From NCBI GenBank assembly GCA_014695325.1, contig JACJNZ010000015.1, positions 1 to 64,000 on the forward strand: a stretch of 64,000 nucleotides of DNA, read 5' to 3'. Below are positions 1-64,000 of the stretch, in pieces. Under the pieces are notes generated by a model. The model saw only the letters and a list, made by a program, of their open reading frames with translations, ran no database searches and was not told the DNA's origin. The DNA comes from Cyanobacteria bacterium FACHB-502 (lineage in GTDB: Bacteria > Cyanobacteriota > Cyanobacteriia > Elainellales > Elainellaceae). The position numbers were made by a program, and so were the translations under genes. How positions within the stretch are numbered: the first letter of the stretch is position 1; every line of letters begins with the position of its first letter.

Positions 1-110
1 TATGGTACGGTGGACCCACCCTGACCCATCCCGAACTCAGGTGTGAAACGCTGAAACGGCGACGATAGTTGGAGGGTTGCTTCCTGCAACAATAGCTCGA
101 TGCCAGGGTA
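1..110 (+). rRNA. 5S ribosomal RNA, 3' part (truncated by window edge)
   Basis: The sequence reads through the conserved 5S blocks CCCATCCCGAACTCAG and AATAGCTCGATGCCAGGG, in the right order and spacing for a cyanobacterial 5S rRNA. The first few bases of the gene lie outside the window. An intrinsic terminator follows at once, so this is the end of a ribosomal RNA operon transcribed rightward. Confidence 0.93.
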
Positions 111-120
111 ATTTTCTGAA

Positions 121-157
121 ATCTCCCCCTTGTGATTATGCTTGGGGGAGATTTTGT
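121..157 (+). terminator. Intrinsic terminator of the rRNA operon
   Basis: A perfect 9-bp stem (ATCTCCCCC at 121-129 with GGGGGAGAT at 144-152), a 14-nt loop and a T-rich tail lie about 10 nt after the 5S rRNA. Confidence 0.9.
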
Positions 158-285
158 TTCGCTCGATTTGAGGCTTAGGGCGTAAGTAAGTATGATCACT
201 TTACTTTTTTAACCCATACCTAACGATCGACGAGAACAAGAAAACAGATAGGTTATGATTCCCTCAGAAGTGAGGACATTGAAAG

Positions 286-912
286 ATGCGCTATCTGAGA
301 AATCTTATGCAAAGCAGTTGCGGTAAAAGAGTTAGCTTCTTGATTGGTGGGCTGCTTGTTGCGCTACCTGTGATCCCGATTGTAGCAGCAGCACAAACGC
401 CTGGGATTAATCCCTGTCCACGTATCTACTACGAAGAGCCATTTAACAGCACTCGCCGTGTGCCGCAGGGGTGCCCACCGAATGCTGCTACTCTTCAAGA
501 GACTGGACAAAGTCCAGCTACCTCTGCTCCTGTACCTGGTCAAATTTTTCCGGGAACTGCGCCAGAACAGGCTCCTCTGCCAGAAACTGTTCAGTCGCCA
601 AGCGCGTTTGTTACGCCTATTAATGGAACAGTTAGCATTGAGTTAATTAATAATACGAATACTAATGTAACTTATGAGGTGCTGGGGGTAACTGATCAGC
701 GATCGCTTGTGGGTGGTTCGCAAGTAACCCTTCAGGGGCTACAGGTTCCAGTTAATATGACCTTTGTGCGTCCTGATGGTGGATTTGTTACAGTGACACC
801 TCGCCAGATTGCTCCAGGAGTTCTAGAAGTTACCCTTGTTGAAGCAGTTGATGTTGATGCTGGACAGGGTGCATTGAATATTCAGCGCGACGGAGGGGTA
901 TTTCTAAGTTAG
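286..912 (+). CDS. Secreted hypothetical protein
   Basis: This is a 208-residue protein with a basic start (several Arg/Lys), a hydrophobic stretch at about residues 18-35 and an Ala-rich cleavage-like site near residues 34-37, so it is probably exported. The next 65 residues are rich in Pro, Thr, Gln and Ser, which looks like a flexible linker. The C-terminal half (about 105-208) is Val/Thr-rich and suggests a beta-sandwich-like fold. I recognise no family and assign no function. It stands alone after the rRNA operon and has its own terminator at 968-1017. An internal ATG at residue 8 is another possible start. Confidence 0.8.
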   Translation: MRYLRNLMQSSCGKRVSFLIGGLLVALPVIPIVAAAQTPGINPCPRIYYEEPFNSTRRVPQGCPPNAATLQETGQSPATSAPVPGQIFPGTAPEQAPLPETVQSPSAFVTPINGTVSIELINNTNTNVTYEVLGVTDQRSLVGGSQVTLQGLQVPVNMTFVRPDGGFVTVTPRQIAPGVLEVTLVEAVDVDAGQGALNIQRDGGVFLS

Positions 913-967
913 ATTTCTGTATTTTGCGAGTGCTAGTGTTTTGAACAATTCTTTGATTTATTATGGA

Positions 968-1017
968 GTGAGTGGGTGAACGATTTGATGTTTAGGCACC
1001 CCTCACATTTTTTGTTT
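968..1017 (+). terminator. Terminator after the secreted hypothetical gene
   Basis: GTGAG-T-GGGTG (968-978) pairs with CACCC-CTCAC (997-1006) with one bulged T, followed by a T-rich tail at 1008-1017. Confidence 0.75.
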
Positions 1018-1038
1018 AAATTTGCGTTAATCAGGTTG

Positions 1039-1638
1039 TTATGGAATTGAACGCAGAAAGATCTGCGTGACCCAATAGGAGTTACCAATACGCCAAACTC
1101 CGATGCCTGTTTCCCGATACTCCGATCGCAGTATGTTTGCTCGGTGTCCTGGGCTATTCATCCACCCTTCAATTGCCGCAGGAACGGGCTGAGCGATATT
1201 AACACTCCGAAATAAGTTTTCACCTACTATCCAGTAGAAGATGTTGGCGGAACGAACGCGATCGGAAACAGAGTCTCCATCGGGGCTTGTGTGGCTGAAG
1301 AACTTGCGCTCTGCCATCTTTTGGCTGTATTTCCTAGCGACAGAAGCAAGCCGATCGTTATGATTCAGCTCGGTTAAGCCTTGCTGTTGACGAATTGCAT
1401 TAATCTCTTGCCAAATTTGCTTCTCCACTATGGCAATGGATGAAGATTGAGCCGGAGTTGGTGTAGGTTGCGAAGCAATCTCTTTTAGGATAGGAAGTTT
1501 CTGTGAAGCTTCCTCTAAGAAATTTTGAACGGACTGACAGCCTGAAAACACAAAAGGCAGCGTGAACAGAAGACTGCTTTTGATAAACCAATTAATTATT
1601 TTTTGAGGCAGACGGGAAGGAAAGGGCGATCGATTCAT
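1039..1638 (-). CDS. CAP-domain (SCP/PR-1-like) lipoprotein
   Basis: The C-terminal ~125 residues form a CAP/SCP domain: an N-terminal helix with a conserved Asn-Arg motif (LNHNDRLASVARKYSQKMA), then FFSHTSPDG, GENLF, and GWMNSPGHRANIL ending in the usual Trp-Val-Thr-Gln strand. I chose the ATG at 1638 because it is followed by a basic stretch, a hydrophobic segment and a lipobox-like FSGC, giving a ~199-residue exported, probably lipid-anchored protein. An upstream ATG at 1728 would add 30 residues before the signal. Bacterial CAP proteins are extracytoplasmic and mostly uncharacterised. No clear ribosome site precedes either start. Confidence 0.87.
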   Translation of the reverse strand: MNRSPFPSRLPQKIINWFIKSSLLFTLPFVFSGCQSVQNFLEEASQKLPILKEIASQPTPTPAQSSSIAIVEKQIWQEINAIRQQQGLTELNHNDRLASVARKYSQKMAERKFFSHTSPDGDSVSDRVRSANIFYWIVGENLFRSVNIAQPVPAAIEGWMNSPGHRANILRSEYRETGIGVWRIGNSYWVTQIFLRSIP

Positions 1639-1778
1639 GGTTAGGAGGGGAAGAGAAATTAACAGCTTAGCAAGACAGGCTAATACTTGCTTGGTTAAAG
1701 GGATTCCGTCAATAGTAGGATGAAGCAACGGAAACCGATCGTTTAGAAAATAGAGGAAAGAATTATGAGGTTTTCGTC

Positions 1779-1973
1779 ATGGCAAAAGCAAATCCGATTG
1801 AGATTCAGAAAGACCTAAAAGGGATCGACTATCCTGCGACTAAGGAGGATATTCTCAAACACGCGAAAAAGAACGGCGCAGATAAAAATGTGCAGCAGAT
1901 TTTAGAACAAATTCCGGATCAGGAATATGCGAAGCCAACAGATGTGAACAAAGCGATTGGCGAGTTGGAATAA
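1779..1973 (+). CDS. DUF2795 family protein
   Basis: This 64-residue protein has the DUF2795 pattern: a helix with KDLKGIDYPATKEDILKHA, then a Lys/Asp turn and a second helix ending in an Ala-Ile-Gly-Glu-Leu tail. Family members are small, soluble, often stress-linked cyanobacterial or actinobacterial proteins of unknown role. A GAGG element sits about 9 nt before the ATG. It is divergent from the CAP lipoprotein gene. Confidence 0.88.
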   Translation: MAKANPIEIQKDLKGIDYPATKEDILKHAKKNGADKNVQQILEQIPDQEYAKPTDVNKAIGELE

Positions 1974-2018
1974 GCTGAGATTGCTATTTGCAAGTGTTTG
2001 TTTGTAATTATTCTGCTA

Positions 2019-2080
2019 GGGGTGTTGAGGTAATGCATTTTATGTGTCTCATATAGGAATGCCATTCCTACACCCCGTTT
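2019..2080 (+). terminator. Possible terminator after the DUF2795 gene
   Basis: An outer 7-bp stem (GGGGTGT 2019-2025 with ACACCCC 2070-2076) encloses a small inner hairpin (AGGAAT 2055-2060 with ATTCCT 2064-2069) and is followed by GTTTT. The long loop makes it a weak call. Confidence 0.35.
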
Positions 2081-2128
2081 TCGATTCGCTAACGATCGCT
2101 ATATTTGCCGTTGAATATAGCTTGTTAT

Positions 2129-2332
2129 TCAGCTTTGTCTTGCCAGAATTGCTCCAACAATCAGTGCGATTAGAATTGGAAGAAAGCTGGGAATCGCTAC
2201 CAAGAGACCCCATTTCCCGAATCGAATTGGTTGATTGTCTGCCCTAAGCAGCGCAATGACAGCAGCAATGCCAAGGGCAACCCAAATTACACCAAACCAG
2301 ATGAAGATCAGATAGGCTGAATCACCGCGCAT
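2129..2332 (-). CDS. Small two-helix membrane protein
   Basis: This is a 67-residue protein from the ATG at 2332. It has two hydrophobic segments (about residues 7-28 and 43-62) joined by a short polar loop with Arg and Lys, so it should be an inner-membrane hairpin. A GGGAAAA element lies a few bases before the ATG; an upstream ATG at 2410 would add 26 polar residues and looks less likely. I recognise no family. Confidence 0.6.
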   Translation of the reverse strand: MRGDSAYLIFIWFGVIWVALGIAAVIALLRADNQPIRFGKWGLLVAIPSFLPILIALIVGAILARQS

Positions 2333-2522
2333 CGTTTGATTTTCCCTGCCCTTGTTCGTTACGTTGATTAAACCGTTGTGAACTGTTGTGAAACATTTAC
2401 TTGCACTCAAAGCTGACGATTGCGCATTGAAATTTACAACTCATTCACGTTAGCAATTTTCTGGCTTGTTGTGTTTTTATGGTGTTTCGCGCGATCTAAC
2501 TTAGCGATTAAGCTTAAGTGAT

Positions 2523-3950
2523 TTAGCTTAATGGATGCAGCGGCAAGCAAATTATAAATTTTGCACCCTGTCCAAGAGAACTGCTTGCTGTAATATTGCC
2601 GCCGTGCGCCTGAATAATGCGTTGTGCGATTGCTAGCCCTAATCCTGTGCTGCTTCCCTTTCGCGATGGATCGCCCGTGTAGAATTGTTCAAAAATTCGT
2701 GGCAATGTGTTTTGATCAATGCCTGGTCCCTGGTCTTGAATGGTAATGATGGCTTGCTGACTATTCCGTATTCCAGCGATAAAGACTTGAGAATTTTCTT
2801 TTGAATGTTTGATTGCGTTGTCTAGAATGTTTAATAACGCTTGCAGAAGTCGCTCCGGATCGCCGGTTAGGGAAACTTTTGTAACTTTCAGGTGCAGCGA
2901 CATTCCACGGCTTTGCATTCGCGTTTCTACCGCTCGAACTGCACGATCGATTAATTGCTGGAGATCGATTGTCTGTTGCTCTAAAAGGGTTGCCCCTGCT
3001 TCTAACCGCCCCAAGTCCAGTAGATCGTGAATCAATCGGGCTGATCGTTGCGTTTCATCACTAATCGTTTGAAAGAAGCGATCGCGCAGATGAGGTTCTT
3101 CTACGGCTCCATTTTGCAGTGCTTCAACGGTGACTTGAATATTGCTAATGGGGGTACGAAGTTCATGCGAGACATTTGCTAGAAAGGCACGACGCTCCTG
3201 ATCGAGAGAGGCTAGCCGTTCACTCATTCGATTCAGTTCGATCGCTAACTCATTTAATTCATTGCTTTGATGGATACTCAACTCGTCGCCAAAATGACCA
3301 CCCCCTAACCGAATTGCAAAGTCTCGCATGGTTTGAATTGGAATTGCAAAACTTCTGGCTAACCGATCGCTAATCACCGCGCAGAGAAACATCGTCAACA
3401 GCAGGGCACCGATCACAGTCCACCACAGCAAGGAGAGCTGCCGCTGAAATTGTTCTAGCGTCACTGACATTCTCAGCACTCCTAGAAGCTGCCCATTGCG
3501 CTGAATTGGTCGCGCCACGTATAGGCGATCGTCGTTTGATAATATGCCTTTCGCTGTTCCTTGAACGGTTTGATTTTGTAGAGCTTCCCGCACCCCTGGC
3601 ACTTCTAGCCAATTTATAATACGACGGTCTTCGGTAGTAGAAGAGGCAAGAAGTTGACCCTGAGAATCAAAGACACGCACTATTACTGTTTCGGCTTGAC
3701 CATGGAGTTGCATAAGCTGCTGAACGCGCTGAAGATTCTGCTGTTCCAGCTCGTCTGCCACACTTTCACCGATCGCTGTTGCCCAATTTCCTAAATCGGT
3801 CTGCCGCATCTCTATGAAATAGGTGGAGAGCGATTGCAGTAGGAAACCAGCCATTAATGAAGTTCCTAACCCAGTAAGCAGCCAATAGGTCACTAGCAGC
3901 TTTGTGTGTAGAGAATTCCATTTGATTGAGCGGAACAGTTTAAGCTGCAT
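2523..3950 (-). CDS. Membrane sensor histidine kinase (HAMP-HisKA-HATPase)
   Basis: This 475-residue kinase has a membrane helix at about 18-40, a ~130-residue periplasmic sensor region, a second helix at 174-197 and a HAMP linker to about 250. The dimerisation/phospho-acceptor helix follows, with SHELRTPISN (His262). The ATPase domain carries the N box DNAIKHS, the G1 box DQGPGID and the G2 box TGLGLAIAQ. The signal sensed cannot be read from the sequence. It follows the receiver-only gene at 3965-4345 by 14 nt on the same strand, so the two are very probably co-transcribed partners. Confidence 0.95.
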   Translation of the reverse strand: MQLKLFRSIKWNSLHTKLLVTYWLLTGLGTSLMAGFLLQSLSTYFIEMRQTDLGNWATAIGESVADELEQQNLQRVQQLMQLHGQAETVIVRVFDSQGQLLASSTTEDRRIINWLEVPGVREALQNQTVQGTAKGILSNDDRLYVARPIQRNGQLLGVLRMSVTLEQFQRQLSLLWWTVIGALLLTMFLCAVISDRLARSFAIPIQTMRDFAIRLGGGHFGDELSIHQSNELNELAIELNRMSERLASLDQERRAFLANVSHELRTPISNIQVTVEALQNGAVEEPHLRDRFFQTISDETQRSARLIHDLLDLGRLEAGATLLEQQTIDLQQLIDRAVRAVETRMQSRGMSLHLKVTKVSLTGDPERLLQALLNILDNAIKHSKENSQVFIAGIRNSQQAIITIQDQGPGIDQNTLPRIFEQFYTGDPSRKGSSTGLGLAIAQRIIQAHGGNITASSSLGQGAKFIICLPLHPLS

Positions 3951-3964
3951 TGTTGCTAATCTAC

Positions 3965-4345
3965 CTATCGTAGGTCCTCTCCTGCCGATTGCGGTCGCAA
4001 AACTGCTTTGATCCGCGCTAATAGTTCACCAGTATTAAAGGGTTTTGTAATGTAGTCGTCTGCTCCAGCATTAAGTCCCCACGCTTTATCGATATCTTGA
4101 TCTTTTGCAGTCAGCATGACGATCGGAACATTGGAAAAAGCCCGAATTCGCCAGCACACTTCCATGCCGCTCACCTCCGGCAGCATTAAGTCCAGCAAAA
4201 TTACATCGGGAACCTGCTTATGAAATAGTTTTAATGCAGAAGCACCATCTGATGCGGTTGTGACTTCGTACCCCTCTTTCTGCAAGGCATAAGTCAAGCT
4301 ATCGCGCAGCGGTGCTTCATCATCAACAAGTAGAACGTGAGGCAT
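3965..4345 (-). CDS. Receiver-only response regulator
   Basis: From the ATG at 4345 this is a 126-residue protein: a complete receiver domain with the acidic pair DDE, the phosphorylated Asp in LLDLMLPEVSG, the Thr of MLTAKD and the Lys of ITKPF. It closely resembles OmpR/PhoB-family receivers, yet the frame stops right after the last helix, where the winged-helix DNA-binding domain would begin. No such domain is encoded before the kinase start 14 nt away. It may be a true single-domain regulator or an OmpR-type protein that lost its output domain. A longer reading from 4441 adds 32 residues that do not fit the family. Confidence 0.9.
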   Translation of the reverse strand: MPHVLLVDDEAPLRDSLTYALQKEGYEVTTASDGASALKLFHKQVPDVILLDLMLPEVSGMEVCWRIRAFSNVPIVMLTAKDQDIDKAWGLNAGADDYITKPFNTGELLARIKAVLRPQSAGEDLR

Positions 4346-4511
4346 AACCAATTCAATTACTCTACTAGCAAGATTATAATTCTTGTGTCTATTTTCATCC
4401 TCCTGTTTGAGTGTACAGCTTACTACGCGGTTCTGAAACAACGTCTAATCAGGTCGTGAATCGATACACTGAAACACGAATTTAACGAATTTAACGATCG
4501 CCCATTCTTCC

Positions 4512-4947
4512 TCACATTGAAAGCCGCCCATCATCCCGCAACCCTGATGCGCTGCGAGTTCTAGTAAAGCCGAAATAAGCAGCAATGAGGGCAGTTACAG
4601 CGTGCAGCCAGATATCATGACCAAAGATGGGAATTAACCCAAACGTTGTATTCAGTACGGGGAGGAAGCCTATGATCGTGAGCAATCCATAGAAAATCGC
4701 CAATCCCCGGCAGTAAGTTCTTGCACTGCTATATCGGCGGTAGGAAAGTAGTCCCAAAACCCAACTGCTAAATGCACAATGTTATGCAAAACGTTGATTG
4801 GAAAGAGACCCATCAGATAGCCATAGCCTGCATTAACAGCCAGTTGAGGAGCAGCACCGGGAGTTGCAACCATACCAGGAATGAAGCCGAGAATTCCAAC
4901 CAGAACGTAAACGATGCCGCTAATAAAGCGAAATATCGTGCTCCCAT
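4512..4947 (-). pseudogene. DUF4383-family membrane protein, two frameshifts
   Basis: Three overlapping minus-strand frames together give one DUF4383 protein. It starts MGARYFAL (ATG 4947, AAAGGAG just upstream), continues in a second frame as GFIPGMVATPGAAPQLAV and NVLHNIVHLAVGFW, and ends in a third frame as SYRRYSSARTYCRGLAIFYG, NTTFGLIP and GHDIWLHAVTALIAAYFGF. The frame changes near 4923 and near 4755, each as if one base were lost (the second inside a G run). Putting back two bases makes 438 nt, a 145-codon gene. It is either a recently broken gene or two sequencing deletions. Confidence 0.85.
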
Positions 4948-5432
4948 AGACGCTCCTTTGAATTGGAAAAAGAGGTTTCGTAAGATGTGGGCTCTGTTCA
5001 CTTTTCTACTCACCTTTTTGCTCACCATGATGAATAGTAAGTGTGAGGAGTGTGAATTGCTTTATCTTCGAAAGCCGATCGTCTTTTCACCTCAACCTTA
5101 AGTTATGGCTAGTACCATAATTCCTCTATCTATAGGAACAAATTCTTAACACTGCAAGGTTATTTATTCAACAACTGTTGAAAAAAATAGTTTATGCCAG
5201 CGCTCTAGGGATAGAGAATAGGAAAAAGCAGCCTAAGGTTGAACAACATCAGAACGAGATTTAGTTAATCAAAAACCGCTTCTACCTTAAGATAGAGAAC
5301 GATTCCTACCAAAGGGGTAAATGATTTTGGTATGGTGTCGGTTGTATCTATTGCCTATTATGAAAACCTCTGTTCAAGCTGTTTTGCTATCGATCGGCGA
5401 CTAAGATTCTAAGCAAAGCTTTAAACGGAAAT
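4948..5432. other. Intergenic, no gene seen
   Basis: About 485 AT-rich bases lie between the broken DUF4383 gene and the end of the TetR gene. Only short open frames without start context were seen. The first part should contain the promoter of the DUF4383 gene; nothing else can be supported. Confidence 0.6.
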
Positions 5433-5981
5433 TTATCCATTTCTACAAAGCTCCTTGGGCAATTGCTGCATCACTCGCTGAAACGGAGCTGAATTGTTTA
5501 ATGCTTGAGATAAAATCAATGCTCCTTGAATAGCGATCACTGCATTCTCTCCTTGCTGGTGAGCCAGGCTTTTATTCATTCCCGCTGCGGTAAGGACATT
5601 GGCGATCGCATCGATCCAAATTTGATAGAGGGCTTGGACGCGATTGTGAAACACATCACGGGCAGAACCTAATAAGAGAATGGCTGAGAGGCAGGGCTGT
5701 TTTCCTCCGTCGTACACTTCACTCAGGCGATCGCACATCTGCTGTAGTTGAGCTAGCGGATCGCCTGGGGTTTTAAGCTTTTGCACAATGTTTTGATCTA
5801 TCCAGCGTTCCAGGTAATCCAGCACCGCTTCAACCATTTCATCTTTGCCGCCAGGGAAGTGGTGGTAAAGGCTGGCTTTCCCCAATCCGGTTGCTGCAGA
5901 GATTTTGGCTAGCGTTGCGCCGTCGTAGCCGTGTTGCCGAAACAGACATAACAGGGATGGAATGTAGGTTTCTTTCGGCAT
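5433..5981 (-). CDS. TetR/AcrR-family transcriptional regulator
   Basis: The N-terminus carries the TetR helix-turn-helix: RQHGYDGATLAKISAATGLG followed by KASLYHHFPGGKDEMVEAVL. The rest is a helical ligand-binding domain. I prefer the ATG at 5981 (182 residues): the alternative ATG at 6036-6038 touches the first operator repeat and would leave almost no leader. The gene is divergent from the GST gene, and the shared region has two identical 24-bp repeats, so it probably represses itself and the GST/flavin-protein pair. The inducer is unknown; electrophiles are a reasonable guess given a GST neighbour. Confidence 0.92.
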   Translation of the reverse strand: MPKETYIPSLLCLFRQHGYDGATLAKISAATGLGKASLYHHFPGGKDEMVEAVLDYLERWIDQNIVQKLKTPGDPLAQLQQMCDRLSEVYDGGKQPCLSAILLLGSARDVFHNRVQALYQIWIDAIANVLTAAGMNKSLAHQQGENAVIAIQGALILSQALNNSAPFQRVMQQLPKELCRNG

Positions 5982-6037
5982 TGGTTTTTTTGGACATTGA
6001 AGGGTTGGCGTGAAAGGTTGGCGTTGGCTGATTGACA

Positions 6038-6087
6038 TTATACCGAACGAACGGTACAGTTAGTTATACCGAACGAACGGTACAGTT
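6038..6087. promoter_or_regulatory. Twin operator-like repeats between tetR and GST genes
   Basis: A 24-bp sequence with the core TACCGAACGAACGGTA occurs at 6038-6061 and again, unchanged, at 6064-6087. The outer arms TACCG and CGGTA form an inverted repeat, as expected for a TetR dimer. The repeats are 26 bp apart centre to centre, in the divergent promoter region. Confidence 0.8.
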
Positions 6088-6129
6088 CAACTGTATAGTT
6101 TTTGGAAAGAATCAATTAGGCAAACCATC

Positions 6130-6747
6130 ATGATTCAGCTTTACGGTCACGAACTGTCTGGCAACAGCTACAAAGTTAAATTGATGCTGTCGCTGCTGGG
6201 TTTAGAGTCTGTTTGGATTAAAGTCGATTTGCTAAAAGGCACACACAAACAGCCCGAATTCCTGGCACTCAATCCGTTTGGACAGGTTCCAGTTCTGGTG
6301 GATAGAGAAGCGGTGCTGGCAGATGCTCAAGCAATTTTGGTGTATCTGGCTCGACAGTATGGCGGCGAATCCTGGTTGCCATTAGATCCAGAGGGGATGA
6401 GTCGCGTGATGCGCTGGCTTTCCACCACTGCCGGAGAAGTGCGTCAGGGTCCAGAATCGGCTCGTCTCTATCACTTGTTCAAAGCCACCAGCATCAATCT
6501 GGAACGGGCAACTCAAAAATCAGAATTTATTCTGACGCAGCTAAACGATCGTTTAGCAGAACAAAACTGGCTGGAATTGGGACATCCTACGATCGCCGAT
6601 GTCGCTGTGTTTCCCTATGTCGCGCTCGCACCAGACGGCAAGATTGATCTTACGCCTTACCCCAATGTGCTCGCCTGGATCGATCGCATTAAACATCTTC
6701 CCGGTTTTGTTGGCATGACTGGCATTTCGGAACCCGTTACCGCTTAG
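6130..6747 (+). CDS. Glutathione S-transferase family protein
   Basis: This 205-residue protein has the thioredoxin-like GST N-terminal domain: MIQLYGHELSGNSYKVKLML, with the Ser-Gly-Asn region at the active site, then FGQVPVLVD with the cis-Pro, and DAQAILVYLARQYG. An all-helical C-terminal domain with the N-capping motif HPTIADVAVFPYV follows. It should conjugate or reduce substrates with glutathione in the cytosol. It is 9 nt upstream of the pyridoxamine-oxidase-like gene and is probably controlled by the divergent TetR. Confidence 0.93.
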   Translation: MIQLYGHELSGNSYKVKLMLSLLGLESVWIKVDLLKGTHKQPEFLALNPFGQVPVLVDREAVLADAQAILVYLARQYGGESWLPLDPEGMSRVMRWLSTTAGEVRQGPESARLYHLFKATSINLERATQKSEFILTQLNDRLAEQNWLELGHPTIADVAVFPYVALAPDGKIDLTPYPNVLAWIDRIKHLPGFVGMTGISEPVTA

Positions 6748-6756
6748 GAGAACATC

Positions 6757-7398
6757 ATGTCCCGCAAGTTTGGCGAAATTGCCTTTACGCCCGAAGTGAA
6801 AGCGGCACAAGCAGAACGCGGCTCGCGTCAAACCTACGAAAAATACATTGCGAATGGTCCTGCAAACGATGCGATCGCTCCAAAAGTTGCAGATTTTATT
6901 GCACAGCTCGATGGCTTTTATTTCGGAACGGTCAGCTCTAACGGCTATCCTTATATCCAGTTTCGCGGCGGTTCACCAGGATTTCTAAAAGTGCTGGATG
7001 AGAAAACGCTGGGCTTTGCTGACTTTTCGGGCAATGTGCAGTACATCACGATCGGGAATTTATCGGGGAACGACAAAGCGTTTTTGTTTTTGATGGATTA
7101 CCGTCATCGTAAACGCATCAAGATTTGGGGCAGAGCCGAATTTATCGAAGGAGAATCAGAATGGACTGAACGACTGCGCGTTCCCGGTTATCCTGCGGTA
7201 ATTGAGCGATCGATTCTCTTTCATGTAGAAGCCATCAGCGAAAACTGTCCGCAGCACATTCCCATCCGTTATTCAGAAACTGAAGTCGAAGCAATGATAG
7301 CTCCTTTGCGCGATCGAATTGCTGAGTTGGAACAAGAGCTAGAACGTAAGTTAGAACATGAGCTAGAACGTAAGTTAGAACATGAGCTAGAACATTAG
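6757..7398 (+). CDS. Pyridoxamine 5'-phosphate oxidase-like flavoprotein
   Basis: Residues ~40-170 match the split-barrel FMN-binding (PNPOx-like) fold: FYFGTVSSNGYPYIQFRGG, LGFADFSGNVQYITIGNL, and FLMDYRHRKRIKIWGRAEF. Such proteins usually bind FMN, F420 or heme and reduce small electrophiles; the substrate here is unknown. A good ribosome site (AGGAG) precedes the ATG. It forms an operon with the GST gene. The C-terminus (about residues 178-213) is a Glu/Leu/Lys/Arg-rich helix made by a perfect 24-bp tandem repeat (see 7336-7395), likely a short coiled coil. Confidence 0.9.
   Translation: MSRKFGEIAFTPEVKAAQAERGSRQTYEKYIANGPANDAIAPKVADFIAQLDGFYFGTVSSNGYPYIQFRGGSPGFLKVLDEKTLGFADFSGNVQYITIGNLSGNDKAFLFLMDYRHRKRIKIWGRAEFIEGESEWTERLRVPGYPAVIERSILFHVEAISENCPQHIPIRYSETEVEAMIAPLRDRIAELEQELERKLEHELERKLEHELEH
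7336..7395 (+). repeat. 24-bp in-frame tandem repeat (2.5 copies)
   Basis: Two perfect 24-bp units (7336-7359, 7360-7383) and a 12-bp partial unit (7384-7395) encode ELERKLEH, ELERKLEH and ELEH up to the stop codon. The unit keeps the reading frame, so copy-number change would lengthen or shorten the helix without a frameshift. Confidence 0.93.
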
Positions 7399-7419
7399 CT
7401 TGGAGCAACCGCCTGGAGT

Positions 7420-7451
7420 AACCGTTTAGACAAACGGCTCCATAAACGGTT
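7420..7451. terminator. Hairpin after the GST/flavoprotein operon
   Basis: A perfect 9-bp stem (AACCGTTTA 7420-7428 with TAAACGGTT 7443-7451) and a 14-nt loop lie between two convergent genes. The following T run is short, so it is a weak terminator or other RNA structure. Confidence 0.45.
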
Positions 7452-7509
7452 ATTTGAACAGTGGCAGTGATCCTGCATCGCTCCCGAATGCTACTTTATG
7501 TTTAGCGAG

Positions 7510-7749
7510 TTATGTCTCGTGAAGCTGCTGTCGTAGTTCCTGCTTGCGTTTCTCTGGAATGTCTCGCCAATCGATATTCAGAATTACCCCTTTTAATGCC
7601 CAAAGCAGGTTGAGCGAAACAAGCGGATGATTTTCACGAATCAACTGAAATGCAGTTATTGCGCCACACTTCTGTAAATCATCTAATGTATCAATGTCAA
7701 TTTCGTAAAGCCATTGACGCGAAACCTTACCAATATTTCTGATCTTCAC
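7510..7749 (-). CDS. TfoX/Sxy C-terminal domain protein
   Basis: This 79-residue protein corresponds to the stand-alone TfoX C-terminal domain: [34 protein letters not shown], then [20 protein letters not shown]. The domain contains helix-hairpin-helix-like repeats. TfoX/Sxy controls competence in Gammaproteobacteria, but the isolated C-terminal domain occurs widely and its function is not established. It is convergent with the flavoprotein gene and divergent from the DUF1348 gene. Confidence 0.88.
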
Positions 7750-7809
7750 TACGTCAGCGTTCTCCTTCGTTGTATTCTATTCATTTCAACTGCTGGGAAA
7801 AATTTAACT

Positions 7810-8247
7810 ATGTCTGATTCAACTCATCGTCCTCCCCTGCCTCCATTCACGCTGGAAACTGCAAAGGCAAAAGTGCAAGCCGCTGAAGATGCCTGGAACA
7901 CGCGCAATCCTGAACGAGTTGCTTTGGCATACACCGAAGATTCTGAATGGCGAAATCGAGCGGAGTTTATTCATGGCCGAGCGGCGATCGTGGAGTTTCT
8001 CAAGCGCAAATGGGCAAAAGAACTCGACTATCGGTTAAAAAAAGAACTTTGGTGTTTTATGGACAATCGAATTGCGGTGCGATTTGAATATGAATGGCAC
8101 GATGACTCTGGCTTCTGGTATCGCTCCTATGGCAACGAGAATTGGGAATTTGCCGAAAATGGATTGATGATGCGGAGATATGCCAGCATTAACGATGTGC
8201 CGATTCAGGAATCCGATCGCAAGTTTCGCTGGGAGCGTTCAAGCTAA
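7810..8247 (+). CDS. DUF1348 (NTF2/SnoaL-like) protein
   Basis: From the ATG at 7810 this 145-residue protein matches DUF1348 over its full length: [56 protein letters not shown], then VRFEYEWHD and a final ASINDVPI. The fold is a cone-shaped NTF2-like domain; no reaction is established. An upstream in-frame start at 7714 would add 32 residues that overlap the divergent TfoX gene and do not fit the family. It begins a likely operon with the GNAT and DMT genes. Confidence 0.9.
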
Positions 8248-8259
8248 AGAGGAAAATCA

Positions 8260-8799
8260 TTGCAAACTTCCCTCCTTTTCACGTACCTGGCTGATTATCC
8301 CCACTTCATTGGGACGATCGCCGCATGGCTGCATCAGGAATGGCACTCGTTTTACCCCTCAGAAACCGAGGCGCAACTTACCGCAGAGCTAGAGACGCAC
8401 CTGAATCGCGATCGATTACCTTTAACGATCGTTGCTCTAGAAGAATCGCCGCAGCCTAAACTCATTGGCACAGTGACGCTGATGCACGGCAAAACAGAAG
8501 CTCCACCGAAGTATGCAGGGTGGTCGCCCTGGCTTGCTTCGCTCTATGTGATTCCTGAAAAACGGGGGGAGGGGATCGGTCGTCTGCTGGTGCAGCGTGC
8601 GCTGGAGGAAGCCGATCGGCTCAAATTGCCCTTAGTTTATCTATGGACAGAGCAGACCGAGTTAATGAACTGGTATCGACGGCAGGGCTGGCAGACGATC
8701 GCCCAAACAAAATTTCAGCAGCAGCCCGTTCAAATCATGCGATACGATCGAAAGGTTTTTCAGGACATTGGCTTGCCTGGAATCGCACACAGGAAATAG
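8260..8799 (+). CDS. GNAT-family N-acetyltransferase
   Basis: This 179-residue protein has the acetyl-CoA binding motif A, ASLYVIPEKRGEGIGRLLVQ, followed by the conserved ALEEADRLKLPLVYLW and a C-terminal NWYRRQGW. The start is a TTG at 8260 with GAGGAAAA close upstream, 12 nt after the DUF1348 stop. The acceptor substrate is unknown. It sits between DUF1348 and a DMT exporter, so the three may act on the same small molecule. Confidence 0.88.
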   Translation: MQTSLLFTYLADYPHFIGTIAAWLHQEWHSFYPSETEAQLTAELETHLNRDRLPLTIVALEESPQPKLIGTVTLMHGKTEAPPKYAGWSPWLASLYVIPEKRGEGIGRLLVQRALEEADRLKLPLVYLWTEQTELMNWYRRQGWQTIAQTKFQQQPVQIMRYDRKVFQDIGLPGIAHRK

Positions 8800-8802
8800 C
8801 GC

Positions 8803-9696
8803 ATGGCTTTTGCTAAACGGCATCTCGCATTTTTTGCCCTCGTTGCGCTGGCGATCGTCTGGGGCTATAACTGGGTCGTGATGAAAATCGCGCTTCAGGA
8901 TGCGTCGCCGTTTGACTTTGCCGCGCTGCGAGCGTTTTTTGGGGCGATGAGTTTGTTTTTGGTGCTGCGGGTGCAGGGAAAATCGCTCAAGCCGGAGGTG
9001 CTGCCAGAGACGATCGTGTTTGGGCTACTGCAAACCACCGGAGTGATCGGACTCATTCACTGGGCGTTGGTTGGTGGCGGGGCGGGCAAGATTGCGGTGC
9101 TCAACTACACGATGCCGTTTTGGGCGTTGCTGTTTGCCTGGATTTTTCTTAAAGAGCGGCTGCACGGTAAACAGTGGCTCAGTGTTGGCTTTGCGCTGGC
9201 GGGACTGCTGCTGGTGCTGCTGCCCTTGAGTTTCACCAGCGATTTATTCAGTAAAGGCTTGGGCATTTTGTCGGGAATTTGCTGGGCAACGAGCGCAATT
9301 TTTCTGAAGCGGTTGACCCAGCGGCGATCGATCGACCTGGTTTCATTTACCGCATGGCAAATGCTGATCGGCAGTCTGCCCCTGATCCTGATTGCGCTCA
9401 CGGTGTCCGATCGCCCGGTGCAGTGGACAGGCTCTTTTATGGCTGCCTTGCTTTACAACATTATTCCGGGAAGTGCAGTGGCGTGGCTCCTATGGTTTTA
9501 CGCGCTGCGGCAACTGCCCACGGGGGCTGCCAGCTTAGGGACACTTGCAGTTCCGGTCGTCGGAGTCTTTGCAGCTCGGACTCAGCTTGGCGAAATCCCC
9601 TCAATGAGCGAGTCGATCGGCATTGTGCTGATTTTGCTGGCACTGCTCCTGAATGCAGTTCCGGGGCGATCGTTCAAAGCCGCCTCAAAGGCTTAG
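8803..9696 (+). CDS. EamA/DMT-family transporter
   Basis: This 297-residue protein has ten predicted membrane helices in two EamA repeats. The first opens with ALVALAIVWGYNWVVMKIAL and the second after about residue 150 (GICWATSAIFLKRL). DMT proteins export or exchange small metabolites such as amino acids. An AGGAAA site lies before the ATG, 3 nt after the GNAT stop, so translation is probably coupled. Confidence 0.92.
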   Translation: MAFAKRHLAFFALVALAIVWGYNWVVMKIALQDASPFDFAALRAFFGAMSLFLVLRVQGKSLKPEVLPETIVFGLLQTTGVIGLIHWALVGGGAGKIAVLNYTMPFWALLFAWIFLKERLHGKQWLSVGFALAGLLLVLLPLSFTSDLFSKGLGILSGICWATSAIFLKRLTQRRSIDLVSFTAWQMLIGSLPLILIALTVSDRPVQWTGSFMAALLYNIIPGSAVAWLLWFYALRQLPTGAASLGTLAVPVVGVFAARTQLGEIPSMSESIGIVLILLALLLNAVPGRSFKAASKA

Positions 9697-9708
9697 CCTG
9701 GATTGGTT

Positions 9709-9756
9709 AACGCTTAGAGTAATGCTTGGAGCAATGCTTAGCGCAATGATTGCGAT
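9709..9756. repeat. 12-bp degenerate tandem repeat, four units
   Basis: Units at 9709, 9721, 9733 and 9745 vary around AATGCTTAGAGC, with the last the most diverged. They fill the spacer between the DMT gene and the convergent peptidoglycan-binding gene. Confidence 0.7.
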
Positions 9757-9764
9757 CGTCTGTT

Positions 9765-11099
9765 CTAAAACAAAGGCATTCCTCCCGTTCCCAGGAAATC
9801 GCTTTCGCTCAATCCATAGCTGCGCTGGGCATCGGCGATCGCACCTTCGGTCGTGGGAGTCATTACTCCGCTTAGATCTCCGGGATTGTAGCCGTTTGAC
9901 TGAAGCCGTCTTTGCAGTTCGACGGTGCTATAGCGTCCTTCTTGCAGGTTTTGCTGATAGACCAAACGCGCTTTTTCGGCTTCCAGACGGGCTTGCTCTG
10001 CCTCGCGGCGGGCTTGTTCTGCGGCAATTTGCGCCTGCTGCATCTGCTGGATATATTGCACTTGAGCCGGACTGTTGGGCTGAGTTGCGGCTGAGGGATT
10101 GGTTCCCGTTGCGCTGCTTAAAGTGGCATTCACCTGGGGTCCGGCAATGCCATCCGCGACCAAACCCCGCGATCGTTGAAATGCAGTGACGGCGGCTTCG
10201 GTCTGGGCATCAAAAACGCCCGAAATCGTTCCCACGTAGAAGCCAAGCGACTGAAGCTGAGTTTGAAGGGTACTTACCGCCGCCCCGTTAGAGCCCACCC
10301 GTAGCAAGCTTCCTTCAGGAGCGACAGAAGAACCGATCGCCGCTGGTGCAGGGGAAGTTGGCGCAGCCGGAGCAGATCCAGCCGGAGTAGATCCAGCTGA
10401 GAACGAGCCTTGCCCCCCAGCGCGACGCAGTGCCGCCGTCGTTTCTGCACCCACCACGCCATCGGCAGTTAAACCATTTGCCTGCTGAAAGCTAATTACG
10501 GCAAATTGAGTTGCCCCATCAAACACGCCAGAAGCAGAGCCGCTGTAGTAGCCCAGGGCTGTCAGCCGACGCTGCAATTCTGCGACCTGATCGCCAGAAT
10601 CGTTGAGCTGGAGAAAATCACGGGGTGCGCTGCTAGTCGCTTCCGATGCCGAACTGCCTTGCCCTAATGCTGCCTGCGTTGCGGCTCCTGCAATGCCATC
10701 GGGGGTCAAACCATTTGCCTGCTGAAACTGGCTCACGGCTGCCTGGGTCGCAGTCCCAAAAAATCCAGTAATTTCATCGCTAAAAAATCCGAGCCGCGTC
10801 AACTGTCGCTGAAGGTCGGCAACTGCATCGCCACTATCGTTGAGCTGCAATACCCCATCTCCTGCTGGAACTGCCTGTGCCAAGTGAAACGGGGCAACTT
10901 GCCCCCTGGCTGTGGGATCAGCAGCCAGACCTCGCTCTGCAAAACTTCCTGTTCCCAAGCCGAGTGTCAGTGCCAGCAGCAAAAACACGCGCCGCGCTGT
11001 CGATCGATCACTTTTCTGCGGCTTGGACGATCGTTGAAACAGGCATAGTCTGAGCATCGCGGAACGAGGAGACGAACGAGCAGGCAGGGAATGGGTCAT
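9765..11099 (-). CDS. Secreted protein with four peptidoglycan-binding repeats
   Basis: This 444-residue protein starts with a long basic N-region and a signal segment (RVFLLLALTLGLGTGSF). Three PG_binding_1 domains follow (about residues 82-145, 163-225, 262-325), each with the pattern LQxxLxxLGFY...GxFxxxTxxAVxxFQ...GLxxDGIxG. After a Gln/Ala/Arg-rich coiled-coil (about 345-390), a fourth diverged copy ends the protein. There is no catalytic domain, so it probably anchors to or organises the cell wall. A strong AAGGAGG site lies 7 nt before the ATG. Confidence 0.9.
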   Translation of the reverse strand: MTHSLPARSSPRSAMLRLCLFQRSSKPQKSDRSTARRVFLLLALTLGLGTGSFAERGLAADPTARGQVAPFHLAQAVPAGDGVLQLNDSGDAVADLQRQLTRLGFFSDEITGFFGTATQAAVSQFQQANGLTPDGIAGAATQAALGQGSSASEATSSAPRDFLQLNDSGDQVAELQRRLTALGYYSGSASGVFDGATQFAVISFQQANGLTADGVVGAETTAALRRAGGQGSFSAGSTPAGSAPAAPTSPAPAAIGSSVAPEGSLLRVGSNGAAVSTLQTQLQSLGFYVGTISGVFDAQTEAAVTAFQRSRGLVADGIAGPQVNATLSSATGTNPSAATQPNSPAQVQYIQQMQQAQIAAEQARREAEQARLEAEKARLVYQQNLQEGRYSTVELQRRLQSNGYNPGDLSGVMTPTTEGAIADAQRSYGLSESDFLGTGGMPLF

Positions 11100-11557
11100 G
11101 AAAAGCCTCCTTGAGATCAGGCAAGAAATGCAGTAACCGAGTCGTGAAAAGCAGTGCAGGAGCAGAATCTAGTGAAAGTGCGCGAAATAAAGCGAAAGAG
11201 ATTACAGACTTAACCGATCGACTAAAGACGGGATGCAGGGGTGCAACCCCCGACCAGAGGCACAGCCCCCACCTTGGATAAAAGAACCCGACGAGTGACA
11301 GCTATAATACTAGCGGTAGAGTGGAAAATCGGTAAATTTCCCGCTTCTTCTTTACTAATAGCGTAAGGTAACCAATAAGCCGCCTCAAGCAAATTATTCT
11401 ATGCGATTTCTTCTAAATTGGTTTAAAAGCAGAAAGCCAACCTCCGAAGAAGCTGGCTTATTTGCAAAGAAGTATGATCTAAGATGACAGGAAGAAAATA
11501 ACTCAGATACCGAACCGGAGACAGTCTGCTCTGGAAGTCTTTTGAACAGAATTCTGC
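11100..11557. other. Intergenic with short repeats
   Basis: This 458-nt region holds a GC-rich patch at 11231-11275 (GGGTGCAACCCCC and GGCACAGCCCCC), which resembles another at 62340-62405. A hairpin-like AAGCCA...TGGCTT lies near 11437-11460. It should also carry the promoter of the peptidoglycan-binding gene. No gene is supported. Confidence 0.5.
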
Positions 11558-11728
11558 TTAACAGTAGTGATCAATCACGAGAGCAGTGACGATCGCACAA
11601 CCCGTAAGCACTAGAGCGATGAGGGGATTTTGACCCTGGCTTACGGCAAAAGTGGCAGGAATGCCTGCGCCAATTCCGGCAGTTACTGCGGCAGCGACCC
11701 AGTCTTTTTGTGTGTTGTTATCGTACAT
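11558..11728 (-). CDS. Small hydrophobic protein (56 residues)
   Basis: The minus-strand frame starts MYDNNTQKDWVAAAVTAG (ATG 11728) and ends ALVIDHYC before TAA at 11560-11558. Two Ala/Gly/Val/Ile-rich segments (about residues 10-29 and 35-53) fit a small membrane protein with a charged N-terminus. Codon use is normal for the neighbourhood and the opposite-strand frames give less plausible proteins. There is no strong ribosome site. I recognise no family. Confidence 0.55.
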   Translation of the reverse strand: MYDNNTQKDWVAAAVTAGIGAGIPATFAVSQGQNPLIALVLTGCAIVTALVIDHYC

Positions 11729-12147
11729 ATTTCGAAAGGTTGGTTATCTGTGGCTGTTGTTGTTCACGCTACCACTTTCTACCTATGCCTTTTGGAGAAG
11801 ACTTTTGGATTGTAACCAAGCGATAAGTTCAGATACCTTTCTTCATTAAATAAGCTTAATAATACTTAAAGTGTTGTATCTGAGCAGGGGGTGAACGTTG
11901 CACATCGCCTCGATCGCTCCGACGATTTCTCTTTCTGATTCCCACCTTTCTGATTCCCAGCTTTGGCAGACTTTATGCTCCTTATCATGCCCTTCATCAT
12001 GCCCCTCATCTCCCCACCCTTTATCCCCGGTCTTCTCCTTGAGGGTTGGGAGGCATCGATCTCGACTTCTCAAATCCTCCCTGGTAAGGCTATAACCGGG
12101 TAAGGCGATAACAGGCTGGGACATTAACGCTATTAAGCCCTTCAGGA
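11729..12147. other. Intergenic with short direct repeats
   Basis: This 419-nt region contains doubled words such as TTTCTGATTCCCA (11930-11962), ATCATGCCCTTC/ATCATGCCCCTC (11985-12010) and TAAGGCTATAACCGGG/TAAGGCGATAACAGG (12083-12116). It contains the promoter region of the LRR-kinase gene. Open frames here are low-complexity and not believed. Confidence 0.5.
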
Positions 12148-13521
12148 ATGAAAACGCTCGACTTACTGCAAACTGGACAACTTGCTGGAACCCGAAGACT
12201 TAATCTTGCTGCCGAACTAACGGAATTTCCAATGGAGATTCTTGAGCTAGCAGATTCTTTAGAGATTTTGGATTTGTCAAATAATCATCTGAAGCGATTG
12301 CCTGACGAATTTAGGCAGTTGAAGAAACTGAAAATTGTTTTCCTTAGCAACAACGATTTTGAAGAAGTGCCGGAAGTGCTTTCTCAGTGTCCCCAGCTTT
12401 CAATGGTGGGCTTTAAGTCGAACCGGATTACCGCACTCCCTGAAAATGCCTTGCCGCCGCTGGTGCGCTGGCTGATCCTGACGGATAATCGGCTTCAGCA
12501 GCTTCCCGCTTCGATCGGTCAATTGTCCAGGCTCCAGAAGCTCATGCTTGCCGGAAACGAGCTGCGATCGCTCCCCGATGAACTGGCAAACTGTCAAAAT
12601 CTAGAGCTAATTCGTTTGGCAGCAAACCAGCTCACTGCACTGCCCGTCTGGCTATCGACGTTGCCCCGGCTATCCTGGCTAGCTTATGCCGGAAATCCGT
12701 TTTGTGATTCAAGTCGATTGTCTTCGCTGCCTGACACTGGTTTACCCGATTTCGATTCGTCTAATCCTGATTTGCTTCATATCAAATGGACAGATTTAAT
12801 GCTGGGGGAACCGCTGGGACAGGGAGCTTCAGGCATTATCTATCAGGGAACCTGGAATTCTGGTGTTCATCAGAGCGTAGAAGTGGCGATCAAGCTGTTT
12901 AAGGGAGAAATTACGAGCGATGGGTTTCCCCTAGACGAAATGCGTGCCTGTATTGCGGCAGGAACCCACCCCAATCTGGTGCGAGTTTTAGGAAAGGTGA
13001 TTCACCATCCGACCCACAGCGCAGGGCTGGTGTTCTCATTTATCCCGCCGCGCTACAAAAACCTGGGTGGACCGCCCAGCCTGGAAACCTGTACAAGAGA
13101 CACTTATCCGCCTGACACGGCGTTTACTTTGCCTGTGATTCTTCGGATTGCTCAGGGCATTGCCGCAGCCACAGCACACCTCCATGCCAGGGGTATAATG
13201 CATGGCGACCTTTATGCTCACAATATTCTGGTGGACGAAACCGGGGAAAGTCTGTTGGGAGATTTTGGCGCAGCCTGCTTTTATGATCCAGCTGATCGCT
13301 TCCTCAGTCGATCGCTGCCCTCCCTGGAAGTTAGAGCATTTGGCTGCTTGCTCGAAGATTTGCTGGATCGATGTCGCCCTGCCCCCGATCATCCCGACCA
13401 GATTAAGGCGATCGAGCACCTGCGTCGTCTTCAGCAGGACTGTATGAACCCGGTTCCCGCTCTGCGTCCGCTGTTGCCCCAAATCTGCGCTGCTTTAGCG
13501 GCTTTCAACAATGGTTCATGA
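12148..13521 (+). CDS. Leucine-rich-repeat protein kinase
   Basis: This 457-residue protein joins two parts. Residues ~15-195 are about seven leucine-rich repeats of the bacterial LPxx type (LEILDLSNNHLKRLPDEF, LRSLPDEL, QLTALPVWL). Residues ~213-457 are a protein kinase fold: glycine loop LGQGASG, Lys249 in VAIKLF, catalytic loop HGDLYAHN (Asp354) and DFG at 372-374. HGD replaces the usual HRD, as in some bacterial and Tyr-kinase-like members. There is no membrane segment, so it should act in the cytosol. Convergent with the rppB-like gene, 18 nt away. Confidence 0.93.
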   Translation: MKTLDLLQTGQLAGTRRLNLAAELTEFPMEILELADSLEILDLSNNHLKRLPDEFRQLKKLKIVFLSNNDFEEVPEVLSQCPQLSMVGFKSNRITALPENALPPLVRWLILTDNRLQQLPASIGQLSRLQKLMLAGNELRSLPDELANCQNLELIRLAANQLTALPVWLSTLPRLSWLAYAGNPFCDSSRLSSLPDTGLPDFDSSNPDLLHIKWTDLMLGEPLGQGASGIIYQGTWNSGVHQSVEVAIKLFKGEITSDGFPLDEMRACIAAGTHPNLVRVLGKVIHHPTHSAGLVFSFIPPRYKNLGGPPSLETCTRDTYPPDTAFTLPVILRIAQGIAAATAHLHARGIMHGDLYAHNILVDETGESLLGDFGAACFYDPADRFLSRSLPSLEVRAFGCLLEDLLDRCRPAPDHPDQIKAIEHLRRLQQDCMNPVPALRPLLPQICAALAAFNNGS

Positions 13522-13539
13522 GCTACTGAATACTCATGC

Positions 13540-14982
13540 CTACTTTATATCAGGCTTCATATCAGACTTAATACCAGACTTAATATCGGAAAACGGTAGA
13601 GAAATGGTAAAGACACTGCCCTGATTCAGCTTGCTCTCTACCCGAATGGTTCCTTTATGTGCCTGCACGATCGATCGCGTGATTGCTAGTCCCAGCCCGG
13701 TTCCTCCTTTGTGCCGCGATCGTTCTTGATCCGCTCGATAGAATCGATCGAAAATATAGGGCTGTGCAGCAGCAGGAATTCCAATTCCGGTATCTTTCAC
13801 CCGAATGACTGCCTGAGATTGTTCAGTCGTGAGTTGAATTGTAATCTGACCTTTTGCAGGCGTGTAGTGAATTGCATTACTGAGCAAGTTTGCAACAGCA
13901 CGATACAGTTGCTCTGCATTTGCCAAAACATGAATTGTCGAAGAATCAATTTCTGTTACCAATGTAATCTCTGCTGCGATCGCCAATGCTTCAAACTCAT
14001 CGACCAAATCCGTAATCATTTCATTCAAAGAGCAAAGCTCAAAGGCAGTTAAATAGCCTTGTTGCTCCATTTGAGTGAGCATCAGCAAATCCTGCACTAA
14101 TTTAGTCAGGCGATAACTCTGACGACTCAAAATTTGCAAAGCTTCCTTCGAATCTTCCAGGGTTAACTGGTCAGAACGTAATGCGGTTTGGACGATCGCC
14201 TGTAAGGCAGCCAGGGGTGTCCGTAGCTCGTGGGCGGCATCAGCTGTAAATTGCTCCATCTGCTGATAAGAGTGCTGTACAGGACGCATGGCTAATCCTG
14301 CCAGCCACCAGCTCGCAAAGCCAATCAGTCCAATGGCTAATAAAGTGATCACGACCAAAGCAATTTCAATCCGCATGAGGTAGCGATCTAAGCTGCTTAG
14401 CGAGCCAGCCATTTGCATCGAACCCCACTGAACCCCGTAGCGAGTCTGCAAGGGAAAGAAAGAGTCATGATAATATCTTCCCTGACTATCTCGTTGCGTT
14501 TTCCAAAAATTTGGTTCTTGACAAACTGAATTGTCGATCGGCACGGAGAGATAGCCAACCACTTGCCTGGAATTAGTCCAGAAGCGAATGCAATACGGCT
14601 CTTCGGTTAGCCTGGATAACATATCTGCTTTACTCAATGCGGCTTCTGATTCGAGCAACTGCGATTGATTCAAGAGAGCAATATCAGACAGACAGTTAAC
14701 CGATGTGCTGCACAAACCGGGCAACTGTTGGTAGGTGGCTGGCTCAAATGCTCCAGCTTGTTTGAGAGTTGGCTCCATCAGATTTTCGACGTCTCTGGCG
14801 AAGTCTGCCATGTTTCCCACCAGATTTAGCCATCGAGCACGAACGACCAGGCGATGAACGACCAGCCCGGAAAAAACAACAATGAGCGTCATGATCACGG
14901 TGTGCCACGCTGCCAACCGCCGTCTCGACAAGTAGAATGATTTGTTTTGTAATAATTGATTCTGCGATGGTTTATTTTGCAT
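13540..14982 (-). CDS. rppB: RppB-like sensor histidine kinase
   Basis: From the ATG at 14982 this is a 480-residue kinase. It has a membrane helix just after a basic N-terminus, a ~150-residue extracytoplasmic region containing several Cys (for example LCSTSVNCLSD), and a second helix near residues 205-230. The H box AAHELRTPLAAL (His251), N box NLLSNAIHYTP, G1 DTGIGIP and G2 GTGLGLAITR follow. Layout and similarity resemble the cyanobacterial RppB/NrsS family, which in Synechocystis is linked to redox and nickel responses; the Cys residues might matter for sensing. The start overlaps the regulator's stop by 11 nt, so translation is probably coupled. Confidence 0.9.
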   Translation of the reverse strand: MQNKPSQNQLLQNKSFYLSRRRLAAWHTVIMTLIVVFSGLVVHRLVVRARWLNLVGNMADFARDVENLMEPTLKQAGAFEPATYQQLPGLCSTSVNCLSDIALLNQSQLLESEAALSKADMLSRLTEEPYCIRFWTNSRQVVGYLSVPIDNSVCQEPNFWKTQRDSQGRYYHDSFFPLQTRYGVQWGSMQMAGSLSSLDRYLMRIEIALVVITLLAIGLIGFASWWLAGLAMRPVQHSYQQMEQFTADAAHELRTPLAALQAIVQTALRSDQLTLEDSKEALQILSRQSYRLTKLVQDLLMLTQMEQQGYLTAFELCSLNEMITDLVDEFEALAIAAEITLVTEIDSSTIHVLANAEQLYRAVANLLSNAIHYTPAKGQITIQLTTEQSQAVIRVKDTGIGIPAAAQPYIFDRFYRADQERSRHKGGTGLGLAITRSIVQAHKGTIRVESKLNQGSVFTISLPFSDIKSGIKSDMKPDIK

Positions 14983-15673
14983 AATCCGGGTGCAGCCGAT
15001 AGCCCATACTGGGTAAGGTTTCAATAAAGTCAACACACCCTTTTTCTGTCAGCTTCCGTCGCAGCAGGCGAATTTGAGCCGCAACAACATTGCTGCCGAC
15101 CTCAGCATCCATTTCCCAGATTCGGGACAGAAGCTGGTCTTTGGTTACGATCTGATGGGGATGGTTCATAAAGTATTCTAAAAGCTGGAATTCTTTGTTT
15201 GTGAGCAGGATTGGCTCCAGTCTGCCATCGGGCTGCTGATAGTAAACGGTGCGATCGGTGTAGTTGAGCAAAATCTGCCCAATTTGAAGCTGCTGCACTG
15301 GGATGGCAGGCGATCGTCGCTGGAGTGCCCGCATCCGAGCAAGCAGTTCTTCCATCTCAAAGGGCTTGACCAGATAATCATCGGCTCCCGCATCCAGTCC
15401 CATAATCTTGTCCTGCAACCGATCTTTGGCAGTCAGCAGCAAAACGGGCAAAGGATTGTGCCGCTGGCGGAGTCGCTGGCATAGCTCAATTCCGGTGATG
15501 CCGGGCAGCATCCAGTCAACCAATGCGATCGTGTACTGGGTTCCTTGATTTTGGAGATATTCCCAGGCTTCGTTGCCATCCTGTGCCCAATCGACAATGT
15601 ATTTTTCTTGCTTGAGCGCCCATCGGATCGCAGTTCCTAAATCCGGCTCATCTTCTACCAGTAAAACTCTCAT
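14972..15673 (-). CDS. rppA: RppA-like OmpR-family response regulator
   Basis: This 233-residue protein has a receiver domain (VEDEPDLG, phosphorylated Asp in LVDWMLPGITG, TAKD, LVKPFEMEELL) and an OmpR/PhoB winged helix (LTNKEFQLLEYFMNH, then VVAAQIRLLRRKL and ETLPSMGYRL). Gene order and sequence fit the cyanobacterial RppA/NrsR type. It precedes its kinase and overlaps it by 11 nt. Tandem 11-bp repeats about 50 nt upstream (15722-15755) are a likely binding site for this regulator. Confidence 0.92.
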   Translation of the reverse strand: MRVLLVEDEPDLGTAIRWALKQEKYIVDWAQDGNEAWEYLQNQGTQYTIALVDWMLPGITGIELCQRLRQRHNPLPVLLLTAKDRLQDKIMGLDAGADDYLVKPFEMEELLARMRALQRRSPAIPVQQLQIGQILLNYTDRTVYYQQPDGRLEPILLTNKEFQLLEYFMNHPHQIVTKDQLLSRIWEMDAEVGSNVVAAQIRLLRRKLTEKGCVDFIETLPSMGYRLHPDYAK

Positions 15674-15721
15674 TGTCTTGTTTAGCGTCGGCTATTTTGA
15701 CCTTAGCACAGCCGTTCACCC

Positions 15722-15755
15722 TACTTGTACAGTACTTGTACAGTCGCTTATACAG
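15722..15755 (-). promoter_or_regulatory. Direct repeats upstream of rppA-like gene
   Basis: TACTTGTACAG occurs twice back to back (15722-15732 and 15733-15743), with a degenerate third copy ending CTTATACAG at 15755. An 11-bp direct repeat, about one helical turn, is the usual binding pattern for OmpR-family dimers. It lies 49-82 nt before the rppA-like start. Confidence 0.6.
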
Positions 15756-15933
15756 CCTTTTTCACTTTCGTAGAAACCAGGAATGGAAAAGCTCTTGCGC
15801 CTGACCAGGACTTTGATTCTGGGTTCTGGCAGAAACCACATTGCTCGATTTCATACCAATTTTATCGCCGCCTGTCATTGTAAATTTACAAGCTGTTTCA
15901 TCCCTGATTCAAATCCTATCGGGTTCAAATTTT

Positions 15934-16383
15934 ATGTCGTACCATCTGCTGTCACTAGAACATTACCAACCTTCACTGCGGCGGCTGTTGTATCGCCTAA
16001 TGGAACTCTTGATGCTGGGGGCGATCGTGACAGGCTACTGGATGTATGACTGCTATGAATCTGGTCAGGCAGCTTTAAAGCAAGCCTTGATCGATCTCGC
16101 TCATGCAAACTTCACCGGGTCAAACCCGAAGTCGGAACAACCTTACTAGCCTGTACTGCGGCGGGCATTGCATAGTCTGGTCGGGCTACTGGTGCTGGGG
16201 GCGATCGTGACAGGCTACTGGATTACGGCCTTAGCTAAATTCCACATGGAGTAGTTTTTGCTGCTGTACCTGATGTTCTCCTCGATCGTGTCTATTTTAT
16301 TGGTTAATGCCTTTCACTTCAGCAAGGAAACAGGAATGAATACACAGATATGCTGTCATTGGTTATTAGTTGCTGATTATTGA
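15934..16383 (+). pseudogene. Decayed cytochrome b561-like tandem duplication with in-frame stops
   Basis: One reading frame runs from the ATG at 15934 to TGA at 16381, interrupted by TAG at 16147-16149 and 16252-16254. The first part contains YQPSLRRLLYRLMELLMLGA followed by IVTGYWMYD. The second, after the first TAG, contains PVLRRALHSLVGLLVLGA followed by IVTGYW, a clear copy of the first. The TAG falls where the first copy has Gln, fitting a CAG-to-TAG change. The motif resembles the first membrane helix of cyanobacterial cytochrome b561/b6-like proteins, but no heme-binding remainder is present. The 71-residue first part could still be translated. Confidence 0.65.
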
Positions 16384-16572
16384 TTTTTGATTAACGGTTA
16401 TTAATTAACAATCATTCATGATGGGTGATTAGCCAATTGATAATGCGTGATCGATCGTTGACGAATAACGAATGACGGATAAATTTAGCTCTGGTTCAAT
16501 CTGGCTCTCATTAATTTCCGGTTGATTTTATTTATCTATTTACCAACACATTGAGAAATCTGGAGAAAAACG

Positions 16573-17361
16573 ATGGCTTTCCCTCATTCTGCTGCGTCGG
16601 CAACGTGGTTACGGTTAAAGGAACTGCTGCTTACAACGGCTCTGGGCTGGATTCCGCGTAAGCCAGGGATCGTGTTCCGGGGTTTTGCCTATCGGCAGTT
16701 GTTTAACCAATTGGGTCGGTCGGTGATGATTGACTACGGCGTGGAGTTGCGCCAGCCCAATCAGATCAAAATTGGCGAGGGTGTATATCTGACTCATCAC
16801 GTTTGCCTTGATGCAAGCGGTAAAAATAATTCGATCGTGCTTGAAGCAGATTGCCATCTTGATAGCGGGGTTCGCTTGAGCACCATGTCAAACAATAGCC
16901 AGATTGTGCTGCATCAAAATGTCGGTCTCGATCGCGGCGTTGATATTCGTTCCCTGGAAAATGGATTGGTGGAAATTGGCAAAGGAACTTACATTGGTCC
17001 CTATGTGTGCATGGCAGGTCCAGGACACATCAAGATCGGCAAGCAATGTATGATCGCCTCCCACACAGGCATTTATGCCAACAATCACAACTTTGATGAT
17101 TTGACTTGCCCAATCGTACTTCAGGGCGTGACCACCGAAGGCATTGTGATCGAAGACGACTGCTGGTTAGGGACAGGCGTAAAAGTGATGGATGGCGTGA
17201 CGATCGGACGGGGCAGTGTGGTCGGGGCAGGGGCAGTGGTGACAAAGGATATTCCGCCTTATTCAGTGGCAGTGGGCGTTCCGGCAAAAGTGATTTCACG
17301 CCGGGATAAGGATTTGCAAACTCAGCTTAAAGCAAGCCGCAGTGAATTTGCCATGAATTAG
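16573..17361 (+). CDS. Hexapeptide-repeat acyltransferase
   Basis: This 262-residue protein has left-handed beta-helix hexapeptide repeats through about residues 55-245 (IGKGTYIGPYVCMAG, IVIEDDCWLGTGVKVMDG, VTIGRGSVVGAGAVV, SVAVGVPAKVI). The catalytic-type His lies in YANNHNFDD. Family members such as WcaF, NodL and LacA transfer acetyl or related groups to sugars, usually in polysaccharide or lipid A-type synthesis. It stands alone. The ATG has GGAGAAAAACG upstream. Confidence 0.92.
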   Translation: MAFPHSAASATWLRLKELLLTTALGWIPRKPGIVFRGFAYRQLFNQLGRSVMIDYGVELRQPNQIKIGEGVYLTHHVCLDASGKNNSIVLEADCHLDSGVRLSTMSNNSQIVLHQNVGLDRGVDIRSLENGLVEIGKGTYIGPYVCMAGPGHIKIGKQCMIASHTGIYANNHNFDDLTCPIVLQGVTTEGIVIEDDCWLGTGVKVMDGVTIGRGSVVGAGAVVTKDIPPYSVAVGVPAKVISRRDKDLQTQLKASRSEFAMN

Positions 17362-17797
17362 TCTTTATGCTGGGGTCGAAGGGGCTTCCTCTTTCCTTTT
17401 CAGAGGAGCGATGTAAAATGAAGCAATCCTGGCAGGCAAGACTGCATGATCAAGACTGCATGATTGAGTGAAGCGGCTGCGATCGAGTGTTCTGAGTGTT
17501 CTCTCAAAGAGTACTCTAGCAATGAGCAGGGTTTCGCTGAATGGCAGAAGCTTCTGCACGATCGAAGCTGCCTGGTTCAATGTGCTTGATTTCAAGAGAC
17601 TTGATTTCAGGATGCTTGATTTCAAGAGGCTTGATTCCATCTGCCCAATTAAATTTGCTGCCCTGGCGCATGCTGCCAAAATTCTACAAGCTTGTAGAAC
17701 GACTCAAAGTTAAGGAAGGGATCAGCAAATTTGTTGAACTGCTCTACTGCTCTGCGGTGAAGCAGCCCTCGCCCCTTCGCCTTAAACCTTTGCTGGC
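17362..17797. other. Intergenic with a doubled 27-30 bp repeat
   Basis: A 436-nt spacer between two rightward genes. TGCTTGATTTCAAGAG recurs at 17583 and 17613 within a near-perfect 27-30 bp tandem duplication ending near 17639. Open frames on both strands here are repeat-driven (Leu-Lys-Ser-Ser) and not believed. Confidence 0.55.
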
Positions 17798-20700
17798 ATG
17801 GCAATTCTACACGGCAACTGGATTACTCACCGTTCCTTTCCCAGCGATGCAGCCCCCCAACCCGATGCAGCAGATCAATATTTCTTGCTTTGGGGAGAAA
17901 CTTGGCGGCGCGTTGAGCCGATGCAAAGTCATTCCTCGGTTGGTGAAGGTCACTCAGGGGCGATCGACTCAGGCGTAACTGATTTTGGCCTCAACCCGTT
18001 TTGTATGACCGAGGCAGAGCTGCGCGACTGGCTGCGATCGCTGCACCAAGCCCGTACCCTGAATTGGACGATTGCCGAATTTGCGCTGGAAGTGCTGATC
18101 CCAACCGGAAGCCGTTCCCGTAAACGAGCTGCTACGGTTGTAGAACCTGTGTCCTCCCCCCGCTGGCAGTCGGTTTCGATCGCCCTACCCACCTACCTTT
18201 TTCCTTCAGAAGACCCTGAACACAATTCGCCTGCGGTACTGCCCCAGCATTCAGTAGCAGATGTCTTGCCCGAAGAATCTCAATCCTCAGAAAATTTGCC
18301 TGAACTTCAGCTTCAAACCTGGCAGGTGCAGGGTATTCGCTTAACGATTGATGAAGCCCTCGCTTTTTTGCAGTCCCTTCCACTCAGTTCCGTGAATGAC
18401 GATCTCACGTCCTGGATGGGAGCCGATTTGCGCTTCTGGTCGCACATCCGCCGCTGGCATTTAGACCTGATGGCACGCGCCAAGTTTTTGCCTTTGCTTC
18501 AGCCGCAGGACGATGGGGCGATCATTCACTGGCAGGTGTTGATCGATAGCGCAGTTGATCAGGCGCGCCTGGAGCAGTTTGCCCGTCAGATGCCGCCCCT
18601 CTGTCGCACTTATTTCTGCCGGACTGATGAATTGGAATTGTCCTGTGAAGAGCTAGAAAATTCGGTTTCTCCGATCGATGCCCACACGCTGCTGCTGAAC
18701 TTTCTCAATCAGGCGACTCATACGCGGTTGCGGTCGGTTGCTGCCGTCACGCCGCTGCCCACCACCACCCTGATTAAAGATCTGCCGCTGAAGGAATGGC
18801 TTCAGGCATCGGGCACACAGCCAATTTTGACCGCCGATCCGGTGAGGCTCGATCGCCTGCAAAACACGCTGAAACAGTGGCTTGCTCCGGTTCAGCCCTA
18901 TCTCTCCCAGCAAATTGCCGCCTTTCGCACCTGTTTCTATCTGCATCCGCCGAGGGAAGGTCAGCAGGACTGGACGCTGGAATATTTCTTGCAGGCAACG
19001 AATGACCCAGAATTTCTCGTTAGTGCCCGCACCGTCTGGCAGAACCCGGTGGCGCGGCTGGAATATCTGGGACGGACGATTGACGCCCCCCAGGAAACGT
19101 TGCTGGCAGGCTTAGGCTTAGCATCGCGCCTGTATCCGTTGCTGGAACCGAGCCTTCAGCAGCAACAGCCCCAGTCCTGTCTCTTGAATCCGCTCCAGGT
19201 GTATGAATTTATCAAGTCCACTGCCTGGCGATTGCAGGATAGCGGTTTCGGTGTAGTGCTGCCGCCCAGTCTCTCCCAGCAGGAAGGATGGGCCAATCGA
19301 CTCGGACTGCGAATTCAGGCAGAAACGCCCAAACTTAAACCCAGCCAGCGTCTCGGGCTGCAAAGCCTGCTGAACTTTAAGTGGGAACTGACGATCGGCG
19401 GACAGCGACTTTCCAAAGCCGAATTCGATCGCCTCGTCACCCTCAACACGCCCCTGGTGGAAATTAACGGCGAATGGGTCGAGCTGCGATCGCAGGATAT
19501 CCGCGCCGCCCAAACCTTCTTTGAGAGCCGCAAAGACCAAATGGCTCTGTCGCTAGAAGACGCACTGCGGATCAGCACAGGGGATACCCAGGTGATCGAA
19601 AAACTGCCCGTCCTCGGCTTTGAAGCATCTGGTGCCCTGCAAGAGCTGGTGAATACGCTGACCAAAGGCAACCAGAGCGTCGAACCCATCCCGGTTCCCG
19701 AAGCCTTTCAGGGAGAGCTGCGTCCCTATCAGGTGCGGGGAGCCTCGTGGCTGGCATTTCTGGAGCGGTGGGGCTTGGGAGCTTGCCTTGCTGACGATAT
19801 GGGTTTAGGAAAAACCCCCCAGTGTATTGCGTTTCTGCTGTACCTTCTAGAACAAGACGCGCTGACCGACCCGGTGCTAATTGTCTGTCCCACTTCGGTG
19901 CTGGGCAACTGGGAACGAGAGGTAAAGCGATTTGCGCCCGATTTGAAAACTCTTGTGCATCACGGTGACAAACGCTCGCAGGGCAAAGCTTTTGCCAAAG
20001 CCGTCAAAGGCAACCATCTCGTCATCACCAGCTATCCGCTCGTTTATCGCGACTTAAAAGATCTGCAAACCGTTTCCTGGCAAGGCATCGTGCTGGACGA
20101 AGCGCAAAACATCAAAAACGCGGACGCCAAACAATCGCAGGCAGTGCGGCAGCTCCAGGTGCAGTTTCGCGTTGCCCTCACCGGAACTCCCGTCGAAAAC
20201 CGACTGGCAGAACTCTGGTCAATCATGGATTTCCTCAATCCGGGCTACCTCGGGCCCAAAAACTTCTTCCAGCGACGGTTTGCCATCCCGATCGAACGAT
20301 ACGGTGATACTGCTTCGCTTAAAACCCTGCGATCGCTCGTTCAGCCCTTTATGCTGCGCCGTTTGAAGACCGATCGCTCCATTATTCAGGACCTGCCCGA
20401 AAAGCAGGAAATGACCGTCTTTTGTGGGCTGACTTCCGAGCAAGCCGACCTGTATCAGCGATTTGTCGAGCAGTCGTTGACCGACATCGAATCCGCCGAG
20501 GGCATCCAGCGAAAAGGTAAAATCCTCGCGTTGATTACCCGCCTGAAGCAAATCTGTAACCATCCGGCTCTGCTCGGAGACGAGACTGCGATGTCTAAAG
20601 CGGCTCACCTCGATGCCCACTCCGGCAAAGTGCAGCGGCTCGAAGCCATGCTCGAAGAAGTGTTGGCAGAAGGCGATCGATCCCTGATCTTCACCCAATT

Positions 20701-21175
20701 CGCTGAATGGGGCAAACTCCTGCAAGCCTATCTGAAAGACCGCTTCAGCCGCGATGTGTTCTTCCTCTACGGCAGCACCGCCAAGAAACAGCGCGAAGAA
20801 ATGATCGATCGCTTCCAGAACGATCCGCAGGCTCCGCGCATTTTTATTCTGTCCCTTAAAGCAGGCGGCGTTGGACTCAACCTTACCCGCGCCAATCATG
20901 TCTTTCACTTCGATCGCTGGTGGAATCCCGCAGTCGAAAACCAGGCAACCGATCGTGTCTTCCGCATCGGGCAAAAGCGCAACGTTCAGGTGCATAAATT
21001 TGTCTGTAACGGTACGCTGGAAGAGCGCATTCATGAGCTAATTGAAAGCAAAAAAGCCCTTTCGGAACAGGTTGTGGGAACTGGGGAAAACTGGCTGACA
21101 GAGCTAGATACCGATGCGCTGAGGAATTTGCTGTTGCTCGATCGATCTGCCGTCATTGAGGACGAGGATTCCTAA
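17798..21175 (+). CDS. SNF2-family DEAD/DEAH-box helicase
   Basis: This 1125-residue protein starts MAILHGNWI, the usual start of cyanobacterial members. The first ~500 residues and the SNF2-associated bacterial domain (about 515-640) precede the ATPase. The ATPase core has DDMGLGKT at about 664, DEAQNIKN at about 766 and LTGTPVENRLAELW. The C-terminal helicase part has SLKAGGVGLNLTRAN, HFDRWWNPAVENQATDR and FRIGQ. Such enzymes translocate on DNA and remodel protein-DNA complexes; the target is unknown. The usual Ile after GKT is Pro here (GLGKTPQ). Confidence 0.95.
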   Translation: MAILHGNWITHRSFPSDAAPQPDAADQYFLLWGETWRRVEPMQSHSSVGEGHSGAIDSGVTDFGLNPFCMTEAELRDWLRSLHQARTLNWTIAEFALEVLIPTGSRSRKRAATVVEPVSSPRWQSVSIALPTYLFPSEDPEHNSPAVLPQHSVADVLPEESQSSENLPELQLQTWQVQGIRLTIDEALAFLQSLPLSSVNDDLTSWMGADLRFWSHIRRWHLDLMARAKFLPLLQPQDDGAIIHWQVLIDSAVDQARLEQFARQMPPLCRTYFCRTDELELSCEELENSVSPIDAHTLLLNFLNQATHTRLRSVAAVTPLPTTTLIKDLPLKEWLQASGTQPILTADPVRLDRLQNTLKQWLAPVQPYLSQQIAAFRTCFYLHPPREGQQDWTLEYFLQATNDPEFLVSARTVWQNPVARLEYLGRTIDAPQETLLAGLGLASRLYPLLEPSLQQQQPQSCLLNPLQVYEFIKSTAWRLQDSGFGVVLPPSLSQQEGWANRLGLRIQAETPKLKPSQRLGLQSLLNFKWELTIGGQRLSKAEFDRLVTLNTPLVEINGEWVELRSQDIRAAQTFFESRKDQMALSLEDALRISTGDTQVIEKLPVLGFEASGALQELVNTLTKGNQSVEPIPVPEAFQGELRPYQVRGASWLAFLERWGLGACLADDMGLGKTPQCIAFLLYLLEQDALTDPVLIVCPTSVLGNWEREVKRFAPDLKTLVHHGDKRSQGKAFAKAVKGNHLVITSYPLVYRDLKDLQTVSWQGIVLDEAQNIKNADAKQSQAVRQLQVQFRVALTGTPVENRLAELWSIMDFLNPGYLGPKNFFQRRFAIPIERYGDTASLKTLRSLVQPFMLRRLKTDRSIIQDLPEKQEMTVFCGLTSEQADLYQRFVEQSLTDIESAEGIQRKGKILALITRLKQICNHPALLGDETAMSKAAHLDAHSGKVQRLEAMLEEVLAEGDRSLIFTQFAEWGKLLQAYLKDRFSRDVFFLYGSTAKKQREEMIDRFQNDPQAPRIFILSLKAGGVGLNLTRANHVFHFDRWWNPAVENQATDRVFRIGQKRNVQVHKFVCNGTLEERIHELIESKKALSEQVVGTGENWLTELDTDALRNLLLLDRSAVIEDEDS

Positions 21176-21235
21176 CTGTTCTCCTTCAGGTAAAAGCAAA
21201 GTGAGCACTGCTGAATCCAAGGATGAATGGTGGAG

Positions 21236-21346
21236 TCCCAAACCGCCCCTCACCCCCATCCGATAGGGAACTGCCAGTCCCTTCAATAAGTCCCTCGCCC
21301 CCAACAGGAGACTAGCGGCAGCGAGATTGAGGGGGAGGGTTGTAAA
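21236..21346. repeat. GC-rich imperfect inverted repeat
   Basis: CGCCCCTCACCCCCATCC (from 21244) faces GATTGAGGGGGAGGGTTG (21330-21347), a CCCTCACCCCC...GGGGGAGGG arrangement common in cyanobacterial intergenic repeats. It lies just after the SNF2 gene. Confidence 0.55.
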
Positions 21347-21826
21347 AGTGGGATGCTGCCTATGCGGTAGCACATCGTTGTGCGGGTTCTCACTAAAAAC
21401 CCCAGCTCGATCGCACGTTTTATTGCCTTTTTTATTGCCTTTTTACAGAGCCGCTTTCCCTCCGAAATAATCGGTGAATTGAGGCAATTGGGTCGTGTGC
21501 AGGGATTAGCACGATCGATGAATTCTAAGGATTACAAATGAGGAATAGCGATAGTGAAAAAAACAGGCTTGTAAATGCTTTCCTTCAGCACAAACAATGG
21601 CAAAAAAAGTTTGAGTTTGAAAATTTTGATGCGTTTATGGGCATGATTAGCTCTAGCAAAGAAATTGCCTGAATCCAGAAATTATTTGATTCCAATCGTT
21701 GCTTTCTGACAAGCAGCTAGGGAATTTCTATGTCTTTTTCAGGCGGCTCTGTGTTGCTCAGGCATTAGTTCAGGAAGTTGTTTCCTGGCAGCTTCAATTT
21801 ATGGATGCGAAGGAAGGTTAAGACCT
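21347..21826. other. Intergenic, one doubtful small frame
   Basis: The rest of the 651-nt gap before the PPC/DUF4394 gene. Apart from the small frame at 21538-21672, listed separately, nothing is seen. Confidence 0.45.
21538..21672 (+). CDS. Possible small protein (44 residues)
   Basis: An ATG with AAGG 7 nt upstream opens a 44-residue frame starting MRNSDSEKNRLVNAFLQHK and rich in Lys, Phe and Glu (QKKFEFENFDAF). Composition looks protein-like and helical, but there is no family match I can name and it is short enough to be chance. Confidence 0.3.
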   Translation: MRNSDSEKNRLVNAFLQHKQWQKKFEFENFDAFMGMISSSKEIA

Positions 21827-23719
21827 ATGGCGCAAGATTCAGGCTACAAATTTTCAGAGGCAATTAAGGTTAAGCTCGATCAAGGAAAGCTTAATCTTAA
21901 TGGAGCAATCAGCTCCTCTGGCGAATTTGATATCTATCAATTTAAGCTCAAGCAACGCAGCAAATTTGATTGTGCTCTCAACCTTGACGATGACGATGTT
22001 GAGCTAGCTTTATTCGATCGTCGAGGCAATCAAATTTCGGTTTCAGACAATGATGACGGCGACGATGACGACGACAATAACTCAAAGTTTCGTACCCGTT
22101 CCAGAGTTCAAAACAGCCCGCTGTCGATTAAAAAAACGCTGAGGGCAGGACTCTACTTTCTGGGGATTCGATCGCTTGAACAAGACACTGAAACCGAAGC
22201 AACAGAAATTGAGTATTCCTGTGATTCTTCTGCAATCGAGCTACCCGGACGCACCCGCAAAGAAGCACTAAAGATCAATTCCAAAAAGCTGAAGCTTAAG
22301 GGATCTTACCGCTATTCGGGGACGCTCAGCAGCGACAGCCCAGTTGGGTTTTATCAATTTAATCTGACCCAACAAAGCAGTTTTAGCAGCTTCGTGAAAA
22401 GCCTCGGCGATGATGTGGAAATTGAGCTGTATGACAGCAATCAGCAGCAAATCACAATTTCTAACAACAGCCTTCAACTTCTGGATACGGGCAAATATTT
22501 TGTCAAGCTGAGCCTGAAGGTAAAAAGCGAAAGCGTTGATTATAAGCTGAAGCTGAAGTTTGATGCAGTGCCGATCGACTTTAGCGGCAACAATGTCAGT
22601 GCGGCTCGTGTTGTTTCCGCCAGTCCCAGTGTCAGTGTCTTCAAAGATTATGTTGGTGTGCTAGATTCAGACGACTATTACAAAGTGAATATCGCATCGC
22701 CGAGCAGCCTCAATCTAGTGCTAGATGGTTTAGCAGCTGATGCCAATTTGGAAGTGCTGGATCAGAGCGGGACGGTGGTTGGCAGTTCAAATGTCCCAGG
22801 AACCGCAAAAGATCTGGTCAACCTGAGCCTAAAGGGTGGCACTTATTATGTGCGTGTCACTGCGGGCGCAAACGCTTCAACCAGCTACAATCTCAGCTTT
22901 ACCTCTGCTCCACTAAAGCTATTTGGCTTGACCAGTGAGGGCACGAATGTGGTTGCGTTTAACCCCGATCGCCCCACCGACACGGTTCAACTGGGCATTA
23001 CAGGCTTGGCTGCTGGAGAAACGCTAAAGGTAGTCGATTTCCAGTCCTCAACGGGTGACTTGTTTGGTTTGAGCAGTGCTAACAAGCTCTACAAAATCGA
23101 TGTAGCAACAGGGGCGGCGATCGCAATGACGCTGTCCACGTCCGGCACAACTTCTACCACGCCCTCTACTGGGACATCTACCAATCCACTTGCCCTGACA
23201 GGCACAGCCATCGGGTTGGACTGCGACCCCACCAGCGGCAACATTCGGGTGGTCACCGATGCCGATGAACATCGTGTCCTGACGCCAGTATCCGGCTCAA
23301 CCAATACCTTTACCGTTGTTATGGATACAGCCCTTGCCTATGCAACAGGGGATGCCAATGCTGCCCAAAATCCTAACGTAACGGCTTTGGCCTATAGCAA
23401 CAATTTCAGAGGTTCGACCTCTACAGCCCTGTATGGTATCGACACTACTCTGGATGCCCTCGTGCGTCTGGCTGAAGTGACTGCTGCCGTTGTGCCTGCT
23501 CCTGGTAATCTTACAACCGTGGGTGCGCTTGGTGTTGATTTCAGCCCCAGTGCTGGTTTTGATATCTTCACCGACAGTAACCTGAGCAACACGGCTTATG
23601 GAATGTCGGGTTCTGACCTGTATAGCATCAATCTGACTAGCGGTGCAGCAGCGAAGCTAGGAACAGTGGTGGTCAACGGGATACCCACTCAGCTCGTTGG
23701 CATTTCGAGTCGCGTTTAG
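21827..23719 (+). CDS. PPC-repeat and DUF4394 protein
   Basis: This 630-residue protein begins with three beta-sandwich repeats like pre-peptidase C-terminal (PPC) domains (about residues 10-130, 140-245, 255-362), with patterns such as GEFDIYQFKL, GFYQFNL and DSDDYYKVNI. An Asp-rich stretch lies near residues 65-85 and may bind calcium. Residues ~365-630 are a DUF4394 domain (LFGLTSEGTNVVAFNPD, VVDFQSSTGDLFGLSSANKL, GAAAKLGT), a beta-propeller-like family. There is no N-terminal signal peptide, although both domain types are usually extracellular. A GGAAGG site lies 8 nt upstream. Confidence 0.9.
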   Translation: MAQDSGYKFSEAIKVKLDQGKLNLNGAISSSGEFDIYQFKLKQRSKFDCALNLDDDDVELALFDRRGNQISVSDNDDGDDDDDNNSKFRTRSRVQNSPLSIKKTLRAGLYFLGIRSLEQDTETEATEIEYSCDSSAIELPGRTRKEALKINSKKLKLKGSYRYSGTLSSDSPVGFYQFNLTQQSSFSSFVKSLGDDVEIELYDSNQQQITISNNSLQLLDTGKYFVKLSLKVKSESVDYKLKLKFDAVPIDFSGNNVSAARVVSASPSVSVFKDYVGVLDSDDYYKVNIASPSSLNLVLDGLAADANLEVLDQSGTVVGSSNVPGTAKDLVNLSLKGGTYYVRVTAGANASTSYNLSFTSAPLKLFGLTSEGTNVVAFNPDRPTDTVQLGITGLAAGETLKVVDFQSSTGDLFGLSSANKLYKIDVATGAAIAMTLSTSGTTSTTPSTGTSTNPLALTGTAIGLDCDPTSGNIRVVTDADEHRVLTPVSGSTNTFTVVMDTALAYATGDANAAQNPNVTALAYSNNFRGSTSTALYGIDTTLDALVRLAEVTAAVVPAPGNLTTVGALGVDFSPSAGFDIFTDSNLSNTAYGMSGSDLYSINLTSGAAAKLGTVVVNGIPTQLVGISSRV

Positions 23720-23797
23720 GTCTGAGAAAATCTCCGAACTCAAACTCGCCCGAACTTGAAACGATCGGCGAAAGCGATTCAACAGAAGTTCAATGCA

Positions 23798-23840
23798 GCC
23801 CTGCTAGGAAGGTTTCGCTTTCATTGGCAGGGCACTCTTT
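23798..23840 (+). terminator. Probable terminator after the DUF4394 gene
   Basis: GCCCTGC (23798-23804) pairs with GCAGGGC (23827-23833), then ACTCTTT. The right arm and tail recur as a direct repeat (GCAGGGCA...CTCTTTCTTGGA) to 23877. Confidence 0.45.
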
Positions 23841-23920
23841 CTTGGAGCAGGGCAACTCTTTCTTGGAATAGTTGGGAATCCTAGCCTTAAGAAACCACGC
23901 ACAATTTTAGTGCCAACTCT

Positions 23921-26848
23921 ATGCTGTCGTTCCCGAATTCTGATCATTCTTTTACTCAAGAAACTTTACTGCTCCGTATTACCAATCGCATCCGGCAATC
24001 CCTGGAGCTTCAAGAGATTTTAACTACGACCGTTGCTGAAGTCCGAGCCTATCTGGGAACCGATCGCGTAAAAGTCTATCAATTTCAACCGGATGGGCAC
24101 GGAATTGTGATCGCCGAGTCGCTGAGTAGTGATCGCTTACCTTCGCTGCTGGGGCTGCATTTTCCGGCGGATGATATTCCTCCTTATGCTCGCGAACTGT
24201 TTGTGCGGGCACGCCAGCGTAGTGTTGTGGATTTGAGTACCCATGCGATCGGCATCAGTCCGCTGAATTGCCCGGAAACCGGGGATCTGATCGATCAAAC
24301 AGATATTCGCTATCGTCCGGTTGATCCGTGCCATCAAGAGTACCTGATGGCAATGGGTGTCCAATCTTCAGTCGTGGTTCCGATCGTTTTAGAAGGCGAA
24401 GCGGCAGGTCCGTACCACCCCCCCTCGCTCCAGCCGCCGAATCAGCTCTGGGGGCTACTGGTTTCTCATCATGCTGAACCGCGATCGGTAAGCGAGACAG
24501 AGTTGCAGTTCATTCAGGCGGTGGTGGATCAGGTGGAGGTGGTCATTGCCCAGTCGATTCTGCTCGACCACGTTCGTGCCCAGGCGCACCAGGAATCCAA
24601 TATTAATCAGGTCACTGCGCTGCTGCAAACCTCGCCAATGGTGAACTGGCAAGATGTCCTTCAAGCCGCAGCAAGTTCGCTGGAGGCAGACGGCAGGCTT
24701 TATCTCGTTGCCAGTGAACAATTACCCACAGAGTCCCCCAGAGAAATTTATACGATCGGTGAGCAGCCTGCCCTGCTTGATTCCATTCAGCAGCGATCGA
24801 TCGAGGAAAATTTACTCTGGCAGAAATATATGTGTTCAGGAATGGATACATCTGTAGATGCGACGGGCCATCAGCCCTGGTCAGTGGAATGGATGCGTAC
24901 CGTTTACGCACTGGGAAAACCCGCTCAGTCGATCGCGACTACGGCTTCCTGCTGGGCAATTCACGACATTTATCAAGAACCTTTATTTCGTACGCTTGCC
25001 CCCTTCTTTAGCAACACGACGATTCGCAGTGCCCTGATCATTCCGCTCAGGCAAGGCAGCCAAATCCTGGGCTGTCTCACTTTCTTTCGCCGGAGCATTG
25101 ATACCGAGACACTATGGGCGGGGTATCACAATCCTGATACTCGTCAGTTAATGGCGCGGCAATCGTTTGAAGTGTGGAGGCAATTGAAGAAAGACCAGGC
25201 ACAGGAGTGGACAACAGCAGAGATTAAATATGCTCAGGTTTTGGGAGAACGGTTTGCAGCCACGATCAAGCAATATCGTCTGTATCAGCAGGTGCAAGGT
25301 TTGAATGCCAGCTTAGAGCGGCAGGTCGAGGAACGCACTCAAGAAGTGAAACACCGATCGGAGCAGTTAGAACGATCAAATACCGAGCTAGAGCGGCTGG
25401 TCGAACGGCAGACCATGTTTGTTCAAATTGTGGCAAAAATCCGCGACTCACTGGATATTGAAACGATTTTTAGAACCACAACCGAAGCAGTGCAACATCT
25501 GCTAAACACCGATCGCGTGGTGATCTATCGGTTCGAGGCGGATTGGAGCGGGGAGTTTGTGGCGGAATCGGTTGCAAAGGGTTGGGATGCTCTGCTAGAA
25601 AAGCAGCTCGACAACTCAGCATCACGCGACAATATCAGCGATTGCACTGTGAAAAAATTGGGTTGTCGCTCGGTAGATACCTATCTGCAAGATACGCAGG
25701 GCGGGCACTATGGGCAGGGGTCAACTCAACGAGTGGTCAAAGATGTTTATGAAGCAGGTTTTTCACCCTGCTACCTGGAGGTGCTGGAGTTTTATCAGGC
25801 AAGAGCCTATGTAATTGTGCCGATCGTCCAGAGTGAGAAACTGTGGGGATTACTCGCCGCTTACCAAAACTCAGGTCCGCGCAATTGGGAAGATCTGGAT
25901 ATTGCGCTAATGCAGCAAATTGGTTTGCAGCTCGGAGTCGCGCTTCAGCAGGCAGAATATTTATCCGAAATTCGGAATCAATCAAAACAGCTTGCAAATA
26001 CGTTAGAAGAACTTAAACAAACTCAAACTCAATTAATTCAAAGCGAGAAGATGTCGAGCCTGGGACAACTCGTGGCGGGCATTGCTCATGAAGTCAATAA
26101 TCCGATCAATTTCATTTACGGCAATTTAGCACCGCTTCAGGAATATACTCAAACCCTACTCGAACTCCTCCAGTCTTATCAACACCACTATCCTGATCCG
26201 ATGCCCGCTCTGCGCGAACAGCTTCAGGAAAGCGACCTCAGCTACATTCAAGCGGATGTTCCCAAGCTTTGTGCATCGATGCGAATTGGGGTAGATCGAA
26301 TTCGCAGCATCGTTTTGTCCTTGCGAAATTTCTCGCGTTTAGACGAATCTGAAGTCAAATTGGTTGATTTGCAGGAGGGATTGGAAAGTACACTGCTGAT
26401 TTTGCAGCACCGCTTGAAGCCAGCAACTTCGGGAACTGCGATTCGCCTTGAGAAACACTATGGTAAACTCCCCCCTATAGAATGCTACGCCGGACAGCTT
26501 AATCAGGTGTTTATGAATTTGATCAGTAATGCGATCGACGAATTACAAGCTGCTGCGATCGAAAGGGATGCATCATCTGTAATTACGATCTCAACCAGCT
26601 GTATTGATCAGGATTGGGTTGCAGTGTCGATCAAAGATAACGGACGAGGAATTCCAGAGCGGGCTGAAGCCAAATTATTTGATCCCTTTTTCACCACTAA
26701 ACCCGTTGGGCAAGGCACGGGATTGGGGCTATCCATTAGCTACCAGATTGTGAAGAAGCACCAGGGACATTTACTTTGCCAGTCTCAGCCGGGCAAGGGA
26801 ACAGAATTTGTCGTAAAGCTTCCTGTCAGGCAAGCAGCAGCACCCTGA
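23921..26848 (+). CDS. Cph2-like phytochrome histidine kinase (GAF-PHY-GAF-HK)
   Basis: This 975-residue photoreceptor lacks the N-terminal PAS domain. GAF1 (about 15-210) has the phytochrome DIPP motif (85-88) and the bilin-attaching Cys-His pair (Cys137-His138 in PCHQEYLMAMGV). A PHY-like domain (about 235-455) has the tongue motif ARQSF (412-416; usually PRxSF). A coiled coil (460-500) leads to a second GAF (about 510-680), in which the pair is Cys617-Tyr618. The kinase has His723 (AGIAHEVNNP), N box NLISNAIDEL, DNGRGIP and GQGTGLGLSI. It should be a soluble red/far-red sensor kinase. No regulator is adjacent. Confidence 0.92.
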   Translation: MLSFPNSDHSFTQETLLLRITNRIRQSLELQEILTTTVAEVRAYLGTDRVKVYQFQPDGHGIVIAESLSSDRLPSLLGLHFPADDIPPYARELFVRARQRSVVDLSTHAIGISPLNCPETGDLIDQTDIRYRPVDPCHQEYLMAMGVQSSVVVPIVLEGEAAGPYHPPSLQPPNQLWGLLVSHHAEPRSVSETELQFIQAVVDQVEVVIAQSILLDHVRAQAHQESNINQVTALLQTSPMVNWQDVLQAAASSLEADGRLYLVASEQLPTESPREIYTIGEQPALLDSIQQRSIEENLLWQKYMCSGMDTSVDATGHQPWSVEWMRTVYALGKPAQSIATTASCWAIHDIYQEPLFRTLAPFFSNTTIRSALIIPLRQGSQILGCLTFFRRSIDTETLWAGYHNPDTRQLMARQSFEVWRQLKKDQAQEWTTAEIKYAQVLGERFAATIKQYRLYQQVQGLNASLERQVEERTQEVKHRSEQLERSNTELERLVERQTMFVQIVAKIRDSLDIETIFRTTTEAVQHLLNTDRVVIYRFEADWSGEFVAESVAKGWDALLEKQLDNSASRDNISDCTVKKLGCRSVDTYLQDTQGGHYGQGSTQRVVKDVYEAGFSPCYLEVLEFYQARAYVIVPIVQSEKLWGLLAAYQNSGPRNWEDLDIALMQQIGLQLGVALQQAEYLSEIRNQSKQLANTLEELKQTQTQLIQSEKMSSLGQLVAGIAHEVNNPINFIYGNLAPLQEYTQTLLELLQSYQHHYPDPMPALREQLQESDLSYIQADVPKLCASMRIGVDRIRSIVLSLRNFSRLDESEVKLVDLQEGLESTLLILQHRLKPATSGTAIRLEKHYGKLPPIECYAGQLNQVFMNLISNAIDELQAAAIERDASSVITISTSCIDQDWVAVSIKDNGRGIPERAEAKLFDPFFTTKPVGQGTGLGLSISYQIVKKHQGHLLCQSQPGKGTEFVVKLPVRQAAAP

Positions 26849-27057
26849 CCTGAACCGCCCGCTTACCTGTGGAAGTGACATTGGGCAATGCCTGATCTAT
26901 TTCTACTGAGGGCTGATTGAATGAGCGTTGCAATTTATGATCGCATCGTGAATAAAGACAGCGACCTAGAGGTGGTAGCAGCTTGGTGAGCAGAAATGCG
27001 GTGCAAAGCAGTCCTCCCTGGGCAATCGATTAACGTGCGGAGTCTGAGGGAACCATC

Positions 27058-28248
27058 ATGAAGCGCAACGCTCCTCCTGGTTGGATTGGTGTTGGACTAG
27101 CGTTTTATGCCTTTATTGCGATCGCGATCGCAGAAGGTGGTTTGGGCGTGCTGCTGCCCTCGATTCTAAACACCTACAACCTAACGACAGCAACCGTAAC
27201 CGCCCTGTTTTTTAGTCAAATTAGCGGTTATGTGGTGGCAGCCCTTACCAGCAGTTTATTGAGTCACCGCATCGGGCTGGCTCGAATGATTTTGCTGGCA
27301 GCCGTGAGTGTAACCACCGCGCTGTGCATTTATGCTTCAACGCCCTATTGGTGGGTCATGGTATTCACCGGAACGCTGCTAGGATTGGGCATTGGGCTGA
27401 TTGACGCAGGCATTAACACGTTCATTGCCGATAAACAGGACAGCGGCAATCTGATGGGATTGCTTCATGCGTTTTATGGCATTGGAGCACTTTCAGGTCC
27501 GGCGATTGCGACAATTTTGCTAACGCAGGGAGTGAGTTGGCGATCGGCGTATTGGGTGTTTGCTGGAATGGTGCTGCTGTTAGCCATTGGCATGGTGTGG
27601 GTCGTTTCCCAGCGTCATTCGTTTATGGATTCATCCGCTCTGCCTTCTGATCAAAGCGCGAGAACCAATCTGCATCTGGCATTAAAAGAACCGACTGTGT
27701 TAGTCGCAGGGCTGCTGTTGCTTGTCTATGTGGGTACGGAAGTCTCTGTAGGAAATTGGGCTTTTACGGTGCAAACCCTCAGTCGCGGTACATCCGTTGC
27801 GATCGCAGGATATAGCATCACCGCCTACTGGTTTGGACTGACGCTGGGACGATTAACAATGGGGCAACTGATAAGACACATTGGCGCAATTCGGCTCATT
27901 GATGCGTCTCTCGCCTTGCTCACCGTCGGTCTGCTGATTTGGTGGCTCTTGCCTGGCCAGCTCTGGAGTTTGCCGCTGATTGGGTTCGCGCTGGCTGCTA
28001 TTTTCCCAGCCACAATTTGGCTGATGCCCCGTCGAGTTCCATCTGCGCTGGTTCCAGCGGCGATCGGCTTTTTAACGAGCGTGGGCAGTGTTGGAGCGGT
28101 GAGTATTCCCACCGTAGTTGGCTGGTTGGCAGACAAAATCAATTTGGAAATCATTCCGATGCTGATGGTGCCACTGGCGATCGTCATGATGATCCTGCAT
28201 CGCTGGCTCGCCAACCATACCGCTCGTCAAACCGCTGAACACCAATAA
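27058..28248 (+). CDS. MFS transporter
   Basis: This 396-residue protein has about twelve membrane helices in two halves, split by a polar loop near residues 185-205. The loop after helix 2 (SHRIGLARM) and the fourth helix LGLGIGLIDAGINTFIAD resemble the sugar-MFS/FucP-like branch. The substrate is unknown. A GAGGGAACC site precedes the ATG. It converges with the UbiB-family gene. Confidence 0.9.
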   Translation: MKRNAPPGWIGVGLAFYAFIAIAIAEGGLGVLLPSILNTYNLTTATVTALFFSQISGYVVAALTSSLLSHRIGLARMILLAAVSVTTALCIYASTPYWWVMVFTGTLLGLGIGLIDAGINTFIADKQDSGNLMGLLHAFYGIGALSGPAIATILLTQGVSWRSAYWVFAGMVLLLAIGMVWVVSQRHSFMDSSALPSDQSARTNLHLALKEPTVLVAGLLLLVYVGTEVSVGNWAFTVQTLSRGTSVAIAGYSITAYWFGLTLGRLTMGQLIRHIGAIRLIDASLALLTVGLLIWWLLPGQLWSLPLIGFALAAIFPATIWLMPRRVPSALVPAAIGFLTSVGSVGAVSIPTVVGWLADKINLEIIPMLMVPLAIVMMILHRWLANHTARQTAEHQ

Positions 28249-28317
28249 TCAGGAAGGGTGCGGCGGGCGGTTTAATTCTTTTATTAAATCCAGTCGAGTA
28301 ATATAACTAGCGTCACC

Positions 28318-29976
28318 TTACTCAAATCTGCCCGATCGCATAATCGTCACGATCAGCCACAAGCCCAGCAGGCTGGCAGCCGCAAAGAAGATGTTGCTGA
28401 GCAACTGAAGCTGGGGTGTTTGTTGTCCACTGGCGACGATCGCGGCTCCGATGATCAGCGAACCCACTACGGTACTAAACGAGCGGCGATTGGCAGATTC
28501 AGCGATCGTGCGGCGCAAGGCATTGAGATCCTGAATTGAGAGATTGAGCTTGAGCGTTTCGGAGGTGAGACGATTCAGCAGGAAGGCAACCTGGCGCGGC
28601 GAGTCGAGAGACAACTGCTTGAATTCCAGCGCGGTTCGCAGAGCAGACTGTAGGGGGTCGTTGCCGACCAACTGGCGGCGAAACAGGTCACTCATGAGCG
28701 GACGGACTTCTGCCATCAGGTTGATGTTTGAATCGAACTTGCGTCCTGAGCCTTCTAAGTTGGCGATCGACTTGGTTAAAAGTCCTACGTTGCTGGGCCA
28801 GCGCAAGTTGTTGATCCGGGCTGCTTCCAGAATTTGCCCAAACGCTTCGCCCACGTTCAGGTTTTCCAGGCTGAGACTGTAGTATTGGCGCAGGAGGCGA
28901 TCGTAGTCTTGCTGAAGTTTCGCCAGGTTAATCGGTTGGGTTTGATCCATCCGGTCGGCAAGCTGAAGCGAAATCTGGGCACAGCGCTCGGGGTCGAGAT
29001 CCATAATTGCTAGCACCAGCTCCACCATGAGCGACTGCATTCTGGGATTGAGGTTGCCCATCATGCCGCAGTCCAGAATTCCGGCTCTGCCATCTTCCAG
29101 GTAAAACAGATTGCCAGGGTGGGGATCAGCGTGAAAAAAGCCGTCTACAAGATACTGCTGCAAAAATGCCCGAAAAACTGTTGTCGTAAAGGCGCGGCGT
29201 TCTGCTTCTGGGTCGCCGTTAAAGCCAATGCCTTTTAGCTTTGCCTGCAAAATGGGTACGCCATCCAGCCATTCCAGCACCAGAATTCTTTTGCTGGTCA
29301 GCTCATGGTAGACCTTGGGAACGACAATTTTATCGGGGTCAAACCAGCGGCTTTTCGACAGGTTGCGGCGCAGATCGTCAGTGTAGGTGGCTTCCTGGGT
29401 AAAGTCGAGTTCATTTTGCAGCGATTTACTAAACTCGTCTGCCAGGTCGGTGATGTTGTAGCGTTTGCCAAAGTCAGTGGTCGAGAGCAGTGCCGCAATT
29501 CGCCGAAATACGGCAATATCTCGCGCAACGACGGCTTCAATACCAGGACGCTGAAGCTTAATCGCAACGGGCTGTCCGTTCTTGAGTATGGCTTTGTGAG
29601 TCTGGGCGATCGATCCGGCGGCGATCGCATTAAAGCTCACCGACTCAAACAGCTCCTCAAACGGCTGGGGAAGCGACTGGCGCAGCACGATCTCAATGTC
29701 ATCCCAGGGGACGGGCGGCACATTGGACTGGAGCTGGCTCAACGCCTCAATGTAGCGGGGCGAGAGCAGATCGGGGCGCGTGCTGAGCAACTGTCCCAGC
29801 TTGACGTAAACCGGGCCCAGATCGGTCAGAATATTGCACAAAACTTCAGGAGCTGGAATCTCAGGTTCGCCGCCCTTGCCCAGTGTGAGAACCTGGCGCA
29901 TATAGTCCCATCCGTGCCGGATAAAGACTTCGATAATTTCGCGCTCACGAATGCCAGAAGGCAGGATTGCGGTCAT
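28318..29976 (-). CDS. UbiB/ABC1-family protein kinase-like protein
   Basis: This 552-residue protein has the ABC1 signature: KLGQLLSTRPDLLSPRY (the KxGQ motif), the Ala-rich loop AAGSIAQTHKA in place of a glycine loop, VAIKLQRPGIE, HADPHPGNLFY and LDCGMMG. Cys in place of Phe in the DFG motif is usual in cyanobacterial members. Two hydrophobic segments close the protein (about residues 500-545), suggesting membrane attachment. Family members are atypical ATPases that support quinone or tocopherol synthesis and lipid handling. Confidence 0.94.
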   Translation of the reverse strand: MTAILPSGIREREIIEVFIRHGWDYMRQVLTLGKGGEPEIPAPEVLCNILTDLGPVYVKLGQLLSTRPDLLSPRYIEALSQLQSNVPPVPWDDIEIVLRQSLPQPFEELFESVSFNAIAAGSIAQTHKAILKNGQPVAIKLQRPGIEAVVARDIAVFRRIAALLSTTDFGKRYNITDLADEFSKSLQNELDFTQEATYTDDLRRNLSKSRWFDPDKIVVPKVYHELTSKRILVLEWLDGVPILQAKLKGIGFNGDPEAERRAFTTTVFRAFLQQYLVDGFFHADPHPGNLFYLEDGRAGILDCGMMGNLNPRMQSLMVELVLAIMDLDPERCAQISLQLADRMDQTQPINLAKLQQDYDRLLRQYYSLSLENLNVGEAFGQILEAARINNLRWPSNVGLLTKSIANLEGSGRKFDSNINLMAEVRPLMSDLFRRQLVGNDPLQSALRTALEFKQLSLDSPRQVAFLLNRLTSETLKLNLSIQDLNALRRTIAESANRRSFSTVVGSLIIGAAIVASGQQTPQLQLLSNIFFAAASLLGLWLIVTIMRSGRFE

Positions 29977-30169
29977 AGCTTTAAGCAGGTAACTTTGGCC
30001 GAATAACAGATAAAGAGCAAATCGATCGAGCAGTTACACTTCTTCACGATAGCGCAGCCCGCTCAGCTCAGCAAAAGACACTCGCGTTTGAGAGCTTGCC
30101 CTGCTAAACTGCAAATCTCTATCTAGGATGGAAAATAGTTCTGTTTTAATCAAACCTCTGGAGGAAGAG

Positions 30170-30349
30170 ATGAACTTGATTCGCATTATTTGCGCGATTT
30201 TTCTGCCGCCTCTGGGCGTGTTCCTGACGGTTGGGATTGGCAGCGCGTTTTGGATTAACCTGCTGCTCACGCTGCTGGGCTACATTCCGGGCATTATTCA
30301 TGCCATCTGGATTATTGCAAAACACGATCGCGGTAGAGCGATTTACTAG
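30170..30349 (+). CDS. YqaE/Pmp3-family membrane peptide
   Basis: This 59-residue protein starts MNLIRIICAIFLPPLGVFL and has a second helix TLLGYIPGIIHAIWIIAK, the two-helix Pmp3/YqaE pattern with the Pro-Pro-Leu-Gly core. In yeast and plants members affect membrane potential under salt stress. The ATG at 30170 is chosen because GGAGGAAGAG lies immediately upstream; a start at 30128 would run through that site. Confidence 0.93.
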   Translation: MNLIRIICAIFLPPLGVFLTVGIGSAFWINLLLTLLGYIPGIIHAIWIIAKHDRGRAIY

Positions 30350-31154
30350 ATTCACGAACGGATTGGCTCACTGAATCTTTGTTGATCCGCTGCCAGTTTC
30401 TATCAATTCATTAAACCGCTAGCGTTCTGCATAACCTGTTGCAGTTGGGCGATCGGCAGTTGGGCTTGGGCAAAGGGATAAGGATGCGTTCTCAGTTCAG
30501 CATCTCTTTTTCAGCTGCCCACTCTCGCTGCTGGCAGAATCGCTCCATTTTTTCTTCAAGGTTGCTTTAAAGGAACCAAAAGTGCTGCATCGTCCCCTAA
30601 ATCCCCCAGCTTTGAGGGACTTTGGATATTCCTCCGAGCCGTTCGTTTCCCCTTCCAGAATTGGCCCGTTAGAGGGGTGGTTTGGGTCACGATGATGGCT
30701 TTTTAAACATCCTCCTATCTCCCGCTCCGTCTGAAATTCATTCAGTTAGCTGCTATTTATAAAAAAATCTTGTGTTCTGGCGTTCTTTAGAGTGACGCAG
30801 ATTGAAGCGAAAGTTGATCTTAAAAACAATAAAAATTGTTGTGATTGGTTTATCTGTTTGGCTGTGAAATCAGTTGTCAAATGAGTGGTCGACTGTAATC
30901 AACGGAGAATGAATTGGGGGATGCAGAGGACGATCGCTTGAGCTTGCGTTCTCTCTCAAAACAAATTGAAGCCACTCGTTTAGATGTCCGTTTGTAAAGA
31001 AAGTCTGCCTGGGTGTAATGAGTTGAAAGGAGTATCTAGCAACACCTGTACAAGCTGTGATAAGTGTTATCGTCTTCTGTCAAACGTTCGGCAATGATCT
31101 AGAGTCAAAGAGCGTTGTGTTAATTCTTGAACTTTTTAAACTTCAGGTGATGTT
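30350..31154. other. Long intergenic region before the polyamine locus
   Basis: About 805 nt without a convincing gene. It contains a dispersed repeat copy (30591-30626) and, 84-96 nt before the aldehyde dehydrogenase start, the inverted repeat GATAA-GTG-TTATC (31059-31071), which could be an operator. Confidence 0.55.
30591..30626 (+). repeat. Dispersed repeat, copy 1
   Basis: CGTCCCCTAAATCCCCCAG then TTTGAGGGACTTTGGA. It shares the CCCCTAAATC start and G-rich ...GGGACTTTGA end with five other copies in the window. Confidence 0.75.
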
Positions 31155-32627
31155 ATGGAAAAGTTAACGCATTACCCAATGGTGATTGGGAGTGACTTTA
31201 TCACGACGGGCAGTGAAGATTTGATTGATCCGGCATCGGGAAAGCCGTTTGCATCAGTGGCTTGGGGAACAGTTGCCGATGTCGATCGCGCAGTGAAAGC
31301 GGCAAAAGTGGCCCAGAAAGAGTGGGCAGCTCGTTCTTGGGGAGAGCGAAGCGTTGCTTTATTGAAATTTGCTGATGCGCTGGAAGCAAAAACAGACGAA
31401 TTAGCAAGATTGGAAAGCCAGAATGCGGGCAAACCTCTAAAACTCACACTGGGCGGCGATATCCCATTTGCGATCGACAATCTGCGCTATTTTGCTTCAG
31501 TGGTGCGGCGGCAAGAAGGCGTTGCCGGAGGTGAGTATGTAGGCGGATTTACCAGCTTTATCCGGCGAGAGCCGATTGGGGTTGTGGGCGCGATTACGCC
31601 GTGGAACTACCCGTTTATGATGGCGATCTGGAAGCTGGCTCCGGCACTGGCAGCGGGAAATGCAGCCGTGATTAAACCTGCTCCCAACACTCCTATTACG
31701 ACGATCGAGCTGGCTAAAATCGCGCTGGATGCTGGCTTGCCCGCCGGACTGATCAACGTGGTGACGGGCGCAGCCGAAGTCGGAGAAGCGATTTGTATCC
31801 ACCCTGACACGCGCATGATTAGCTTTACGGGCAGTACCCGAACCGGAAAGCGCATTGCAGAGCTGGCGAGTTCAATGGTGAAGCGCGTCACGCTGGAGCT
31901 GGGCGGCAAGGCTCCCTTTGTGGTGTTTAGCGATGCGGATATTGAAGCGGCTGCAAGAGGTGCGATTCCGGCAGCGTTTATGAATACGGGACAGGACTGT
32001 ACGGCAGCAACCCGAATCTATGTGCAAAATGAGGTATTTGATCAGTTTTTGAGCCGCCTGACCGAGCTAACGCAGCAAATTAAGTTTGGTCAGCCCTTTG
32101 CTGAGGATACGGATATTGGTCCGCTCACCAGTGAAACTCAGCGACTTAAAGTGCATGGGTTCGTGGAAGAAGCGCGTCAGCAGGGAATTAAGGTGGCAAC
32201 GGGTGGCACGCTGCCCGAAGGAGAAGGCTACTTTTATCCGCCAACAATTCTGGTGGACGCGCCTCAGGCGGCAAACTGTGTGCAGGAAGAAATCTTTGGT
32301 CCGGTAATTGTGGTGAATCGATTCACCGATGAAGCCGAAGCGATCGAGCTAGCCAACGATATTCCCTACGGACTGGCAGCCAGTGTATGGACGACGAATG
32401 TGCAGCGAGCGATGCGGGTCACGGCAGTCCTAGAGTTTGGCACGGTTTGGGTGAACGATCACCTGCCGATCGCCAGCGAGCTACCACACGGTGGCTTTAA
32501 GCAAAGCGGCATGGGTAAGGATATGTCGTACTATGCGCTGGAGGAATACACGATCGTTAAGCACGTCATGTTTGATATTACGGGCGATCAGAAGAAGGCA
32601 TGGCACTCGGTGGTGTTTGATGGCTAA
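31155..32627 (+). CDS. Aminobutyraldehyde (betaine-type) dehydrogenase
   Basis: This 490-residue aldehyde dehydrogenase has the NAD-binding and catalytic motifs ITPWNYPFMMAIWKLAPAL, SFTGSTRTGKRIA, the general-base Glu in TLELGGKAPFVVF, the nucleophile Cys in NTGQDCTAA and EEIFGPV. Overall it is closest to gamma-aminobutyraldehyde dehydrogenase (E. coli PatD/YdcW), which makes GABA in putrescine breakdown; in E. coli that gene is next to the ydcSTUV transporter. Here it also precedes a PotD-like protein and a permease set, which supports the assignment. Confidence 0.92.
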   Translation: MEKLTHYPMVIGSDFITTGSEDLIDPASGKPFASVAWGTVADVDRAVKAAKVAQKEWAARSWGERSVALLKFADALEAKTDELARLESQNAGKPLKLTLGGDIPFAIDNLRYFASVVRRQEGVAGGEYVGGFTSFIRREPIGVVGAITPWNYPFMMAIWKLAPALAAGNAAVIKPAPNTPITTIELAKIALDAGLPAGLINVVTGAAEVGEAICIHPDTRMISFTGSTRTGKRIAELASSMVKRVTLELGGKAPFVVFSDADIEAAARGAIPAAFMNTGQDCTAATRIYVQNEVFDQFLSRLTELTQQIKFGQPFAEDTDIGPLTSETQRLKVHGFVEEARQQGIKVATGGTLPEGEGYFYPPTILVDAPQAANCVQEEIFGPVIVVNRFTDEAEAIELANDIPYGLAASVWTTNVQRAMRVTAVLEFGTVWVNDHLPIASELPHGGFKQSGMGKDMSYYALEEYTIVKHVMFDITGDQKKAWHSVVFDG

Positions 32628-32690
32628 TTTGCCGTTGATTCTGAAGGTTGAGTTTTGGGAGAGTGGTTGAGCCGTGTTCTAGGGGCTATA

Positions 32691-32727
32691 TCGCCCCCTA
32701 AATCCTCTAATGTTGGGGGCTTTGAAT
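32691..32727 (+). repeat. Dispersed repeat, copy 2
   Basis: TCGCCCCCTAAATCCTC, then TGTTGGGGGCTTTGA, between the dehydrogenase and the binding-protein gene. Confidence 0.75.
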
Positions 32728-32797
32728 CAATTGGAAGCCTTCTGGTATTGAAGAGTTGAGGGCTGCAAGGTTTCGATTTCGATCAGGAGAAAGGTTT

Positions 32798-33853
32798 ATG
32801 TTGTACCGCTTCAAGGCACTCCTTTTAACCGGAGTTCTCAGTTTTTTAGCGATCGTCTTAAGCGTGCCTGCTGCTCAGGCAGAAAATTGCACTTTATCAG
32901 CGATCGTTTGGGAAGGTTACACCGATTCGTCTTTTGCTCAGACTTTTGAGCAGCAAACGGGCTGTGCTGTGAAGGCGACCTATGCTGGATCGAGCGACGA
33001 GATGTTTGCCAAGTTTCGTACCGGAAAAGGTCGCAATTATGACATTATCTCGGCGTCGGGTGATATTACGGAGCGGCTGTATCGGGCAGGTTTAGTGCAG
33101 CCGATCGACCCCAGTAAATTGAAAAACTACGATTCAGTATTCTCGTCGTTTCGCGGCGGCAACTGGAATACGTTTGATGGCACACCCTATGGCGTAACGT
33201 TTGCCTGGGGTCCGAATGTCATGGTTTACAACAAGGAGAAGGTTAGCTCGGAGCCGAAGAGCTGGGATGTGCTGTTTGACCCGCAGTATGCCGGGAAAAT
33301 CTCGCTGCCGGATAACCCGATGACGATCGCCGATGTTGCGCTGTGGTTGGGCAAGCCCGATCCCTATCATCTGAGCGAGCAGGATCTGGCGGAAGTGAAG
33401 GCGAAGCTGCTGGAACTGCGTCCCCAGGTGCGAAAGTTCTGGACGACGGCGGGGGAACTGGCGAATCTGTTTCAGTCGGGAGAGGTGGTGATTGCCCATG
33501 CTTGGCCCCTCACTTATACGCAGCTCAGCTCTGAAGGGTTTCCGGCTGGAACGGTGAGTCCGGAAGGCAAACTGACCGGATGGACAGATTCCTGGATGAT
33601 TTCTAAGAATTCGCGCCACGAAGATGCAGCTTATGAATGGGTTGATTTTATCCTCAGCGGCGAGGGGCAAAAAGGTGTGATGGATGTGACCGGATATTCG
33701 GGCGCGACCGAGTTAGGGGCTGAGGCGATCGGCAAAGACCGTGCTCACGCTTTATTTATGGATGATTTGTCGCTGCATAGACAGATCAAGATGTGGCAGA
33801 GTGTGCCGAACTATGACCAGTGGGTGCAGGTGTGGAATGAGGTTCGTTCCTAA
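32798..33853 (+). CDS. Polyamine-type ABC transporter substrate-binding protein
   Basis: From the ATG at 32798 (AGGAGAAAGG upstream) this 351-residue protein has a clear signal peptide ending near AAQAEN. It shows the PotD/PotF/YdcS-like fold: IVWEGYTDSSFAQTFEQQTG, YAGSSDEMFAKFRTGKGRNYD, VTFAWGPNVMVYNKEKV, AHAWPLTY and DSWMISKNS. It should deliver spermidine, putrescine or a related amine to the permeases encoded at 35389-38193. It has its own terminator at 33899-33941. Confidence 0.93.
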   Translation: MLYRFKALLLTGVLSFLAIVLSVPAAQAENCTLSAIVWEGYTDSSFAQTFEQQTGCAVKATYAGSSDEMFAKFRTGKGRNYDIISASGDITERLYRAGLVQPIDPSKLKNYDSVFSSFRGGNWNTFDGTPYGVTFAWGPNVMVYNKEKVSSEPKSWDVLFDPQYAGKISLPDNPMTIADVALWLGKPDPYHLSEQDLAEVKAKLLELRPQVRKFWTTAGELANLFQSGEVVIAHAWPLTYTQLSSEGFPAGTVSPEGKLTGWTDSWMISKNSRHEDAAYEWVDFILSGEGQKGVMDVTGYSGATELGAEAIGKDRAHALFMDDLSLHRQIKMWQSVPNYDQWVQVWNEVRS

Positions 33854-33898
33854 CGTTTAGCCGAATCTGACCCTGCTACAAGCTTCAAAAAACTTCAA

Positions 33899-33941
33899 AT
33901 TCCTCTGTTCTTTCCCAATGGATGAGGCAGAGGAATTTTTT
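33899..33941 (+). terminator. Terminator after the substrate-binding protein gene
   Basis: A perfect 9-bp stem (ATTCCTCTG 33899-33907 with CAGAGGAAT 33928-33936) runs into six T residues. It separates the dehydrogenase/binding-protein unit from the permease genes. Confidence 0.88.
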
Positions 33942-34156
33942 AGGCTTTTGCTTTTCGTTACAGGTATCCTGGCAAGTCACAACATTGCAAAGAAATGGAC
34001 AAAGAAATGGATGATGCTAATTCGGGATTGGAAACCTGCTCTCAACCATTTTGCGACTGAGTTTTGCGACTGAGTTGGGCGATCGCTTGCCAATCTAGCT
34101 TCCTGCACCCTGACACAAACGATTTGACATACCCTTCCTAATGCTTCAGCGATGTC
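33942..34156. other. Non-coding spacer
   Basis: With the terminator before it, about 300 nt lacking a gene. Nothing else recognisable. Confidence 0.5.
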
Positions 34157-34381
34157 CTACCCCCAAACTGCTATAGCTGTAAGGATGATTGCATCACTGT
34201 CCTGACAAACTGCCCCAGAATCAGCGATTGCCTGGGTGACTAGCAGTTGCACCATTTCTTGAAACGTGTCATGGGTGGCGATTTTAACTTGATATCCAGG
34301 ATATCCAGCCTGTTTCAATCCTTGTTTAAGGGCAATGAAGGGTTGAATATCCCCTCGGGCTTCTGTCGTCAAAATCGTAAT
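34157..34381 (-). pseudogene. Remnant of a UGT-type (GT28/GT1) glycosyltransferase
   Basis: The minus-strand frame reads ITILTTEARGDIQPFIALKQ, then GLKQAGYPGYQVKIATHDTF, which is the N-terminus of bacterial UDP-glycosyltransferases of the sterol-glucosyltransferase type. Then it jumps to CQDSDAIILTAIAVWG, a segment normally about 100 residues in, and stops. It has lost an internal part and the whole C-terminal donor-binding domain. No ATG starts it. Confidence 0.75.
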
Positions 34382-34416
34382 TCTCCGAACGACTTCAGTA
34401 TGAGTTCCTTAATGGG

Positions 34417-34869
34417 TTACCAAAGCTGCAAATCGTACTTAGTAAAGATTTCCTCTAAAACAGTTCGATCAGGTGGAAAGCTAGTAATTCTTGCACCAAC
34501 TTCTTGATAGAATTCGGCAGCGGCAGCAGGTGAAACGATGATCAGAACACGAGCGATCGGGGAAAGCACCTTAAAGGTATGCACAGCATTTGTAGGAATG
34601 TGGGTCACTGCACCTGCTGTAACAACATGCTTACGACTACCTAAGGTGACTTCGAGTTCGCCTTCCAGGATGTAAAACGTTTCCTCCCAAGGATGGCTAT
34701 GGAGTGGTGGTTCTCCATGCGCCGCATCGATCATCTCAAACATAGCGTACTGACCATTCGTATCATTTCCAGTTAGCTTCCATACGAGTGTGTGAGTCAG
34801 CATAGTATGCATATCCCCTTCACCAGATGCAAGGAGTTTAGGTTTAGCGTGCTGTACTGCAGTCGTCAT
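34417..34869 (-). CDS. Cupin-domain protein
   Basis: From the ATG at 34869 (GGAGAAGCACT upstream) this 150-residue protein has both cupin motifs: PPLHSHPWEETFYILEGELE, with metal-ligand His and Glu, and AGAVTHIPTNAVHTFKV, with the final His. Single-domain cupins of this type include quercetinase-like enzymes and sensors; no substrate can be named. It lies on the opposite strand between the binding-protein and permease genes, so it looks inserted into the polyamine locus. Confidence 0.9.
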   Translation of the reverse strand: MTTAVQHAKPKLLASGEGDMHTMLTHTLVWKLTGNDTNGQYAMFEMIDAAHGEPPLHSHPWEETFYILEGELEVTLGSRKHVVTAGAVTHIPTNAVHTFKVLSPIARVLIIVSPAAAAEFYQEVGARITSFPPDRTVLEEIFTKYDLQLW

Positions 34870-35388
34870 AGTGCTTCTCCAAAAAAACAAATGGTTTACT
34901 CGTTGTTGATTCATCGGTCGAACCGAACAGCTTGTTCGATTGGTTACATAGTAGGCTGCGTATTCCGGTTGCAATTCACCCAATTGGGTAGCCTTTTTAG
35001 ACCGTACTGTATGACACGATGGATGGATTTGTTCAGGTTGTGTTGTGCCTGAAGAAGCTAGGCAGGCTGGCAAAGCAGAACAAATTTTGCAGGGAACTTT
35101 ACAAGAATTTTTGCGAGATGGCTATGCTGTTGAGGTTATTCTATTAAGGCAATTCTGCTAAACACAGAGGAAGTAGACATCGGAGGGCAAAAAGACACAA
35201 CGGAGCTTGTCTAACTTAACGATTGGTTAGTTTTTGCGACACAATCGAACTTTGTAAATGCCGTATTCGGGGGCAAGCTAGGATGAGGAAATAGGCGAGC
35301 TAAAGTCTCTGTTTTATCTTTGCTTTAGTTCACCCAAATTCTTCAAATTCTTACTCAAACTTCTGCTCAAATTCTTGCTCAAACTTCT
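34870..35388. other. Intergenic upstream of the permease operon
   Basis: About 519 nt. At its right end TCAAATTCTT and TCAAACTTCTG words alternate in a short tandem repeat (35340-35390) that runs into the GTG start of the permease. A short frame on the plus strand near 35041-35160 (PEEARQAGKAEQILQ) has no start and may be a coding remnant. Confidence 0.5.
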
Positions 35389-36252
35389 GTGACTGTTATT
35401 CCTGCTCGATCGCCTCGTTCTGATCAAACTGGGCTATATGCATCTTTGCTGCCGCCCCTGCTGTGGATGTCGCTGCTGTATTTTATTCCGCTCGGATTGC
35501 TGCTGATTTATAGTGTCTGGCAGCTGGAATCGTTTGAGATTGTCAAGACGCTGAGTTTGAAAAATTTTCAGACGATCGCCACAAACGCTGCCTACCGCAC
35601 GGTAATTTTGCGAACGGTGCTGACTGCGCTGGGGGTGACGCTGATAGATGCGGTGATCGCGCTGCCAATGGGATACTTCATTGCAAAGCACGGCGGACGC
35701 TATCGCGGGCTGCTAACGATGCTGGTGATTTTGCCGCTGTGGTCGAGCTATTTGGTGCGCGTCTTTGCCTGGAAGATTATTCTGGGCTATAACGGTGTTT
35801 TGAATACGGCGCTGCTGTCGCTGGGCATTTTACACGAGCCGAGTTCGCTGTTTCTCTACAACCGGTTTTCGACGCTGCTGACGTTTGCCCATGTGTGGCT
35901 GCCGTTTATGATTTTGCCGATCGTGACTGCGTTTGAGCGGTTGCCCAATTCGCTGCTGGAAGCTTCGGCAGATCTGAATGCAAACCCCTGGACGACGTTT
36001 CGACGGATTATTCTGCCGCTGGTCACACCGGGCGTCCTGGCAGGGTCGATCAATGTGTTTTCGCTGACCATGGGCGATTTTATTACGCCGAGTCTAGTTG
36101 GCAGTCCGAACGGGATTATGCTGGGCAACCTGATTGCATCGCAGTTTGGCGTAGCGTATAACTGGCCTCTGGGTGCAGCGTTTGCGCTGGTGGTGATGAC
36201 CATTGTGTTTAGTGGGCTGACGATCGCCCTTCGCAAAGGGGCAAGTTTATGA
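35389..36252 (+). CDS. Polyamine-type ABC transporter permease (PotB-like)
   Basis: This 287-residue permease has six membrane helices and the EAA loop used to contact the ATPase (ASADLNANPWTTFRRIILPL). The match is to PotB/YdcU-type proteins (LPLWSSYLVRVFAWKIILG). The start is a GTG without a clear ribosome site; the frame is open upstream to 35326 but has no ATG. It overlaps the next permease by 4 nt (ATGA). Confidence 0.93.
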   Translation: MTVIPARSPRSDQTGLYASLLPPLLWMSLLYFIPLGLLLIYSVWQLESFEIVKTLSLKNFQTIATNAAYRTVILRTVLTALGVTLIDAVIALPMGYFIAKHGGRYRGLLTMLVILPLWSSYLVRVFAWKIILGYNGVLNTALLSLGILHEPSSLFLYNRFSTLLTFAHVWLPFMILPIVTAFERLPNSLLEASADLNANPWTTFRRIILPLVTPGVLAGSINVFSLTMGDFITPSLVGSPNGIMLGNLIASQFGVAYNWPLGAAFALVVMTIVFSGLTIALRKGASL

Positions 36253-37052
36253 ACAAACAAGCTGTACGGGAATTGCCTCGGTCTCAACCAAAACCCTGGT
36301 TGCTAGGCATTTGGACAGTGCTGGTGTTTGTGTTTTTGTATTTGCCGATCGCCGTCCTGGTGCTAATGAGTTTTAACCGATCGCGCATTTTGTCGCTGCC
36401 CTTCAAAGGATTTACGCTGAACTGGTATCAGACTGCACTTCGAGACACGGCTTTGCAGGTCGCGCTGATCAATTCGATCAAGGTGGCAGCGACGGCGACG
36501 ATTCTGGCAACGGTTTTGGGCTTGCTGGCGGCGTTTGCAGTATATCGGTATCAGTTTTTTGGCAGAAATGCCTTTCGGATCGCGCTCAATTTGCCGATTT
36601 TGCTGCCGGGAATTGTGACCGGAGTGGCAATGCTGGCGTACCTGTCAGACCTAGGGTTTGAGCTATCGCTCTTGACGGTGATTCTGGGTCATGTGGTGTT
36701 TGGGCTGCCTGTTGCCTTTGGTCCGATCGTGACGCGATTAAGTCAGTTTCCCCACAGTCTGGAGGAAGCTGCTTATGATTTGGGGGCACTGCCGGGGCGG
36801 GTGTTTATTGACATTGTGTTTCCCTACATTCGCAGTGCGATCGTGGCGGGTGCGCTGCTGGCGTTTACGCTGTCGTTTGATGAGGTAATTGTGACAATCT
36901 TCCTCACCGGACAAGATAATACGCTGCCGATGGAGATTTGGGGCAGACTGCGAACCGATATTACGCCGGAAATTGCGGCGATCGCGACGCTGATTTTGCT
37001 GGGAAGTGGGGTACTGGTGCTGCTGAGCCAGCGAACCTCCCCCGCGGACTAA
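36249..37052 (+). CDS. Polyamine-type ABC transporter permease (PotC-like)
   Basis: This 267-residue permease is the second half of the heterodimer. It has six helices, the EAA loop EEAAYDLGALPGRVFIDIVF, and TLSFDEVIVTIFLTG, typical of PotC/YdcV. ATGA overlap with the PotB-like gene implies coupled translation; the ATPase gene follows 40 nt later. Confidence 0.94.
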   Translation: MNKQAVRELPRSQPKPWLLGIWTVLVFVFLYLPIAVLVLMSFNRSRILSLPFKGFTLNWYQTALRDTALQVALINSIKVAATATILATVLGLLAAFAVYRYQFFGRNAFRIALNLPILLPGIVTGVAMLAYLSDLGFELSLLTVILGHVVFGLPVAFGPIVTRLSQFPHSLEEAAYDLGALPGRVFIDIVFPYIRSAIVAGALLAFTLSFDEVIVTIFLTGQDNTLPMEIWGRLRTDITPEIAAIATLILLGSGVLVLLSQRTSPAD

Positions 37053-37092
37053 CCTGCGGCGAATTAAGATAGGGAGAAGTCAGGAGAAAAAC

Positions 37093-38193
37093 ATGAAGGC
37101 GAAAAGCGTCGTTTACCTGGAGTCGGTCAGCAAGATTTACCCATCAGCAAAGGGTGAAGTTTATGCAGTGCAGGATGTAACGATCGACGTGCAGCCGGGA
37201 GAGTTTTATTCGCTGCTAGGGTCGAGCGGTTCCGGGAAAACGACGACGCTGCGAATGATCGGTGGGTTTGAAATCCCGGAATATGGACAGGTGTACATTA
37301 GCGGAGAACCCGTGACGACGCTGCCGCCCTATCGCCGCAATGTGCATACGGTGTTTCAAAACTATGCCCTGTTTCCGCACATGACCGTTGCCGAAAATAT
37401 TGCCTATCCGCTAACGATCGCCAAACTGCCCCGTGCTGAGATTGCGCCCCAGGTAGAAGCGTCGCTGAAAATGTTTCAGATTCAGGAATTGGGCGATCGA
37501 AAACCGTCTCAGCTTTCGGGGGGTCAGCAGCAGCGGGTGGCGTTGGCGCGGGCATTAATCAGCCGTCCGAAAGTATTGTTGTTGGACGAACCGCTTTCTG
37601 CGCTGGATGCCAAAATTCGAGAAGAAGTGCGGCAAGAGCTAAGAGAGCTTCAGCGTCGGCTCAATCTCACCTTTATCTATGTAACGCACGACCAGGAAGA
37701 GGCTCTGGCTTTATCCGATCGCATTGCCGTGATGCACCGGGGCAAAGTCGAACAGATCGGGACACCAAAGGAAATTTATAATCGTCCGGCTTCGCTGTTT
37801 GTGGCGCAGTTTATCGGCAAAGCGAATTTTCTCACGGGAACAGTACAGCAGGTGGATGAAGGAATGGCGATCGTCGAAGTTAACGGTCAGTTGCTCAAAG
37901 CAAGCCTACCCCGTGACCGCTTCGCTGATCAAAATATCCAGATTAATCAAACAGTGACGCTGATGATTCGTCCAGAACGAATTCAGATCAATCAAAATGC
38001 TTCTGCTGATAACCGGGTGAGGGGAACGATCGAATCAATTACCTATATTGGTCAATCGTTGCAGATTCAAGCGAAGACTGATTTGGGAATGCTGATGGTG
38101 ACAGAACTTTATAGCGGAGGCGATCGATCGGATGAAACGCTAACGCTTTCCTGGAATTCAGAAAATTGTGTGGTCGTTCAAAAGGAGCATTAA
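37093..38193 (+). CDS. Polyamine-type ABC transporter ATP-binding protein (PotA-like)
   Basis: This 366-residue ATPase has Walker A GSSGSGKTT, Q loop VFQNYALFPHMT, signature LSGGQQQRVALARAL, Walker B KVLLLDEPLSALD and the switch His in VTHD. A C-terminal TOBE-type domain (about residues 280-360) follows, as in PotA. It should power uptake of the amine bound by the protein at 32798-33853. Confidence 0.95.
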   Translation: MKAKSVVYLESVSKIYPSAKGEVYAVQDVTIDVQPGEFYSLLGSSGSGKTTTLRMIGGFEIPEYGQVYISGEPVTTLPPYRRNVHTVFQNYALFPHMTVAENIAYPLTIAKLPRAEIAPQVEASLKMFQIQELGDRKPSQLSGGQQQRVALARALISRPKVLLLDEPLSALDAKIREEVRQELRELQRRLNLTFIYVTHDQEEALALSDRIAVMHRGKVEQIGTPKEIYNRPASLFVAQFIGKANFLTGTVQQVDEGMAIVEVNGQLLKASLPRDRFADQNIQINQTVTLMIRPERIQINQNASADNRVRGTIESITYIGQSLQIQAKTDLGMLMVTELYSGGDRSDETLTLSWNSENCVVVQKEH

Positions 38194-38199
38194 ACGCAA

Positions 38200-38595
38200 A
38201 TGAGCCGTCAGCTAATTTCTTCGGGTTCATCGTTTGAGCGGGAAGTCGCGTATTCCAGAGCAGTTGTGGATGGAGGTTGGGTTTTTGTTTCTGGGACAAC
38301 TGGATTTGATTATCAAACGATGACCATTTCTGACAATGTGGTTGAACAAGCCGAGCAGTGTTTTCAAAATATCAATGCTGCCCTGATTGAAGCAGGATGT
38401 ACGCTGCAAGATGTGGTGCGGGTTCGCTACATTCTGCCAGATCGCGCTGACTTTGAGCCTTGTTGGAGTGTGTTTCGGCGGTATTTTGAAAATGTGCGTC
38501 CTGCGTCCACCATGTTTGTTGCCGGACTTGCCGACCCGCGCATGAAGATCGAAATTGAAGTGACTGCTCGTAAACTGACCGCTCGTAGATTCTAG
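38200..38595 (+). CDS. RidA-family protein
   Basis: This 131-residue protein has the RidA/YjgF fold and signature: AVVDGGWVFVSGTTGFD, ALIEAGCTLQDVVRVRYIL, RPASTMFVAGLADPRMKIEIE, with the conserved Arg and Glu of the imine-binding site. RidA proteins hydrolyse reactive enamine/imine intermediates from amine and amino acid breakdown. It starts 6 nt after the ATPase gene, so a role in detoxifying imines from polyamine catabolism is likely. Confidence 0.93.
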   Translation: MSRQLISSGSSFEREVAYSRAVVDGGWVFVSGTTGFDYQTMTISDNVVEQAEQCFQNINAALIEAGCTLQDVVRVRYILPDRADFEPCWSVFRRYFENVRPASTMFVAGLADPRMKIEIEVTARKLTARRF

Positions 38596-38618
38596 AGTGC
38601 AGAAGCAATAAGAAAGCA

Positions 38619-38656
38619 GGGGCAAAACTCCTGAGAATCATGCCCCCACATCTTTT
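38619..38656 (+). terminator. Terminator after the polyamine permease operon
   Basis: GGGGCA (38619-38624) pairs with TGCCCC (38641-38646), followed by CACATCTTTT. Confidence 0.65.
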
Positions 38657-38706
38657 CACTCCTATAGTTGTGATCTGCGGTTTTAGATACGGCGATCGCG
38701 ACAGAA

Positions 38707-39828
38707 CTAAGCGGCTGCGAGTATCGTTTCAGCTTCAAGTGGTGCTAAAGGGGCAGCAGTGCGGATCAAACCCTCTATCTTGTGAACGAACTTGTTCTCG
38801 GTGAAGTAGGCTCTATACGCTTCGCGGGCATTGTGAGCAATCTGCTCTGCCTCGTCAGGATTTGCCAGATAGTAGCGGCACTTTTCTTCGAGATCTGCAA
38901 AGTCCCACCGCACCGGAACATAGGTTTTGCCAGGGATAAAGATATTGGGTTCAACATCAATGTGATCGACCAGAGGCTTGATCAGCAGGCATCCGTGGCA
39001 GGCTGCTTCATAGTCGCGCCAGGTAATTTCTCCCCAGCCAAACGGGCTAAACGCAATGCGACTCCGCTTCAGATCGTGCAGATATTGCCGGGATGAGATG
39101 GTTTGCTCACCCGAAAATTCGCCGCTCACCGAGAGCGTATAGTCAGAAGCCATTCGCTTGAGCGCTTCGACACCCAGCATCCGGTGCTGACCATACCATT
39201 CCAGGTTGTTTCTTGGCCCGTAGGACACGTGACAAACGACATCGATGCTCTTTTTACTGCCCTGGTTCCAGAACATTGGCTTATGGAACAGTGCTTCCTG
39301 GAACCGCTTGGTCAGGGTCACGAACCAGCCCGTTTCGATTCGGGATTCATAACCTGCCGGAACTTCAGATTGGACAGACCAATCCTTAATGTCGTATCCC
39401 AGCTCATTCACTAAATAATCGGTGAGGACCGTCCCCCCCTTCAGCGGGTTCAGATATTGGCTGACATCCTTGAGTCGCTGATACTTCAGGAAGCGATCGA
39501 CATAAGGCAAAACGCCGAAAAAGCGGCTGCTGGTTTGATCGAACGGGTCGATAAAGACAATCAGCGCATTGGGTTGACGATCGCGAAACTTCTCCATCAC
39601 CAGGGTGACATCGCTCGGATTCTCTCGCCAGCAGGGGCGCACGAAATACGCATCGGCGGTTTGCAGGCTTGCCGCTTCAATCTCTTTTAGAGAACGCGCA
39701 TCAACATGCTTAAACTCAAAGCCCAGTTCGCGACGCAGACATTGCCGATTATCAAAGAACGGAAAGAGCTGGGAGAACGGAATCGAGTCCGTCTTGATAT
39801 CTGTGCTGCCGATAACGATTGCTTTCAT
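38707..39828 (-). CDS. CgeB/exostosin-like glycosyltransferase
   Basis: This 373-residue protein ends in a GT-B type C-terminal domain (about 205-355) with SPFGWGEITWRDYEAACHGC then LLIKP, and a closing helix with NPDEAEQIAHNAREAYRAYF. This is the pattern of the CgeB/Glyco_trans_1_2 group, which binds nucleotide sugars in that domain. The N-terminal half resembles no family I recognise. It stands alone between two convergent or unrelated units and is not part of the large glycan island. Confidence 0.78.
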   Translation of the reverse strand: MKAIVIGSTDIKTDSIPFSQLFPFFDNRQCLRRELGFEFKHVDARSLKEIEAASLQTADAYFVRPCWRENPSDVTLVMEKFRDRQPNALIVFIDPFDQTSSRFFGVLPYVDRFLKYQRLKDVSQYLNPLKGGTVLTDYLVNELGYDIKDWSVQSEVPAGYESRIETGWFVTLTKRFQEALFHKPMFWNQGSKKSIDVVCHVSYGPRNNLEWYGQHRMLGVEALKRMASDYTLSVSGEFSGEQTISSRQYLHDLKRSRIAFSPFGWGEITWRDYEAACHGCLLIKPLVDHIDVEPNIFIPGKTYVPVRWDFADLEEKCRYYLANPDEAEQIAHNAREAYRAYFTENKFVHKIEGLIRTAAPLAPLEAETILAAA

Positions 39829-39994
39829 ACTGCTTCTGATGAGGAAAGGAACGAAAAATGGCTGAAACCTGGCAGGAGTAGGGAGGCTTTGGAATACGCG
39901 CTAAGACGTAAAAGTCTGCCAGCAATCTATAACCAATTGCCAAACTGGTTTCACTGATAAATCGTGGTATGAGCGACGGTGGCTGTGCTGAGAT

Positions 39995-40234
39995 CTACCC
40001 TTCCAGGAAGAAGCAACCTCTCTCAAGAAGCGGCACAATAACTTTGTAATGTGGCTCTGGAAAGTAGTGTTGCACTGATAAATCTTTTACAACTAAATCT
40101 CCTGCAACCAGAGACCTCAGCAGATAAGAGCCATCGATAAGCTTTTCATAAAGAAGTTCTACCGTATCTACTCTATCCGTACTGGTGAAATCCGATATGC
40201 CAGCATTATCACCAATGTCACCCGCTCTAAGCAA
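39995..40234 (-). CDS. Doubtful hypothetical protein
   Basis: A 79-residue frame (TTG start) contains TSTDRVDTVELLYEKLIDG, VAGDLVVKDLSVQHYF and EPHYKVIVPLLERGCFF. Composition is protein-like and the frame continues upstream without stop through FPPSSHSPVYELLLRAGD, but with no ATG. It could be a small gene or the remnant of a larger one. No family recognised. Confidence 0.35.
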   Translation of the reverse strand: MLRAGDIGDNAGISDFTSTDRVDTVELLYEKLIDGSYLLRSLVAGDLVVKDLSVQHYFPEPHYKVIVPLLERGCFFLEG

Positions 40235-40598
40235 TAGTTCATAGACTGGAGAATGTGAAGAAGGGGGGAAGTTTTATGAAGAAGAGCTAAAGCGACCGAG
40301 TTGGACGCCTGGTAGCTCTAATATATTCCTGGAACATTACTGGAACTAGCTATGTCAGTATTATTACTATCCTGCTCGCCTTTCGCAATAATGGATGGAC
40401 TAGAAAAGGTAAAGAAGCGAGAGAATTTCGTAAAGGAAGTTTAAAGCTAATTTTTAAGGTAAAGCACCGAAGAGAATTCAGTAAAAGAACTTTATAAAGC
40501 TAATTTTTGATGAAAAGATAAGTATCTGGCTTGGACGGATGGCAGCATGATGATGGCACAAGGACCCCGTTGTCCTGGGTGATGACTGCCAGCCTGCC
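40235..40598. other. Intergenic with an imperfect tandem repeat
   Basis: Units at 40406-40455 (50 nt) and 40456-40508 (53 nt) both begin AAGGTAAAG, contain AGAGAATT and GTAAA, and end AAAGCTAATTTTT. Nothing else is seen in this 364-nt stretch. Confidence 0.7.
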
Positions 40599-41780
40599 TT
40601 ACTTGTCCCTTGTCCGATCGATTGAAGCTGCTGGAGAGCAGTGTTCCGCATGGGGAAGCGGTTGAGCAAACTGCCGCAGCGCAACCAGACTTGCCCCACT
40701 TCCCAGACTGCCCAGGATGAGAAATAAGTCATTTAACGGCAGCACAGCAACGAGCAGCTGTACCCCTGCCCCCCCTAAGGTCATGCCCCCGTCAAACCCG
40801 GCGAGAAAAACGCTGTACACCCGACCGCGAACCGCCTGCGGAGCCGACAGCGACACCACGGCAGACAGCACCGGAAACAGAGAGCCAAATCCTAGCCCAT
40901 AAACGATCGACCATAGCATCAGCCACTCAGGCGCGATCGATAGCCCTATCAACGCCGTCCCCGAACAAAAGATGCCCAAACTCACAATCCATCGGCGAGA
41001 AAGGCGGTTGCCCCATCGCCCCAGCCCAAACCGAACCAGTACCGCAACCAGTGCATTCAGGCTATAGAAGAGGGCAGCATTCGGCACAAACAGCGGTAGA
41101 AAAGTCACGACTGCGCCATGCAGAAATGAATTTGTAAAAAACAGCAGCGTTGCGTCTCTCACCGGATAACGGAGAATCGTCTTCCAGGGAAAGCTACGGT
41201 TGACGATCGCCTGACGGTTCGGCGGTGGAGAGGACGATTTCCAGGGCAGCGGCAGACTGAAAACAATGCCAACCAGCGTCAGAACTCCCATCAGCAGCAC
41301 CGTGTGGGAAAAGCCGCCCTGCCGAAACACCAGCGATCCCAGCAGCGGACCTAGCGAGAAGCCGATCGTATTACTCATTGCCAGATATCCCAGCAACGCC
41401 GTCCGACGCTCTGGGGGAACCAGATCCACCAGCAGGGTTTGAGAAGCTGTGCCAAATGCCGCCTGACTAATACCGTGCAGCACCCGCACCCCCATAAGCC
41501 AGAAAGGAGTCGGCGACCAGAGATAGAGCGGCAAAATTGCCAGCATGATGCCCAGCCCTATCCACAGCACCGGTTTACGTCCCCAGCGATCGATTAGCCA
41601 GCCAATGGGCGGACGAAAAAACAGCAGCCCGATTGCCATTGCCCCCACTACAAACCCGAGCGGCGCATCTTGCCAGCGTTGGTTTACATAAAGCGGCAAC
41701 ACCGGAAACAGCACCGTTACCTGTGTGAAGTACACCAGCATTCCGATGCAGATGCAGAATAAGGACAAGCGATGAGGCAT
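40599..41780 (-). CDS. MFS transporter
   Basis: This 393-residue protein has twelve membrane helices. The MFS motif A follows helix 2 (GWLIDRWGRKPVL), with a related loop in the second half (RWGNRLSRRWI). The C-terminal tail is short and polar. It resembles drug or metabolite efflux proteins; no substrate can be named. GAGG lies just before the ATG, 8 nt after the stop of the preceding small gene. Confidence 0.9.
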   Translation of the reverse strand: MPHRLSLFCICIGMLVYFTQVTVLFPVLPLYVNQRWQDAPLGFVVGAMAIGLLFFRPPIGWLIDRWGRKPVLWIGLGIMLAILPLYLWSPTPFWLMGVRVLHGISQAAFGTASQTLLVDLVPPERRTALLGYLAMSNTIGFSLGPLLGSLVFRQGGFSHTVLLMGVLTLVGIVFSLPLPWKSSSPPPNRQAIVNRSFPWKTILRYPVRDATLLFFTNSFLHGAVVTFLPLFVPNAALFYSLNALVAVLVRFGLGRWGNRLSRRWIVSLGIFCSGTALIGLSIAPEWLMLWSIVYGLGFGSLFPVLSAVVSLSAPQAVRGRVYSVFLAGFDGGMTLGGAGVQLLVAVLPLNDLFLILGSLGSGASLVALRQFAQPLPHAEHCSPAASIDRTRDK

Positions 41781-41788
41781 ACCTCATC

Positions 41789-42136
41789 CTATGGTTTTTC
41801 TGCCGTTTCTGCGGGTTTGGGCAGGCTCGATCGCCCCTTCCTTCTCCAGGTGAGGCTATTCTGATTGAGCTGTTTCAGATAGAAATTAGGTTGAGTGATA
41901 ATGGCTTCTGCGAGATCGATCGCCTGCTGGAGCTGCAATGCGGTGAGCTGTTGGTAGGCGGGAACCTTACCGCGTTCCAGAACTTCGTACCAGCATTGTC
42001 CCAACAAATTATCGAGGATGATGCGCTGAAAGCAGTGGTTATCGCTGACGGGAAACCCGCGCTGTTGTGCAAGCTGGGGCAGAGTACGATTCGTCAGTTC
42101 AAGATAGCGGCTGCGAAGTTCAAGCAGATGGGTCAT
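41789..42136 (-). CDS. Conserved hypothetical protein next to photolyase
   Basis: This 115-residue soluble protein is mostly helical, with LLELRSRYLELTNRTLPQLA at the start, CFQRIILDNLLGQCWYEVL in the middle and a basic C-terminus. I recognise the type only as a small cyanobacterial protein; no function is known. Its start overlaps the stop of the photolyase gene by 17 nt, and the MFS gene follows 8 nt later, so the three form an operon. Confidence 0.75.
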   Translation of the reverse strand: MTHLLELRSRYLELTNRTLPQLAQQRGFPVSDNHCFQRIILDNLLGQCWYEVLERGKVPAYQQLTALQLQQAIDLAEAIITQPNFYLKQLNQNSLTWRRKGRSSLPKPAETAEKP

Positions 42137-43724
42137 GTGGATCAGGCTTAGAAGAATGGGGCGTGCAGGGCAGGAGGTATTCGGTTTGCTGATGGTTAAT
42201 ACGCCAGTCAGCGGCCTGCTGCTGGATTTGCGCCAGTTCTTCAGATGCGATGCGATTTAGGTTGAGCAGAATGTGCTTCATGCGATCGTTGTTTTGGAGC
42301 TTGGAATGGTGCCGCGCCAGAAAGTCCCAGTAAAAGAAATTGAACGGGCAGGCATCCGCTCCGGTGCGCCGTTTGGGGTTGTAATCGCAGTGCTTGCAGT
42401 AGTCGCTCATTGTGTTGACGTAGTTCGCTGAGGCAGCGTAGGGCTTAGATGCCATCAGTCCGCCGTCAGCGTATTGTCCCATGCCAATCACGTTTGCCTG
42501 CATTACCCAGTCGTAGCCGTCGATAAAGGCAGTGTGGAACCAGTCCTGCAATTCCTGCGGTGAGACTCCGGCGATCAGAGCAAAGTTGTTGAGCACCATG
42601 AGCCGCTGAATGTGATGGGCATAGCCGATTTCTTTCACCTGATGGACAACCTGATGAATACAGTGCATCTGGGTTTCACCTGTCCAGTAGAAAGCAGGCA
42701 AGGGCTGATGGTGGTCGAAGAAATTGCGATCGGGATACTCCTCGCCCATGTAGTGATAAATGCCGTGCATATATTCCCGCCAGCCCAGAATTTGCCGGAT
42801 AAAGCCCTCGATGCTGCTGAGCTGCCATTCACCCTGGGGATCGTTGTACTGACTGTCGTAATAGCCCTGCTCGGCTGCCTGAATCACCTCGATCGGATGC
42901 AGTAGTCCCAGATTGAGATAGGGCGATAGCATCGCGTGCCACAGGGTTTGCTCGCCTGTGATCATCGCGTCCTGGTACGGTCCGAAGTTTGAGAGGCGGG
43001 TTTGAATAAAAAAGTCGAGCACTTGCCTTGCCTGCGATCGCGTTACTCCCCAGCGAAAAGGATCGATCTGCCAGTAGGTGTGGCTCTCTTTGAAGGCGGG
43101 GGACTGTTTGAGCCAGTCGATCACGTCTTGGGTAATGGCATCCGGTTCAAACCAGAGGGCTTCGGGCAGCGTTAGTTTTCCTTTGGGCGGCTTGCGATTT
43201 TCGCGATCGAAATTCCACCGACCGCCGAGGGGCTGCTTCCCCTGCATCAAGATATTGAAGCGTTGCCGTCCCTCGCGATAAAAGTCCTCCATAATCAGCC
43301 GCTTGCGGGAGTCTGCCCACTCCGTGAAGGCTGTCTCTGTCCAGATAAAGCGATTGCTGGGCGTGAAGGTGACCGTGCAGGGGAGATCAAGGGATTGAAT
43401 CAGCAAGCGAAAGGGGCGATCGGTGGGGGTCATCACCCGCAGTTCGGTAATCCTATATTCCGCAATCCAGGCTTTGAGCGGCGTTTCAAAGTCTTCCTCG
43501 ATTCGATATGTTACCTGCCATCCGGCTTCGCGAAGCTCCTGAGCAAAGTGGCGCATCGCCGACCAGACCAGGACGAGCTTTTGCAAATGGTAGGGCAGCT
43601 TTTGCGCGTGGCGAACAGATTCAATCAAGAGAACAGGCGTTTCCTGCTGACGCGAAAGACAGCTTTGGAGCGCAGATTGTTCTAGCCAGAGCTGATCGCC
43701 AAGAATCCAGATGCCGATCGTCAT
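42120..43724 (-). CDS. Fe-S cryptochrome/photolyase (FeS-BCP family)
   Basis: From the ATG at 43724 this 534-residue protein matches the iron-sulfur bacterial cryptochrome/photolyase group (PhrB, CryB). Four Cys are at residues 355, 443, 446 and 459 (MHC, YCKHC, ADAC). Their spacing of 88, 3 and 13 equals that of the [4Fe-4S] ligands in the characterised members. FAD-binding motifs include EGFIRQILGWREYMHGIYHY and MGQYADGG. Members repair (6-4) photoproducts or act as blue-light receptors. An upstream start at 43769 would add 15 residues. Confidence 0.94.
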   Translation of the reverse strand: MTIGIWILGDQLWLEQSALQSCLSRQQETPVLLIESVRHAQKLPYHLQKLVLVWSAMRHFAQELREAGWQVTYRIEEDFETPLKAWIAEYRITELRVMTPTDRPFRLLIQSLDLPCTVTFTPSNRFIWTETAFTEWADSRKRLIMEDFYREGRQRFNILMQGKQPLGGRWNFDRENRKPPKGKLTLPEALWFEPDAITQDVIDWLKQSPAFKESHTYWQIDPFRWGVTRSQARQVLDFFIQTRLSNFGPYQDAMITGEQTLWHAMLSPYLNLGLLHPIEVIQAAEQGYYDSQYNDPQGEWQLSSIEGFIRQILGWREYMHGIYHYMGEEYPDRNFFDHHQPLPAFYWTGETQMHCIHQVVHQVKEIGYAHHIQRLMVLNNFALIAGVSPQELQDWFHTAFIDGYDWVMQANVIGMGQYADGGLMASKPYAASANYVNTMSDYCKHCDYNPKRRTGADACPFNFFYWDFLARHHSKLQNNDRMKHILLNLNRIASEELAQIQQQAADWRINHQQTEYLLPCTPHSSKPDPHDPSA

Positions 43725-43766
43725 TGAGAAATGAGGGGGTGAGGAATTAAGGAGTGTGAGCGGTTC

Positions 43767-43804
43767 CATTGTCCCCTAAATTGCCCAGGCTGAGGGGCTT
43801 GGAC
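43767..43804 (+). repeat. Dispersed repeat, copy 3
   Basis: CATTGTCCCCTAAATTGCCC then GGCTGAGGGGCTTGGAC, between the photolyase and topoisomerase genes. Confidence 0.7.
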
Positions 43805-43923
43805 ATTTGGAGGAGAGCCTTTTCCTGAATTCGCGATTGTAGCGGCATCGGCGATCGCAATTGAGCCAGCCTAAAGGACTGGAACGAAGCTTACCGCTCA
43901 AACAGAACCTTGTAAAAATTTCC

Positions 43924-45069
43924 TCAAGCCGCGATCGACTTTTGCTTACTTTTCGCTGATTTTCGCTTCGGCTTTTCCGCTTCGGGCTGCAGGGCTGCGG
44001 TGTAAGCTTCTAGGACGGCGAGTACGGCGCGTTCTTCCTGACGGAGTTGATATTTAGCAGCTTCCACAGCTTCGATCGCCTCTTCAAGCTCGATTAGCGA
44101 TTGGGTCAGGTCGAACAGCTTTTCTTCCAGGTAGGCATCCAGAATACTGGGGTGGACGTAGTATTTGCGACAAGTGGCTGGACGATTGCCCAGGCGTTTA
44201 GCGGTGTTTTTGATGGCTTCGGTAACGTTCTTTTTTGCCTGAGTTTGAGAAGAAAACAGTCCGATCATGTGCAGTTCTTGCAGGGCATGAACCGTGCCCA
44301 TCCAGGTACGAAAATCTTTGGCAGTGAAGTTCTCTTGGGTAATCTCGTAAAGATAGTCGTTTACGTCTTTAGAGTCGATCGTCTGACGTTCACCGTTTTC
44401 GTCGATGTATTGAAATAATTCTTGCCCCGGTACATCACGACAGGATTTAACAATGCGGGCTAAGCGTCGATCGCCTAATTCAATTTCGTGTTCTACGCCG
44501 CTTTTTCCACGAAAGTGAAATACAATCTTCGTGCTGGTGACTTCGATATGCTCATCGCGCAGCGTGGTGAGTCCAAAAGAATCGTTCGTTTGAGCATATT
44601 CTTCGTTGCCCACTCGGATCAGGGTTTTCTCTAAAAGCTGAACTACAGTTGCCAGCACTTTTTCACGGCGCAGACCGGGCAGGCGCAGATGGCGATCAGT
44701 TTGTTCGCGAATCAGGGGCAACGCCTGAGCAAAGCGCACCATGCGATCGAATTTAGTTTGGCTGCGGATTTTGCGCCAGTCAGCATGATAGCGATACTGT
44801 TTGCGTCCTTTGGCATCGCGTCCGGTTGCTTGCAAGTGTCCGTCGGGTAATGGACAAATCCAAACGTCTGTCCAGGCGGGCGGAATAATTAACGCTTTGA
44901 AACGCTCTAGTTCTTCAGGATCCTGAATCGGACGACCATCTACGCCAAGATACACAAATTCATTTCCCGATCGTTCTCGACGAATGCCGGGAATCGTATC
45001 GCTAACATAGCGTAAACCAACTGCTTTAGCGGACTCGATCGGACTGATAGTAGATTCGGCGCTCAACAT
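43924..45069 (-). CDS. DNA topoisomerase IB
   Basis: This 381-residue enzyme matches bacterial (poxvirus-like) type IB topoisomerases: GRDAKGRKQYRYHADWRKIR with the catalytic Arg, RVGNEEYAQTNDSFGLTTL, FHFRGKSGVEHEIELGDRRL, FRTWMGTVHA, and the nucleophile Tyr in CRKYYVHPSIL. It relaxes supercoils through a 3'-phosphotyrosyl link. The last ~80 residues are a Glu/Lys/Ala-rich helix and a basic tail (KPKRKSAKSKQKS). Topoisomerase IB is found in only part of the bacteria. Confidence 0.95.
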   Translation of the reverse strand: MLSAESTISPIESAKAVGLRYVSDTIPGIRRERSGNEFVYLGVDGRPIQDPEELERFKALIIPPAWTDVWICPLPDGHLQATGRDAKGRKQYRYHADWRKIRSQTKFDRMVRFAQALPLIREQTDRHLRLPGLRREKVLATVVQLLEKTLIRVGNEEYAQTNDSFGLTTLRDEHIEVTSTKIVFHFRGKSGVEHEIELGDRRLARIVKSCRDVPGQELFQYIDENGERQTIDSKDVNDYLYEITQENFTAKDFRTWMGTVHALQELHMIGLFSSQTQAKKNVTEAIKNTAKRLGNRPATCRKYYVHPSILDAYLEEKLFDLTQSLIELEEAIEAVEAAKYQLRQEERAVLAVLEAYTAALQPEAEKPKRKSAKSKQKSIAA

Positions 45070-45227
45070 AGATTCTGATCCAAAAGATTCTGCCCTAAAA
45101 ATTAGAAACAGGGCTAGATGCGCGATGCAATCTGCCCCTTTGTCGCTTTTTGGGAGGTAAGTTGAAACGTTAAAACGAGTTTGTGGTACAGCCTCGATCG
45201 AACGAATCAGTTTGGTGTTTTTGATGC

Positions 45228-45611
45228 TTAACCGACCGTCACCTGGCTGGTATCAACATTTGTTGCACCACTTACTCCACGGGCAACAGACGTCATTTTT
45301 TGCACGATTTCCTGATTTGGGGCTTTTCCTTTCAGAACAACCGTGCCGCCTGTTTGAGCCACATAAACCGTGTCAATGTCATCAATGCCCGGATCTTGGT
45401 CAAATGCCAGCGCAACTCGCTTTGCCAGACCGCTCTGATCGTATTCCCCGTTCAAGCCAACCCGCTCCGGAGGAATTGATTCCTGACCGCCTTGAGCTGC
45501 CGTTGCTGCATTACCGCCTTGAGCTGCCGCTGCTACATTTGCTTGAGGCTGAGCCTGAGCTTGATTTTGCTGAGGCTTCTGAGCTCCGAATAATCTTTGT
45601 AGCCAACCCAT
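45228..45611 (-). CDS. BON-domain protein
   Basis: This 127-residue protein has a Gln/Ala/Pro-rich N-terminal linker (residues ~10-45) and a C-terminal BON domain (about 58-127: GLAKRVALAFDQDPGIDDI, GGTVVLKGKAP, MTSVARGVSGATNVDTSQV). BON domains are thought to bind phospholipid surfaces or peptidoglycan. There is no signal peptide. GAGGAGAT lies 9 nt before the ATG. Confidence 0.88.
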   Translation of the reverse strand: MGWLQRLFGAQKPQQNQAQAQPQANVAAAAQGGNAATAAQGGQESIPPERVGLNGEYDQSGLAKRVALAFDQDPGIDDIDTVYVAQTGGTVVLKGKAPNQEIVQKMTSVARGVSGATNVDTSQVTVG

Positions 45612-45836
45612 TGGCTGTATCTCCTCAAAATGGTGTTCACTATCCGTCCGCAGACGATACTTTTATTAGAAACAATTCATTGCAGTCAGCAATCGATCTA
45701 GAGACATAGGGAGTTTTTACCCCCTTATCTCGCTGCTTGAATCCTGCTTGAATGCTTTTTGATCATGCCTGATCTAAGCAAAGCGAAAGAAAACTGCAAG
45801 GCGAAAGAAAACCGATCGCCTTAGTTCGAGCAATAA

Positions 45837-46046
45837 TTAGTTCGAGCGATAATCTGCATCTCGCCAGCAGCGAGGCAGCTCTTCTCCAGAAGGAAAAACT
45901 AGCGTGTCTTTCCCAATTTCTTCGGGCGGCTGTTCTTCCTGACCTTCCTGAATTCTGCCTTTAATCGTGTCGTGCGACGGGTTAATTAGCTCTTCTGTAT
46001 CCATCACTTCGATTAATACACCCGTTTGTTTGTCTTGTAGAATCAT
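45837..46046 (-). CDS. Small conserved hypothetical protein
   Basis: This 69-residue acidic protein starts MILQDKQTGVLIEVMDTEEL and ends LVFPSGEELPRCWRDADYR. The pattern (ligand-like ILQDK-TG start, LVFPSGE-LP-CW end) recurs in cyanobacteria without known function. It has no membrane segment. Confidence 0.7.
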   Translation of the reverse strand: MILQDKQTGVLIEVMDTEELINPSHDTIKGRIQEGQEEQPPEEIGKDTLVFPSGEELPRCWRDADYRSN

Positions 46047-46405
46047 TGTTTTAAGTTGAAATCTTTACTTTACTTTGAAAGTAACGAATGAAAGAACGGC
46101 TTATCCTCTATCAAGAGGGACAGTTTCCATAAACAGGTACCGAGAAATTGGAGAAATTGGATAAGTCTTAGGAAAGAAATCCGCTTAACGATGAGCAGAC
46201 TTCCCTCGCAGGAAGGACGGTTGACGAAAACAGAATTCGATACGGTAAGGAGTAAGTTCGGTGAGAAGTGAGTCCCTGCAACGTTCCCTTGCTGAATCAG
46301 TGTCTTGCTGAATCAGCAGAACGACTTTGTGAGAACTGCTCTGTGACCAGAAGCTTGCGACTAAAGGCTTAAGCTGTGTGTTTTAGATAAAATTGGCAAA
46401 CCGCT
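46047..46405. other. Intergenic, no gene seen
   Basis: 359 nt between divergent genes. A 13-bp word CTTGCTGAATCAG occurs twice near 46287-46317. Promoters of the two flanking genes should be here. Confidence 0.5.
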
Positions 46406-47119
46406 ATGAGTAAACAGGTTATTGATCCACGAATTGCTCGACGAAGTGATCGACGACGCGAAGCCGTAATTAATCCTCATCCCGACCCGATCACCGGAGA
46501 AACTGGATCGCACCCGATCGCAACTGGAATTGGGGCAGGAATTGTCGGCACAATCGGGATGCTGGTGGGTTCTGTGACGGGTCCGGTGGGAGCGATTGCA
46601 GGCGCGGCGATCGGCAGTATTTTGGGTGGATTAGTGGGTAAGAGTGCTGCTGAAGCCACCCATCCAACGATCGAAGATTACGACGTGCAGGTGATTGAAC
46701 CGCGCGATGTTCCCCGTGGAAGTGTTGCCTCGCATCGCCGAATTGAGCCTGTTTCTGTTCAAGCGGTTTATGCTTCTGGGGCCACCCCGCCAACGGTCGA
46801 GCAGTCCATTATTCATGCGGCGCTGCGCGGACGGAATTCTCTGGTTGCTAACGAAGATCAATACTGGCAGCAGCATTACACGGCACAGCCTTACTATCAA
46901 TCGGGGTTGACCTACCGGGATTACCAGCCTGCATATCGTCTGGGCTACGAAGGCTACACGCGCTATCACGGCACAGGCATGAGCTACGACGAAGTTGAAC
47001 CCGAACTTCAGCAGCAGTATGAGCAAGAGCGGCGATTGTCCTGGTTAGGTTGGGAGCAAGCCCGTCCTGCGGTGAGAGCAGGCTGGCATCGACTCGAGCA
47101 GGCATTTCGCGGTCGCTAA
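46406..47119 (+). CDS. Glycine-zipper protein
   Basis: This 237-residue protein has a glycine-zipper hairpin at about residues 36-78 (GIGAGIVGTIGMLVGSVTGP, GAIAGAAIGSILGGLVG), which inserts into or oligomerises at membranes. The C-terminal third has a bacterial repeat-like pattern of aromatic and acidic residues (YRDYQPAYRLGYEGY, then LGWEQARPAVRAGWHRLE) seen in many stress-related proteins of unknown function. Its stop overlaps the convergent glycosyltransferase stop by 3-4 nt. Confidence 0.85.
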   Translation: MSKQVIDPRIARRSDRRREAVINPHPDPITGETGSHPIATGIGAGIVGTIGMLVGSVTGPVGAIAGAAIGSILGGLVGKSAAEATHPTIEDYDVQVIEPRDVPRGSVASHRRIEPVSVQAVYASGATPPTVEQSIIHAALRGRNSLVANEDQYWQQHYTAQPYYQSGLTYRDYQPAYRLGYEGYTRYHGTGMSYDEVEPELQQQYEQERRLSWLGWEQARPAVRAGWHRLEQAFRGR

Positions 47120-48228
47120 TCCTTAGGACGAGGCACTTTCAATCGGGGAACTGGGGGACGATCGAGCAACTCTCGCCAGAGGGTTTCGTAGCGGCACGTC
47201 ATCGTTCCCACTGTGAAGTGAGCCAGAGCCGTATCGCGGGCTTGCTTGCCGAGCTGATGCCGAAATTCGGGATTGTCTCGCAGGCGTTTGAGCGATCGAG
47301 TTAAGCCGTCTACATCGTTTTTGTCGATCAGCAGCCCTGTTATCCCATCTTGAATCGCTTCCGGCATACTGCCAACTCGGGTTGCAATCACCGGACGCGC
47401 CGCCAGCATTGCTTCGACCATTGCCAGGGGAAACCCTTCCGATCGTGAAGGCATCGCCACCACGTCAAACTGGGGCAAATAAGACTGCGGGCGATCGACC
47501 CATCCTGGCATTTCCACTCGATCGCGAATGCCCAGATCGCTTGACAGCTTTTCCAGATTCGATCGTTCGCCTCCATCCCCCAAAATCACTGCCCGCACCT
47601 GAGGAACCTGCGCCACTGCCCGCAGCAAAATATCGTGTGCCTTCATCGCATCGAGTCGTCCGATACTGCCGACGGTGATTTGTGCTGGGTTCTGATATGC
47701 AGGCAACTCCGGTTCGCCCCCATCCGGCACCCCGTTAGGAATGGAAATCACGCTGTTTCTGCCCAGCGCGTAGAAATCTTCCATCTTAGTTGTGCTTGCC
47801 TGACCCACTGCCACATGAGCATCCGATCGCAAACAAAGGGCACGAGTTCGCCACAGGGTCAGCATATCCGTTGTCCGCAGGGGAAGCTGATCGACCCGCA
47901 CCACCCGCACCTTAGGTAAGGACAGAGCTGCAGCTAAACCGATCGCCCCCGCCCAGGGTGTACACAAGTTGCAGTGAATAATATCAGGATGTAGCTGTTG
48001 AAATGTGCGGCGATGTTCTAAGAATGCTCCTATACCAGAAGCAGGAAGAATAAAGCGATCGATCTCTGAACGACTCGCAGCAATAAAATGAACAACCTTT
48101 TCATCAACACCCACAACAGTCAGATGAATTTCTGAAGAAACGGTTGCAGCCAGATGCGATAAACTGATCTCCGCGCCGCCAATTCCCGCAGAGTCTGTAT
48201 AAACAGTGACGCGCAAAGGTGAAGTCAT
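47116..48228 (-). CDS. GT4-family glycosyltransferase
   Basis: This 370-residue GT-B enzyme is of the GT4 type: N-terminal DSAGIGGAEISLSHLA, IIHCNLCTPWAG, then the donor-binding half with VGSIGRLDAMKAHDILLRA, VEMPGWVDR and SRSEGFPLAMVEAMLAARPV (the E-x7-E motif) followed by VGSMPEAI. It adds a sugar from a nucleotide sugar to a growing glycan in the cytosol. It is the last gene of the twelve-gene island, 7 nt after the preceding glycosyltransferase. Confidence 0.92.
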   Translation of the reverse strand: MTSPLRVTVYTDSAGIGGAEISLSHLAATVSSEIHLTVVGVDEKVVHFIAASRSEIDRFILPASGIGAFLEHRRTFQQLHPDIIHCNLCTPWAGAIGLAAALSLPKVRVVRVDQLPLRTTDMLTLWRTRALCLRSDAHVAVGQASTTKMEDFYALGRNSVISIPNGVPDGGEPELPAYQNPAQITVGSIGRLDAMKAHDILLRAVAQVPQVRAVILGDGGERSNLEKLSSDLGIRDRVEMPGWVDRPQSYLPQFDVVAMPSRSEGFPLAMVEAMLAARPVIATRVGSMPEAIQDGITGLLIDKNDVDGLTRSLKRLRDNPEFRHQLGKQARDTALAHFTVGTMTCRYETLWRELLDRPPVPRLKVPRPKD

Positions 48229-48235
48229 TTCTCTT

Positions 48236-49444
48236 TCAACTCACATCGCGATAGATTTGCAAATGTTTCTCAGCGATATCTGACCAGGAAAAAGACTGGC
48301 TGAACTCACAACCCACCTGAGCAAGATTTTGACGCAGTGAAGCATCAGACAGAATATGAGTAAGCGCAATCGTTAATTCTTCAACGGAACGGGGAGGGAT
48401 AAAATAAGCGATCGAATCTGGCAATTCTGGATCAGGTGGACTTGCATAAGTCGCAATAACAGGAAGTTGATGCTGCATTAATGCCAGAAGCGAACCGCTC
48501 TTGAGCGTCACGCCATGATTAAAAGGTAAGACTCCGATATCTATACCTGATAAGTAGTCGGATACCGATCGCTCATCTAAATATCCGGTCATGTGAACGC
48601 TTGGTTGAAGTTGAAGAGAAGCAATGTGAGACTCTAATTTTTCCCAGTAGCGATCGGCTTCTGTACCTCGCAGTGCCAAACTTTCTACACCGCCGATCAG
48701 AAGCAGTTTTGCTCGCGGAATTTGAGTGATTACTTGCTGAAAAGCAGACAGCAGCGTTTCCAGTCCTTTTACCGGGTGCAGGAAGCCGAAAAACGCCACA
48801 AGCAGCGAATCGTTTGACCAGTTTAACCGCTGAAGAATTCGTAATTTTGCGTCGGTTTTATTGTGTTTTGCTTGCTCGATGTTGGGGGCGATCGGGATGC
48901 GATGGAGCCTTTCTTTTAGGGCAGGAAGCCGTTTAACGATCACTTGTTCTGCATCATGGTTTGTCGTAATTACGGCATCACTCAACGTGAGCAGAAAGCC
49001 GTCTTCCTCATCCCACCAGCCGCGCTGCTGTCCCCATTGCTTGAGGCGATCGAGCCACTGGGCAGGAAAATAGTCTGGCTCCCAGTTCCACCAGCCGTAT
49101 TCGTGAATGGTGGTGACAATCGGCTTGTGCCAGCACGTAAGCCGCAGCAGCAAAGGCAGCAGAAAAATCGATCGATCGAAGCCGTAGGTTCCCGCTGCGT
49201 GTTGCAGGTGCAGCAGGTCTGCGTCGGTTTGATGAACTGCCCGAACCAGGGAAAAAAGTTCGGTGATGTGCCAGCGATCGATCGCGCCTTTCACGGTTCG
49301 CTCACTGCCATTTGCAACCGATCGAGTGGTAAGGACGATCGACTCAACCCCGGATAGAGCCAACCTTTCGCGCAGATGCTGAGTGTAGTGTGCAACTCCG
49401 CAGCGATCGGGCTGGTAGGTTCCGGCAATCAGGGCGACACGCAT
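48236..49444 (-). CDS. GT4-family glycosyltransferase
   Basis: This ~402-residue GT-B enzyme has YQPDRCGVAHYTQHLRERLA at the N-terminus, LLHLQHAAGTYGF, IVTTIHEYGWWNWEP and a C-terminal donor domain with VAFFGFLHPVKGLETLLSA and HMTGYLDE. The usual E-x7-E region is diverged (GIDIGVLPFNHGVTLKSGSL), so donor or reaction may differ from standard GT4. The ATG at 49444 shares one base with the stop of the double-GT9 gene (TGATG), so translation is coupled; a TTG two codons earlier is the other option. Confidence 0.88.
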   Translation of the reverse strand: MRVALIAGTYQPDRCGVAHYTQHLRERLALSGVESIVLTTRSVANGSERTVKGAIDRWHITELFSLVRAVHQTDADLLHLQHAAGTYGFDRSIFLLPLLLRLTCWHKPIVTTIHEYGWWNWEPDYFPAQWLDRLKQWGQQRGWWDEEDGFLLTLSDAVITTNHDAEQVIVKRLPALKERLHRIPIAPNIEQAKHNKTDAKLRILQRLNWSNDSLLVAFFGFLHPVKGLETLLSAFQQVITQIPRAKLLLIGGVESLALRGTEADRYWEKLESHIASLQLQPSVHMTGYLDERSVSDYLSGIDIGVLPFNHGVTLKSGSLLALMQHQLPVIATYASPPDPELPDSIAYFIPPRSVEELTIALTHILSDASLRQNLAQVGCEFSQSFSWSDIAEKHLQIYRDVS

Positions 49445-51648
49445 CAGCAATTCTCCACAAAGGGAAGTTCAGATTCCAGAACAGGTTCCAGGACAGGTTT
49501 CAGAACAGAGAGGGCAGCCTGCACGATCGCTTCTGGCTCGATATCCAGACACTCCAGGTGGTAGGGACAGGCAAAGGCATAGCAGGGGCTACACACCGTC
49601 GGACGACGCAGCAGCCGAGAAGGACTATAGCGGGGTTGCCACTGGCACTCGTATTCGGTTCCGGCAAACATGACGACATTGGGCACTTGCAGCGCATCCA
49701 CGATATGCATGGTTGAAGTGTTGTTGGTCAACACCAGTTTTGCGTTGGCAATCAGGGCAACCAGTTCCGGCAGGGTTGTCATTCCCATCAGGTCAACCGC
49801 TCGATCACCCAAAATCGATAAAATCTCCTGCGATCGATCGCGGTCTTTTTCAACGCCGGTGACAATCACTGACCATCCGGTGAGGTCGCTGAGACGACGG
49901 GCAGCTTCCGCAAAACGATCGGGGGCATAGTTGCGCGACTGGCAAGTTGTCCATGGATTGAGCAGCAGGTAGGGTGTTTCAGCAGGGATGCCTCTGGTAT
50001 GCAGCAGATGAGCGATCGCGGTTTGTGCTTCTGGAGAAATGTGCAGCGACAGGGCGCGATCGGTGACGGTAAACCCGATCGACTCGACTAGCCGCAGATT
50101 GCGATCGACCTGATGAATTTCGTCGGGAGCAGGCGGAACAGCATGGGTGAGCGTTCCCAGATCGGTTTCTTTGGATTCGCCCAGTCGTAGAGGAATGCCT
50201 GCCAGCGCACAAATGAGAGCTGCCGGATGGGGACTCTGGCTAAAGCTAGTGAGAATGATGACAGCATCAAATTGCCTTTGTCGCAGCCTGTCGATCAAGT
50301 TCCATTCTCGTGCCGGGTCAAAGTCCAGCCGTCCGAGATCCTGCCACAGCACCCGCCAAGGCAATCCTGCATCAATCCAGGGCAGCAAAGGTTCCGTGAG
50401 CATTCCGCCTGGACTTGCCATCAGCGTAATCTTTGCATCAGGCAGATTTTCCCGCAAGGCACGTAGCGTTGGGGTTGTCATCATCACATCGCCGATGTTG
50501 TCCAGCCGCATCACCAGCAGATTCTTCACCGATCGCCAGTCAGAATTTGACTCCGTGGGGGAGGGGGGCAAGGGCGTTAAAGAGGCAATGGCTCCTAAAG
50601 GGGAACTGCTTCGCCTTGGATCAGGAGCTATTTCTTTGCAACGGGACAGCAGCGATCGCGCAGCCTCCAACACTTGCGCCGGAGTAATTTCATCCAGGCA
50701 GGTTTGCCATTCCAACGGACAGTTGCCGCTATACCAGCAGGCTTGCTCGGTGAAATTGTGAATTCGACGATCGCCGCACTGCGGATAGCCCTGAAGATTT
50801 ACATGGGGTTCCGGCTGCCCATAGCGTCCGTGCCAGGAAGGTCCAAATAAGGTGATAGTGGGCGCGTTGACTGCTGCCGCAATTCGCACGGGTCCGGTAT
50901 CCGCTCCGATGACCAGATCGGCAAACGAGAAAGCGGCTGCTAACTGCCGCAAACTACCCCGCTCCCAAAGTGAAACTTTGCCGTCTGAACCATTGCCACC
51001 TATTGCCTCTGCGATTTGCACTGTCTGATCGCGATCGGCTCCCACCACAATCTGAATCGATGCGCTGTACTGCTGCTGAAGGGCTTGCCCAAGCTGCACA
51101 AAATCAGCCTCCGCCCAGCGTTTGATTGCCATTCCCGCATCAATGCAGAAGAACACCAGTGGACGATAAGCTGCCCCGAGCTGCCGCTGTGCCTCCAGCT
51201 TCTCCGATACCGTCAGATGAAGCTCTGCCTGACGCTGCATCAACGCTGGCTGGATCAGTCCCTCTTGCTGAAGGATCGCCAAAAATCGATCGCTCACCAA
51301 TTCATTCTCAGGCGGCGATCGCCAAAGATTCGTGGCGACCTGCTCCGCGTTTGACTGCTGTACCGCTTCTGCAATGCCGTCATAGGTGGTATCCGTGACG
51401 ATAAGATCAAACGATTCGCTGGCAAGCAGGCGATCGAGCGAAGCTCTTGCCTCGCCCCGTGGTGCAATCACAACCTGATCGATCAGCGGATCGGTCTGCA
51501 AAAGCTGATCCCCAGGAGCAAAGGTGAGAACCGTGACACGAGCTGCTGGATGGGACTTTGCCAGTGCATGAATTGCAGGCAGCGCAATGATCAAATCACC
51601 AATGCCGCCCAGGAGTTCGATGAAGAGGATGCGGTAGGTGTCACCCAT
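49444..51648 (-). CDS. Double GT9 glycosyltransferase (two heptosyltransferase-like modules)
   Basis: This 734-residue protein carries two complete GT9 modules. Module 1 (about 1-335) has LLGGIGDLIIALPAIHAL, FADLVIGADTGPVRIAAAV and ITLFGPSWHGRYG. After a Pro/Ser-rich linker (about 345-370), module 2 (about 373-715) has MRLDNIGDVMMTTPTLRAL, NPWTTCQSRNYAPDRFAEAA, LVLTNNTSTMHIVDAL and VMFAGTE. GT9 enzymes are mostly heptosyltransferases using ADP-heptose. Each module has the N-terminal GDxxxxxP loop and the C-terminal donor region, so one polypeptide might add two sugars in turn. Confidence 0.92.
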   Translation of the reverse strand: MGDTYRILFIELLGGIGDLIIALPAIHALAKSHPAARVTVLTFAPGDQLLQTDPLIDQVVIAPRGEARASLDRLLASESFDLIVTDTTYDGIAEAVQQSNAEQVATNLWRSPPENELVSDRFLAILQQEGLIQPALMQRQAELHLTVSEKLEAQRQLGAAYRPLVFFCIDAGMAIKRWAEADFVQLGQALQQQYSASIQIVVGADRDQTVQIAEAIGGNGSDGKVSLWERGSLRQLAAAFSFADLVIGADTGPVRIAAAVNAPTITLFGPSWHGRYGQPEPHVNLQGYPQCGDRRIHNFTEQACWYSGNCPLEWQTCLDEITPAQVLEAARSLLSRCKEIAPDPRRSSSPLGAIASLTPLPPSPTESNSDWRSVKNLLVMRLDNIGDVMMTTPTLRALRENLPDAKITLMASPGGMLTEPLLPWIDAGLPWRVLWQDLGRLDFDPAREWNLIDRLRQRQFDAVIILTSFSQSPHPAALICALAGIPLRLGESKETDLGTLTHAVPPAPDEIHQVDRNLRLVESIGFTVTDRALSLHISPEAQTAIAHLLHTRGIPAETPYLLLNPWTTCQSRNYAPDRFAEAARRLSDLTGWSVIVTGVEKDRDRSQEILSILGDRAVDLMGMTTLPELVALIANAKLVLTNNTSTMHIVDALQVPNVVMFAGTEYECQWQPRYSPSRLLRRPTVCSPCYAFACPYHLECLDIEPEAIVQAALSVLKPVLEPVLESELPFVENC

Positions 51649-51662
51649 AGATCTAACACCAA

Positions 51663-52469
51663 TTAAATTGAAAGCAACTGTGGTGCATCATTATGCCGAT
51701 CGTGAATGGTTGTAGGAATCTCCTGGTGATACACGCCGGAGGGCATCACACCACAGCCACCGTAGGTAGACATGACTCGAAGCTGCGCCAATACGTCTTC
51801 GCCGCAGTGGTTTTCTGGCAGGTCACGCCAAAACTCGAAACTGCCCACGTTTAGCAATTTGGCCCGATCGTATAAAACGCAGCCGCCGATCCAGGCAACG
51901 CGATATTTGCGGGGGCGATCGGGCGTAATGTTATGCTGCTGCTGGACGTGATAGAGATTTGCGGCGTTGTGTAGTTTATATCGCTCCCATTGGGGCGTTC
52001 CCGATCGCACGATTTCTGGCTCAACTGCTCCTTCCCACCACTCCAAAATTTGCTGATGCGGACGGACATCCTGCTTGAAGCTTAAACCGATCACCGCCGA
52101 GCCGACAAAACCACACTGCTCCTGCTGAATCGTCTGCATGAGTAGCCCGATGACCCACGGTTCTAGAATGAGATCATCGTCCAGAAACAGCACATAGGGA
52201 GCCGTTGCCTGATCGAGGAGAAATTGCCGATGTTCTGCGAGGCCGCGCCGAGGTAGATGCCTGTGGGTGGCGATCGAATGTCCGTGTGCTTCCAGAACGC
52301 GCAGGGCTGCAATCACTTCTCCAGACTGGAATGTGTTGTTCGTTTCGGTTTGATCGGAAACAATCACGCGAAAATTAGTAAACGTCTGAGCGCACAGACT
52401 GGTTAACGTGACTGCTAAGGCAGCAGAACGATTACAGGTTGGAATCAGAACATCTAAAGCCGGATTCAT
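51663..52469 (-). CDS. GT2-family glycosyltransferase
   Basis: This 268-residue GT-A enzyme has LDVLIPTCNRSAALAVTLTS, the nucleotide-binding loop VIVSDQTE, PRRGLAEHRQFLLDQATAPY and the metal-binding LFLDDDLIL. A later acidic residue in ENHCGEDVLAQLR could be the catalytic base. There are no membrane helices. It lies 14 nt upstream of the double-GT9 gene. Confidence 0.9.
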   Translation of the reverse strand: MNPALDVLIPTCNRSAALAVTLTSLCAQTFTNFRVIVSDQTETNNTFQSGEVIAALRVLEAHGHSIATHRHLPRRGLAEHRQFLLDQATAPYVLFLDDDLILEPWVIGLLMQTIQQEQCGFVGSAVIGLSFKQDVRPHQQILEWWEGAVEPEIVRSGTPQWERYKLHNAANLYHVQQQHNITPDRPRKYRVAWIGGCVLYDRAKLLNVGSFEFWRDLPENHCGEDVLAQLRVMSTYGGCGVMPSGVYHQEIPTTIHDRHNDAPQLLSI

Positions 52470-52529
52470 AAAGACAATACAGAATGATTTCTAATTAACC
52501 AGCAAGAATACGATACTAATAATTTGAAA

Positions 52530-53645
52530 CTAACAAGGAATTAAAGAGCCAGTATCGATCGCAGGAGATATATCTACCTCAGAGAGCAATTCGATCGCCG
52601 CCTTAACGACATCATCGGGATCAACAAGTCGCAAACAGTGGTGATGTTCTTCAGGACAAACGCTCTTATAACAAAGGCGACAGGGAACTTCATGATACAG
52701 AACACGATTGGGAACACGCCAGGGAGTATGCTGAAGATTCGTTAGTGCATATAGGTCTACCACAGGCGTACCCACCGCAGCCGCCAAGTGAGCGGGTCCA
52801 GTGTTATTAGAAATAAGCAGTGGGGCGATCGACAACAACGCTGCCATCTCCGATAAATTGAGGCGATCGACCAGCGAAACAGAATTTGCCTGCATTTCCG
52901 TCTGGATGAACTGCACCAGTTCCCGTTCCGGCGTGGTTCCCGTCAAAATTACCTGCAAGCCGAATTCCTGCACGAGTCGCCGCGCTGCGATCGCAAACAG
53001 CTCGGGTGGATAGCGACGCGAAGGAGCCGTTGCCCCTGGATGAATCACGACCCACGGCTGCTGTAAATCTACCCCCTGAGCTGCTAACAGGTGGCGAACG
53101 CGATCGACTGCTTCTGCGGGGATCTGGAGCTTCATGCGATCGTCTTCGAGGCTGAAGCCAACACTGCTGACCAGATCAAGCTGTCGCTGTACCTCATGGC
53201 GAATCATCTGTTCCGGTTCCGGGTCTTTGATCCAGTTGGTGAGCAACTGATAGGAATTTTCGTGACAGTGCGCCAGCCGCAAAGGAATATCTGCCATGTA
53301 ACACAAAAACGCCGACGGCAAAGGATTTTGGCTGTAAACGGTAAAGATAACGGCAGCATCAAACTGCCTCGATCGCAGCCGCTCGATCATTTGAAATTCA
53401 GGCTGGCTATTGGGTCGTGGTGCGGTCGCTTTGAGCCAGGGAGCATCGTAAACAATCACGTCATCGATTTCGGGGATCAGGGGGGCGATCGTTGCACCGG
53501 CCTGAGAAGTCATTAGCGTGATTCGGCGAGGAGAATCAGAAGATGTTTTTAAGGCACGCATTGCAGGCGCAGTCATTAACACATCGCCGATCGAATCCAG
53601 CCGAACGCAGAGAATATTTTGGGCAGTGTTCCAGGAAATAGACAT
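52530..53645 (-). CDS. GT9-family (heptosyltransferase-like) glycosyltransferase
   Basis: This 371-residue protein is a full-length GT9 enzyme: VRLDSIGDVLMTAPAMRAL, VYSQNPLPSAFLCYMADIPL, WVVIHPGATAPSRRYPPELF (donor-side motif), LLISNNTGPAHLAAAVGTPV and a Cys-rich tail (CRLCYKSVCPEEHHHC) that might bind a metal, similar to module 2 of the double-GT9 protein. It follows the HldE gene by 33 nt, which supports ADP-heptose as its donor. Confidence 0.92.
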   Translation of the reverse strand: MSISWNTAQNILCVRLDSIGDVLMTAPAMRALKTSSDSPRRITLMTSQAGATIAPLIPEIDDVIVYDAPWLKATAPRPNSQPEFQMIERLRSRQFDAAVIFTVYSQNPLPSAFLCYMADIPLRLAHCHENSYQLLTNWIKDPEPEQMIRHEVQRQLDLVSSVGFSLEDDRMKLQIPAEAVDRVRHLLAAQGVDLQQPWVVIHPGATAPSRRYPPELFAIAARRLVQEFGLQVILTGTTPERELVQFIQTEMQANSVSLVDRLNLSEMAALLSIAPLLISNNTGPAHLAAAVGTPVVDLYALTNLQHTPWRVPNRVLYHEVPCRLCYKSVCPEEHHHCLRLVDPDDVVKAAIELLSEVDISPAIDTGSLIPC

Positions 53646-53678
53646 GGGAATGGAGTCAGGAATAGAACGGGGAATGAG

Positions 53679-55178
53679 TTAGCGATAAAGCTGGGGTGGA
53701 GATGGGGCAGCAGAAACAGAACGAATTTGCTCGATCGTGCGCGTGGTCGATCGATTTTCTACAAACGAGAGAATGTGAACAACACCGCCCAATTGCTCAA
53801 CCAGGGGAGCTTCCGGCAATGTTTCTCGCGTATAGTCTCCGCCTTTAACAAACACATTGGGGCGAATGATTTCAATCAAATGGTGGGGAGTCAATTCAGA
53901 AAAAGGAATCACATAATCCACGGATTCCAAAGCAGTTAAGACGGTGAGGCGATCGTCTAACGCATTCACAGGTCGCCCCATTCCCTTAAGCTGACGCACG
54001 CTTTCATCGCTGTTCACGCCGACAATCAGCACATCACCCAACGCTTTTGCCTGCTGTAGGTAAGTGACATGACCGGAATGCAGCAAATCAAAGCAGCCGT
54101 TGGTAAACACAATTCGTTTTCCAGCAGTGCGGTGTGCTTCAAGGCAGCGAACGATTTGAGCGCGATCCAGGATTCGCTTGTTTGATACCGCAGGACGATC
54201 GGGCTGGAACTGCTGCCGTAATTGATTCGCTGTGCAAACGCTGGTTCCAGTTTGCTGTACCACTATCTGCGTTGCTGTCTTGGCAATCTGAGCCGCGATC
54301 GACACCGAAGCCTGCGCCGCCAAACTCAATGCCAGAGCTGTAATAAACGTATCACCCGCCCCAGAAGTGTGATTCGCAGGCACAGGCTGAGCTGGAATCT
54401 GAATCGGAGAACTCCCCGTCTGAAATAAAACTGCGCCTTCGCTATCCAACGTTACCGCAACGATTTTCGCGCCTGTGAGTTCCAACAATCGATCGCCACA
54501 AGGCAAAACTTGAGCCACCCGATCGCCCTTCTGAACAGGCAGTTCGAGGAGGCGGATTGTTTCCCCATAATTCGGCTTGACTGCCGTAGGTTTGACGCGC
54601 TGATAATTCGCAAGCTGCTTGGAATCGATCACCAAAGTTCGATCGTGCTGTGCCTGTAATTGGGCGATCGTCTCAATTAATCGCGGCGTGAGAATGCCAT
54701 AGCCATAATCGGAGAGAATCACTGCATCCACTTGCGGAAAAAGCTGCGTCAGGCGATCGATTATCCCTGTTTCCAGCTCTGCTGAAATTGCCGCCGTGCT
54801 GCCCTGATCAAACCGCAGCAAAATCTGATTTTGTGACACAATCCGCTGCTTTGCCAGCGTCGCCCGATCGTGCGAAACGATCAAATGATTTCCCTCAAGC
54901 GATCGCTGCTGGAGGCTGTGCAAAAGCCGATCGCCTTCCGAGTCCTGCCCAATCACTGACAATAAAACTGGACGTGCCCCAAACGCTGCCACATTCGCCG
55001 CCACATTTGCCGCCCCGCCGGGAAAATCCTGTCGCTGATCAATCGCCACAACCGGGACTGGAGCCTCCTGACAAAGGCGATTCGCATCCCCAGCCAAATA
55101 CGCATCCAGCATAACATCGCCAACCACCAGGACGCTAAATGACGACCAGCGATCGATCGAAGAAAGCAAATCGTTCAT
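53679..55178 (-). CDS. hldE: HldE: heptose-7-phosphate kinase / heptose-1-phosphate adenylyltransferase
   Basis: This 499-residue bifunctional enzyme has an N-terminal PfkB-type kinase (about 1-320: DFPGGAANVAANVAAFGA, catalytic HTSGAGDTFITALAL) and a C-terminal nucleotidyltransferase (about 345-490: TNGCFDLLHSGHVTYL with HxGH, then VKGGDYT and the ENRSTT loop). It makes heptose 1,7-bisphosphate and later ADP-D,D-heptose. The ATG at 55178 overlaps the GmhB stop as ATGA; a TTG two codons earlier is less likely. Confidence 0.95.
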   Translation of the reverse strand: MNDLLSSIDRWSSFSVLVVGDVMLDAYLAGDANRLCQEAPVPVVAIDQRQDFPGGAANVAANVAAFGARPVLLSVIGQDSEGDRLLHSLQQRSLEGNHLIVSHDRATLAKQRIVSQNQILLRFDQGSTAAISAELETGIIDRLTQLFPQVDAVILSDYGYGILTPRLIETIAQLQAQHDRTLVIDSKQLANYQRVKPTAVKPNYGETIRLLELPVQKGDRVAQVLPCGDRLLELTGAKIVAVTLDSEGAVLFQTGSSPIQIPAQPVPANHTSGAGDTFITALALSLAAQASVSIAAQIAKTATQIVVQQTGTSVCTANQLRQQFQPDRPAVSNKRILDRAQIVRCLEAHRTAGKRIVFTNGCFDLLHSGHVTYLQQAKALGDVLIVGVNSDESVRQLKGMGRPVNALDDRLTVLTALESVDYVIPFSELTPHHLIEIIRPNVFVKGGDYTRETLPEAPLVEQLGGVVHILSFVENRSTTRTIEQIRSVSAAPSPPQLYR

Positions 55179-55801
55179 CGGCAAATCGGAGGGAGAGTGG
55201 ATGGAAAAGGGAACGAAAGAGAGAAATCAGAACGATCGATTGCGAGAATCACACGAGCAGCCGCACCCAAATCAGAAACAAGATGATGCGGTAAACGCTG
55301 TGGAGATAGCTGCCACTCGGTTTCATTACCGTTATCGATCAAGATAGTGCGACAACCCGCGGCACGTCCGGCAGCCACATCATGCAAAATATCGCCAATA
55401 AACCAGGACGTACTCAGATCAATCTGGTGATCCGCTGCCGCCTGAAGCAGCAAACCCGGCTCCGGCTTTCGACAGGAACAGTTTATCGTATACGGGGCGA
55501 TCGTTCCGTCTGGATGATGCGGACAATAATAAAACCCCGCTAACGGAATCCCAAACCGAGCAAGCTCCCCGGTGAGATGCTGTTGGACGATCGCCAGAGC
55601 CGTTTCCTCAAAATAGCCTCGTGCAATTCCTGACTGGTTCGTAATGATAAACAGCTTGTATCCCGCCTCATGGAGTCGTTGCAAGGCTTCGATCGCCCCT
55701 TCGCACCACTGAATTAAAGCCGGGTCAACGTTGTAGGGAACGTTCTCAATTAGCGTTCCATCTTTATCGAGAAAAACCGCTTTTTGAGGGAGAGTTTGCA
55801 T
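55175..55801 (-). CDS. gmhB: GmhB: heptose-1,7-bisphosphate 7-phosphatase
   Basis: From the ATG at 55801 this 208-residue HAD-IIIA enzyme has motif I FLDKDGTLIE (Asp12, Asp14), FIITNQSGIARGYF, the zinc-site pattern CPHHPDG with NCSCRKPEPG, and motif IV SWFIGDILHDVAAG. It removes the C7 phosphate from heptose 1,7-bisphosphate, the step between the two HldE activities. The frame is open up to 55987 but that part runs through a dispersed repeat and has no family match, so it is excluded. Confidence 0.94.
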   Translation of the reverse strand: MQTLPQKAVFLDKDGTLIENVPYNVDPALIQWCEGAIEALQRLHEAGYKLFIITNQSGIARGYFEETALAIVQQHLTGELARFGIPLAGFYYCPHHPDGTIAPYTINCSCRKPEPGLLLQAAADHQIDLSTSWFIGDILHDVAAGRAAGCRTILIDNGNETEWQLSPQRLPHHLVSDLGAAARVILAIDRSDFSLSFPFPSTLPPICR

Positions 55802-55869
55802 TGGCAGGTTGCTTTTTTTGATACTGCTAATTGAGTGAGCGGTTTGAGTCAGGGTTCCGGCGTTCCAGA

Positions 55870-55905
55870 TTGCCCCTAAATCCTTTAATTCCTGGAGGGC
55901 TTTGA
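55870..55905 (+). repeat. Dispersed repeat, copy 4
   Basis: TTGCCCCTAAATCCTTTAAT then TCCTGGAGGGCTTTGAAG, just upstream of gmhB. Confidence 0.7.
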
Positions 55906-56010
55906 AGTGGCTTAGCTTGCTTGGCGAACTCATAGAAGTGCCTTGTTGGGGGTTAGGCAAGAGTTTTCCTAACAGTCCTATTTTCACATTTGCAAGTTGC
56001 TCTTCTGAAT

Positions 56011-56045
56011 CTCAAAGCCCCCCCGAATTGGGGGATTTAGGGGGC
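56011..56045 (-). repeat. Dispersed repeat, copy 5 (inverted)
   Basis: CTCAAAGCCCCCCCGAATT then GGGGGATTTAGGGGG, the best-conserved copy, in the opposite orientation to copy 4 about 110 nt away. The two could pair as a long hairpin between the SDR gene and gmhB. Confidence 0.8.
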
Positions 56046-56079
56046 GGTGTAGAATCTCCAATGCGCTTTAAACAACCGC

Positions 56080-56805
56080 TTAGGGCCAGGAAGACTCCCG
56101 CATCGGAATCACTGTCACCTCTGGAATGACTGTTTCGGCAGGTTGCAGCAGCACATAGCGAATCGTGTCCGCCACATTGCGCGGATCTTGCAGCACATTT
56201 GGATCGAGCTCCGGAAATCGATCGAGCAAGAAAGGTGTTCTCATTCCGCCTGCCACGATCGCCGTTACCTTCACCCCATGCGGACGACCTTCAACGTGCA
56301 GCGCATGGCTCAAACCCATTAGTCCCCATTTACTCGCATGATAGGCAGATGCATTTGCCCAGGTCCGTTTAGCTGCCGTCGATGCCACATTCACGATATG
56401 CCCGCTGCCCTGCTGCTTCATGAGCGGAAAGACCTGCTTTGCCAGAATAAACGGAGCGCGTAAATTCACACTCAAAATTCGATCCCAATCATCGATCCCC
56501 ATTTCTTCGATCGATACCGTTAAATCCGTTCCGGCATTATTCACCAGAACGTCAATTTTGCCGTGCTGATCGATGATTTTTTGAATGCTGGTCTGAATCT
56601 GCTGCTCGTCTGTAATATCTAGCGACAAAGCATACGCCTCTAACCCGCGATCGCGTAGCTTTTGCGTCAACGGCTCTGCCAGATCCATCCGAACGTCCGC
56701 AGCAACAACGATCGCCCCCGCTTCTGCTAAACTCTCACAGATCGCAGCTCCCAAACCGCGTCCGCCACCAGTTACCAGCACTACTTTTCCAGTCAACGTT
56801 TCCAT
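56080..56805 (-). CDS. SDR-family oxidoreductase
   Basis: This 241-residue classical short-chain dehydrogenase has the Rossmann motif TGGGRGLG (12-19), NNAG (89-92) and the catalytic Ser142, Tyr155 and Lys159 (YHASK). It uses NAD(P)H. Its length and classical motifs differ from HldD, the ~310-residue extended-type ADP-heptose epimerase. Its place between the GmhA fusion and GmhB suggests it acts on a sugar of the same pathway, but this is an inference. Confidence 0.92.
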   Translation of the reverse strand: METLTGKVVLVTGGGRGLGAAICESLAEAGAIVVAADVRMDLAEPLTQKLRDRGLEAYALSLDITDEQQIQTSIQKIIDQHGKIDVLVNNAGTDLTVSIEEMGIDDWDRILSVNLRAPFILAKQVFPLMKQQGSGHIVNVASTAAKRTWANASAYHASKWGLMGLSHALHVEGRPHGVKVTAIVAGGMRTPFLLDRFPELDPNVLQDPRNVADTIRYVLLQPAETVIPEVTVIPMRESSWP

Positions 56806-56916
56806 TTCAATTCACTCCTATCAATTCGTCTCAAATTTATTCATTGCACAATCCACGATCGCCCCTCATCCCTTTATCTCCTCATCTCCTCACCCATCCA
56901 CCCCCTTATCCACCCT
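56806..56916. other. Spacer with CTCATCTCC low-complexity runs
   Basis: CCTCATCCC, CTCATCTCC and CCACCC words repeat from about 56862 to 56935 and reach into the last codons of the fusion gene. This is common intergenic filler in cyanobacteria. Confidence 0.55.
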
Positions 56917-58887
56917 TCATCCCCTCACTCCCCCAGCCTTCAACCCCATCCCTTCTACACTCGCCATCGTTCTCTCGTACTGCGGCGTTTCCCACTGTCC
57001 TAATCGAGCCGTTTCATTCGGGGCAGCAGCAAGCAATTGTTCCTCGATCAGTTCGCAGAGCAGGTGCATCACCATCAACTGCACTTCCTGAATGCGCTGA
57101 GTCTCGATCGCCGGAACCACGATCGCAATGTCTGCTAAGTGCCGCAGTTCACCACCCTCTCCGCCGAGTAGGGCGATCGTCGTCAGGTTTGCCCGTCGTG
57201 CAGCTTCAAATGCAGCAATCACGTTTTTCGATCGTCCGCTGGTACTGATGCCGATCAGCAGATCGTGCGGCTGGGCAAAAGTTTCAACCTGACGCGCAAA
57301 GATATTGTCATAGCTGACATCGTTTGCCCAGGCGGTGACAAATGCTGTGTCTGCTGTTAGTGCCATTGCCGGAAGTCCGGCGCGATGGGGACAGCAAAAC
57401 CGCCCAACCAGTTCGGCTGCCAAATGCTGAGCGTCTGCCGCACTGCCGCCATTACCGCAAATCAGCAGCTTACCGCCCCGCAGAAAGCAGTTGCTCATTG
57501 CCTGAGATGCCGCTTGAATTGTCGGACGCAGAAGCCGTTGCGATCGCTGCACTGCTTTGATCACCGTCTCAAAGCCGTGGTCAAGGATTGCCATCTGGTT
57601 TGCCTCGATGCCTGCCACGGTTGAAACCCCGCTCAGCACTTCTTCATACAGGGCTGCGACTGCGCTGGTCACTTTCTGCCAGGTGAAATGCTCCTGACTG
57701 CGGCGAATTGCTTGCCGTCCAAACAGGTTCCGAAGCTGCGGGTTGCCCAGAAGATGCTGAAGCCGATCGGCAAGGGCCTCAGGCTCATTGGGAGGAACGA
57801 GATAACCCGTTTCACCATCTTTCACCGTGAATTTAACGCCGCCCACATTTGCACCGATGACGGGTGTGCCGCAAGCCATTGCCTCGATCGGCGTAATGCC
57901 AAACGGCTCGTACCAGGGAGTAGTCACAAACACATCTGCTGCGCTGTAGTAATACTTCAGCACCTCCCGTCCCCGTCTGCCGACAAAGGAGATTCGCGTT
58001 GCCACACCCAATTCTTGAGCGATCGTGTTGAGTCGCCCAATCTCAGGTGTTAATTGCGGGTCAGGGGTTTCGGCTTCGCCGCCGACAATAATCAGTCGTG
58101 CTGCAACAGGCTGTTCCTGCTGCAATTGCGCTTTTTGCAACTGTTTCTTTTGTAGCTGTGCAAACGCCCGAATCACATTGTCCACGCCTTTTCGCGGAAC
58201 CATTCGCCCCAACTGCAAAATCAATGCTTCATCCGGCGGCAGTCCCAGCGTTAACCGGGCGCGGGTTTTGTCGATCGCCCAAAATTCCAACGGGTCAAAG
58301 CCACAGGGAATAATGCCGATGCGGCTGGGGTGAGCGTGATAGAGATTGAGCAAATCTTCCCGATCCTGCGGACATTCGGCGATGATATGATCTGCTTCCT
58401 GCACAACCCGATCTTCCACCGCAAAGCGATCGTCTGGAAACTGATCGGCATCACCCTGATACAGTCGCCGCACCCGTCCCAGCGCGTGAAACGTCACCAC
58501 AAACGGAATCCCTAAAACCCGTTTCATGTCTGCCGCAACCAGCGCAGACATCCAAAAATTTGCGTGAACCAGATCGTAGGATGTCTGGGAGTGACACCAA
58601 TCCACCATAAATGCGGTGAATTCGTTCATATACGGCAGCAGCTTTTCTTTAGGCATTGCCACCGCTGGACCTGCGGGAACATGAATGACACGCACGCCCT
58701 GTTGCCAATCCACGACTTCCGGCAAATGATCAGCATCACGACGCGTAAACACATCTACGTGATAGCCGATCGCCGCTAGATGCTTTGCCAACTGCCCCAC
58801 ATACACATTCTGTCCACCGCTATCGACACCGCCAAAGATGCCAAGTGGCGTTGCATGTTCGCTAATGAGTGCAATTCGTTTGGTCAT
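56917..58887 (-). CDS. Fusion: GT4 glycosyltransferase + GmhA sedoheptulose-7-phosphate isomerase
   Basis: This 656-residue protein has two enzymes in one chain. Residues 1-420 are a GT4/sucrose-synthase-like glycosyltransferase (GGVDSGGQNVYVGQLAKHL, LGRMVPRKGVDNVIRAF, YEPFGITPIEAMACGTPVIG with Glu327 and Glu335). Residues ~435-620 are a SIS-domain GmhA: CGNGGSAADAQHLAAELVGR with Glu492, GISTSGRSKNVIAAFEAAR, and RIQEVQLMVMHLLCELIEE with Gln600 and His608, the positions used for catalysis in E. coli GmhA. GmhA makes the first heptose intermediate from sedoheptulose 7-phosphate. A short polar tail (621-656) follows. Confidence 0.93.
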   Translation of the reverse strand: MTKRIALISEHATPLGIFGGVDSGGQNVYVGQLAKHLAAIGYHVDVFTRRDADHLPEVVDWQQGVRVIHVPAGPAVAMPKEKLLPYMNEFTAFMVDWCHSQTSYDLVHANFWMSALVAADMKRVLGIPFVVTFHALGRVRRLYQGDADQFPDDRFAVEDRVVQEADHIIAECPQDREDLLNLYHAHPSRIGIIPCGFDPLEFWAIDKTRARLTLGLPPDEALILQLGRMVPRKGVDNVIRAFAQLQKKQLQKAQLQQEQPVAARLIIVGGEAETPDPQLTPEIGRLNTIAQELGVATRISFVGRRGREVLKYYYSAADVFVTTPWYEPFGITPIEAMACGTPVIGANVGGVKFTVKDGETGYLVPPNEPEALADRLQHLLGNPQLRNLFGRQAIRRSQEHFTWQKVTSAVAALYEEVLSGVSTVAGIEANQMAILDHGFETVIKAVQRSQRLLRPTIQAASQAMSNCFLRGGKLLICGNGGSAADAQHLAAELVGRFCCPHRAGLPAMALTADTAFVTAWANDVSYDNIFARQVETFAQPHDLLIGISTSGRSKNVIAAFEAARRANLTTIALLGGEGGELRHLADIAIVVPAIETQRIQEVQLMVMHLLCELIEEQLLAAAPNETARLGQWETPQYERTMASVEGMGLKAGGVRG

Positions 58888-59035
58888 AGGTGTCTTAAGA
58901 GAATAGGGTGAAGATTCAGAAACGGATTTCGGATTGATGACTGGGTTAAAATTGATGACTGGCTTAAATGATTGAGTGGAACCGAGCGATCGGGTGAAGA
59001 AGTTTGAGAGATGCTTGAAGCGTGTGAGCGGTACG

Positions 59036-59071
59036 TTGCCTCCTAAATCTTCTAGTGCTGGGGAGCTTTGA
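59036..59071 (+). repeat. Dispersed repeat, copy 6
   Basis: GTTGCCTCCTAAATCTTC then TGCTGGGGAGCTTTGAAG, between the fusion gene and the next glycosyltransferase. Confidence 0.65.
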
Positions 59072-59078
59072 AGCCGGA

Positions 59079-60083
59079 TTAGGCTCGGTTCCCCTCCAGA
59101 ATCGACTTGCCAGAGCGGTGGCTCGAATTGAAACCTCCTTTCAAACTCATTGCCTGTTCAAACGCCGCATTCCAATTGCGGACAAATCGCTCGATCCCAA
59201 AGCGCGATCGTGCCTGTTCTTTGGCTCCCTGGCTCAGTCGATGGGCAGCTTCGGGGTTATCGATTAGCATTTGCATTCGATCGACTAAGGCATTCACGTT
59301 AGTATCCACAAATCCAGACACATCGTTTTCCACGACCGTTGCCAGTTCTGTTGTTGCCAGCCCCACGATCGGCATTCCCAGCATCATTGCTTCACAAACT
59401 GCTAATCCCAGGCTGGTATAGCGCACCGGATGAAAGAAAAAACGATATCGCGCTTCAAACGCAGGAAGCTGAAGATGCGTGACTTCACCAATGCCGCCCA
59501 GCGATTCTGCGTCCATGCCGACTAAATCGAGGGGGATCGATCGCTTCACCTGCTCAAAAATATCTGCGCCCAGCCGTCTACCGCGCTTCCGCAAACCGTT
59601 CGCTACCACGATCCCGCGCGGTAATTCTCCGGTGTAGGTAACCCGATCAGGAACAACGACACCATGCTCAACAACACAGGTTGGGGTGCGGTTGTTCTGC
59701 CACATCAGTTGATTGAAATGGGTGACGTGAACCAGCAGCGTTTCCGGGTCGTCTACCCAGTGGGCGGTATCGGTGGGCTGTTCGCGAGGTGGGTCATGTT
59801 CCAGATACAGGCGCGGCAAATCTCGCTGTGCTTCGGAAAGAATGTCGTACTGATCTTCCTGGTAATTGCGGCGCGACTGAAACAGAATACAGTCAAACTG
59901 CTGATGCTGCACTTCCTCGGCGGGAATATCATGCACATTCTCACCCCAGGGAAATCCGCCCAGCCGTCCGCCGTATCCTTCAGGTTTGCCCGGCTTGACA
60001 GGCAGATAGAAATCGTGGGGAGCCTGAGTCAGATAATACAAATAGCTGCCGTGAACGTGCCAGGTGAGAATTTTCAAACGCAT
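59079..60083 (-). CDS. GT4-family glycosyltransferase
   Basis: This 334-residue protein has an N-terminus with ILTWHVHGSYLYYLTQAPHD, a middle with CVVEHGVVVPDRVTY and a donor domain with FHPVRYTSLGLAVCEAMMLG, then VGLATTELATVV and NDVSGFVDTN. The E-x7-E motif is reduced (one Glu in VCEAMM), but the fold is GT4. It lies between the half-GT9 gene and the GmhA fusion. Confidence 0.88.
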   Translation of the reverse strand: MRLKILTWHVHGSYLYYLTQAPHDFYLPVKPGKPEGYGGRLGGFPWGENVHDIPAEEVQHQQFDCILFQSRRNYQEDQYDILSEAQRDLPRLYLEHDPPREQPTDTAHWVDDPETLLVHVTHFNQLMWQNNRTPTCVVEHGVVVPDRVTYTGELPRGIVVANGLRKRGRRLGADIFEQVKRSIPLDLVGMDAESLGGIGEVTHLQLPAFEARYRFFFHPVRYTSLGLAVCEAMMLGMPIVGLATTELATVVENDVSGFVDTNVNALVDRMQMLIDNPEAAHRLSQGAKEQARSRFGIERFVRNWNAAFEQAMSLKGGFNSSHRSGKSILEGNRA

Positions 60084-60132
60084 AGTGAATCAATCGTGAA
60101 TCAAATTTAACCAAAACCATCAGGAAAAACAG

Positions 60133-60666
60133 TTAAGCCATCGCTGTATCAGCCGGCTGCACCGGGAAAGAAGAAGACGAAATCAAATGAATCGTCTGAG
60201 CAGGAATCAAATTAACCGATCGCAGCAAATGAAGCTGATACTCCAGAGCATCAACCGGATCAAGCGGCGGCTTAACGCAGTGTGACAAAACCCCACCGCC
60301 AAACTCACAGGACTGGCCCACACGAATCGGAATGCCTGCAAGATAGCAACAGTATGCTATGAGATAAGGAGACTGTTGCGGCAGGGTGAATACGATCGCA
60401 GCATCAAACGATCGCGCTTTAAGACTCTGAATCAGACTGCTTGCGTGATCGGTCAGATCGAAAAAAGGAGAAGGAAAAGGAATCAGATCTAGCGTGGCAA
60501 GCTGTTGATCAAATAACGAATCTGGAAATGCGGCAAGAACAGAAATGCTAGTCTCCGGCAGGCTTTGCTGAAGCAGCGGCAAACTTTGAATCAATTCAGA
60601 TTGACTGTCCTGATCCAAAAGACTCACCAAGAGAAGCCGCTTGACGCGCTGCCAATCAGGATGCAT
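60133..60666 (-). CDS. Half-length GT9-like protein (N-terminal domain only)
   Basis: This 177-residue protein aligns with the acceptor-side half of GT9 enzymes in the same island: VKRLLLVSLLDQDSQSELIQ (the loop that is normally GDxxxxxP has lost its Gly-Asp), FDAAIVFTLPQQSPYLIAYC and AGIPIRVGQ. It stops where the donor-binding half would begin. Its start overlaps the upstream GT9 stop by 11 nt. It could be a decayed enzyme or a protein that helps a partner GT9. Confidence 0.8.
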   Translation of the reverse strand: MHPDWQRVKRLLLVSLLDQDSQSELIQSLPLLQQSLPETSISVLAAFPDSLFDQQLATLDLIPFPSPFFDLTDHASSLIQSLKARSFDAAIVFTLPQQSPYLIAYCCYLAGIPIRVGQSCEFGGGVLSHCVKPPLDPVDALEYQLHLLRSVNLIPAQTIHLISSSSFPVQPADTAMA

Positions 60667-61720
60667 AAGACACCTCCTCGATGTGCAGCAAATTCAACGC
60701 TTCCCGCAAAACTTGCATCGGCGTTGCTGGCGGATACAGATGGGCATTTTCCAGCGACGGCATCACCACAATTTTGTGACGATCGCGATCGAGCGGTGCC
60801 CAGCGATGCGGTTCAGACTGCGAGAAAATTACCACACTTTTGACCTGAACTGCTGCCCCTAAATGCGAAACCCCAGTGTCGTTACAAATCAGCAAGCCTG
60901 CCTGCTGCAATAGCAACGCGAGTGCCCCCAAACTCGTTTTTCCTGCCAGGTCAATTGCTGGATACTGCATTGTCTCTGTCACTTTTTGAGTTAGCCCTTT
61001 TTCATCAGCCGTTCCCGTCAGCACAATCTGAAAATCCTGAGCCGCCAACGCATCCGCAACGACAGCAAAATGCTCGCAGTTCCAGCGGCGATCGGCGGTA
61101 CTGGCTCCCGGATGGATGCAAATGTAGGACTTCGGGCGAAGCTGATAAGCTTTCAAAATAGTGTTGCACTCGTCGCGATCGGCAGCAGTGATAGGAAACT
61201 CCAGCGATTCTCCCTGCGTAGCAAGGCCCAAAAACTTCAGCAAATGGAGAGGTCGCTGCACTTCAGGCAAATGCTCTGGGTAGGGCAAAAACCAGTCGAT
61301 ATGGGGGCAGAACTGCCGCTGCGGAAAAAAGCCTGCCGTGCGTTTTGCACCCAGCAGCAGCGTAAAGCTATTCATTGCCGAACCGTTGCCGTGCATTTGT
61401 AGTGCCAGATCGAACGGCGCCTGCTGCACCTGCTGCATAAAAGCGATCGTCTGCTCTGCTACAAAAGGCACTTCGGGAATGCCAGGATAGCCGGGAAACT
61501 CCAGCCAGCGATCGAGATAGGCACTGAATCGCTGCACAAACGCCTTTGTCCAGGGCAGCCCAATCAACGTAATCTCTGCGGCAGGAAACACCGATCGCAA
61601 GGCACGAAAAGCAGGCACACTGCACAGCAAATCGCCTAATCCCGGCAGCGCACGTACGATCGCAATTCGCTGGGGGGCAGGGTCATCAAATTGAAGATGT
61701 CCACTGATCAAAGTCTCCAT
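60656..61720 (-). CDS. GT9-family (heptosyltransferase-like) glycosyltransferase
   Basis: This 354-residue GT9 enzyme is the first gene of the island: VRALPGLGDLLCSVPAFRAL, LALQMHGNGSAMNSFTLLLG, ICIHPGASTADRRWNCEHFA and LLICNDTGVSHLGAAVQVKS, with SEPHRWAPLD near the end. It differs from the other GT9 members in the acceptor half, so it probably acts on a different acceptor. The promoter of the island should lie in 61721-61900. Confidence 0.92.
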   Translation of the reverse strand: METLISGHLQFDDPAPQRIAIVRALPGLGDLLCSVPAFRALRSVFPAAEITLIGLPWTKAFVQRFSAYLDRWLEFPGYPGIPEVPFVAEQTIAFMQQVQQAPFDLALQMHGNGSAMNSFTLLLGAKRTAGFFPQRQFCPHIDWFLPYPEHLPEVQRPLHLLKFLGLATQGESLEFPITAADRDECNTILKAYQLRPKSYICIHPGASTADRRWNCEHFAVVADALAAQDFQIVLTGTADEKGLTQKVTETMQYPAIDLAGKTSLGALALLLQQAGLLICNDTGVSHLGAAVQVKSVVIFSQSEPHRWAPLDRDRHKIVVMPSLENAHLYPPATPMQVLREALNLLHIEEVSYAS

Positions 61721-62614
61721 TGCCAGTCGGGGAAGGAATAAGTGAGAAATAAACTCAGTCCGCTTGTCCTTATTGGGCGCAACAAACGGCTGCGAAGAAT
61801 TAACGCGGCATCAAAGAGCGGCATTAAAGATAAGCTTTCTACAATTCTGTGCAGTGACCTGAATTCACTGAATCTGCTTGTGTTGCTTAAGCCTGTGTTA
61901 GTGGGACATAAATTTGGCTTTGAAAGAATTGTCTTCGCTTCTCTAGAATCAATCTCAACTGAAGATTTTTACTAATCCAAAATTATGCCAGCAGCTCTGA
62001 GAAATCGTCTGGTAGGGGATAGGGTTATAGTAGTCAGTCGCAATTCTGGAAAGCATCAGGCAATTGCCCAAAGAACACCCGCACTTTTTTTAGGTAAGTT
62101 ATGCAATTGCACAATTTTAGTTTAAGCTCACAAAAAAAAGATTACGAAAAGAAGTAATCCCGCTTAGACTTCATAGCCTTATTAGCCAAATTATACCTTT
62201 AGGTAGTAGATCAATTACTTCTCAAGCTGAATTTCTAGAGTGCTCTCTCTGCTGTCCTGAAAAGCTATCCTGAAAATACGGGCAAGTGAGCAGGCTTTAA
62301 TCTCCCAATATTTGATTCCACTATTGAATTACAGCGTTTTTCACTCCCGTAAGGTACGGGGGGTATGGGCTTTCTCGCCGTACAGGGCACAGCCCCTGCA
62401 CCCCATTTTTTGTACTTCAATCGCCTGAACAAGGCTGTAATGAGAGAGGACATCGCTTTTGAACCCTGCTAAACCTGCCCAACTCTCTATCAATCCTAAG
62501 AACAATCGATTCAAATCAAAATTTGAGAAGGAAGCAATGTTACCTCAACTGGCCCTCTCACCTCCCATCCACCAGGGATATCTCGCAGCAAAATAAACTG
62601 CTTTATCAACTGCT
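61721..62614. other. Long intergenic region between the glycan island and the CdaR gene
   Basis: About 894 nt without a convincing gene. The left end should hold the island promoter. A repeat-like GC-rich patch (GGTACGGGGGGTATGGGC, GGCACAGCCCCTGCACCCC) lies at 62340-62405. The strong minus-strand terminator at 62132-62159 implies that transcripts from the right continue about 450 nt past the CdaR stop. Confidence 0.55.
62132..62159 (-). terminator. Intrinsic terminator, minus strand
   Basis: On the minus strand GATTAC-TTCTTTTC-GTAATC is followed by eight T residues (the A run at 62132-62139 on the plus strand). Confidence 0.85.
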
Positions 62615-63838
62615 TTATCGGTAGCTATTTTGACTTTGAAGCGATCGAAGTAACAGACACAGCCGCATCTGCACCGCATCGTCAAACTTTCTTGGCTCCA
62701 ATCCGGTTAGCGAAGCAATTTTATCAAGCCGATAGCTGAGTGTATTGCGGTGAATTGATAGCTGCTTTGCAGTTGTAGAAGGACAGCAGTTTTCAGCAAA
62801 GAAGGTGTTTAACGTAACCAATAATTCAGGCTCATGATCGAGCGGACTGAGTAGATATTTAGCGAGATCAATCTTCGTTTCTTCGTCTGCAACGCCCACA
62901 AAGGCAGCAATCCCCAACTCACCCAGGCAATGGACTTGATTATCGCCCTGCAATCGCTTTCCTAAAGACAGGGCGGCCCCTGCATCTTCATAAGAGCGTG
63001 CCAGTCCCCGCACGCCGGGATGATATCGACCAATGCCAACATTAATCGTCGCGCCCATGTCGTTTCTGAGCCGCAGCAACAGCGCATCCGCCGCCCGCTT
63101 GAGAGCCGCTAAATTTGCCCAGGAAGAACTCAATCCTTCAGCCACATCGTTACAGTCTGCCCACAGCCCCAGGTTTTTGCTGTTGCTGGCTTTTAAGACT
63201 GCTACTTCGCCTTCACCCAGATAAGCGCAAATCGTGTCATTCGGCAGGTGAAAAAAGCTAACAATACTGCTAATCACGACCTGTGCCCGTCGCTGCTCAA
63301 TCTCAACTGCTTCCATCCCCGAAGCATTCATTTGAGGCAAGATATAACAGGCAGCATCAATGAGAATCACAGCCCTGGGTGGAGACAAATCAATCCCCAA
63401 TCGTTTTGCTCGATTCCAGATGATTGTTTCATCCTCAATGCGATCGTGTAGCAGATCGTCGATTAATTCATTCTTGAGTTCATGTTGACTTGGAAGATGA
63501 TGCTGTGTGGATTGATTAATCACCAGTTCAACCAATGCTTGAGCAAGGCGAGGAGAAATCATTTCACGATCGGCAGGCTTGCCAACAATTACTTCTCCGG
63601 TTTCGGTGTCATGCTGTAGCGGAATTCTGAGGAAATGAGACAGTGCCTGTTTGCCGTCCCAGTTGCTTGCCTCGCAGTTTCCCAAAGGAGTAATCGATCG
63701 CCCAACTCGGTCAGGTTCGCTGCTCGTGACAACCACTCCTCGTTCATTCGTGACAAAAACAGGAGCATAAAGCAGTTCTGCAACGCGATCGGTGACAACG
63801 CTGGCAAGCTGCACAAAACGGCTAGAGGTTTGAATCAT
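62615..63838 (-). CDS. CdaR/PucR-type transcriptional regulator
   Basis: From the ATG at 63838 this 407-residue protein has an N-terminal sugar-diacid-recognition-like domain (about 1-130: LYAPVFVTNERGVVVTSSEP, DRVGRSI, ALVELVINQ), a central GGDEF-like domain (about 170-290) with VGIGRYHPGVRGLARSYEDA, and a C-terminal helix-turn-helix of the PucR type (KQLSIHRNTLSYRLDKI). E. coli CdaR activates diacid sugar (glucarate, glycerate) genes; the targets here are not in the window. An earlier ATG at 63865 is possible. Confidence 0.88.
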   Translation of the reverse strand: MIQTSSRFVQLASVVTDRVAELLYAPVFVTNERGVVVTSSEPDRVGRSITPLGNCEASNWDGKQALSHFLRIPLQHDTETGEVIVGKPADREMISPRLAQALVELVINQSTQHHLPSQHELKNELIDDLLHDRIEDETIIWNRAKRLGIDLSPPRAVILIDAACYILPQMNASGMEAVEIEQRRAQVVISSIVSFFHLPNDTICAYLGEGEVAVLKASNSKNLGLWADCNDVAEGLSSSWANLAALKRAADALLLRLRNDMGATINVGIGRYHPGVRGLARSYEDAGAALSLGKRLQGDNQVHCLGELGIAAFVGVADEETKIDLAKYLLSPLDHEPELLVTLNTFFAENCCPSTTAKQLSIHRNTLSYRLDKIASLTGLEPRKFDDAVQMRLCLLLRSLQSQNSYR

Positions 63839-64000
63839 GAATGCGTTGTGGCTAGGAATTCCCATTGCAGAAAACAAAACGTGAATTAGATTTAGAAGTC
63901 GCTGATTACTCGGCAAGAAAACTGCTTGGCAGGGAGAATAGAGTACGCCGCAGAAATCAAAAACTAAATCTGAATCACGAAAAAATATTGAAGGAACCTT
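63839..64000. promoter_or_regulatory. Upstream region of the CdaR-type gene
   Basis: The last 162 nt hold the leader and probably the promoter of the regulator. No other gene is seen before the window ends. Confidence 0.4.

Follow-up and report, generated by a model that had tools for sequence, protein, structure and literature searches.

In the textbook view heptose is a sugar of the LPS core and cyanobacteria are devoid of it; streptomycetes have no outer membrane. The LPS core pathway comprises GmhA, HldE, GmhB and HldD together with the transferases WaaC and WaaF, and a GDP-heptose pathway for capsules comprises GmhA, WcbL/HddA, GmhB and WcbM/HddC. Cyanobacterial LPS is mostly reported to lack both heptose and Kdo (PMC4515613, PMC4390846), in agreement with an earlier note on the locus described here, which had called it poor in or devoid of heptose; the exception is Spirulina platensis, for which heptose has been reported (PMC4515613). 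A further system is the cwg operon of Streptomyces coelicolor, which a passage of PMC6767563, citing work from 2002, describes as a sigma-E-controlled "putative cell wall glycan" operon. According to the published product names of SCO6179-6190, the eighth gene is for a phosphoheptose isomerase and the ninth for a bifunctional synthase/transferase (PMC5839063). Vancomycin induces cwg, partly via sigma-E (PMC6767563), and its first gene is upregulated with salt (PMC13011467). A literature search found no chemical structure for the cwg product.

We analyzed a stretch of 64,000 nucleotides from Cyanobacteria bacterium FACHB-502 (the window), in which the earlier note had described twelve minus-strand genes at 47116-61720 as a dedicated ADP-heptose and glycosyltransferase island. 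All of these ORFs (12/12) were confirmed, and apart from the half GT9 their families were assigned with Pfam and NCBIfam (Table 1). They comprise a GT4-GmhA fusion, GmhB, HldE, four GT9 genes (including one double gene and one N-terminal half gene), three other GT4s, a GT2 and an SDR, and profiles and motifs agreed with the inventory given before, in which the fusion was counted among four further GT4 enzymes. The description of the genes as "many overlapping" was too strong, since 3 of the 11 junctions overlap and the remaining gaps measure 7 to 191 bases. A comparison of gene order across cyanobacterial genomes, as the earlier note had proposed, found the same order in 16 family genomes beyond that of the window, complete or interrupted by contig ends, and the island is therefore far beyond chance. 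Its designation as a dedicated island is supported. The fusion was present in 17 of 36 family genomes and in 43 of the 291 class genomes sampled, over six families, and a literature search found no paper on the cyanobacterial island. Laboratory cyanobacteria with the cassette include Fischerella sp. PCC 9431 and Chlorogloeopsis fritschii PCC 6912. Genes for a topoisomerase IB, a BON protein and a glycine-zipper protein lie beside the island in the window.

Table 1. Features of the island and its neighboring regulator, in window coordinates
Feature	Position	Strand	Evidence
GT4 (GT4_a)	47116..48228	-	Pfam Glycos_transf_1, E 1.3e-36
GT4 (GT4_b)	48236..49450	-	Pfam Glyco_trans_1_4, 6e-16
Double GT9, one protein with two GT-B copies	49444..51648	-	TIGR02195, 164.3 bits
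GT2	51663..52469	-	Pfam, 1.5e-17
GT9, heptosyltransferase II-like (GT9_c), cross-phylum core	52530..53645	-	TIGR02195, 136.6 bits
HldE, heptose 7-phosphate kinase and heptose 1-phosphate adenylyltransferase	53679..55184	-	TIGR02199, TIGR02198, motifs, PDB
GmhB, heptose 1,7-bisphosphate 7-phosphatase	55175..55987	-	PRK08942, Zn motif, PDB
Classical SDR	56080..56805	-	Pfam adh_short, 5.3e-56
MshA/sucrose-phosphate-synthase-like GT4 and GmhA fusion	56917..58887	-	TIGR03449, PRK13936, PDB
Weak GT4-like (GT4_d), cross-phylum core	59079..60083	-	Pfam, 1.2e-10
Half GT9, N-terminal domain only	60133..60666	-	Conserved place, motifs shared with other GT9s
GT9 (GT9_e), cross-phylum core	60656..61720	-	Pfam, 3.2e-32
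PucR/CdaR-type regulator	62615..63916	-	Pfam HTH_30 1.9e-18, GGDEF_2

The key motifs of HldE, GmhB and GmhA were all found in the island proteins, including the zinc motif (CxHH...CxC) in GmhB. The adenylyltransferase domain of HldE scored 200.5 bits with TIGR02199 and passed the curated cut-off of 181.5, and the matches of its kinase domain to TIGR02198 (268 bits; cut-off 345), of GmhB to PRK08942 (153 bits; cut-off 178) and of the GmhA domain of the fusion to PRK13936 (205 bits; cut-off 276) were strong but under the respective cut-offs. Solved relatives were PDB 5x9q and 4e84 for HldE, 2gmw for GmhB (E value of 5.5e-33) and 2xbl for the GmhA half of the fusion. The true start of GmhB is probably near codon 63 (about 55801), because similarity to the solved GmhB begins there. 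The prediction that the island encodes heptose activation is well supported by these matches, from which we infer the activities of its proteins. The GDP-heptose capsule pathway shares with the island GmhA and a GmhB-type phosphatase, whereas the island would activate heptose through the HldE adenylyltransferase and its GmhB scores higher with the beta-type model than with the alpha-type one. No match to HldD over the TIGR02197 cut-off was found in the 12 genomes searched, implying D-glycero-D-manno-heptose. Where related clusters had no local hldE, an adenylyltransferase over the cut-off was found elsewhere in the genome in all cases (7/7), ruling out a loss of heptose activation in the seven genomes tested; in these genomes, therefore, the cassette accompanies ADP-heptose-making capacity.

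In the fusion protein, residues 1-425 correspond to the GT4 and residues from about 440 to 620 to the GmhA sedoheptulose 7-phosphate isomerase. The PDB sequences nearest to the GT4 half are the cyanobacterial Tll1590, a sucrose-phosphate synthase, and MshA (6kih, 3c48). It nevertheless differs from MshA in scoring 297 bits with TIGR03449, under the equivalog cut-off of 462.5, and in two of the four acceptor-phosphate positions of MshA, which align with K80, F111, A135 and R154 of the fusion. The two cationic positions are kept (K80 and R154) and the two hydroxyl positions are replaced (F111 and A135), and these replacements were seen in nearly all of the aligned fusion copies (n = 14). With this mixed result, a small anionic acceptor would be possible for this GT4.

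Two of the GT9 proteins, the double GT9 and GT9_c, passed the TIGR02195 cut-off of 134.6 bits. The C-terminal copy of the double GT9 is heptosyltransferase II-like, and both copies stay adjacent in most cyanobacterial loci. GT9_c, whose PDB relatives 3tov and 1psw are heptosyltransferase II, is conserved across phyla, as is GT9_e, which scored 82.9 bits with TIGR02201, under the cut-off. ADP-heptose is not necessarily the donor used by every GT9 enzyme. The half GT9, which had no Pfam or NCBIfam match of its own, keeps the N-terminal domain and has lost the catalytic GD motif. About 30 cyanobacterial loci keep a half-length ORF with the shared motif, which disfavors its being a pseudogene remnant; that it acts as a non-catalytic partner would be a guess. 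At two loci (L091 and L120), a longer GT9 reading frame occupies the same slot. GT4_a is present in part of the family and in a few relatives lies on the side of the PucR gene instead, GT4_b is retained in many cyanobacterial copies, GT4_d shows 33-91% identity among relatives and phyla, and the GT2 occurs too in the copies of Nitrosospira and Methylobacter. For the SDR, no specific PDB relative was found, and none was seen in the Bacteroidota copies.

An alignment of the fusion was scanned against 84,980 species genomes and matched 304 relatives; the 80 best were examined. Among these 80, the core GT9-GT4-[GT4.GmhA]-SDR-GmhB-HldE-GT9 is found repeatedly, with some genes lost or relocated. It was found in Nitrosospira, Nitrospira, Bacteroidota, Chloroflexota, Acidobacteriota and Planctomycetota, and in an unfused form in Streptomyces. 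The cultured carriers among the best 80 of 304 included Nitrosospira, Nitrosovibrio, Nitrospira moscoviensis, Parapedobacter, Mucilaginibacter and Chryseosolibacter, and the metagenome bins, whose labels are possibly wrong, included Chloroflexota, Acidobacteriota, Planctomycetota and Methylomirabilota. A search of plasmids added Arthrobacter, Nonomuraea, Streptomyces, Burkholderia and Paraburkholderia, although GmhA and HldE were not seen in the stretch read for the last two. DUF892, BON, PRC-barrel, Mn-catalase, STAS or CsbD genes were observed in single neighborhoods. The copies in several phyla rule out a cyanobacteria-only island. The earlier note had considered a heptose island notable for cyanobacteria; this stands insofar as the LPS of the lineage is generally reported to lack heptose, but the cassette is not a cyanobacterial peculiarity. 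In a tree of the concatenated GT4 domain, GmhB and GT9_c, all cyanobacterial rows together with L108 formed one clade (SH-aLRT 96), and Nitrosospira and Methylobacter grouped with Bacteroidota (SH-aLRT 100). L108, labeled Chloroflexaceae, is probably misbinned, because it was placed inside the cyanobacterial clade. This one quick tree, of uneven composition, fits a cassette that arose once within cyanobacteria and, elsewhere, moved from phylum to phylum.

The Streptomyces cluster (L157) lies on a plasmid and consists of twelve consecutive genes in the order epimerase, carbamoyltransferase, GT, HAD phosphatase, GT9, GT, MshA-like GT4, SIS, HldE, GT9, GT, GT, and the adenylyltransferase domain of its HldE passes the curated cut-off. 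Seven of these genes match window proteins with 30-52% identity, namely, GmhB, GT9, GT4, MshA-like GT4, GmhA, HldE and the second GT9. With the SDR and GmhB set aside, the two loci have in common the run GT9, GT4_d, MshA-like GT4, GmhA, HldE, GT9; the GmhB homologue sits at a different place than in the window. By position and published product names, the twelve genes correspond to SCO6179-6190, and the Streptomyces cassette matches the cwg operon family, the link to S. coelicolor being made through gene position and product names. As in the island, the phosphoheptose isomerase of cwg precedes a bifunctional enzyme of the HldE type, and transferases flank the pair. The differences are that in cwg and L157 GmhA is a separate gene and a carbamoyltransferase and an epimerase are present, that L157 is without the half GT9, the double GT9 and the PucR regulator, and that cwg is under sigma factor control whereas a PucR-type regulator lies beside the island.

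This PucR-type gene is often adjacent in the family loci with the kept gene order, and it adjoins or sits inside the island in many relatives, being located between GT9_e and GT4_d in L083, L090, L094, L095, L097, L100, L102, L104, L105 and L129. The PucR/CdaR-type protein is thus a probable dedicated regulator that would control the cassette. A promoter scan found sites no more frequently than in shuffles. No transporter, polymerase, flippase, membrane carrier, phosphoglycosyltransferase or ABC exporter was found among the twelve island proteins, and by simple hydropathy analysis neither the island nor the Streptomyces cluster encodes a protein with several membrane spans. Two of the island's glycosyltransferases had a single weak hydrophobic segment each, compared with five in an MFS control. 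In a tally of 110 flanking and 110 control proteins, DUF892, PRC, BON and STAS were each found twice in the flanks and not among the 25 control families listed, a list that could miss lone control members, some control regions being short contigs and the families having first been spotted in the same loci. For a stress role, the surroundings would offer a hint only.

The LPS core pathway has in common with the island the activating enzymes and the GT9 family, with two island GT9s over the heptosyltransferase II cut-off. It differs in that the island side is without an HldD over the cut-off and, in cyanobacteria, without a Kdo transferase, and in that the island GmhA is fused to an MshA-like GT4 and everything is in one cassette. 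The Kdo transferase (PF04413) was found in none of 12 cyanobacterial genomes with the cassette, that of the window included, and in 6 of 12 other genomes searched; the model was positive in E. coli, Caulobacter and Bacteroides. These cyanobacteria therefore lack the acceptor to which core heptose is normally attached, and a standard Kdo-heptose LPS core in cyanobacteria was rejected on this basis. We also consider it highly improbable that the island completes an LPS inner core by replacing, or adding to, a Kdo-less one. The scores of the two GT9s and the heptose of Spirulina LPS (PMC4515613) are consistent with such a role, but the lack of Kdo transferase extends over the island's own genome and 11 other cyanobacterial cassette genomes, and Streptomyces, an organism without LPS, has a homologous cluster.

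On balance, we think it probable that this locus belongs, as its cyanobacterial branch, to a cwg-like cassette spread across phyla, which makes ADP-D,D-heptose and builds a non-core heptose oligosaccharide, likely for the envelope. The fusion GT4, the second core GT4 and the GT9s would assemble a short heptose-containing oligosaccharide rather than the Kdo-heptose LPS core, in a putative order and on a putative acceptor. It would most likely be destined for the cell envelope and exported by machinery whose genes lie outside the island; the earlier note had suggested a surface glycan or a secreted heptoside as the product, and the results would fit either. Points against the reading are the scores of the isomerase, kinase and phosphatase under their cut-offs and, for an envelope product, an island without a carrier, flippase, polymerase or phosphoglycosyltransferase. 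A rival product is a soluble heptose oligosaccharide or heptoside not linked to lipid, which the fusion GT4 would build on a small phosphorylated acceptor in the manner of MshA or sucrose-phosphate synthase and which would stay in the cell or be secreted. The proposal draws on the kinship of this GT4 to Tll1590 and MshA, users of sugar or inositol phosphates, on its fusion to a sugar-phosphate-producing enzyme, on the retention of K80 and R154 and on the lack of multi-span membrane proteins in both the island and the Streptomyces cluster. We nevertheless regard it as unlikely, given that the other two acceptor-phosphate positions of MshA are changed to F111 and A135, that GT9 enzymes of known function work on lipid-linked or envelope acceptors and that cwg was described as an envelope system. 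Its broader form, in which the cassette makes an undescribed protective metabolite of this kind, whose synthesis the GT4-GmhA fusion would start on a sugar phosphate and which would be common to diderms and monoderms of many phyla, is distinctly unlikely. A heptose-containing repeat unit of an O-antigen or exopolysaccharide, exported by Wzx/Wzy or ABC systems encoded elsewhere, might account for an island with so many glycosyltransferases from several families, and cyanobacterial O-antigens are known as variable (PMC4390846). It is very unlikely, however, as the initiating phosphoglycosyltransferase, Wzx, Wzy and ABC exporter are all missing from the island proteins and the core is conserved across phyla, whereas repeat-unit loci vary.

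The cassette is of the kind first described in cwg, and its range is much wider than we found described in the literature. That it is conserved in cyanobacteria as well as in Nitrosospira, Bacteroidota and Streptomyces suggests that ADP-heptose has a second use, one that is widespread. The cassette also ties the long-known cwg operon to a much larger family, in which the solved structure of one member's product would inform all. Since ADP-heptose and like heptose metabolites are reported, in a passage of PMC10269868, as innate immune signals, it may be of wider use to know which of the bacteria that have no heptose core are able to produce them.

The island holds a GT9 gene of half length that is without the catalytic motif and is kept in many cyanobacteria; its product looks like a conserved pseudoenzyme. 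In several relatives, the PucR/CdaR-type regulator gene sits within the island, with the GT9_e gene on one side and the GT4-like gene GT4_d on the other. The topoisomerase gene, which adjoins the island here, is also near in four of the loci compared (L053, L054, L057, and L058).

Features of the window
Position	Feature
9765-11099	Four putative peptidoglycan-binding domains in one protein
12148-13521	Single ORF, protein kinase domain plus leucine-rich repeats
23921-26848	Phytochrome-like histidine kinase, two GAF domains
42120-43769	DPRP family protein (deoxyribodipyrimidine photolyase-related)
43924-45069	Bacterial topoisomerase IB
60133-60666	Half-length GT9
62615-63916	PucR/CdaR-type regulator

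The window's island has no carbamoyltransferase. Such a gene adjoins copies of the related cross-phylum cassette in Bacteroidota, Chloroflexota, and Planctomycetota (L137, positions 16049-18734; L148; L118; L093) and likewise in Streptomyces and Paraburkholderia.

Follow-up and report, generated by a model that had tools for sequence, protein, structure and literature searches.

The protein analysed here joins members of two known enzyme families. GmhA isomerases, such as those of B. pseudomallei (2xbl) and P. aeruginosa (1x92), carry a SIS_2 domain with a set of metal-site and catalytic residues (D, H, E, Q, H), and most known GmhAs form tetramers in which subunits share the active sites (PMC7705670). 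On the side of the GT4 glycosyltransferases, the nearest characterised enzymes are the sucrose-phosphate synthase of Thermosynechococcus (TeSPS, Tll1590; 6kih), in which R105 and R178 bind the phosphate of sucrose 6-phosphate (S6P; PMC7264703), and the D-inositol-3-phosphate glycosyltransferase MshA (3c48/3c4q). A literature search reaching few subscription journals returned no description of a GT4-GmhA fusion or of the gene cluster reported below. The proteins themselves will already be present in the sequence databases; new are the joining of the two domains, its fixation as the only form of GmhA, and a cluster extending over three phyla.

In the window, i.e., the whole 64,000-nt stretch of Cyanobacteria bacterium FACHB-502 that was analysed, both domains lie on one minus-strand gene, with its ATG at 58,887, its stop at 56,917 and no internal stop in 656 codons (Table 1); when its bases were shuffled 200 times, the longest open stretch was 210 codons. 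The preliminary description had reported a single 656-residue chain with exactly these coordinates, leaving the strand unstated. All Pfam matches scored above gathering thresholds (Glyco_transf_4/Glycos_transf_1 at residues 24–395, SIS_2 at 442–575). An assembly or frameshift artefact is ruled out by dozens of orthologous fusions, with the junction open in many species, and a separate GmhA translated from an internal start by the lack of conservation of the Met at residue 432. A sigma-70 scan found no promoter excess.

Table 1. Positions in the window of the fusion gene, its parts and the genes around it.
Feature	Positions	Strand	Evidence
GT4 half, residues 4–419, sucrose-phosphate-synthase/MshA-like, GT-B fold	57631..58878	-	Pfam, PDB matches, AlphaFold model
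Linker, residues 420–435	57583..57630	-	conservation 0.43, pLDDT <50 at 422–443
GmhA-type SIS isomerase half, residues 436–620	57028..57582	-	SIS_2, NF010546, TIGR00441, catalytic residues
C-terminal tail, residues 621–656, and stop codon	56917..57027	-	conservation 0.38, pLDDT <50
GT9 heptosyltransferase-like, first of run	60656..61720	-	profile matches; gap -11 to next gene
Short half-GT9 protein	60133..60666	-	no Pfam match; GT9 queries match the region in related loci
GT4 glycosyltransferase directly upstream of fusion	59079..60083	-	Pfam; kept together with fusion-type GT4 in three phyla
Classical SDR oxidoreductase	56080..56805	-	Pfam adh_short; syntenic in cyanobacterial clusters
GmhB-type heptose-bisphosphate phosphatase (HAD)	55175..55987	-	NF006506 153 bits, below cut-off of 178; syntenic
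HldE, heptose-7-phosphate kinase and heptose-1-phosphate adenylyltransferase	53679..55184	-	TIGR02199 above cut-off; NF008454 411 bits; syntenic
GT9 heptosyltransferase	52530..53645	-	TIGR02195 just above cut-off
GT2 glycosyltransferase	51663..52469	-	Pfam; syntenic
Tandem double GT9 protein, 734 aa	49444..51648	-	two GT9 stretches
Two further GT4 genes (48236–49450 and 47116–48228)	47116..49450	-	gaps -7 and +7 bases
PucR-type regulator	62615..63916	-	Pfam; usually adjoins cluster in relatives, orientation varies

The fusion is not peculiar to its source genome and occurs in many filamentous cyanobacteria. The GT4-SIS order, for which a search in other genomes had been proposed, was found in 17 of the 36 genomes of the host order, including the source, with the other copies 64–94% identical to the one at 56,917–58,887 and the named relatives belonging to Leptolyngbyaceae. 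A class-level draw recovered it in 48 of 388 genomes, these 48 coming from six families and 31 of the 48 from outside the host family, whereas an independent phylum-level draw yielded only 2 full-length fusions besides the source genome's own; its frequency is thus strongly dependent on sampling. Alignment of 35 distinct full-length fusions (59–93% identity) gave a mean conservation of 0.73–0.80 for the GT4 blocks and 0.75–0.81 for the GmhA core, well above the values of the linker and tail (Table 1).

A few draft genomes split the gene over two frames. The breaks all fall within the GT4 half, and one spans an N, so we did not take these copies as separate genes. They could speak for the reading that the GT4 half is inactive or merely a scaffold and that the protein acts simply as GmhA, as could a decayed locus that retains a GmhA frame and no GT4 frame (L118). 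However, the breaks come from draft assemblies, the GT4 half is conserved like the GmhA half, and all its catalytic residues are invariant, which makes this reading very unlikely.

The C-terminal half is of the GmhA type by several measures. Its SIS_2 domain (PF13580) scored 92.7 bits against a cut-off of 27, a PDB search with this half matched the GmhA of several proteobacteria, and D485, H488, E492, Q600 and H608, corresponding to D61, H64, E68, Q175 and H183 of B. pseudomallei, are kept in all 10 fusions aligned for this purpose. This bears out the claim that the catalytic Glu, Gln and His positions are intact. Differences from the free enzymes 2xbl and 1x92 are its position behind a GT4 domain in a 656-aa chain and scores below the NCBIfam equivalog cut-offs (TIGR00441, 189.6 vs 209.45; NF010546, 205 vs 276 bits). 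The GmhA equivalog cut-off was passed by none of the 36 host-order genomes and by just 2 of 14 control genomes. Across the host order every GmhA match with E < 1e-50 sits inside a fusion frame (17/36 genomes); a free gmhA turned up in none of the 36. The fusion is therefore the only GmhA of these cells, and the heptose pathway, if running, passes through it.

In the host order the fusion nearly always has HldE and GmhB next to it. HldE was found in all fusion-bearing genomes of the host order but one, in which the contig stops near the fusion; among the genomes of the order that have no fusion, no full-length HldE of this type was found, and two contain partial frames. Since no match above the TIGR02197 cut-off for the 6-epimerase HldD was present in the 36 host-order genomes, ADP-D-glycero-D-manno-heptose, the D-glycero form, may be the final donor and be used directly.

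In the GmhA tree the fused halves form one clade (support 100/97) that includes the decayed L118; its sister group was not resolved. The remaining free cyanobacterial GmhAs (L115–L132, apart from L118) stand in a different context, being without this cluster: most have at best a gmhB neighbour, and one also has hldE. At L118 itself the GT4 half is lost, and the GmhA remnant stands beside the C-terminal part of a GT4 of the kind encoded at 59,079.

The N-terminal half is most similar to TeSPS (6kih), followed by MshA (3c48), in PDB searches. An AlphaFold model built from an 11-sequence alignment (pLDDT 73, pTM 0.66) predicts two domains joined via a long helix (residues 427–469) that opens the GmhA half, with low confidence at 422–443. 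Its GT4 half superimposes on 6kih with a Z of 41.3 and an rmsd of 2.9 over 392 residues; sequence identity to TeSPS is 36%, and the matches listed in the fold searches were GT4 chains only. H134, R228, R232, K233, E327 and E335, of which R228 and K233 are donor-binding positions, are in common with TeSPS and invariant in 35/35 fusions, in agreement with the preliminary description of a GT4-type transferase with an intact Glu327/Glu335 (EX7E) motif. The TeSPS ligand set is represented as well: K80 (Lys for Arg) and R154 are equivalent to R105 and R178, and H134 and E327 to the catalytic H158 and E331. K80 and R154, which have equivalents also in MshA, an enzyme for a phosphorylated type of acceptor, are invariant in 35/35 fusions and in 10/10 GT4s of the non-cyanobacterial clusters described below; generic GT4s taken as a control mostly failed to align over this N-terminal region.

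These resemblances, i.e., the best PDB matches and the donor and catalytic residues in common, could mean that the fusion is a sucrose-phosphate synthase or MshA orthologue merely equipped with a GmhA tail. The phylogeny argues otherwise, as the cyanobacterial, actinobacterial and Burkholderiales GT4s of heptose clusters form one clade (100/97) apart from both SPS and MshA. Furthermore, the half reaches 297 bits against the MshA equivalog TIGR03449 (cut-off 462.5, missed by 165), the locus lacks a mycothiol context, and the acceptor site is altered: Phe111 and Ala135, fixed throughout the fusions, replace the Tyr and Ser/Thr near the acceptor-phosphate site of SPS (Tyr and Ser in TeSPS) and MshA, positions that in MshA contact the phosphate. 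Tree and scores rule the half out as the cell's own SPS or MshA, and such an orthology is highly improbable. An Arg141 is added in the fusions, and Arg or Lys stands there in 10/10 non-cyanobacterial cluster GT4s. We infer that this retaining GT4 constitutes a distinct subfamily akin to sucrose-phosphate synthase and MshA and that its acceptor is anionic, probably bearing a phosphate.

The fusion gene belongs to a run of genes that share one strand and are spaced -11 to 191 bases apart, in the order GT9, half-GT9, GT4, fusion, SDR, GmhB, HldE, GT9, GT2, double GT9, GT4, GT4. Nearly all of the long cyanobacterial loci examined preserve the core of this order, up to the double GT9, and the cluster seems to build a heptose-containing glycan. 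This context agrees with the suggestion that the fusion links the supply of heptose with the assembly of a glycan: the only GmhA is encoded together with HldE, GmhB and several GT9 heptosyltransferases. The PucR-type protein is a candidate regulator of the cluster. The short protein at 60,133–60,666 is related to GT9 enzymes over their N-terminal half and is syntenic; it corresponds to half a heptosyltransferase without the donor domain. The two halves of the double GT9 match separate places in L070, L098, L104 and L111. Farther along the minus strand, at 43,924–45,069, lies a bacterial type IB DNA topoisomerase (Topoisom_I, Top1B_N_bact).

Relatives outside the cyanobacteria were located by a plasmid search, and frequencies there refer to plasmid records only. 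In two Streptomyces, an Arthrobacter and a Nonomuraea, the same GT4 adjoins a separate SIS gene and an rfaE/HldE gene, and genes for GT9, GmhB and the GT4 type encoded at 59,079 are nearby in 3 of these 4 loci. The actinobacterial GT4-SIS-rfaE2 run (Streptomyces NZ_CP071045, NZ_CP023408) resembles the fusion locus in its GT4 clade, its GmhA-type gene, its HldE and, in most cases, its GT9s; it differs in consisting of two genes where the fusion is one, in the replacement of the GmhA metal-site Asp by Gln or Glu, and, in Streptomyces, in a carbamoyltransferase. The two genes of Streptomyces CA-256286 overlap by an ATGA that contains both the GT4 stop and the SIS start. Burkholderiales clusters (Paraburkholderia NZ_CP134198 and others) encode a GT4 52–55% identical to that of the fusion, GmhB, two GT9s and the 59,079-type GT4 but, unlike the fusion cluster, also a carbamoyltransferase and a UDP-glucuronate decarboxylase. 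No gmhA or hldE was found within the fetched stretches of these loci; thus, joining of GT4 and GmhA is not required for function.

Several accessory genes accompany these clusters. The carbamoyltransferase recurs in the Streptomyces and Burkholderiales versions (L133, L134, L135, L141–L143), whereas among fusion genomes of the host order it was present in one only (G419), on another contig. Relatives of the SDR are found in the Nonomuraea, Arthrobacter and Cupriavidus clusters. Stress-type genes lie near clusters of several phyla, namely BON-like, DUF2267 and PspA-like (L138, 8,000–13,000), BON, DUF2795, DUF4142 and DUF892 (L136), and CsbD and STAS (L133), which hints that the glycan may be involved in stress.

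Taken together, we consider it likely that the conserved heptose-glycan cluster has in the fusion a bifunctional enzyme, which both supplies heptose 7-phosphate and places one sugar of the glycan. The C-terminal half, as the only GmhA of the cell, would convert sedoheptulose 7-phosphate to D-glycero-D-manno-heptose 7-phosphate; the neighbouring HldE and GmhB would carry this on to ADP-heptose, the presumed donor of the GT9 heptosyltransferases encoded in this run. As this glycan is put together, the GT4 half would add a sugar to its anionic acceptor. The most likely origin of the fusion is a merger of adjacent genes of the kind that actinobacteria still keep apart. Joining probably fixes a 1:1 ratio and co-localises both enzymes on the isomerase tetramer, which would bear four GT4 arms and thereby offer both activities in equal dose and in the same place.

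Channelling of intermediates, which had also been proposed, was not borne out in that form, as the reactions of the two halves do not follow directly on each other. Heptose 7-phosphate still needs the HldE kinase, GmhB and the HldE adenylyltransferase, so direct channelling is not implied; it would require a heptose or heptulose phosphate as the GT4 acceptor. According to such a scheme, the GT4 half would glycosylate sedoheptulose 7-phosphate or heptose 7-phosphate, as SPS does fructose 6-phosphate, and the halves would share a metabolite and yield a phosphorylated heptose disaccharide priming the glycan. This would agree with the phosphorylated polyol or ketose acceptors of TeSPS and MshA, with the invariant K80 and R154, and with the clade-specific basic residue at 141 next to R140. 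On the other hand, F111 and A135 depart from the SPS/MshA pocket and the Burkholderiales GT4 is kept without a neighbouring gmhA, and we regard shared substrates as unlikely. That the GT4 half is an SPS-like enzyme whose acceptor is a heptose or heptulose phosphate produced, or bound, by the isomerase half of the same chain, and so starts a soluble or primed heptose glycan, is quite unlikely; if true, it would represent a novel type of sugar-phosphate disaccharide synthase common to cyanobacteria, actinobacteria and Burkholderiales.

Cyanobacterial LPS has been described as being without heptose (PMC4515613); the fusion lineage nonetheless keeps a complete-looking ADP-heptose route to the D-glycero form, with an entry enzyme that exists solely fused to a transferase, and that description raises the question of where the fusion-derived heptose goes. 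The GT4 subfamily, combining an SPS/MshA-like basic pair with an altered pocket, represents a testable new acceptor specificity. Moreover, the fusion offers a single-gene handle on the heptose glycan and ties it to the matching clusters of Burkholderiales and of actinobacteria, which are organisms without LPS.
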